Source: Fragilaria crotonensis (lineage: Eukaryota > Bacillariophyta > Fragilariophyceae > Fragilariales > Fragilariaceae). Taken from it: DNA of 32,664 bases. Below are positions 1 to 32,664 of the stretch, one piece after another. The stretch is from the NCBI GenBank assembly GCA_022925895.1, contig JAKSYS010000694.1, forward strand, positions 1 to 32,664, written 5' to 3'. Every line of letters begins with the position of its first letter. Positions within the stretch are counted from its first letter, which is position 1. Below the pieces are notes generated by a model. It saw nothing but the letters and a program-made list of their open reading frames with translations, ran no database searches and had not been told where the DNA came from. The translations under genes were made by a program, and so were the position numbers.

Positions 1-375
1 CAACTACTACTACCGTTGTAGAACTAAGTACCAGTAGTGTACTGCACCTTTTTACGTGGCACTCAGTAGATGTCTCATGTCTCATGTGAGTTAATAGTCA
101 TTTCACTTGATCGTCAATCGTAGAATGCTGCTGTAAAGGTGTTTTCAGTGCCGGAGAAGTTCAGAAACAAGAGACGAGAGATGTTGATTGGGTACATGGA
201 AAAACCTTTCATTCATCAGAAGCATTCGTCAGGCGGCATACCACGCCCTCGCATGACGAAGCCGCTGTGGGGGGTCACAACGAAACGAGCGTAACACAAA
301 ATACTCCGTACACAGCATCAAGTAGGAACTCAGTACTACCTTTACCTCACCTCATAACATTCTTCCAAGTCAACT

Positions 376-424
376 TCTGCCTCTAGTTTCTGCCTCTAGT
401 TCCTGCCTCTAGTTCCTGCCTCCC
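376..424. repeat. 13-bp tandem repeat directly upstream of the ankyrin gene
   Basis: The 13-bp unit (T/C)CTGCCTCTAGTT occurs three times in a row at 376-414. A partial fourth unit runs into the start codon at 425. The repeat therefore forms the immediate 5' leader of the ankyrin gene. The remaining upstream sequence (1-375) shows no coding region and no promoter motif that I can defend. Confidence 0.85.
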
Positions 425-1471
425 ATGAGTTCGTACACAGCCGTCGAAAACTCCACCATGGTCGATGCTATTGAAGATAGTGCAAGGAATGGAATCGTCG
501 TGATGGAACCTGAACATGTCACGGCATGTGGCGATTTTGATCGTCGCGTCGACTCCGAGAATGATGACGAATCTGAGGACGACGATTCTGAGGACGACGA
601 TTCTGAGGACGACGATTCTGAAGACGACGCTTCAGATGACTCTTACAGCTCTTCTTCAAGTGAGGATGAAGACGAAATCGCATCGGCATCACACACGCGT
701 TCGAATGTGCAGTTGATGCACATGCGTAGAAATCGGTCTTTTCCGTCTCTTGTCGAACATGAGCTAAGTAGCATTCAAATCAATATACTGTTGAATCAGA
801 TGACACGCCGAGGAAGCATGACTCATGCATCTGTTGCGAGCGCCAGTGGTCTCTTGCATATTCGAGGCGAGGCGATGGAGTCAGTCGGACAAAGTCAGAC
901 TGAGAGTCAGGACTGCAAAGATCCTACCGAATTGTACCACCAGATTCTCACGGACGCTGGATACACTCCACGAGTCTTTGCCCACAATGAGATAGACAGC
1001 TTCTTTGAAGAGGTCACTGAGAGCCGAGTGAGCTCCTACACCACCGACCTCATCGCCGCTGTCAAAACAACCAACATTGAACATCTAAGGGCGTTGCATT
1101 CCCAAGACAAAAGCAAGAACATGAACAGCTGCAATCGGTTCGGGGAAAGTATCCTCCACACTGCCTGTCGACACGGACAGTTGGAAGTTATCGAATTCCT
1201 GCTGAATGAAGCCCAAGTGGATCCCCGGGTCTGTGATGACTTCGGCAGAACTCCGTGCCATGATGCGGCCTGGCAGGCCGAACCTAATGTGGCGTTGATG
1301 GAGATGATAGCGACGCGGTGTCCTGACCTTCTCTTGATCTCAGACAAGCGTGGCTTCACTCCCTTGCAGTACGTGCGAAAGCCGCAATGGTCAGCATGGG
1401 GGGAAATGCTAGAAGCGAACAAGGAAGAAATTCTCCCCAAACAGCTGCTGCTTTGCGAAGGCAACCACTGA
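425..1471 (+). CDS. Ankyrin-repeat protein with acidic Ser-Glu-Asp tandem repeats
   Basis: A single-exon gene of 348 residues. Residues 46-84 are a very acidic low-complexity stretch built from repeats of SEDDD, encoded by near-perfect 15-bp direct repeats at about 575-630, followed by a serine run. Residues about 204-330 form two to three ankyrin repeats, with the clear signatures GESILHTACRHGQLEVIEFL, FGRTPCHDAAW and KRGFTPLQYVR. Ankyrin arrays are protein-binding scaffolds, and small proteins with C-terminal ankyrin repeats are, to my knowledge, numerous in diatoms. There is no signal peptide or membrane segment, so a cytosolic or nuclear location is likely. The start is the first ATG after the tandem-repeat leader; ATGs at codons 12 and 27 are alternatives. 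The binding partner cannot be inferred, and no neighbouring gene is functionally linked. Confidence 0.8.
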   Translation: MSSYTAVENSTMVDAIEDSARNGIVVMEPEHVTACGDFDRRVDSENDDESEDDDSEDDDSEDDDSEDDASDDSYSSSSSEDEDEIASASHTRSNVQLMHMRRNRSFPSLVEHELSSIQINILLNQMTRRGSMTHASVASASGLLHIRGEAMESVGQSQTESQDCKDPTELYHQILTDAGYTPRVFAHNEIDSFFEEVTESRVSSYTTDLIAAVKTTNIEHLRALHSQDKSKNMNSCNRFGESILHTACRHGQLEVIEFLLNEAQVDPRVCDDFGRTPCHDAAWQAEPNVALMEMIATRCPDLLLISDKRGFTPLQYVRKPQWSAWGEMLEANKEEILPKQLLLCEGNH

Positions 1472-4272
1472 CGATATAAACATCGCAGAACAGAATGCGA
1501 TTACTAGCTAGGTCAATCACAACTTTTACGCTTGGAGTTATTTAGAGGTTTGTTTCGATAGGCAGACTACCGTACAGCATACACATCTATATCCAAACGT
1601 AATCCTGAGTTCTGAGGTCATTTTGAAAAGACCCACACGACGCAAGCACCTGCTTTGTCGTGCTCGTCGCGTGTCGCGCGTGGGGAAAGGGGAAACGATA
1701 CCGGTACGGGCATACTCACGTACCTGGTACCAGGTACCTGGTGCCTGGTACTCACACTCAGGCCTGTCATGGTGTCATGGAGTCATGGTAGTAATCTGAT
1801 GCAGTGTACGCCTACAGTAAAGTGTATGTACTCGGAGTATGTCATAATCATGTGATATAATGATATCGTTTGCACCAAGCAACAAATGACCGTCTTCAGG
1901 TGTTCGGTACGCGAGGTCGGGACAATAGTAAGAGCATCCCAACCGCTGGAGCGAAATCTGAGATATGACCCGATAGGACCATTTGCGTCGACAATTTTGT
2001 CCAAAATGCATGGCACCGCTTGGGCTCGATACCTCAGATTTCGCGCCCGAGCGGATCGAAATATCTGATTTGGGGCTCGAGAATAGAGCCAAATTGCTGA
2101 ATTCTCGAGCCGGGTCCAGATTCTCGCGCCCCTCGTTTTGTCCTATTCGACCCATTCGAATAAAAAATTAACCAATAGAATTTTATCACGGATGCCACGT
2201 TCACACTGTGACTCATGTCAGTTTGTCTGTGATCTGTATGCAAAAAATTGACATCATCTCGGACGAGCACCATAACACCATTGAAACGACGTCGAGGTCA
2301 GTCAAAAAAACTTCGGTGGCAAAAAGCAATGAATGCGTAGTAGTAAATTGATTGGTACGATTGCGGAGGTACGCATTGCCTCCTGTTCTTTACGTGCCAG
2401 CATCCTTTTCGATGATTTTGTTTCGTAACGACGGTATGACATCAATGTAATACTACTGTACTGTATATGCTATTGAACCTGGTACATCACACACATTCGG
2501 GACGCAACCTCTCGTTTACCTAGCTAGATGTCGACTTGACTGAGTAAGTAAATCTGATGGCATATCCAGCCTTGGGGGAAGGAGCCATTCAGAAGTAAAC
2601 CATTGTAGTAGAATGATGGTACAGCAATGTAGAAATGGAGATACTACGTAGTAAAGGCCTTTACTGTTTTGGGTTGTTCATAAGTAGTGTAAGCTTCTTA
2701 GTGAACAAGGCCAAGGCTGAGAACAAATGAAATTGAGATGTGCAATTTAGTTTGTGTCTCACAAATCAAACGTGGTGTAAGCCCACTTGTTAAGTTGTGT
2801 TTAAAAGGTGTTTTCCATTGTAAAATAGTATTGTCAAAAGCCCTCATGATTTGAGTTCTTTGAGAAACTCAGGGCAACACAATTCAATAAAGTATGGTCT
2901 TTGCACCAGATTGAACATCACTTGAAACACTAAAAGACCAGCCAGACAGAGCATTTTCTAACAAGACAAATACCTCATACTAATCCGTATGTTTTCTCAT
3001 TGCATCCATCAACCAGCACATTGCTGCTGCTGTGCTGCTGAGAGCTTACCATTACTATACATTATATTGCTTTTGAACCATTTATCACACTTCCTGTCCT
3101 CATGAAACAGTAAGACTGATGGATATTGATGGCAGATTCCTGGAAACAGAGGTCAGACTTAAAGTCCTGAGCAATCTCACCAACAACAACAAGATTTTGA
3201 AAAGGAAGCTTGCGGATCAAGAGGTTGGTACTCGTCTTGTAGCAAAGGATCTCAAAGAGAGCAACAGTTCCAGAATGCTGGTTGCCTTCTTGATACCTCC
3301 AGTGACTGATGGTGGGGCCGACTCATGAGCCGCCTTGGTTGGTGCTCACAAAGAGGAGCCTTAGCTCAAATAGATTTCTAAGTGGTTTGCTTGGTTTTCA
3401 ACAACAAGAACATCAGCAGGCACATCACAGTTAGTACCCACTCTGTTGTTATTTCACTGTCTGGTCAGATATCCTCAGAGACAATTGATCCTATGCACTT
3501 CACAGTTCACCAATTCCTTGTATGGTGGTGTACAAACACTTCTCACCATTCACCATATGCAAAACCTACAGGGTACGCAGTGCTTGAGGATTTCTAGTAC
3601 AAGTACAACTGGACGGGTGCATGACTGGTCTCTGGATACCTTCAAGTGACAAGAAGTGAACTTAAGTTGTTGCGATTGACAAGAATTGCTGAAAAATTCT
3701 GGTTGGCATTTTCTTGGGACAAATATTTTTTGGGATCGCCCCAACAAATTCGGGATAATGTTTGTGGCATGTCATGCGACAAAAAATACTGGGGTGAGGC
3801 CTGAAATAGCACCTATGCCTTCTATATCATATGCATAGCAACTTCTAACTGAATGAAGGCCCTGCTAGGGGCGCCAGCCCAGACGCCTCTAATAGGTAAT
3901 CCCCTCATATTTCATATAAAACAATGGAATTCAGTATTAATTTGTATTCCAATACATGTTGTTAATACGTGGACTTCAAGCAACGATCAGTACGCCTGTA
4001 GCCTGTACTGGAGTCCTGGAGTACTCGAGTACTCTGGAGTATTCTGTATTCCATCCAATCCGAGTGACAGACAGACGCCGCTGCGGCCATTAACCGAACT
4101 TCAAGTCCGCAAAAAAGCCCACCGCAACCATCGAAACTCTGTTCCTGCCTTTCAGCACTTCTCTCGATAATCCGTTGTTCACTTTCCTCCACGGTTGAAC
4201 GAACCAATTCGTCAAGTGCCTCAGTGTGTCAATAGCATTACTTTGTGATCGTTCTCTTCCCGCCCTTTAGTA
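1472..4272. other. Gene-poor interval, no supported gene
   Basis: About 2.8 kb with only short open frames. Two structured stretches stand out. One is a group of inverted repeats at 1951-2111, listed separately. The other is a run of CAGGTACC/GGTACCTG-type repeats at about 1717-1750. The stretch 3119-3328 has a short open frame rich in Lys, Leu and Asn (69 codons) that could be a relic of a mobile element, but I recognise no domain. A GGAGTACTCGAGTACTC palindromic cluster lies at 4018-4034, about 240 bp before the next gene. Confidence 0.5.
1951..2111. repeat. Cluster of inverted repeats (possible MITE or structured RNA)
   Basis: GCGAAATCTGAG at 1951-1962 is matched exactly in reverse complement at 2033-2044. 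The match extends imperfectly outward (CCGCT/AGCGG). A second perfect stem pairs GGCTCGAGAAT at 2074-2084 with ATTCTCGAGCC at 2101-2111 across a 16-base loop. No reading frame is conserved through it. It could be a degraded small inverted-repeat element or a structured transcript; the sequence alone does not decide. Confidence 0.45.
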
Positions 4273-5637
4273 ATGTCCGATCCACTAACTTCCACAACAG
4301 CTCCGGGACGCGTCTTTCAGTCTCGAGCCGAGCTTGCGGATCACTACAAGTCCGATTGGCACAAGTACAATCTCAAAAGACGGGAAGCTGGACTTCCTCT
4401 CTTGCGCGAGGAAGATTTCAAGGCGCGATTGGAGGCAGCCCTGGCCTTGCGACAAGAACGTGAGGGACGTGACGAGAGATCGGGAAAGGATCATTTGAAG
4501 AATAAGAAGGAACACAAAAGAAAGAAGGGCGAAAAGCTTGGTGGTGCTGTCGCTGTGTCACAAGCGTCGGCGTATGACCGAATCAAAGGCGGGGCGACTG
4601 AAGAGGGCCCGAATGGCGCAGTCGAACCCGAAATAGATGTCGAGACGGATGACACGGATGCTGAAATGGTACAAGATGAGCCGCCTGTGATCGAGCCTCG
4701 ACAGTGCCTGTTTGATAAGCACATGTCACCGACCTTAGATGCCAACATTGAACGAATGGCGCGCAAGTATGGATTCTTCGTCCCAGATCAGGAGTATCTT
4801 GTTGATAAGGAGGGCTTACTGGGATACTGTCATGAAAAAGTCAAGTTGGGCCATTGCTGTCTCTACTGCCAGAAACTGTTCTCAACTTGGCAAGGTTGCC
4901 AGAAGCACATGATAAGTACCCGACACACCAAGCTCAGATACGAACGCGGGGTGGATATGGAAGAATTCGATCCTTTCTTCGACTTCAGTGAAGCCGATGC
5001 AGATTTTGTTGGCAGAGAAAATAGATCATCCGATCTAGATGATGGCGAAGCCATTGGGGACGATGGATGGGAAGATGTTACAGACGATGAAGCCGAAGAC
5101 GTGGATGCGGATATGGACGACGATGCTGATGACGAAGGCTTGTATGCCGGTTATGAAGACGAGATCGCTCGCTTTGGCTTCCATGTTACTCCTCTCGGTG
5201 AATTAGTGTTCCCCGACGGCAGAATCGTCGGCCATCGCGGTTTGGCCCGTTACTACAAGCAACGCATTGTGATTGCAAACGATCGCGCTGCCGTTCTAGC
5301 GGCAAGGCGAGCAGCTGGAGAACGATTGTATCGCGGTCGCGTCTACAGCACTGCTGCTGATGACGTGCCCCATGAATCGGCTTTGGCCTTGGCGAGAGCT
5401 GGAGTAAACCCAGGATTGGCTGCCGGTCGCTCCGGCAACGGCTTATTGGTCAAAACTATGGGCGGCAGCTATACCGCACTCTCGTTATACCGTTTCAAAG
5501 CTGTTGTGAAGAAAGCTCGTCGCGACAATGCTCGTGGGCAGCGACTTCAGTACAGAACTACGATGAATACAAACAGAATGGACAAGAAGGCCAATAGATT
5601 AATGAACGGTGTGAGTGTCGCTCACGCGAAACGGTAA
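4273..5637 (+). CDS. 60S ribosomal subunit biogenesis factor, Rei1/ZNF622 family
   Basis: Single-exon gene, 454 residues, the usual length for the family. Rei1/ZNF622 proteins act in the cytoplasm in the last steps of 60S maturation, helping to release and recycle nuclear export factors and probing the peptide exit tunnel. The N-terminus carries the family signature HYKSDWHKYNLKRREAG (residues about 24-40), but the Cys pair that normally precedes it in the first U1-type zinc finger is absent. A central block reads YGFFVPDQEYLVDKEGLLGY, followed by a C2H2 finger (CLYC near 195-200 with the paired His in HMISTRH). The DMEEFDPFFDF motif follows, then an acidic stretch (about 250-295), and a C-terminal block with LVFPDGR and GHRGLARYYKQR. 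The upstream CCCTTTAG could be a 3' splice site, so a missed 5' exon is possible. Its 3' third is duplicated at 9029-9340. Confidence 0.85.
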   Translation: MSDPLTSTTAPGRVFQSRAELADHYKSDWHKYNLKRREAGLPLLREEDFKARLEAALALRQEREGRDERSGKDHLKNKKEHKRKKGEKLGGAVAVSQASAYDRIKGGATEEGPNGAVEPEIDVETDDTDAEMVQDEPPVIEPRQCLFDKHMSPTLDANIERMARKYGFFVPDQEYLVDKEGLLGYCHEKVKLGHCCLYCQKLFSTWQGCQKHMISTRHTKLRYERGVDMEEFDPFFDFSEADADFVGRENRSSDLDDGEAIGDDGWEDVTDDEAEDVDADMDDDADDEGLYAGYEDEIARFGFHVTPLGELVFPDGRIVGHRGLARYYKQRIVIANDRAAVLAARRAAGERLYRGRVYSTAADDVPHESALALARAGVNPGLAAGRSGNGLLVKTMGGSYTALSLYRFKAVVKKARRDNARGQRLQYRTTMNTNRMDKKANRLMNGVSVAHAKR

Positions 5638-6612
5638 AGAATGAATGACACAAAGAATGAATGAGAAAGTGTAGAATCAGTTATCCACGCATACATTTTG
5701 CAATTATACAAGGTCTGTCTGATTCCCTTCTGCCGGGAACGCCGTCCAATTCTTCAATTGAGGACACCCCGTCAAACACAATTGTGGTACCAGCTTTATC
5801 TTGGTCGTCTCCTGTCAGAAGGATTCTGCCCTGTCCTCCACGGCAACACACTATTCAACCGGGAGCCATAGGATGACAGCCATTCGTTGCTTAACAGCGA
5901 GGGATCTTCTTCTGTCAGCAGCACTTCAGCTTTACAAAGCGGACACCTCGTATGGCGCTTCGTCAGCCACGGAACGATACACTCTGTGTGGAACACATGT
6001 TGACAAGGAAGCTGACGGAGTTTGTCTCCCTCTGCGTGATCTTCAATGCACACTGCACACGAGGTTTGATGAGCAGGTTCGTCTCTCAAATTGTAGTCCA
6101 CCGACGGGAGTTTCAGCACTTGTTCTTCAGACATTAATCGTTCCGAAACAAACGCAGATCTCTCGCTGGCCGTCATGATTCCAGCTTGGACGCACACCAA
6201 AAGACATCCGATGCAAGCAAGAAAACCAAAAATCCGCTCATTGCTGCCATTATCCATTCTTCTGTGTCGTCGTAGCCTGGCCCATACGCGTCATTTGGTA
6301 TTCGACGGTCCATGGTGACGAGCAAACCCCCTTCCGATCTCGAGTCGTCAGCTTGCTCGCGCAGCATCTGGCGCAGCTCTATTGCAAGAGCGCTAAAGTG
6401 TGAGGAACATAACTCACATTCGAATGGATAGAAGGAGTATCAATCAAACTTACGCAATCCTTTCGAGTGAGACACGAATAGCTAGAGGTCCGTCGATTCG
6501 GTATTTTCAGACGCACTCATGGGAACCAATTGAGTCCGGGATCAATATCATTGCCTCTCTAGCTTTTTCTTCAACACTACACGCTCCTCGGCATACCAAA
6601 AGAGATACAGGT
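4923..6612. repeat. Direct duplication, left copy
   Basis: This segment, from within the ZNF622 coding region through the 3' two-thirds of a RING gene copy, aligns base by base with 9029-10289. Matching stretches include ACACCAAGCTCAGAT, GCATACATTTTG, GCCGGGAACGCCGTCC and GGAGCCATAGGATGACAGCC. Similarity ends abruptly near 6612, inside what would be the PA domain. The left copy keeps a complete ZNF622 but only a broken RING gene. Confidence 0.85.
5703..6612 (-). pseudogene. Truncated, frameshifted copy of the PA-TM-RING ligase gene
   Basis: Reads on the minus strand and is closely similar to the intact gene at 9342-10644. Transmembrane and RING-H2 segments are recognisable (CAVCIEDHAEGDKLRQLPC, HTECIVPWLT, CPLCKAE), but several lesions break the frame. 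One base is missing in the transmembrane coding region near 6221-6235 (11 bases versus 12 in the intact copy, between GCAAGCAAG and TCCGCTC). One extra base lies near 5838-5842 after the RING. About 40 bp of the PA-domain region are deleted near 6540-6550. The 5' half (signal peptide, start of the PA domain) is missing because homology stops at about 6612. The RING residues themselves are intact, but no start codon joins the TM and RING in one frame, so a functional product is unlikely. Confidence 0.8.
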
Positions 6613-6657
6613 TATATCGATGTGATAACTGCAAGTTCTTAGTTCTCGCCGGACTTA

Positions 6658-8158
6658 TCAATCGAGTTGGTTGTTGCCCATCTTCCTCAAATCACGGGCC
6701 ATGTTCTTGTGGTGGCTCTCGTTGGTACCGCCACCGATTTCCAGAAGCTTTGCATCGCGCCACAAACGCTCAACAACATACTCCCCAACATAACCGTAAC
6801 CTCCCATGACCTGAATGGCTCGATCAGCTACATTCTTCGACATTGGAGCGCAAAAGAGCTTCACACCGTCAGCATCCAACCCGTTGCCATGAGTTTCCAG
6901 ATCTAAGCTATTTGACAGACCGTAGACATAGCAGCGACCCGCCATGTATTCTGCGTAGCTTTCTGCTATATGGCGTTGGATCTGGCCGAATTTATAGAGA
7001 TCGGAGCCAAAGGCTGTTCGGTCACCTGCATACCGCTTCATTTCATCGATACAACGGCGAGCTATGCCAAGTCCCATGGAAGCCAGACCGATGCGCTCAA
7101 TCTCCAAATTCCTCATCATGCAAAGTGTAGCTCCGTTCACTTCACCAACGACATTCGACTGTGGAACAAACACGTTCTCGAAAACTAGCTCTGCTGTTGC
7201 TGAAGCTCTCATTCCCAGCTTGTCCTTGATTTGCTGACCAAGTGTGAACCCTTCCATACCCTTCTCCACAATAAACTGCGTGATATCAGTCCTTCCCGAC
7301 CCTGTTCTTGCATAGACTAAATACACGTCTCCAGTCCCTTCACCGGAGAGTGTGCCATTGGTGATCCACATTTTGGTTCCGTTCAATACCCAACCATTAA
7401 GAGCAGTGTCTTGAGTCGCCATAGTTCTCATGCCCAATACATCGGTTCCGGCCATGGGTTCCGACATGCACATACCCCCGATAGAGCTACCGGCACATGC
7501 CGGCGGCAGATATTTCTGCTTTTGCTCCTCATTTCCATTGATTGCCAAATTGTTCACGAACAAGAGGGAGTGGGCAAGATAAGACAAGCAAAATGCAGGA
7601 TCGGAATAACTCAACTCTTCGTGGACGAGAGCTACTGCTGTGGCGTCGAAGTTGGTCCCATTGTATCTCTCTGAGACTGTCAACCCAAGGATTCCCAAAT
7701 TCTCGGTACCAAGCTTCTTGAAGAGCTCAATATTGAACTCTTCTCGCCTATTAAAGTCGAGAGCCTGTGGTTCTACCTGTTATCGGAAAAGGAAGGTATT
7801 GGATATCGAGCAAAATTGCAGGGAAAGGACAAGTGACAGGGGTATGTCACCGACATCCGAGACAGCATCAATGCAGGTACAAACAAAGGAGGCTGGTCAT
7901 CTTCTTAATTTGTGTTTAGGCCTCGGTCAGTGACAATGGCTGTGGTGTGGCAATGACACAATGTTGCCGTTGGCGCTTTCTGCCCTACCAGCTCCTTACC
8001 TCCTTTTTGACAAAGCTGCGCAACATCGATCGGAGTGCGAGATGTTCATCGGTAGGACTAAAAAGAGAGGACAGGCCTTGAGAAGAGAAAGCTCGAGGGC
8101 CTGTGACAAGCCTCTTGTGGAGCACGATGATGGAACGACGATGTATCATCGTTAGCAT
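6658..8158 (-). CDS. Mitochondrial acyl-CoA dehydrogenase, isovaleryl-CoA-dehydrogenase-like
   Basis: Two exons, complement(6658..7776, 8000..8158), around a 223-bp GT-AG intron (7777-7999), giving 425 residues, the size of isovaleryl-CoA dehydrogenase. These FAD enzymes oxidise branched or straight acyl-CoAs and pass electrons to ETF. The N-terminus (MLTMIHRRSIIVLHKR, then AFSS) looks like a mitochondrial presequence. An in-frame ATG at 8338 exists, but the one at 8158 gives the better presequence. Core motifs are MSEPMAGTDV and WVLNGTKMWITNG (FAD/substrate domain), LGMRASATAELVFENVFVP, and a C-terminal RDAKLLEIGGGT. The position holding the catalytic Glu of medium-chain enzymes is Gly here (GGGT). 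A Glu stands instead in NLEIERIGL (about residue 280), the arrangement known for isovaleryl- and long-chain enzymes. Substrate therefore stays open between these. The gene sits exactly between two copies of a duplicated segment. Confidence 0.85.
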
Positions 8159-9028
8159 TCTGCGTTCAGGGTTCGGAGTGTCGTGTCGAAACTCTGTTCG
8201 TTCGCCTCCGCGCCCGAAGAAAACATCTTTTCCACCATGTCTGACGTCGGAAGTTCTCAAGGTGAAACTCCACGACCGACGAGAACGATCAGACAGAATA
8301 AATGTCAAGATTGGGACACCCCGTGGGAACCGCGCCAAAATGTGAATATGTCAATGCACCCACCGTCCGTCCTTAGTTCGTTTATCACATCGTTTGGACG
8401 AAGTCTCACAGTGAGCGCCACCATGACAGAACGAAGGGCTTCACTTTTCTTTTCCCACCTTGGCGTCCATTCCTCCTGTCGTCGATCCCAATTTTGGCTT
8501 TCTCGTTTCGAAGTGGATTGATCCTCCCTCCTTTGTCCCGATTCTAACAGAAATAACGATACAAGCGGATTTTTGATGAGGCTAAGCACAGGGACATCAG
8601 TATTCAAACTTCCTTGCACCGCTATGCTACCCTTGGACGCTATGCAGTTGATGACAATACTTATGATACTATTTGGACAATGAATTTGAAGTTGATCCAC
8701 TTCGTTTCCATATTCTAAACTATCTGGTGTCAATACGTCAATACATGCACCATGTCAATCGGAGAATGGATATTCCGCCCTAGCTCGATAAATGGGCGAC
8801 GAAGCGTTCCCAGGCATGTTTAGCATTCCATGCACCGGGCGTCATTACAATCTATCATGCCTTCAAGGGGCATGAAATAAATTTACCAGGTTTATCCTTG
8901 TGCCAAGCAAACTCTAGTTGGCCTCATCTCCATTTTGCATCAGACGCGCAGTCCTCCTTGCTTATCTCCGAGATTTCATTAGGCTTCTGCAACAAAAGGG
9001 AAGCGCAATTTTTCTTTGTACTTGAGAC
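8159..9028. other. Spacer between dehydrogenase gene and duplicated segment
   Basis: About 870 bp upstream of the dehydrogenase. Short open frames occur on both strands, but none has a recognisable motif. It holds the dehydrogenase promoter region by position. No repeat or mobile-element end is visible, and I see no third duplicate here. Confidence 0.5.
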
Positions 9029-9340
9029 ACCAAGCTCAGATCCGAGCGCGGGGTGGATATGGAAGAATTCGATCCTTTCTTCGACTTCAGTAATGCCGAT
9101 ACAGATTGTTTTGTTGGCAGAGGAGATAGGGCATTCGATCCCTGATGGCGAAGCGATTGGCGACGATGGACGAAAATATGATACGGACGATGACACCGAA
9201 GACGTGGATGCGGATATGGATGACGATGCAGATGACGAAGGCCTGTATGCAGGTTATGAAGACGAGATCTCACGACACAGCGAAACGACAAAGAATGTAC
9301 GAGACAGAGTAGAATCATCTATACACGCATACATTTTGTA
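9029..9340 (+). pseudogene. 3' fragment of a Rei1/ZNF622 gene copy
   Basis: Duplicated remnant of the gene at 4273-5637. It starts at ACACCAAGCTCAGAT and continues through the ELERG...MEEFDPFFDF-equivalent and the acidic tract (EDVDADMDDDADDEGLYAGY is readable in frame). Small insertions and deletions break the frame near 9108 and 9145. After GAAGACGAGATC the segment jumps to the 3' end of the parent gene (GCGAAACG..AAAGAATG), so roughly 450 bp coding for the conserved C-terminal block are deleted. No start codon or zinc-finger region remains. It keeps the same tail-to-tail position relative to the RING gene as the parent does. Confidence 0.85.
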
Positions 9341-10289
9341 ATTATACAAGACCTCTGACTGAGTCACTTCCGCCGGGAACGCCGTCCTCCTCTTCAAGTG
9401 AGGACACCCCTTCAAACACAACAGTGGCACCAGCTTGTTCTTGGTCGTCTCCGGTCAGAAGGACTCTGCCCTGTCGCCATGGCAACACACTACTCAACAG
9501 GGAGCCATAGGATGACAGCCATTCGTTGCTTAACAGCGAGGGATCTTCTTCTGTCGGCAGCACTTCAGCTTTACAAAGTGGACAGCTTGTTTGGCGCTCC
9601 GTCAGCCACGGAACGATACACTCTGTGTGGAACACATGTTGACAAGGAAGCTGACGGAGTTTGTCTCCCTCTGCGTATTCTTCAATGCACACTGCACACG
9701 AGGTTTGATGAGCAGGTTCGTCTCTCAAACTGTAGTCCACCGACGGGAGTTTCAGGACTTGTTCTACAGACATTAATCGTTCCGAAACAAACGCAGATCT
9801 CTCGCTGGCCGTCATGATTCCAGCTTGGACGCACACCAAAAGACATCCGATGCAAGCAAGAAAGGCAAAAAATCCGCTCATTGCTGCCATTATCCATTCT
9901 TCTGTGTCGTCATAGCCTGGCCCATACGCGTCATTTGGTAATCGACTGTCCATGGTGACAAGCAAACCCCCTTCCGATCTCGAGTCGTCAGATTGCTCAC
10001 GCAGCATCTGGCGCAGTTCTAATACAAGAGCGCAATAGTGTGAGGAAAATAACTCACAGGCCGAATGGATATAAGTAGTATCGATCAAACTTACGTAATC
10101 CTGTCGAATGGGATACGAATACCAAGTGGTCAGATGTTTCTGTTTTATCCGACGCACTCATGGGAACCAATTGAGTCCGGGATCGGTCATCGTAAACAAT
10201 AACAAAATCAACATTTGGCAATTTCATTGCCTCTCTAGCTTTTTCTTCAAAACTACACGCTCCTCGGCTGACCAAAAGAGCGACGGGTA
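9029..10289. repeat. Direct duplication, right copy
   Basis: Counterpart of 4923-6612 in the same orientation. Here the RING gene is complete and continues to 10644 beyond the end of homology, while the ZNF622 part is only a fragment with an internal deletion. The two copies are separated by about 2.4 kb carrying the dehydrogenase gene. Confidence 0.85.
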
Positions 10290-10644
10290 AACCATCCTGG
10301 ATGGGTCGAGTTTCCGACGAGACGTCGTTGTGTTCCTTCACCCGTTGTGAGTCACGGCGGTCTCCATTGCTCAGACTCAAAGTCACTTCATCATTCTCAC
10401 AAAGGAATGGCCGATTCACCAGCTCTTGAAGATGAGCCTGATACTGAATATTGCTAATCCAAGGTGATCCAAAAATTGCTGGCATGCTGTCGAATAAAAG
10501 GCCGTTGACAGCAAGTGCTGCGTTTGCAGGACTCGAGGTCATTAGAAGGAGATTAAACAATGCCGAATAGATTCTCCGCCTCCCAACAGTCGCAAATGTC
10601 GAATAGTATCTGTGCCGATTCATCTCTGTCGATAATGTGCACAT
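9342..10644 (-). CDS. PA-TM-RING (RING-H2) E3 ubiquitin ligase
   Basis: Two exons, complement(9342..10018, 10095..10644), with a 76-bp intron (donor GTAAGT at 10094, acceptor TTGTATTAG ending at 10019) that keeps the frame in phase 1. The product is 408 residues. PA-TM-RING ligases (GRAIL/RNF13 type) sit in endomembranes with a lumenal protease-associated domain and a cytosolic RING that ubiquitinates membrane or sorting substrates. Seen here: a signal-peptide-like N-terminus (about residues 22-42, ending SSPANA), a PA-like segment (115-183, with VALLVSRGACSFEEKAREA), a transmembrane helix (225-248), and a RING-H2 with C291, C294, C309, H311, H314, C317, C329 and C332. An acidic, Gly-rich tail follows. 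ATG at codon 8 is an alternative start. This is the intact member of a duplicated pair; its 3' end abuts the ZNF622 fragment. Confidence 0.88.
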
Positions 10645-11599
10645 GCAAGTGACTTATGCAGGAGTGTTGGGTTGCTGGTTTGTTTCGCAATGAGATTATT
10701 CAGCAGTTCGGTGTTCGGGTGTTCTGTGATCGGACTCTGTTCCCTACGGGTAGTCCCATGTCCCATGTAGTACAAGTACTGTAATCTGTACTACAAAGTA
10801 GAGTATGCATACAAAGTACAAGGTACTGGTATGATAGACTTGTCCTTCGATAGCGACCTGATGGAGTCTGCCGATTGCTGATGCCTCCCCTGTGAATATA
10901 GTCTGTGTACTGTACATGGACTTGTACTAGCAAATACTGGAGTACTCCATACTTGTACTCGAGTACTAGGAGTGTACCCTGTCCTTAAGTCGTACCACGT
11001 ACTGGTAGTTGGGTTCCTGCATGTTCCTATGACATATACTGCAGACTGCAGACTGCATACGGATACGTCATGTTGTCATGTGCATGTATGCATATGCATT
11101 ATGCATACCAGGGATTGGAAAAATAATACTGTCCCACGTTGAATCTGGTATTACAGTCCTCCGGTAGGTAGAATGGTATTGTGCTGTTGCACTGGGAGGT
11201 ATTTTGGTATTGAAAATCCTTCAGTCCGGTATAAGTATAACTTCTCTTCATTTTTGGAAGCGCAGTACTGTTCCATTGGTTTCGTCGGTACACTACAGTA
11301 ACAGTAAAATGCAGTACTACAGTACAGAAATGAACCGTATACACACTGATGCAGGACAGAACATTTATAGAAATTCAGGCTGGTATTCCCGAACACCGGA
11401 ATTCAAAATACTACCGACTAAACTCAGTAGAAAATAACCCCTGGTTACTGGTTGGTATATTGCAACTCGCAGGTAACCAGTTATTGGGCATTTTAAATAT
11501 CACAGTAGTGGTACAGTATAATACCCGGTATTTGGTTACCGGTACCGGTGGTTAGTGCATACCGGTAGTCAGTCGACAGTCACGGTACTGTGAACTGTG

Positions 11600-11658
11600 A
11601 GTCCCCAGTCCCCAGTCCCCAGTCCCCAGTCCCCAGTCCCCAGTCCCCAGTCCCCAGT
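11600..11658. repeat. 7-bp minisatellite AGTCCCC
   Basis: The unit AGTCCCC is repeated about 8.4 times without interruption. It lies in non-coding DNA. Copy number is likely to vary between strains, as is usual for perfect short tandem arrays. Confidence 0.95.
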
Positions 11659-12167
11659 CTCAGTCCTCCCTTCTTCGAGCGATTCGGGGCAATTACACAA
11701 AAAAAGGTCGGACCGATGCTAAAAGATTCATCGCCCATTTTCGGGCTGTATTTTTTTACATAGATAAATGACATATGTCATACTCCGAGCACCATACTGC
11801 CCGTATTATGATGCTGCTATGTAGAGTAGCAGAGTACTCGATGCACCCGGTACTGCCGTTTGAGTACTCGGAGTACCAGTCTACCAGTGCGCCCTCGTGA
11901 CATATGCAAGGAGCCACGTCCATTGATTAGATAGAAATACCTGTAGAATTCAACGGCAAAATGGATCATGGAGCGTGGCGTCATACGAGGAGGGTGCGAG
12001 TCTGGTATGTCATACCAGGTACCAGGTATAATACTGTCTGGGGAGATGAAGGCAGGGCATAACTACGAAAGTCACGATCGAGAGCGAACTCGACAGCGAA
12101 GTATTTATTGTCTACTTACCTTTTTTTCATAGGAATCTAGTACTAGTACAGTAGTATACACACTCTG

Positions 12168-12216
12168 AACCTGAAACCTGAAACTGAAACCTGAAACCTG
12201 AAGCCTGAAACCTGTA
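12168..12216. repeat. 7-bp minisatellite CTGAAAC in a gene leader
   Basis: About seven CTGAAAC-like units with one base-deleted and one substituted unit. The array ends about 20 bp before the ATG at 12237, so it probably lies in the promoter or 5' leader of that gene. Confidence 0.9.
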
Positions 12217-12236
12217 ACCAGAGAAGGTGAACAACA

Positions 12237-13301
12237 ATGTGCTCTCTCATGAGCTCCCCAATGAATATACAGGCAGAGCCTGAGGTAGTCTTACCCACGA
12301 GCAACGACGTCATCATGGGACAACTTTGGTTGCAACAGAGCAAGTGCTTCAATTTTCAATACGTTATTGTTCGAAACGCCGGAGCGTTCCTGGCATCGCA
12401 GGTAGCAAATAATTCAGGGGAGGTTGTTGCCACTGTTGCAGTGCAGCTTGGGCTTCTTGGAGTTCGATTTATTTTATTTGACTTTTCTCTTCAACGATAC
12501 ATTCGTATCAGGGATGATGTCCTTATTGCTGCAGAGATAAGCGCGGCATTTGTGCAATACTTTTCTTTCCCGAGCACCTTTTGTCCCCCGTCGGCTGGAT
12601 TCGCTGGTGCCTATGAGAATATGATTGGACAATCGCTTGCAGCAACGAGTCTTCGCACTACTGATAGTCTGGGGGCTGCTGCGACACTTGAACACGGTGT
12701 AGTGGATTTGACAGAGGAGGACGAGGAAGAAGTGAAACCTCCGCCATTCCCCACCGACCGGAACAACGTGATTCAGTACAAGTACCCATCTAATGAATTA
12801 CAGGTGAAAAAATTGTCTGAGCAAGGAAGTCATCGTTTGCCTTCCGCTTCAAATCCGAGAGATGATGAACATGGTTGTACTTCCAGGTTAAGCGAAGACA
12901 TTGATACAGCTAGTAGTCAGCAGGCAAAGCATACAGTGGATATGCGACAATCGACTGGAGAGCAAACGGGCCAGAGATTAGACCCTGCTTTGTCACCGAA
13001 CGCTCACGCGCAAGATCCGGAAAATGAAGCTGAATCGCAAGGACGACCTGATTCACTCGAACTCAGTGGCGAAGGTTCATCTCCTTTTCCAGCATCGCAC
13101 GCAATCACGTACTCTTCATCCTTCTATCCGATGGATATGTCAGATCTTCCCCATAAGGCAGCCGGCGACATGACTGGATGGCAATTCTTTCCCATGCAAT
13201 TGACGCAAGACTTGAAGGATGTACCACTTCTGAATGAATGGAAGGTAGTGGTGGTCCCGATGGGTACAACGCCAGGAGAGCCGTTCACCATGTCTCCGTA
13301 A
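12237..13301 (+). CDS. Protein with a divergent DUF6824-like N-terminal domain
   Basis: Single-exon gene, 354 residues. Residues about 20-110 match the pattern I know from DUF6824, a domain abundant in diatoms whose consensus begins NDVLLGRGG, continues GNxxFR and ends in a GRFL motif. Here I see SNDVIMGQ, then FNFQYVIV, VATVAVQLGLLGVRFILFD and a RIRDDVLIAAEISAAFVQ helix, in that order and spacing. The GRGG and GN hallmarks are missing, so the match is divergent and uncertain. Residues 150-330 are hydrophilic and low in complexity: VVDLTEEDEEE near 160 resembles a SUMO-interacting motif, and the rest is Ser/Gln-rich. The last 35 residues are hydrophobic-rich (WKVVVVPMG). The role is unknown; DUF6824 proteins are often assumed to be nuclear. 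No neighbour suggests a function. Confidence 0.6.
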   Translation: MCSLMSSPMNIQAEPEVVLPTSNDVIMGQLWLQQSKCFNFQYVIVRNAGAFLASQVANNSGEVVATVAVQLGLLGVRFILFDFSLQRYIRIRDDVLIAAEISAAFVQYFSFPSTFCPPSAGFAGAYENMIGQSLAATSLRTTDSLGAAATLEHGVVDLTEEDEEEVKPPPFPTDRNNVIQYKYPSNELQVKKLSEQGSHRLPSASNPRDDEHGCTSRLSEDIDTASSQQAKHTVDMRQSTGEQTGQRLDPALSPNAHAQDPENEAESQGRPDSLELSGEGSSPFPASHAITYSSSFYPMDMSDLPHKAAGDMTGWQFFPMQLTQDLKDVPLLNEWKVVVVPMGTTPGEPFTMSP

Positions 13302-14534
13302 TGCCCCCGTTGCATGCAGTTGATTCTCAAGAGCTCATCACATTCTCCGCCCTTGCTTTATACTTGGACTACTCCCAGTACTCTACAGTTTTTGACGTCC
13401 GTAAGGGAAGATGAAAGGGGAAATTTTTCATAGCCCTAAATTGGTATTCTGTGGTTTGAATTGTGCTTAATGAATTTATGAATACGTTATTTGACAACGT
13501 CTTATGGTCCATTCTCTTACTTGGTTCAGCATTCACAGCATATATAATATGATACAAAGCTTGCTATCCGCCAGTCTAAGGGTTTGTGTGAATTGTGTAC
13601 TGGAATACTATGCAGTAGCTAAACAGCAAAAAAAATCCGAACTTGGCCCAAGTTTCCAACGGAATCTCACTTCAAAAACAGAAACTGATGCCTAATTTGT
13701 AACCTAACTTGGATTTCCAAGTTAGTAAGACTCAACTTCGATGGACTTGGACATCCAAGTTGACCACATTTATTAGCCAAATTTGGTAACCCAAGTTTCC
13801 CATGTGCTCCATTTGTGTGTGTGTGTCTTTATACTTCCATCAAGGGCATTCATGGACTTTGTGTGCCATCGCAATGATGAGCAGAGACCCGATAACAGCA
13901 GAGGTGCTCAGCATCAGCCACCTGATGATGGGGGCATTCATGCTGATGGTATTGTTGGTGGTGTTGAGTGAACAGGAGGAATTCAATGCAGTCAGAATTT
14001 GTAATGACACATACCAGCAGTAATACAAAAAGTAGTACATGTCAATCATTCTGGTAATGATTAGACAACATTGTACTAGTATGTGTTGTCAGTTTGTCTC
14101 AAGCAGAACAATGAATCTCTTTTTCCCGCTTGAACAGGAACTGTGGTCGACCCTTTTGAAGTATGCACTCCTCCCACCCAAGAACTCTGATCTTCTTGAA
14201 AAAGAAGTCCGGCGGTGAGCAACTGGCTGCTTCGGAAACAGGTCGGCACCATGGCCAAGTAACTGGACACATAGTCAAGTGCTTGAGTGGCTTGAAGAAC
14301 ATCTTTGTCCCAGCTGCACATTCCTGTCAGTGGCAGCAGTCATGATGTAGGTAAAAAAATAATAGCATACCTATAGTCATGTACGCATGACAAAAACCTC
14401 TGTCTGGACTGCTACTTCTTCTTCAAAAGAAAACTTGGGAGTTTCCTACTTGGATACAAAGTTTCAAATTTGCTGGTGTATGCATGCCACTTCTAGTAGC
14501 TAGTCCCTGATGAAATCTAGCCTTCTACTTCTTT
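13302..14534. other. Non-coding DNA with ACTTGG/CCAAGT palindromes
   Basis: No gene is supported. Between 13638 and 13797 there are several palindromes made from ACTTGG and CCAAGT: AACTTGGCCCAAGTT near 13639, TAACTTGGATTTCCAAGTTA at 13706-13725, and ACTTGGACATCCAAGT near 13744-13759. A related motif (AACTTGGGAGTTTCC) recurs near 14432, so the stretch may be a decayed mobile element about 0.8 kb long. Short open frames on both strands here show no recognisable domain. Confidence 0.5.
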
Positions 14535-15100
14535 TGCAGTGACTGTCATTGCAAAGGTTGCACGCTTGGTATCGCCTGTAGACTTCTGTACGTAGACAGT
14601 GCAATGCCCAACAATGTCGAGTGTTTTCCTTGCATAGTTGTATGTAAAAGGAACAGGAGTCTGGTCCATATAAAGAATGTAATCCTGGTGTCGTGTTGGT
14701 TCCGAAACCTTTGGACGCATGACATTCACAATAAAATCCATTGCATCTGCAGCAACTTCCTGGGGCGAGCGCTGCGAGTCGCTAGTCCCAAGGCAAAAGA
14801 CAAGACCCTGTGCGCTAACAAACCTGCGGGCTGAGTGGTATTGGGCCATTCTGGTTTTATTCTTGAAATCTCTGGAAATCTGAGCTGCCTTCACCGCCAT
14901 CATTGGTATTGTAACTCCCATTCCTTTTTCTCTTAATTTGAAGATAAAGGCCAACAAATCTTCTGTATGTTCGGCCAAGCAATGCATGCGACCTGAATGC
15001 GTACTCTTTGCTCTAATATTGCGTTTCTTCTGCTCCATCATTGTGTCAGCCTGTTTAGAAGATGCATTGTAGGATGTATGTTGACAGATCTGCACGCTTT
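14535..15100 (-). pseudogene. Truncated inverted copy of the pogo-like transposase
   Basis: Reverse complement of 15801-16366, 566 bp in each copy with no gaps and one difference that I found (Asp versus Glu codon in GTSDSQRS/GTSESQRS). It covers the middle of the transposase: end of the DNA-binding region, the linker, and the first catalytic Asp (YMDQTPVPF). It lacks the start, the second and third catalytic acids and any stop at the natural end, so it cannot make an active enzyme. Its edges do not coincide with transposon ends: beyond 15100 and before 14535 the sequences of the two copies are unrelated. Confidence 0.85.
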
Positions 15101-16366
15101 AGGACCCCTTAAGGCCTAAGATAATAACAGAGACAAACGGTTACCGTCGACCCCAGAAGGATCTCCAGAAAGGTCCGGTAATCTCCGGCAATGCATTAAC
15201 TGCGTGCAAAAGCTACGAGAAGAAATCTGAGATGAGAGAATAACCGCACTTTACGGAATTCACCAATCGTCATACATGTACATCATGGTATCATGGATCA
15301 TGCATCATGGAAATCATGAAGAAGAGGTACTTGTAGTCGGTGATACTCGGGGCGTAGCCGGCCTTACTATTCACACTCCTACTACCGGTAGTAGCTACCA
15401 CCAGTCGGTCTACCGTAGTACTACCGTAAATTGCGTAGTTTAAGCTTCGGGGAATGTCCAGTTTGGGTCATCCAAAAAGCTTATTCACCGCAAAATGACT
15501 TTTTTCCGATGTACGAAAACAGGATTCCTTTTCCCATGACGTACGTGGCTTGTAGTACATAACGATGATGGCGCGGAATCACTTGATTCTTGTTGCTTCT
15601 CCATATTGATTAGTATCTTGCTCCTTGTTACAATGAGTTCCTCTCCAGATGACAGCAGCAGCGGCAATGATGATGGAGTTCCATCATTATATGTTCCGCC
15701 CTCATCAGTGAAGACAAGAAGGAGGTTCTCAATCCAACAGAAGATGGGAATCATTCGCACAGTGGCACGTCTCGTGGAGCAGGAAGGCATGACGCGTTGC
15801 AAAGCGTGCAGATCTGTCAACATACATCCTACAATGCATCTTCTAAACAGGCTGACACAATGATGGAGCAGAAGAAACGCAATATTAGAGCAAAGAGTAC
15901 GCATTCAGGTCGCATGCATTGCTTGGCCGAACATACAGAAGATTTGTTGGCCTTTATCTTCAAATTAAGAGAAAAAGGAATGGGAGTTACAATACCAATG
16001 ATGGCGGTGAAGGCAGCTCAGATTTCCAGAGATTTCAAGAATAAAACCAGAATGGCCCAATACCACTCAGCCCGCAGGTTTGTTAGCGCACAGGGTCTTG
16101 TCTTTTGCCTTGGGACTAGCGAATCGCAGCGCTCGCCCCAGGAAGTTGCTGCAGATGCAATGGATTTTATTGTGAATGTCATGCGTCCAAAGGTTTCGGA
16201 ACCAACACGACACCAGGATTACATTCTTTATATGGACCAGACTCCTGTTCCTTTTACATACAACTATGCAAGGAAAACACTCGACATTGTTGGGCATTGC
16301 ACTGTCTACGTACAGAAGTCTACAGGCGATACCAAGCGTGCAACCTTTGCAATGACAGTCACTGCA
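14535..16366. repeat. 566-bp near-perfect inverted repeat with 700-bp loop
   Basis: Arms 14535-15100 and 15801-16366 are reverse complements of each other. The 700-bp loop (15101-15800) holds unrelated sequence plus the first part of the right-hand transposase. In the loop, the perfect palindrome CTACTACCGGTAGTAG lies at 15379-15394. A transcript crossing both arms would fold into a very long double-stranded RNA. The near-identity shows a recent origin or ongoing gene conversion between arms. Confidence 0.9.
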
Positions 16367-16979
16367 TCCGGAAAGGTTTTGAAACCAGTGATTATTTTTA
16401 AGGGTGCCCGAAACGGTTGAATTGTGACGCAAGAGTTTCCAAATTATGAGGAAGAGCGACATGGTGTAGTACCTATACCAAGGCGCTGCTTGGATGGATG
16501 AAGAGGCAATGTTGGTGTGAGTTGACTGGGTGCTGCAGCCACACGTTGAAACAGCACCACCTGGAGTCATGCCTGTTTTATTTTTAGACGCGTACCGATG
16601 CCATATGATGGCATCGGTTGTGACCAGAATCCAAAATTTGGGTGTTGAGGTTCACCACATCCCGGGCGGATGCACATCGTTGTGTCAACCTGTTGACATT
16701 GGTGTGAACAAGCCCTTCAAGAACAGGCTTCACAGTGAGTGGGAAAAGTGGATGATTCTTGAAGGTCTGGAGCATGGTACAACCTCTCCACCAACAAGAG
16801 CGGACATTATTCGATGGTGTCGGTTTGCAATGAATGATCTTCCGGAACAGATCATGGTAAAAAATGTATGGAGGCATGCGGAATACTCATCGTTTCCGCC
16901 ACCCCCGGCAGCTGACAATGATCATGATAATCAATTCGACGATGACAACGACGACAAAAACGTATTCGACGCACAGTGA
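15633..16979 (+). pseudogene. pogo-like (DDE_1) transposase, disrupted
   Basis: Three reading-frame pieces line up as one transposase of the Tc1/mariner-pogo superfamily, which cuts and pastes DNA transposons. The first piece (from 15633) has a basic helix-turn-helix region (RRRFSIQQKMGIIRTVARL). The second runs to a stop at 16418-16420 and contains the first catalytic Asp in YMDQTPVPF, followed by LDIVGHCTVYV and VLKPVIIFKGARNG. The third (to 16979) has LFLDAYRCH with the second Asp and GGCTSLCQPVDIGVNKPFKN with the third, giving a DDD triad. Net frameshifts fall near 15840-15850 and 16480, and stop codons near 16418 and 16516. The element is therefore inactive. The C-terminus is Asp-rich. 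Terminal inverted repeats were not found. The following 16980-17445 has no supported gene. Confidence 0.8.
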
Positions 16980-17445
16980 AGAGAACAGTGACAACAAATC
17001 CAGCAGTAGCCATACGTTGTCCTCGTCGTCAGACAGTGATGACGAAGCTATGCCTCCGCTCCCCTCGACTCATGATTTTGTTGCGGCCCTTGAAAACAAT
17101 GCCCCCAATCAAGAAATCAGCAAAAGGACAGTCAGTCGACCACATTGAGTATTTAGTTGTAGTTGTACGAACCGAAATCACTACTTATTTTACGTTTATC
17201 ATCACTGCATTCGTAGTCACTGTCATTACTGTCATCACTAAAGGTTACGGGCACTTTTCTTACTCCATCCTTCATGTAACGTCATTCCAACTCTTCCACC
17301 TGCTTTTATTTCACCGGCACCAGTGAAATTAGATGTGGTTTTTTTGCCCTCTTCTTTGCCACCACCGTTGATGCAGTATGGGGGGGAGCCACCACCTTCT
17401 GCTTTATGTTTCTACCCGTTGGACTATTCGGCGGGACAGAAGCAG

Positions 17446-17703
17446 TTAATCCTGGGGATGACGTTTTGTCGATATTGACCTCTTGTCCAGGTCAAGAACA
17501 CGAGTGCTACGCATCGAAGGCGTCAGATCTTGACTTTTCTTTTTTGCTGCAACTTTCTTGGTACTAGTAGGAGGGGTGATGCACTCTTGTGACCTAGCAG
17601 CTCGAGCATGCTCGGTTCTAGTTTGTTTTGCCGCCGGGGGACGAGTTGGCGCTGATGTTGATGTTGATGTTGATGTTGATGTTGATGTTGATGTTGATGT
17701 TGA

Positions 17704-17778
<75 letters not shown>

Positions 17779-18369
17779 CGCTGTTGCTGTCGCTGTCGCT
17801 GTCGCTGTCATTGCACAATCATCATACCTCACAAATCCTCCTTCAAGTGCAACGGTAGTAGTATGATCCTCATCATCAACATAGTCGTCGTCATCATCAT
17901 TGCATTCTCTTTCAATCTTAGACAAGAAGGCACAAGTGGTCTTGTTTGCTTTCTCCGCCCTTCTTGCTGGTAATTCTGTAATGAGTGTAGCAAGACAACA
18001 ACCCTTGTTGTGATGGAATTTCTTTCGTTTGTTCAAACTTTTGCTCGTGGGAGAGTAGACCTCTGTCACCTGTGCCAGAACACCATCAAATGATAAAGCG
18101 TGAGGCACAAAATGGCGAGTAAAAAAACCAACACAACACTGGTCAATGCCATCAGTAAGGTGAAACGCAGCAATTGCAGTTTCTTCCTGTCCAATATTGT
18201 TCCTGATCTGCATTTTCCTCAGCCTTACAACAACATCCTCTTCAATCACTGATCCACAAACATCGTGTTGGTAGCATGATCTACTGTTAGTGCCGGACTC
18301 AATTCCAACAATTTCCACAGTGATTCCAGAAGGGTGGTGGCTGCCAGCAGTGTCCATGATACATAACAT
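17446..18369 (-). CDS. Unknown protein with (Thr-Ala)n/(Thr-Ser)n repeat, probably mobile-element-derived
   Basis: An intact 307-codon frame on the minus strand between two transposase pseudogenes. The N-terminal 120 residues are a folded-looking domain (EEDVVVRLRKMQI, QEETAIAAFHLTDG, CVGFFTRH) whose pattern of charged beta strands resembles a HIRAN-type domain, a weak suggestion only. An Asp-rich stretch follows, then about 27 Thr-Ala/Thr-Ser pairs encoded by a hexanucleotide array, and a Lys/Arg/Ser-rich tail. Despite the decay of both neighbours, the frame has no stop, and the array length is a multiple of three. It could be an accessory ORF of one of the flanking elements or a host gene. 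No intron or promoter is evident. The adjacent 18370-18899 holds nothing I can support. Confidence 0.5.
17654..17812. repeat. Compound hexanucleotide microsatellite (GATGTT)n(GCTGTT)n
   Basis: About nine GATGTT units (17654-17706) pass directly into about 17 GCTGTT/GCTGTC units. The unit is six bases, so in the minus-strand gene it encodes alternating Thr-Ser (ACATC) and Thr-Ala (ACAGC). The opposite strand is also open, and all three minus-strand frames stay open across it. Confidence 0.9.
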
Positions 18370-18899
18370 ATATGCATCAAGTTTTGAGGGATGCGAGTAC
18401 GTTGTTTGGCTGAAGCTTAATCACCACAACTTCATAGTTTTGCGATGCACAAGAGATTCCCTCAGAATTCCGTCGAAAAAGCTTGAACACCGCTCTAGAG
18501 CTATGGCTGGGTGCAAAAGCGGAAAAAATGTAGTAGAAATACGTAGATCTGGTACAAAACGTCAGCAAAACCTCAACCTTGTGAATGAACCCATGGAACA
18601 TAAAAAAAATGGCGCGCTGCTTTTCGTGCTTTGGTGATCCGACAATGATGGTCCATATCTCGACGGGAACATTGCAGCTCAAAGTAGTAGGACCGGTTAT
18701 AGCTCATTAATTAGCAGTATGAGCGAGATGTTGCCTTACTACATCGGGCGGCAAGGCACAGTAGTCATTTTATTCTCGCTTCATTTCAATCTGCCATCTG
18801 CGAAACCTCCCTCCACAATAAATGGTTGCACGTTGACGTTTTGCATGAATATATGCATCAACGATACTGCTCAATGGCCTTCATTTTAGCATAGCCACA

Positions 18900-21800
18900 A
18901 TGACCAGATGTATCAACAAAGCTTGTCAAGGCAGCTCGTACATTGCTAACTACGCGGAGCTTCCCAACGGTACGAAGCTCGACATGTATATACAGCATCA
19001 ACGATGTAATGGGGAGACAAAAAAGTCCTATTACTATTACATTACTAAGAACGGAACAGCAAAACCAACCCTTCCTTCAGCGCGTAATGCAGCAGCCTGG
19101 GAAGCAGATGTTGTTGCTGTCAATAGGCTTCTCCCTCCAGCGACCCGTCAACGGCCCGAACTTGTCAACGTCGTACTCAGCACCAACAACGACACCAATA
19201 AAAAACGACGACCACCACCACCACCATCCTCGTCTCCGGACGAGGATGCAGCAGAAATAAAGAGGTCAAGACGACACGGTAGATTGTTGAATGGGGGAGC
19301 TCCATAGCGCCATCGTGTGATGACGCTACTTCATCGCCCGACGATGATGCCATTTTGGCATCGTCGTCTGAGGTGACATCTTGAAGCAGCCATAGATATC
19401 ACTGAAGAACACACGGCGGCAGTAGGTAGCCAAGATGACATCCACAGTAACAATGTTTCTTCATTGGCTTCCTCGCATCGTCATTCTGAAACGTATTGGG
19501 ACTCTCCTGAAGCCAAAAAGCTGTTCCGACCGCTAGATTCTGAGCCCACTGTCATTGCTGCCATCGATAACCAAATCGAAACCCTTCGACACGTCAACAA
19601 GAGTGCAAATGCTTGCGTCGACATCATCGCTGGAAATCTCGAGGACGAACTAAACGAAGACGATATCACACAACATCAAAATGGGTCATTCAACAGAAAG
19701 CACAATATCTTGCTTATCCCTGCAACTTGCGAAGGACGAGATGAACGCGTGGACATGGGAAAAATGCTGTGAGCATGCAGTCTGTCAACTAGAAAGGCAA
19801 GGCGTGACATACGCTACTCACCATGAAACTGTTTGCAAATGGTACCGAAGCTTCCGCAAGACACGTTGCTTTCTCATTCCGCAAACCAAGAAAAACCTTC
19901 CGCCATTTCTCCAAGATAATCCAGACATCTGTACCAATATAAAGGAATATGCTCAGGAGAACCTTGACACACTCAGCATCAAGATGCTCAGTGAATACAT
20001 CCACGACAAAGTCTTACCAAACCTAATCATGGACATTTTGAACGAGACAGAGAAAAGTGTGAGGCAATGATGGCAACCAAGAAGGACGAATACAACAACC
20101 ACCTTCGGCTTGTTCTCAAGCAATATGGGCTTACCTGCGTGAGCCCTGCAACAGTCTACCGCTGGATGATCCGCCTTGGCTTCCGGTATCAGCCAACTCG
20201 CAAAGGTATTACGTCGATGGCCACGAACGACCGGCCACAATACAATATAGATGGGATTTCTGTCGGCGCTATTTTTCATATGAAAGAAGGATGCATCGCT
20301 GGGTGCAAGTAACCGAAACTGTGGCAAAGCAACTTGAGAACGAGGATATGATTGCAAAAGGAAGCGGTTACTCTTACCTTACTAATGACTCGACTCCAAT
20401 GCGAGAATACCATGTCGACAGCTTTGACCCCAAAAAGAGCAAAGAGTTCTTAGAACAAACTGTGACAACCGAATTTGGTGGCAACCTCTCTGTCCGCATT
20501 CAACCATCTTCCAAGCCATTGATAAGTTTTGGGCACGACGAATGCATATTCAAACAGTTTCCAACGCCCACGAAACAGTGGTACGGTCCCAACAAAGAAA
20601 CGTTCATTCGCCCGAAAGATGATGGACATGGGATAATGATCTCTGCTTTTCAATCGAGGGAATTTGGATTTGGCCTTGATGTGACGGAGGCAGACCTGAA
20701 AGAAGTGAACAGACGACGAAGGGGTTAGATATCGTGACACACAAGCTGCACTCGAAACGAGGAAAAGCGAATACAAGTCTCCACTTACAACTTCTCCGTT
20801 CGTTCGGGAGTTTGAGTACGGACAAAACGCAGATGGCTACTGGACATACCAGCACATGGTGCTGCAGCTTGAGGACTGCGTGGACGTTCTCAATGTTAAG
20901 TATCCTCAAGAATATGACTTTCTCTTTCTATTCGACCACTCTTGTGGTCACGATCGACAACGAGAGGACGGATTAAATGTGGAGAAGATGTCAAAAACCT
21001 ACGGAGGACGAGCGCAGCGGAAGATGCGTGAGACAATGATCAAACAAAGTCAAGGATACCTCGGCCCGCACTCACCTAAGCTTCAAGTCGGAGACACGCA
21101 ATCGATGGTCTTCAATGCAATGGACTCAGGTCCTTTCTGGATGACAGCAGTGCAGCGGGAGGAAACTCGTCATGACCGAATTCTGGACGAGCCTACAACG
21201 CGAGTTCACAAAGGACGAGCTAGTTCGAGCGCTGAAGGAACGAGGAGTTAGCGCAAAGGCAGGAAACCAGCAGTACAAAAAATTGCACAAGAGCATGGCT
21301 TACCAATAAAGGAGACGAAGCCAAAAGTTGTCGAGGATGGGAGGCTAAACCAAAGGGCCTCCTACAGGTTCTTTGGGAACGCGGGATTGTTGATGAGTCA
21401 AGGCTTTCAGACTATACAATCAACGGAAGGCAAAACGGGTATGGTATAGTCGACAAAACCTTCGCCTTGAAGTCATTGATGGCCAACTGCCTCGACTTTG
21501 AGGAGGAAGAGACACTTCTTCAATCAATGGGAAGAGAAATGGGGGTTCTTGTGGATCGGACGCCGAAATGCCACTGCGAGATGGCGGGGGAGGGGATTGA
21601 GTACTCGTGGGGATGCGCCAAAAACAGTTTCCGTCGTGTGCCCTTGAATCGGAGACGTGGGAAGGACAACTTTCGAAACGTCGTCAGAATGTGCCTGTCA
21701 AGAGAAAAGGTGTTAGTGACAGAGCGAATCCGATTATTCTCAAGACGAGCAAGGTCTTACATCTGCGCATATTATATGATTTGGTGCAATCGACAGGAGA

Positions 21801-21952
21801 GAGGAAGTGATGAAGTGAACGAAAGTGCACTCACAACAGATCCCGTCAAGATGGAGAAGATGATTAAACACTTCAAAACGCATCGTTGCGCACTCGATTT
21901 TGATCACAGCTTTTGCAAGGCGACATTCATTGACTTAACGAACGAAGATTAA
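18900..21952 (+). pseudogene. DDE-type transposase of a second, unnamed family, multiply frameshifted
   Basis: At least seven frame pieces, all on the plus strand and in order, read as one long protein. A basic N-terminal part (18900-19307) is followed by 19464-20070, with a helical region (HETVCKWYRSFRKTRCFLIP). Next comes YVDGHERPAT and ERRMHRWVQV near 20210-20310, and ISFGHDECIFKQF near 20525-20560. FLFDHSCGHDR lies near 20925-20960, YLGPHSPKLQVGD near 21057, and TPKCHCEMAGEGIEYSWG near 21565-21610, with a C-terminal CLSREKVLVTERIRLFSRRAR. The spaced Asp (GHDE), Asp (FDHS) and Glu (GEGIE) look like a DDE triad. I recall related proteins in oomycetes and invertebrates but cannot name the superfamily. 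Frames change near 19305, 19700, 20050, 20215, 20720 and 21220, so it is dead. Terminal repeats were not identified. Confidence 0.75.
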
Positions 21953-22746
21953 TGGCAAAGAACAGTAACAACTGAATAGAATGTGACAATACCATTTATG
22001 ACGACGACAACAATGGAAAGATCAACTTACGTTTGTTATGGATGACCCCCGCCAGATGGATCTTTGAGGCTCAAGGAATTGCTGATGTCACACTCCGAAA
22101 ATTTGTAAACAGAATATATTCTATACTGCATTGTACGTCTTGCTACTATTCCAAGCATTAGCGTGCACCCAGCCATAAAATTACGCAATTTACGGTAGAT
22201 GGTACGGTAGCAGCACATGAGACATGTCGACATGTCTATATCACGAACTGTCGAGGGTAGAGCTAGGGTTAGGGTTTTTCAGTGACGTCTTGCATACAAC
22301 AGTTTGTTGTGTTAATGTGTACTCCGAGTATGTTTGTATGTTTACTCGGAGTACTACTTACTTGCAACCCTGCAGACGTGACTTGTACGCATCCTCCGTA
22401 CATAGTCAAAGTCCACCCCTCACACCCCCTATCTACAGCTCACTTGCTGAACTGAAGGTGTGTTTCGACCATGGTGATGCGCCTCGCTATTGAATGGATT
22501 AATCGATGACTCTTGTTTTCTGTATAACGCATGTAAAGGATGAGGATGTCTGAAGTGGCGAGAGATGTGGAATGCACTGACCGGTTTTCTTTTTTATTCG
22601 ACCATTGTCTCCTTTTTTGCATTAGTGTCTTGATTTCCCCCTTTCGACGTCCGGCGTTACGTGTGTTGTCTTTTGCAATGCATCGTTTTGATAACGTATC
22701 TCTCACCGCTTCCCCCTTGATTCATTAGTAACCTTAACATTCTAAA
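21953..22746. other. Intergenic region upstream of the eL43 gene
   Basis: No gene is supported in these 794 bp. GTACTCCGAGTA at 22319-22330 and TACTCGGAGTAC at 22343-22354 form an inverted pair. Two TTAGGG-like words occur at about 22263-22276, too few to mean anything. The last 200 bp, with pyrimidine runs (TTTCCCCCTTTCG at about 22634), are the likely promoter and leader of the ribosomal protein gene. Confidence 0.5.
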
Positions 22747-23031
22747 ATGGGAAAGCGTACCAAGAAGGTCGGAATCACAGGAAAGTATGGAACCCGATAT
22801 GGTTCCACACTTCGTAAGCTTCTTCGAAAGATTGAAGTCTCCCAGCACTCCACTTACCATTGCGCTTTCTGCGGTAAGGACACTGTCAAGCGCACTTGTG
22901 TTGGTATCTGGAACTGCAAATCCTGCCGCAAGACTGTTGCCGGAGGTGCTTACTCGCTCTCAACTGCTTCGGCTGTGACAGTGCGCTCTACAATCGGACG
23001 TCTGCGAAGAATGCAGGCCGAGAACGTTTAA
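22747..23031 (+). CDS. RPL37A: 60S ribosomal protein eL43 (L37a)
   Basis: Single-exon gene, 94 residues, close to the usual 92 of the family. eL43 is a zinc-ribbon protein of the cytosolic large ribosomal subunit. The N-terminus [19 protein letters not shown] is nearly invariant in eukaryotes, followed by [12 protein letters not shown]. The zinc ribbon has C39, C42, C57 and C60. [10 protein letters not shown] and SAVTVRSTI complete the family pattern. All conserved residues are present and the start codon fits the N-terminal consensus, so it should be functional. It converges with the large deubiquitinase gene, 167 bp separating the stop codons. Confidence 0.97.
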
Positions 23032-23198
23032 AGAAACACTTAGCGAAATTGATTGGATGCTGAACTTTTGTATTACTTGTACTCTTCAGTTGTCACATAG
23101 TATCCCAGCGATCGCGGTCACTGTTTATCGTTGATTGAGCATCACGAGCAGAGAAAAAGTGTTGGGTATTGAGGTACTACGAGTACAGCCTATCACCC

Positions 23199-26100
23199 CT
23201 AACTAATGGTGCAACGATCAGATCGGGCCTTCATCAGACTTTCCAATTCTTCCTCTGTCATCCCTTTGCCAGCGCGAGCGTGGATGTCCCAGAAGTCTTC
23301 GAGCCTGGCGTCTTTGACGTCCCTTCGGATGTAAAAAAGAATGTAGGCGGAGGAGTCGACGACGTCGCGACTATGAATCTCGTACACTTGCGCGTCGTTG
23401 AAAAGACGCCACTGGCCGTCGACTTCGGACTTAAGGGATGCAACGTAGTGGCCTCCTGATAACGCTCCCTGGTGATGGACAACCGCGTAGAGATCGTACA
23501 GCATGGCACCCGCAGTGCGACCGCTGTAGTTTGACATAGACATTGGATCATCCACAGTTTCAGGATGATTGACTCCATTGTCTTCGAGATAGCTTTCGTG
23601 GTTGTAGCTCAGTGGATCAAGGGGATCAAAAAAAGGGTCGAGATCGTGATCTAAGTCCCTCCCGTTATCCACAGTTGCGTGCGTCCCAGCTTCCGGCGGA
23701 CCCTCTTCGTTGCCATCAGCGGAGGTCGCTGAGTCAGGGGCGAGTATACGAGATAGATCAAGCCCTTCCACCGGAAACACAACCAGGTCTCGAAGCTTTC
23801 TCCTCGCGTGTTGCGTGAATTGGAAGCGTTTCAACTGGATGATGACGACAGGCGGAAGTCTCCAAAGGCTCATTCGTTTTGTCTGAACCCTGAAGTCCTT
23901 GCAACTGGAGCAATATGCCTCAGGTATCTTCTCTTCCTTGGCAAAGGCATCAAGGCAATCTTCAAGGGTGATGGTTCCTCCGTATTGCCCTTTCTTCTTT
24001 GCATCGTCGTTGCAGGATGCGTGGTTTCTGATGTTGATGGTGGACGGGGTCTTCACTGAAAACGGAGACTGTGGCACCGGTTGGTCGGGTTGATTCGCTC
24101 GAGCTCCGAACCCACTGGTGGCTACATCTACCGCAAAGTGCCAATCGACGGAGATACTGTCTCCGCAGGCAACAATCGTAGGATAATCATCATCAGGAAC
24201 CAAGCAACCAATGCAGCACTGATACCAAGGACACAAAGCACACCGTCGTCCTTCACGCGACGTTATTCGCAATCGGAAGCCGTACCTAGGAATTGGCCCC
24301 GCTGCAACAACTTCCATTTCAGAGAGGGTTCTTTGCCTTCGTTGTCGCGTAGGCTTCCCAGCATCGCCTACTTTTACCTCAGACTCTCCACCCTCTGTCG
24401 CCTCGGTTCCGAGAAGGAAACGAAGAGCTGACCTGGGAACAAGTCGCCTTAGTCGCAGTGCGACAAGGTCGTACAGCTCCTTACCAGAGTATTCCTCCAG
24501 GTCGTTGACACGAAGTAGCAATGGCGTTCCAAAGACTTGGTGTGTGAAAGGATGCACAATGTCTCGATTCAGTATCTCCACACGTCTCTGAGCCAACGCA
24601 AGAAAGGAATAGCGTGGGTCATTCCCTGCCTCATCTTCGTCATCCTCGAGCTCTTCGTCGCCTTCCAAGTTAACAGAAATCGACTTGAATTTGCTTTCAA
24701 TGACTTCATTCTCCTTGTCACCGTCCGTAACGATAGGGCTTTCTCCAACTTCGTCATACTCCTCGGAGCTACTTTCTTCCTCCTCTGCATCAGCGTCATC
24801 GTCATCGTCATCCTCAGTGTCGTCTGGGAGTTTGTCGAGCTCGTAGATGTGAAGCGTCGGTAATTCTCCAGTTTCCTTATGCTGCAGGTCAGGAAGAGCC
24901 CAGGTGTTCTGCAGTAGGCAGCAGTCAGAATTGAAATAGCTCACAAACGCACAATATGTCCTTGGTTTCTTACCGGTGCAATCTTGAATATATAACCGTC
25001 TCGCATATCGACCACTGCCATGTTCTGTGCCCGCTCCCGCAGCGCCTCTTCGAATTCGTCGTTAGTCACTTCTCCGTCTTCAGCATCATCGGAAGTGCTC
25101 CTGTTTGCAGTAAGAGGTTCGCCGGTCTCGTCTGCGTGCAGGACTCTTGCCAATGCCAGAAGCACGTCAGCAAGTTTCCCGTCGTGGCGAACTCGGACTG
25201 AGTACTTAAGAATCGGTGCACTTTCGCTAATGGTGTAGTAAATGAGTGACACAGAAACCTGGTCGTCTTCTGGTAAGGGAAGTTGCAAGAAAGAGAAGGG
25301 TTCAAAACGAGCGCTCTCGTACTTGCAACTCCTGCAAGTTAGCAAGCTCTTGTATTGTCCGGTGAAGAGGGCAACGATAATCGACATCTCTCGTTTCAAA
25401 TGATTTGACCACCAAATGTCAGCCAGTTCACCATCAGGTCTACCGTCGGAATCCGGTGCTTCGATGTAAGGTTTGTCAACAATGCGATTAAGATCCTCCG
25501 ATAAACCACCTAACAAGAACGCGAGAAGCTCTTGTGCATCATGTTGCTCATTTCCAGCGAAATGTTCATTGAACTTTCCAAGCGATTCCTTGAACGTCTT
25601 CGGTGTGAGCGCTGGTGCGCTCACCGGGGCGTAGGAGCCGGGAGCTGTGATTCGTTTTTGAGAGTGGGATTGCGCAGCTTGACTAAGTCGCTTCCACATT
25701 GAGTTGATCAGCACAGCCGTAACTTGTGCTAATTTCCCTTGATGACCAAGCGGATTTGTCTTGTTAATATCATTCAAATAGACCTTGGAAGTGAAGTAAT
25801 CCCGGAAAATCGGTGTGTGGCTAAGGCACTGTATGGAAGAGTTAAGGTAGCAGGTATTTCTGTTTGAAGTTTTTGTAAGTGACATGGATGAGAACGAAAA
25901 CAAGCATAGCACAGAACCTACCCCATATTGTAGAGGCCCACTATGCCATTTCCAGTATCCGGCTCGCCTGGTGTGTGACTGAGGTCTCCCAGACGTGTTT
26001 TCTCGTGGAATGTCCAGGATTTTCCATCCAATCCCCGAGGCCATAGCCCACTGACTGGATCCTTCAGTTCCAAGAGCAGGCGTATCTTGCTCGACGGTGC

Positions 26101-28607
26101 AACCTCCCCTGTTCCCGCTCTTCGATTTCTCTGTTCCAAAATATTAAGTTCAAGTTGAAGCAGCCAATCCTCTGCTTTATCACCATTTGCCGGGTGGTGC
26201 CTGGTCGGCTCATCGTGTGTGCTCTCCATCATCCAAAGTCTACCAAGTTTTGGATCTACATCGAGCCCCTTGCACAACTGAACCAAAACAACTCCAACAG
26301 GGCTGACCCTACTGACCGGAGCATATTGCTGGAAAGGTCTAGCTTCACCCCGCGAGGCCGCATCGCACATGAAAACTGTGACGAACAATGGGTACAACTC
26401 GATCTCATACTCGGTTCTCACCCTCGGCGAACGGCTATGGACGGATGGAGGACCATTGGTTGGAACATACCTGGCAACGGCTCTGTGAATTGGAGGACCT
26501 CCGTCGTACCACGCCTGCAATGCAGACCACGCTAGGGGCGGCACAATTTCATAATCATGTTTCCATCGAATATCAGGCTTGAGGGCCAAAGTGCCATTGT
26601 CAGCGAGAAGCGAGGTGTTGTTGATCTTGCCGAGGTTACGAGCATCAGCCCCAATGACTTCCCTCCCATCTGCTATATCACTGTCACTACCGCCAACGCG
26701 CTGCACGTGGGCGATCCAACGTTTGAACCACTTGTCCTCAATAACGTACCATACAGTGCCTCTTGGTCCTCGCCTTGCGGCCGCTGTTTGAGGATAGCGA
26801 TATTTGTGACGACGTTGAATTTCGACCACCAGCGCTTCCTCCATAGAAGCCCTAGTTGGCGGAAGGCCGAAAAAGACAGAGGCGATCAACTTCAGCTCAA
26901 CCAATAGCGGTCCGGCACGTCGCTGCGACAATGGCAGTCCAGATGGGTCCTTCGAGTAATGCCACTTACAAAAACTGTCGAAGGTAAGCTCGTCACCATC
27001 CACGCCAGCAGCCTCTAGGCAGTAATCCACAAGTTTCGAAAGAGTGATCTGCTCCCCCTTCGTATAGTTGGGGGGCAATAAACTCAGCATGGAGGCTGCA
27101 CTGACATTTACCAGCGACTCCCCTAGAACTGGTTTTCTGACTACTGGAGGGAGCATGCGGTTGCTTTCGTCCTCATTCTCGGGCGGTCGATCAACCTCAA
27201 GTCGAAAGATTTGATGTTCCAACAAAAAGAGCAGCATGTCCCCAACTTGGTCTCGAGACAAGCTTCGGTGACCGCCAGTAGACCCGAATACCTTGAACAC
27301 GAACCGCATGAGAGGCAACTCGGAAGTGATATCCCCTCGAATCTTGTCTCCAGGTTGTCGCACAGCATCACAACCGAATTGCAAAACATCAAAGAGAGCC
27401 CAGAAACGGGGCGACGGATCGTCCTCTCCAGTGGGACAAGCGCCACTCTGAAACACTCGTTCGGCCAAGTCTCTGGGCAGATATCCGCCGTGACCCATTT
27501 CATCATTCGCAGTGCTAACAGCATTCACAAAGGCATCTTGCGAAATGACGTGCCGAGGTTTTCTTGCAGTCTTTTTATCCTCCTCTTCTTGCGCTTCTCT
27601 CATAACGTCACCTTGCACCACGCGGTTAGTCTCGACCAAAGAATGGAATCGACGTTTGATTTCGTAAAGGTTTGCCAGACCGTAGGTCTGACAGAGGAAT
27701 TCCAAGGATCGATTGGAGGCAGTCAACGCATCAAGATACGCGTTCACGGAGGGTGGTAGCGGATTCAAAGGAACCATGTTGTCACCCAAGATTGCCATCC
27801 AATCGAGCAAAATATGGTGACGGTTGAGGGCCGTGTGGCGAATGCCGTTGGCGAACTGAGCAGGTGTTAGGTGCTGCAGGAGTACCTGCCCAGGCTTATC
27901 TGAATCGTCACGTGCTTCAAACATACGGTCGAGCATCTTTCGAACTGAGGTTGTCTTGTAGCAATCTTCGCCGTGCACGTCGCTGAGGAATCGATGTAAA
28001 GTATCTCTCGGCACGTAGCCTTTCTTTTGATAGGAATCATAGACTCGATAAGCTAGAACGGACAGCATCATGGTGGCATAGTCTGCGCGACTCTCCAAAT
28101 CCTCTGTAGATGAGCTTGAACGAGGAAGGGCTTGAATAATTCGGTACTCTCGACAAATAGCCACTGCAATCAAGATATCTGGTAGCAACACCACTGGCGG
28201 CAATGGGTTCGGACCATTGGCAGCGTAATTGTTCGCAGATGCACTCAGCGCATGAACCCAGCAATCGAACAGCCCCAAGTGACCTCCTGGAGCATTGAAG
28301 GGAACGGCTGGGGACGGAACCATGAACTTTTTATGAAACTCGGTTTATCAAGCCCAGAGGTGCGTCGAGTGAGACGGTTCCAGTGCGTTAAAATATTTTG
28401 AGGAACGTCGTTGTCACCGGGGTCGTAGAACAAGGCCTTGGTCAAGACCGTAACATCCTCATTTGTGGGAGGCTTAGTTGGCGTTCGAAAGCATAGAAAG
28501 GAGCGAACCACCCAAGTGACTGTGTCTTTGCCTAAAATGTGGCACGCTTCTGCAACAGGCAAAATCCCAGACAAATTCGACCTGATTTGCTTTGGCAAAG
28601 TACTCAT
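23199..28607 (-). CDS. USP32-like ubiquitin-specific protease with DUSP domain and CaaX box
   Basis: Three exons, complement(23199..24908, 24974..25859, 25922..28607). Introns of 62 bp (25860-25921) and 65 bp (24909-24973) have clean GT-AG ends and keep frame. The product is about 1760 residues if a 1-base deletion in the T-run at 28328-28332 is allowed for. Deubiquitinases of this type remove ubiquitin by a Cys protease mechanism. Order seen: an EF-hand-like region as in USP32 (about 100-560, e.g. FVFKVFG, LSRDQVGDMLLFLLEH), a DUSP domain (about 575-705, VWYVIEDKWFKRWIAHV, then YEIVPPLAWSALQAWY), and the Cys box GNTCYLNSSIQCL (Cys about 899). Zinc-binding CxxC pairs (CRSC, CSSC) and an acidic insert follow, then the His box LSGGHYVAS (His about 1678) and FNDAQV. 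The protein ends in CTIS, a CaaX prenylation signal, as human USP32 also has. Start at 28607 is the first ATG of the open frame. Confidence 0.88.
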
Positions 28608-29098
28608 TATTAATAGGTCTGGAACGGCAAGGGATTCCGCAAGGGGAGGGTCTCTTGTCTCTACAGAGTGCCAATATTACTTCAAAGCAAGTCGTAGGTT
28701 AGATTACCCTCGTGCAACCAACGAAATGGTGGAAGCCTACAGATTTCAATGACCGCCGAAACGATCCTGCAGAGGTTGCGGTGGCACGCACAGGGCACAG
28801 TAGGTCTTCGTGAAGGAAAATGTTTCCGTCCCAATTTTCCCAACGGGTCCAGTATTCGTATAATTGTACTTGTACGCCGAGTGGAATACAAGATGTACGT
28901 TGATTCAACGCATGATCAATATCTCTATCCCTACTATGAGCATTCATGAAAATCGAATCTACTGTAACGATGATTTCGTCTGCTTGGACAAACACTCTTT
29001 GTGTGGTGTGAGGGACAAATAGTGTCTACTTGTACGCAAACCCAAATACCGTCCGTAGTCACCACAACACCAAATCCTCGACAATTTGATTCTTGACC
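28608..29098. other. Divergent promoter region between deubiquitinase and plastid gene
   Basis: About 490 bp between two divergently transcribed genes. No coding region is supported. It must contain both 5' leaders, but I see no motif specific enough to mark. Confidence 0.5.
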
Positions 29099-29662
29099 AT
29101 GAAGCCCTTCCCCATCGTATTCCTCCTGCCAACTCTCTCGCTCGCCTTCGTCGCTCCAAATTTCCAATCGCAACCAACTTCCTTGCAATCTCATGCTTCT
29201 CGTCGAACGTTCGTAACAGACGCTGCCACTGGATTGTCACTTCTGCTCTTCACGCCTCAGTCCGCTGTAGCCAAGGAGGAGGCGATTCCAGCGACGCGAG
29301 AAAACGTTAAAAAAGCTTTTGATGATTTGCGTTACGAACTCAATGGAGGCGATGGTGGTGTTGCCCGGATGCAACGTGCGATTGATGCTGGCGATTGGGA
29401 GGGATTGATTGATATTACCAAGACCTATGATCAAATCTTGCGCAAGGGTCGGGTAGGACGCGTCAAGTCGTTTTTATCGGACAAAGAAAAGAGTATCACA
29501 ACCTTGTCGGCAAATGCTATTACTTTTGACTTGATTGGAATCAACAGGAATGCTAGACCTGGACAAGAGAACGCTGCAGAGGCGAATCGATATCTTGATG
29601 AACTGAGGACGGACCTACAACTTGTTATTGACAAGGAGAGACTTGTCGCTTATGTAGATTAA
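29099..29662 (+). CDS. Probable thylakoid-lumen protein (PsbQ/Psb31-like helical bundle)
   Basis: Single exon, 187 residues from ATG at 29099. The targeting region is tripartite. A signal peptide (1-15) ends in LSLA|FVAP, the Ala-Phe cleavage motif of heterokont plastid proteins. A transit-like stretch follows, then a twin-arginine pair (R35-R36) before a hydrophobic run ending AVA (about residue 58), typical of Tat-dependent lumen import. The mature part is about 129 residues and predicted all-helical (VKKAFDDLRYEL, GDWEGLIDITKTYDQIL, AANRYLDELRTDLQLVI), with Gly-Asp-Trp as in four-helix lumenal proteins of photosystem II. PsbQ or diatom Psb31 is the closest idea I have, from size, targeting and helical pattern only. 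It could equally be an uncharacterised lumenal protein. It converges with the next gene. Confidence 0.7.
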   Translation: MKPFPIVFLLPTLSLAFVAPNFQSQPTSLQSHASRRTFVTDAATGLSLLLFTPQSAVAKEEAIPATRENVKKAFDDLRYELNGGDGGVARMQRAIDAGDWEGLIDITKTYDQILRKGRVGRVKSFLSDKEKSITTLSANAITFDLIGINRNARPGQENAAEANRYLDELRTDLQLVIDKERLVAYVD

Positions 29663-29796
29663 TGGCTAGCTAAAATAGGGTTGATGCTCATAAGAATTGA
29701 ATCGCGAAGAAACAAAATCGCAGGCGCAGATGATGCGCCATTGATGAACCCACTCCATGTCATGACGCCTCAAACATTCATTTCACTTCACATGCG

Positions 29797-30393
29797 TCAC
29801 ATCCACTTATGAAACACACTCAAGACCGAGACGAAATCTGTCGGCGCCTTGCCTGTTCGTGCTTCATCTTTTCCGGCAATCCCTTCGCAGTACGCTTGCA
29901 CCACTAGTTTTTCGGTAAACATTTTCGACACTGACTGCCCCTTGCTATTGCGTTTGACTTGCACCTCAATCCCGTCGTCACCGTCGACAGGTGGTCGAAC
30001 GAAAAACCGCATACCACCATCGACCGAACCCTTGTCTTGAGTCTTCTTGCGCAGGAACAAAACGTCGACTCCGCCATCGTGCGTAGGTAGGTATTGCAGT
30101 GGTTGCACGGGGAGTATTGCCGAAAATGGAAACGATTGGGTGTATCTTTGTACGACGGCCAGGGCCATGTCGGGGTCAACCTCGTCTAGTACGGTAAGGT
30201 GAAGTTTCAACAGCGTTTCCTCGTCAGTCATATCCAGAGCAGTTTCCCACGGGAACTCGGATTCTGAGGAGAATACTTGTGTCCCTGGTCGGCAGAAGGC
30301 TTTATGCGGGCCACATTTTGGCACTGTTGTAAACGCAGAACCTGCTTCAAAGACAATGCATGACAAGATTGCACTCAACTTCAGCGGACTCAT
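29797..30393 (-). CDS. Plastid-targeted protein of unknown function
   Basis: Single exon, 198 residues. The N-terminus MSPLKLSAILSCIVFEAGSA|FTT is a signal peptide with the heterokont Ala-Phe cleavage motif, and a short Ser/Pro/Lys/Arg-containing transit-like stretch follows. The mature part has an acidic helix (DMTDEETLLKLHLTVLDEV) and then an alternating hydrophobic region (GVDVLFLRKK, GMRFFVRPP, GIEVQVKR) that suggests beta strands. I do not recognise the family. There is no transmembrane helix in the mature part, so it is probably stromal. Its stop lies 132 bp from the stop of the lumen gene (tail-to-tail). Confidence 0.72.
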   Translation of the reverse strand: MSPLKLSAILSCIVFEAGSAFTTVPKCGPHKAFCRPGTQVFSSESEFPWETALDMTDEETLLKLHLTVLDEVDPDMALAVVQRYTQSFPFSAILPVQPLQYLPTHDGGVDVLFLRKKTQDKGSVDGGMRFFVRPPVDGDDGIEVQVKRNSKGQSVSKMFTEKLVVQAYCEGIAGKDEARTGKAPTDFVSVLSVFHKWM

Positions 30394-30621
30394 TGACCAG
30401 ACGTCGAACGTTGCAACTCGAAGCTATAACCAGAACGTATTCGTTCGTCAGTTCACTTACTAAAACAAATCATCTTCAAAGTTTTCGGTGATGCTCTCTC
30501 TACCATATCGGTAGTAGAGGTGATCGTTGAGTTCAGTTGGGAGACTCGTGAGCCGGAAGCTGCGAGTCTACTCTGCTAGGGTGAGGGTTTGTTCGGTTCA
30601 GTCTTAACAAATACTCCGTAG

Positions 30622-31343
30622 TAAGGCCCAGCGTTACGTAATTACATTTCACGACAACGAAAACTTTTTCGTTTTCGAGGGTCCATTTTACCACCGTTAC
30701 GTACGAAAACGGGTCCCCAAAAACTTTCAGGAAATCACTCAGATGCGCCTCATATCCCATCGTCAACGAAAATCTGCTGAGGTTTTCGTTGATCCGCGAA
30801 AAACACAGCCTTTCCTCGAAATATCTCAAGATTCTGGATTCCTTCTGTTAGGTCTATTGCTACGTGCGTTTAACTCGCCCTGTTGACAGATGCTACTGTC
30901 TACTGTCACTGCTGGCATCAAACATGAACGTGGTTTTCTCGCCAGATAATGATCAGATGAAGACGTCGTTTCTACCATTGCATGCGCCGTAGACACGACG
31001 ATCGATGCTAGTGCGGTGGTGGTTTGTGGTGTTCTACATGAGGAACATTGTCAAAATGGTCGTCATTGTCGGATTTCGATGAGCGACGATCTAATAATTT
31101 TTGGTTCCAATTCGTACAACTTTACCGTATCTGTAGACGTACCCAGTACACAGTACGACTAGGATGGAACGGATGGGAACATACATGTGTTTCACATCAA
31201 GATTCCTAGTTTGACTCAGTCGACTTGATGTTTTCGTATTTGTGGACTGCTTTTTACGTAACGGTGGGGACGAGCATTTTACATGAACGAGAAGTCAAAA
31301 CTTCTCGTTTTCGTGAAATGTAATTACGTAACGGTGGCCCTAA
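30622..31343. mobile_element. Non-autonomous PIF/Harbinger-like MITE with TAA target duplication
   Basis: Terminal inverted repeats at 30625-30654 and 31311-31340 share a perfect 23-bp core that starts CGTTACGTAATTACATTTCA, preceded by GG(C/G)CC. TAA flanks the element on both sides (30622-30624 and 31341-31343). A 3-bp TAA/TTA target and GGG-type ends are typical of PIF/Harbinger elements. Inside there is a second, shorter inverted pair of ACCGTTACGTA (near 30692 and 31256) and a small hairpin at 31289-31306. No transposase is encoded. The autonomous partner is not in this window. Confidence 0.7.
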
Positions 31344-31829
31344 ATCCTAAACTTATATGTATAATCTAAAGTAGTAGATCGGTCTCATGCAATGATTCCA
31401 GACAGGGGTCGCTGTCCTTTTAGAGACGGTCGCGGAGTAGCAATTCAAGCGATGCGGAGCACCTTGATTCCTAAACCTCAATCGGCGTTAGAGACGACAC
31501 TATCTGTGCAATGGCCGTTGCAGCAAAGTAGACAGTAGATAGTGTGAAGGAGCAGGACAGTAGTCGTGGAACGACTAGGCTGTAGGACAGTGCCAGTCCA
31601 ACAGTACAGTAGCCGGTTCCAGTAGACCGTCTGCCGCAACTAGTTCCGAAACATCGCATGTATGATGTTCATACTCGGAGTATTTGATTACTTGTACTTG
31701 TACTCAGTACTGGAGTACAGTAGCACCACAGTTTTCTTCACACACTATGCATAGGTCTACCCTTCTGTACGCAACCTCCATACTCCATACTCCATATTCC
31801 ATATGCATACTCAGAGCACAATTTGTCCA
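31344..31829. other. Intergenic DNA, nothing supported
   Basis: About 490 bp between two MITEs. There is no gene. TACTCGGAGTA at 31672-31682 is a further copy of the palindromic word common in this window, next to a run of GTACT repeats up to about 31720. Confidence 0.5.
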
Positions 31830-32508
31830 TACCACAAAAAAATGGCTTTGAACCAATATTTTCACAAGCGTTTCAACTTACCAAATCTCGGCAGAAACAC
31901 ATATATGTTTTACAAACAGTTCGTTTCATAGATCCTTCAATACCCTGTCAATAGCAATGAAGAATGATCAAAGTAATGGAGCAACATCCGAATGAACTGT
32001 CGATGATGAACAAGTCTGCGTTTTTGATTTACTGGTTCAAAGTCGCGTATAAATTTGTATACATATATGAATAATATTCTTACATTCTGTTCTTGATTTA
32101 TTTCACAAGAGTTTGGTAAATTGAAATGCGTATTGGTACAGGGTTTTGCACGAGCTGTTTGTACCACACCGTGTGGTACAAATGCCAAGTGGATTTCTCC
32201 TCGCATATGAAAATATACAGAACTGTAGCTTATAAAGATTTGGAGGGCATCCTTGACGTGTGAAAAAGGGTCGTACAGCAATGTTTTGACGTCTCATCTA
32301 CGGTGCGCGTATTTGAGAGAACTGAGCAATTATATTGTTTTTCTATGTGCAGACCATATCTCTATTTGTTCACTAAGGAGAGCTTTACAATAGGTCAGCC
32401 ACAGTGTGAAATTATGAAAATTGGAGCGTTTTCGTGTAGAGGTCCTTGAATTTCACACGAGATTGGTTCAAAGCCATTTTATTGGGTCGAAGCCATTTTT
32501 ATGTGGTA
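31830..32508. mobile_element. Non-autonomous MITE with TA target duplication
   Basis: The ends 31830-31858 and 32480-32508 are inverted repeats that agree at 26 of 29 positions, beginning TACCACA(A/T)AAAAATGGCTT. The outermost TA is shared on both sides, as expected for Tc1/mariner-type insertion. The right end carries an extra inner copy of the repeat (32462-32481) that matches the left end perfectly over ATTGGTTCAAAGCCATTTT. The interior is AT-rich, has no coding capacity, and contains a perfect palindrome at 32158-32182. It also contains an inverted GTGTGAAATT/AATTTCACAC pair near 32405-32456. Confidence 0.6.
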
Positions 32509-32664
32509 CTCTACCAGTAGTATTCCAGTAGTCGGAGTGAGTGGACAACGAAATACTGTGTAGGATTCCACTCTACAATATTTTGCTCTACTGCTGCTTT
32601 GGTAGGAGTAGTAGTGGAGTAGTAGTACCTGGTAGTACGAAAAGATTGTATGATAGATAGTAGA

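Follow-up and report, generated by a model that had tools for sequence, protein, structure and literature searches.

Woodhouse et al. (2010; PMC2869330) studied transposed genes in Arabidopsis and reported flanking repeats longer than 30 bp for 9 of the 25 whose parent could be identified, as compared to 2 of 102 controls; for 13 of 18 transposed genes with repeats the repeat sequence was present at the orthologous site of A. lyrata. The repeats listed there span 30-550 bp (the longest, at 550 bp, being a Pack-MULE case and the next one measuring 287 bp), and about 500 bp were compared on each side, so that longer repeats could be cut short. The same source reports that a parent was identifiable in part of the cases only and names a long target-site duplication among the possible explanations but prefers recombination of circles. 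In rice, patch-mediated repair of adjacent nicks has been proposed to yield tandem duplications (Vaughn and Bennetzen 2014, cited in PMC7971508), whose share of insertions, 70% at 125 bp, has dropped to 5% at 200 bp (PMC7971508). Filler DNA and gene movement through double-strand-break repair have been described in grasses (Wicker et al. 2010, cited in PMC3445842 and PMC4812662), and in primates linked captured pieces of up to 619 bp with target duplications of 4-21 nt have been reported (Pace et al. 2009; PMC2671141). For Cenp-C of Drosophila, which stays a single gene although its locus changes, relocation and duplication followed by loss are not always separable according to a preprint (PMC12724597).

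The window analysed here, i.e. the whole stretch of DNA under study, is one entire contig of 32664 bp from the 62.1-Mb assembly (881 contigs) of the diatom Fragilaria crotonensis. The segment across the tail-to-tail junction of a ZNF622-like gene and a RING gene occurs twice in direct orientation, as the first-pass annotation had claimed and as BLAST and global alignment both establish. The left copy (4916-6612, 1697 bp) consists of the 3' part of the ZNF622-like gene, an intergenic stretch and a fragment of the RING gene, and the right copy (9018-10288, 1271 bp) lacks 449 and 16 nt around the ZNF622-like 3' end. BLAST joined the two copies in a first piece of 1002 columns (87.8%, E 0.0) and a second of 254 columns (86.6%, E 3e-82), and in the global alignment 1111 of 1229 aligned bases were identical (118 differences), which corresponds to an overall divergence of about 10%. 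The left copy carries deletions of 35 nt (beside 6543), 3, 2, 1 and 1 nt, and the right copy, besides the deletions of 449 and 16 nt (beside 5177 and 5634), others of 2 and 1 nt. In both the self-comparison and the alignment, the copies abut the intervening insert exactly on either side, and the four ends given by the first-pass annotation were found to lie 7, 0, 11 and 1 bases from those mapped here. No diagnostic short homology was seen at the junctions, which are blurred by the 13% divergence.

The left outer gene (4273-5637, plus strand) is a whole open frame of 454 aa with a PF12756 zf-C2H2_2 domain (E 2.9e-27), which we take to be ZNF622/Rei1. The right outer gene (9342-10644, minus strand) is a whole RING gene predicted to encode 408 aa from exon 1 (10644-10095) and exon 2 (10018-9342) around a 76-nt intron (10094-10019); its exon-2 frame has a PF13639 zf-RING_2 domain (E 3.8e-14) and its exon-1 frame gave no Pfam match. 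The splice sites of this gene and of the dehydrogenase described below were read from the sequence alone. The first-pass annotation took the outer genes to be whole and the inner copies to be truncated, and the frames, splice models, stops and indels bear this out. The inner ZNF622-like fragment (9018-9274, plus strand) opens with a stop (TGA at 9023-9025) and is frameshifted; it is truncated as described, with the correction that it is also short of about 460 further bases of the gene's 3' end. The inner RING fragment (5704-6612, minus strand) lacks the 5' end with its initial 356 coding bases; its frame is interrupted by a TAG near 6484 and shifted by two or more deletions (35 nt and 1 nt). 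A frame of 153 aa (5796-6257) remains in it with the RING-H2 domain intact.

Exactly between the copies lies an insert of 2405 bp (6613-9017), which agrees with the earlier description of about 2.4 kb holding a complete, intron-containing acyl-CoA dehydrogenase (ACAD) gene. The gene (6658-8158, minus strand) is modelled with exons at 8158-8000 and 7776-6658, encodes 425 aa, and has an intron of 223 nt (7999-7777) with GT..AG borders. The Pfam scan of the insert covered the exon-2 protein, in which the N-terminal, middle and C-terminal ACAD domains all scored above the cut-offs. The best PDB matches are isovaleryl-CoA dehydrogenases (IVDs), led by 8sgr (E 1.5e-75), and the N-terminus resembles a mitochondrial presequence when judged by eye. 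As the RING fragment follows in sense orientation 45 bp past the ACAD stop, at the left junction, it probably supplies the 3' end of the ACAD gene, judging from its position and orientation. Besides itself, the insert showed one weak DNA match in its own genome, on contig C272 (query bases 2016-2124, 74%). This match belongs to an open frame whose decayed remnant, with stops and shifts, occupies 8448-8852 on the plus strand of the window (tblastn E 3.7e-18, 37% identity), and no Pfam family was found among the 605 residues scanned of the C272 frame.

We looked in the 62.1-Mb assembly for other copies of these components, scoring the best candidates and skipping very common words, a search in which a near copy is expected among the candidates. 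No near second copy of the insert (near-full copies included), the ACAD protein, the ZNF622-like protein or the RING stretch was found elsewhere. The ZNF622-like protein matched these two places only, with 4273-5637 as the sole whole copy, and the RING gene, sought as the DNA of its fragment (5641-6612), likewise matched only here. Other ACAD-type matches were 29-37% identical, and no parent or donor copy of the ACAD gene was found in the genome.

The locus resembles the Arabidopsis cases in that a whole gene stands between direct repeats that consist, as in most of the repeats there, of genic sequence of the target (PMC2869330), here non-repetitive sequence. It differs in that the repeat measures 1697 bp and runs across two convergent gene ends, whereas the Arabidopsis repeats measure 30-550 bp with about 500 bp compared (PMC2869330). 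Target homology was verified there in a sister species, whereas the single-copy target state is a prediction here; a parent copy elsewhere, identifiable for part of the Arabidopsis set (PMC2869330), has no counterpart among the other ACADs of this genome. The present case is a longer member of the Arabidopsis-type kind, in an alga. It would share with patch-mediated repair in rice the duplication of a broken stretch by repair, but the description in PMC7971508 includes no captured gene between the copies. It would share with filler DNA in grasses the capture of a gene segment during repair, but no kilobase-scale target duplication is described in what PMC3445842 and PMC4812662 report of it. 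It would share with primate repair duplications the capture of nearby DNA at a break, although those are smaller than the present case (PMC2671141). Across titles and abstract openings of the diatom literature on duplication and synteny, a limited coverage that lends the point little weight, no such structure was described.

The simplest reading, to which we give about an even chance, is that one repair event duplicated the target and captured the ACAD segment. The direction of the insertion, its completion in a single step, the repair pathway and the fate of the donor are what we infer from this architecture. The ancestral state would have had the ZNF622-like and RING genes tail to tail with no ACAD gene between them. 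Breaks, or a stalled fork and its re-start, would have struck each of the two genes once, at positions separated by 1.7 kb, and the breaks, on sister or homologous chromosomes, would have been rejoined through a 2.4-kb piece carrying the whole ACAD gene. Alternatively, template switching away and then back upstream could give the same order of duplication, insert and duplication. The product would be duplication and capture in one step, with one whole copy of each outer gene and cut inner copies; as each broken gene retains one whole copy, survival of the event is explained. The single-copy status of the ACAD gene after an insertion requires either that the donor copy was lost afterwards or that the captured piece is itself the moved original, i.e. 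a true relocation. The inner copies would later have decayed, and gene conversion would have re-homogenised their middle.

The first-pass annotation had seen in this arrangement a kilobase-scale target-site duplication filled in from a staggered break. The architecture, with its clean ends and lack of residue, fits duplication with capture; a literal stagger of 1.7 kb is unnecessary, and staggered fill-in is one of several routes to the product. Insertion of a transposon with target-site duplication, for which a short duplication of fixed length and an element with terminal repeats or a transposase are expected, does not fit the locus: the duplication measures 1.7 kb, the insert has no other near copy, and a terminal inverted repeat was not seen by eye in its ends (TATATCGATG.. 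and ..TTTTTCTTT). Retroposition of the ACAD gene was ruled out by its 223-nt intron.

One-step capture predicts exact block ends and no residue, and both were seen, though a full deletion would look identical. The DNA of the insert matched the flanks 1-4915 and 10289-14530 no better than three-base-block shuffles did (18/60 and 33/60 as good, with 60 shuffles for these flanks and 14531-32664 compared without shuffles). A remnant of the ACAD protein was likewise missing from 1-4915 and 10289-32664 (tblastn, nothing below E 2.2), and the absent 5' parts of the ZNF622-like and RING genes gave only 26.5 and 21.1 bits within the insert. These results bear on the main competing history, in which the ACAD gene was already a neighbour of the ZNF622-like and RING genes, a larger unit with its breakpoint inside one of the two was duplicated in tandem, and deletions then removed one of the ACAD copies and the 5' end of one gene. 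Besides the duplication, this history calls for two deletions, one of them erasing a whole ACAD gene without a trace that we detected at the DNA level (1-4915 and 10289-14530) or at the protein level beside the other unit. By our own count capture needs two events (capture and donor loss) as compared to three, and it is by parsimony only that we rank it ahead, again at about even probability.

As a control for local duplication we compared a sample of 160 kb, made up of 16 stretches of 10 kb from three long contigs that had been picked as earlier matches, so that the sample is non-random. It contained 15 direct BLAST pieces of at least 200 bp whose copies were separated by a gap, but no inverted piece as long, the two inverted ones found measuring 181 and 145; several of the direct pieces come from a single event, and transposon ends may be among them (as on C437, 564 bp, 97.9%). 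Inverted repeats do occur, as the window itself holds one of 566 nt. On contig C764 a pair of DnaJ and amine-oxidase genes is duplicated with the breakpoint inside DnaJ: the cut DnaJ copy (69% identity) begins some 50 bp beyond the stop of the intact amine-oxidase gene, and further on a second amine oxidase is present in fragments only, at a locus that is older (69-84% identical). On contig C327 a second copy of a DegT aminotransferase gene is short of about 1.24 kb. Local duplications in direct orientation, including cases that break inside a gene, are thus common in the sample and favour the tandem history, which their number makes credible; overall we regard it as possible but on the unlikely side. 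Together with the Arabidopsis precedent (PMC2869330), the frequency of local direct duplication in this sample also weakens the earlier suggestion that the locus represents an unusual route for gene relocation.

A two-step history, in which a tandem duplication first produced the order ZNF-RING'|ZNF'-RING and an ACAD segment was then independently inserted at the junction, draws on tandem duplications longer than 1 kb that are known in rice, where the longest reaches 4.9 kb (PMC7971508), and on the tendency of transposed genes to enter tandem repeats noted by Woodhouse et al. (PMC2869330). Gene fragments would also offer a harmless landing ground. Such an insertion must however strike the junction within a few bases, which leaves this history improbable. 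An artefact of assembly, in which two haplotypes or paralogous contigs were joined, agrees with a contig of just 32664 bp and a locus known from the assembly alone; as the copies differ by about 10% with several indels, the inner copies are broken and a second version of the locus is absent from the assembly, we consider it highly improbable.

A detail newly seen here is that divergence between the copies is uneven, with a homogenised middle at 5864-6349 that points, on the pattern of substitutions, to gene conversion. Between the left and right copies this centre has 17 differences in 486 columns (3.5%) as compared to 101 in 743 outside it (13.6%), and none of 200 shuffles was as good in the change-point scan, a test which assumes independence of sites. 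Synonymous differences were 5/108 in the core against 18/83 in the copy ends (p 0.0005), with a weaker deficit against intron and intergenic positions (18/129, p 0.016). As the synonymous sites share the low divergence, gene conversion is preferred over selection. Constraint on amino acids alone would not produce the uneven divergence, and the dN/dS of the core is not clearly below 1 (dN 0.030 vs dS 0.048, Fisher p 0.37), so that selection on the left RING fragment is unsupported. A gene-conversion tract laid down after the duplication would be the plain explanation of the centre, and it is neutral between one-step capture and tandem duplication. Alternatively, the tract may mark a crossover within the event itself. 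Such a crossover is expected if a circle carrying the ACAD gene and a diverged ZNF622-like/RING copy was integrated by homology, as in the model published for transposed genes of Arabidopsis (PMC2869330). This would require an earlier third ZNF622-like/RING copy beside the ACAD gene, and none was found in the genome; later gene conversion accounts equally well for the centre, and we hold integration of a circle to be quite unlikely.

The captured segment had further been suggested to be foreign, which is unsupported for a recent event: the GC3 of the ACAD gene (0.531) lies inside the 0.469-0.536 range of three other window genes, the gene has an intron, and its N-terminus was judged presequence-like. 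Recent bacterial transfer as the cause of the event was rejected on the grounds of the intron and this GC3. Among prokaryote contigs, where the best 80 of 125 loci were considered, the closest proteins came from a Bdellovibrionota (61%) and a Poseidoniaceae (58%), the remaining 78 being 38-44% identical to the ACAD protein; both of the closest proteins are surrounded by prokaryote-like frames. Of 60 genomes sampled from the order to which the Poseidoniaceae genome belongs, 52, counting that one, had a match to the exon-2 protein at E <=1e-60 with up to 65% identity, and 8 were without. A tree was built from 25 rows, namely the window protein, 22 prokaryote loci out of the 80 and two paralogues from the genome of the window; in it the window, Bdellovibrionota and Poseidoniaceae proteins formed one clade (100/99), for which the program warns that long branches meet. 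The clade stands apart from the 38-44%-identical prokaryote proteins, which together with the two paralogues make up the rest of this tree. Any transfer behind this affinity, in whichever direction, would concern the deep origin of the gene and not this rearrangement. When an empty ZNF622-like/RING site was sought, no relative of the ZNF622-like protein was found in viral_contigs or genome_contigs, and the ACAD exon-2 protein likewise had none in viral_contigs.

Under the insertion reading, the locus would be a well-preserved scar of a whole gene that entered amid two genes and harmed neither, flanked by duplications that exceed the tabulated Arabidopsis ones in length; under the tandem reading, it would signify ordinary duplication and decay. 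The exact breakpoints given here are available for a comparative test. A broader proposal, which we put forward as doubtful, is that kilobase-scale insertional duplication at convergent gene tails could be a regular, tolerated relocation route for whole genes with their introns and promoters in this algal lineage. Under this proposal, the duplication would mend the genes broken by it, and the scar would be blurred by gene conversion of the flanking copies. In the same genome we recorded 61 matches to the light-harvesting family, one of which, when compared with the PDB, matched LHCI chains of 9vfj best, followed by VCPI-1, fucoxanthin chlorophyll a/c proteins and others.

The acyl-CoA dehydrogenase (ACAD) gene (6658-8158, minus strand) had as its closest prokaryote kin, among the best 80 of the 125 loci found, a Bdellovibrionota protein and proteins from the order of a Poseidoniaceae archaeon, and ACADs of this subfamily were carried by 52 of the 60 genomes sampled in that order. 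The gene may reflect an old transfer between algae and marine prokaryotes. Within the same best 80 of 125 loci, its subfamily was separate from the prokaryote ACADs of 38-44% identity.

Downstream of the ACAD stop and in sense orientation, the broken RING copy retains a residual open frame of 153 aa (5796-6257, minus strand) with an ATG, in which the RING-H2 domain is intact and a hydrophobic stretch is also encoded. This frame possibly yields a read-through product.

Mobile sequences also appear to be present in the window. BLAST identified an inverted repeat with 566-nt arms (14535-15100 and 15801-16366, 99.8% identity) separated by 700 nt, where both arms contain the start of one shared open frame for which a Pfam search returned no match. 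After the repeat, at 16530, comes a frame encoding a DDE_1 endonuclease domain, and together they probably constitute a mobile element, part of which has been duplicated in inverted orientation. The stretches 1923-2520 and 11107-11554 belong to two interspersed repeat families, each with tens of matches across the organism's genome, and are probably transposons; identity is 86-97% for most matches of the former and 85-95% for most of the latter.

Other duplications were observed elsewhere in the genome. Contig C327 (sampled stretch L123, 7409-9651) encodes a DegT-type aminotransferase gene and a nearby copy lacking ~1.24 kb, which is most of the coding region. Contig C764 (sample positions 25281-36369, from stretch L118 on) carries a decayed tandem copy of a DnaJ/amine-oxidase pair, the truncated DnaJ copy starting ~50 bp beyond the amine-oxidase stop.
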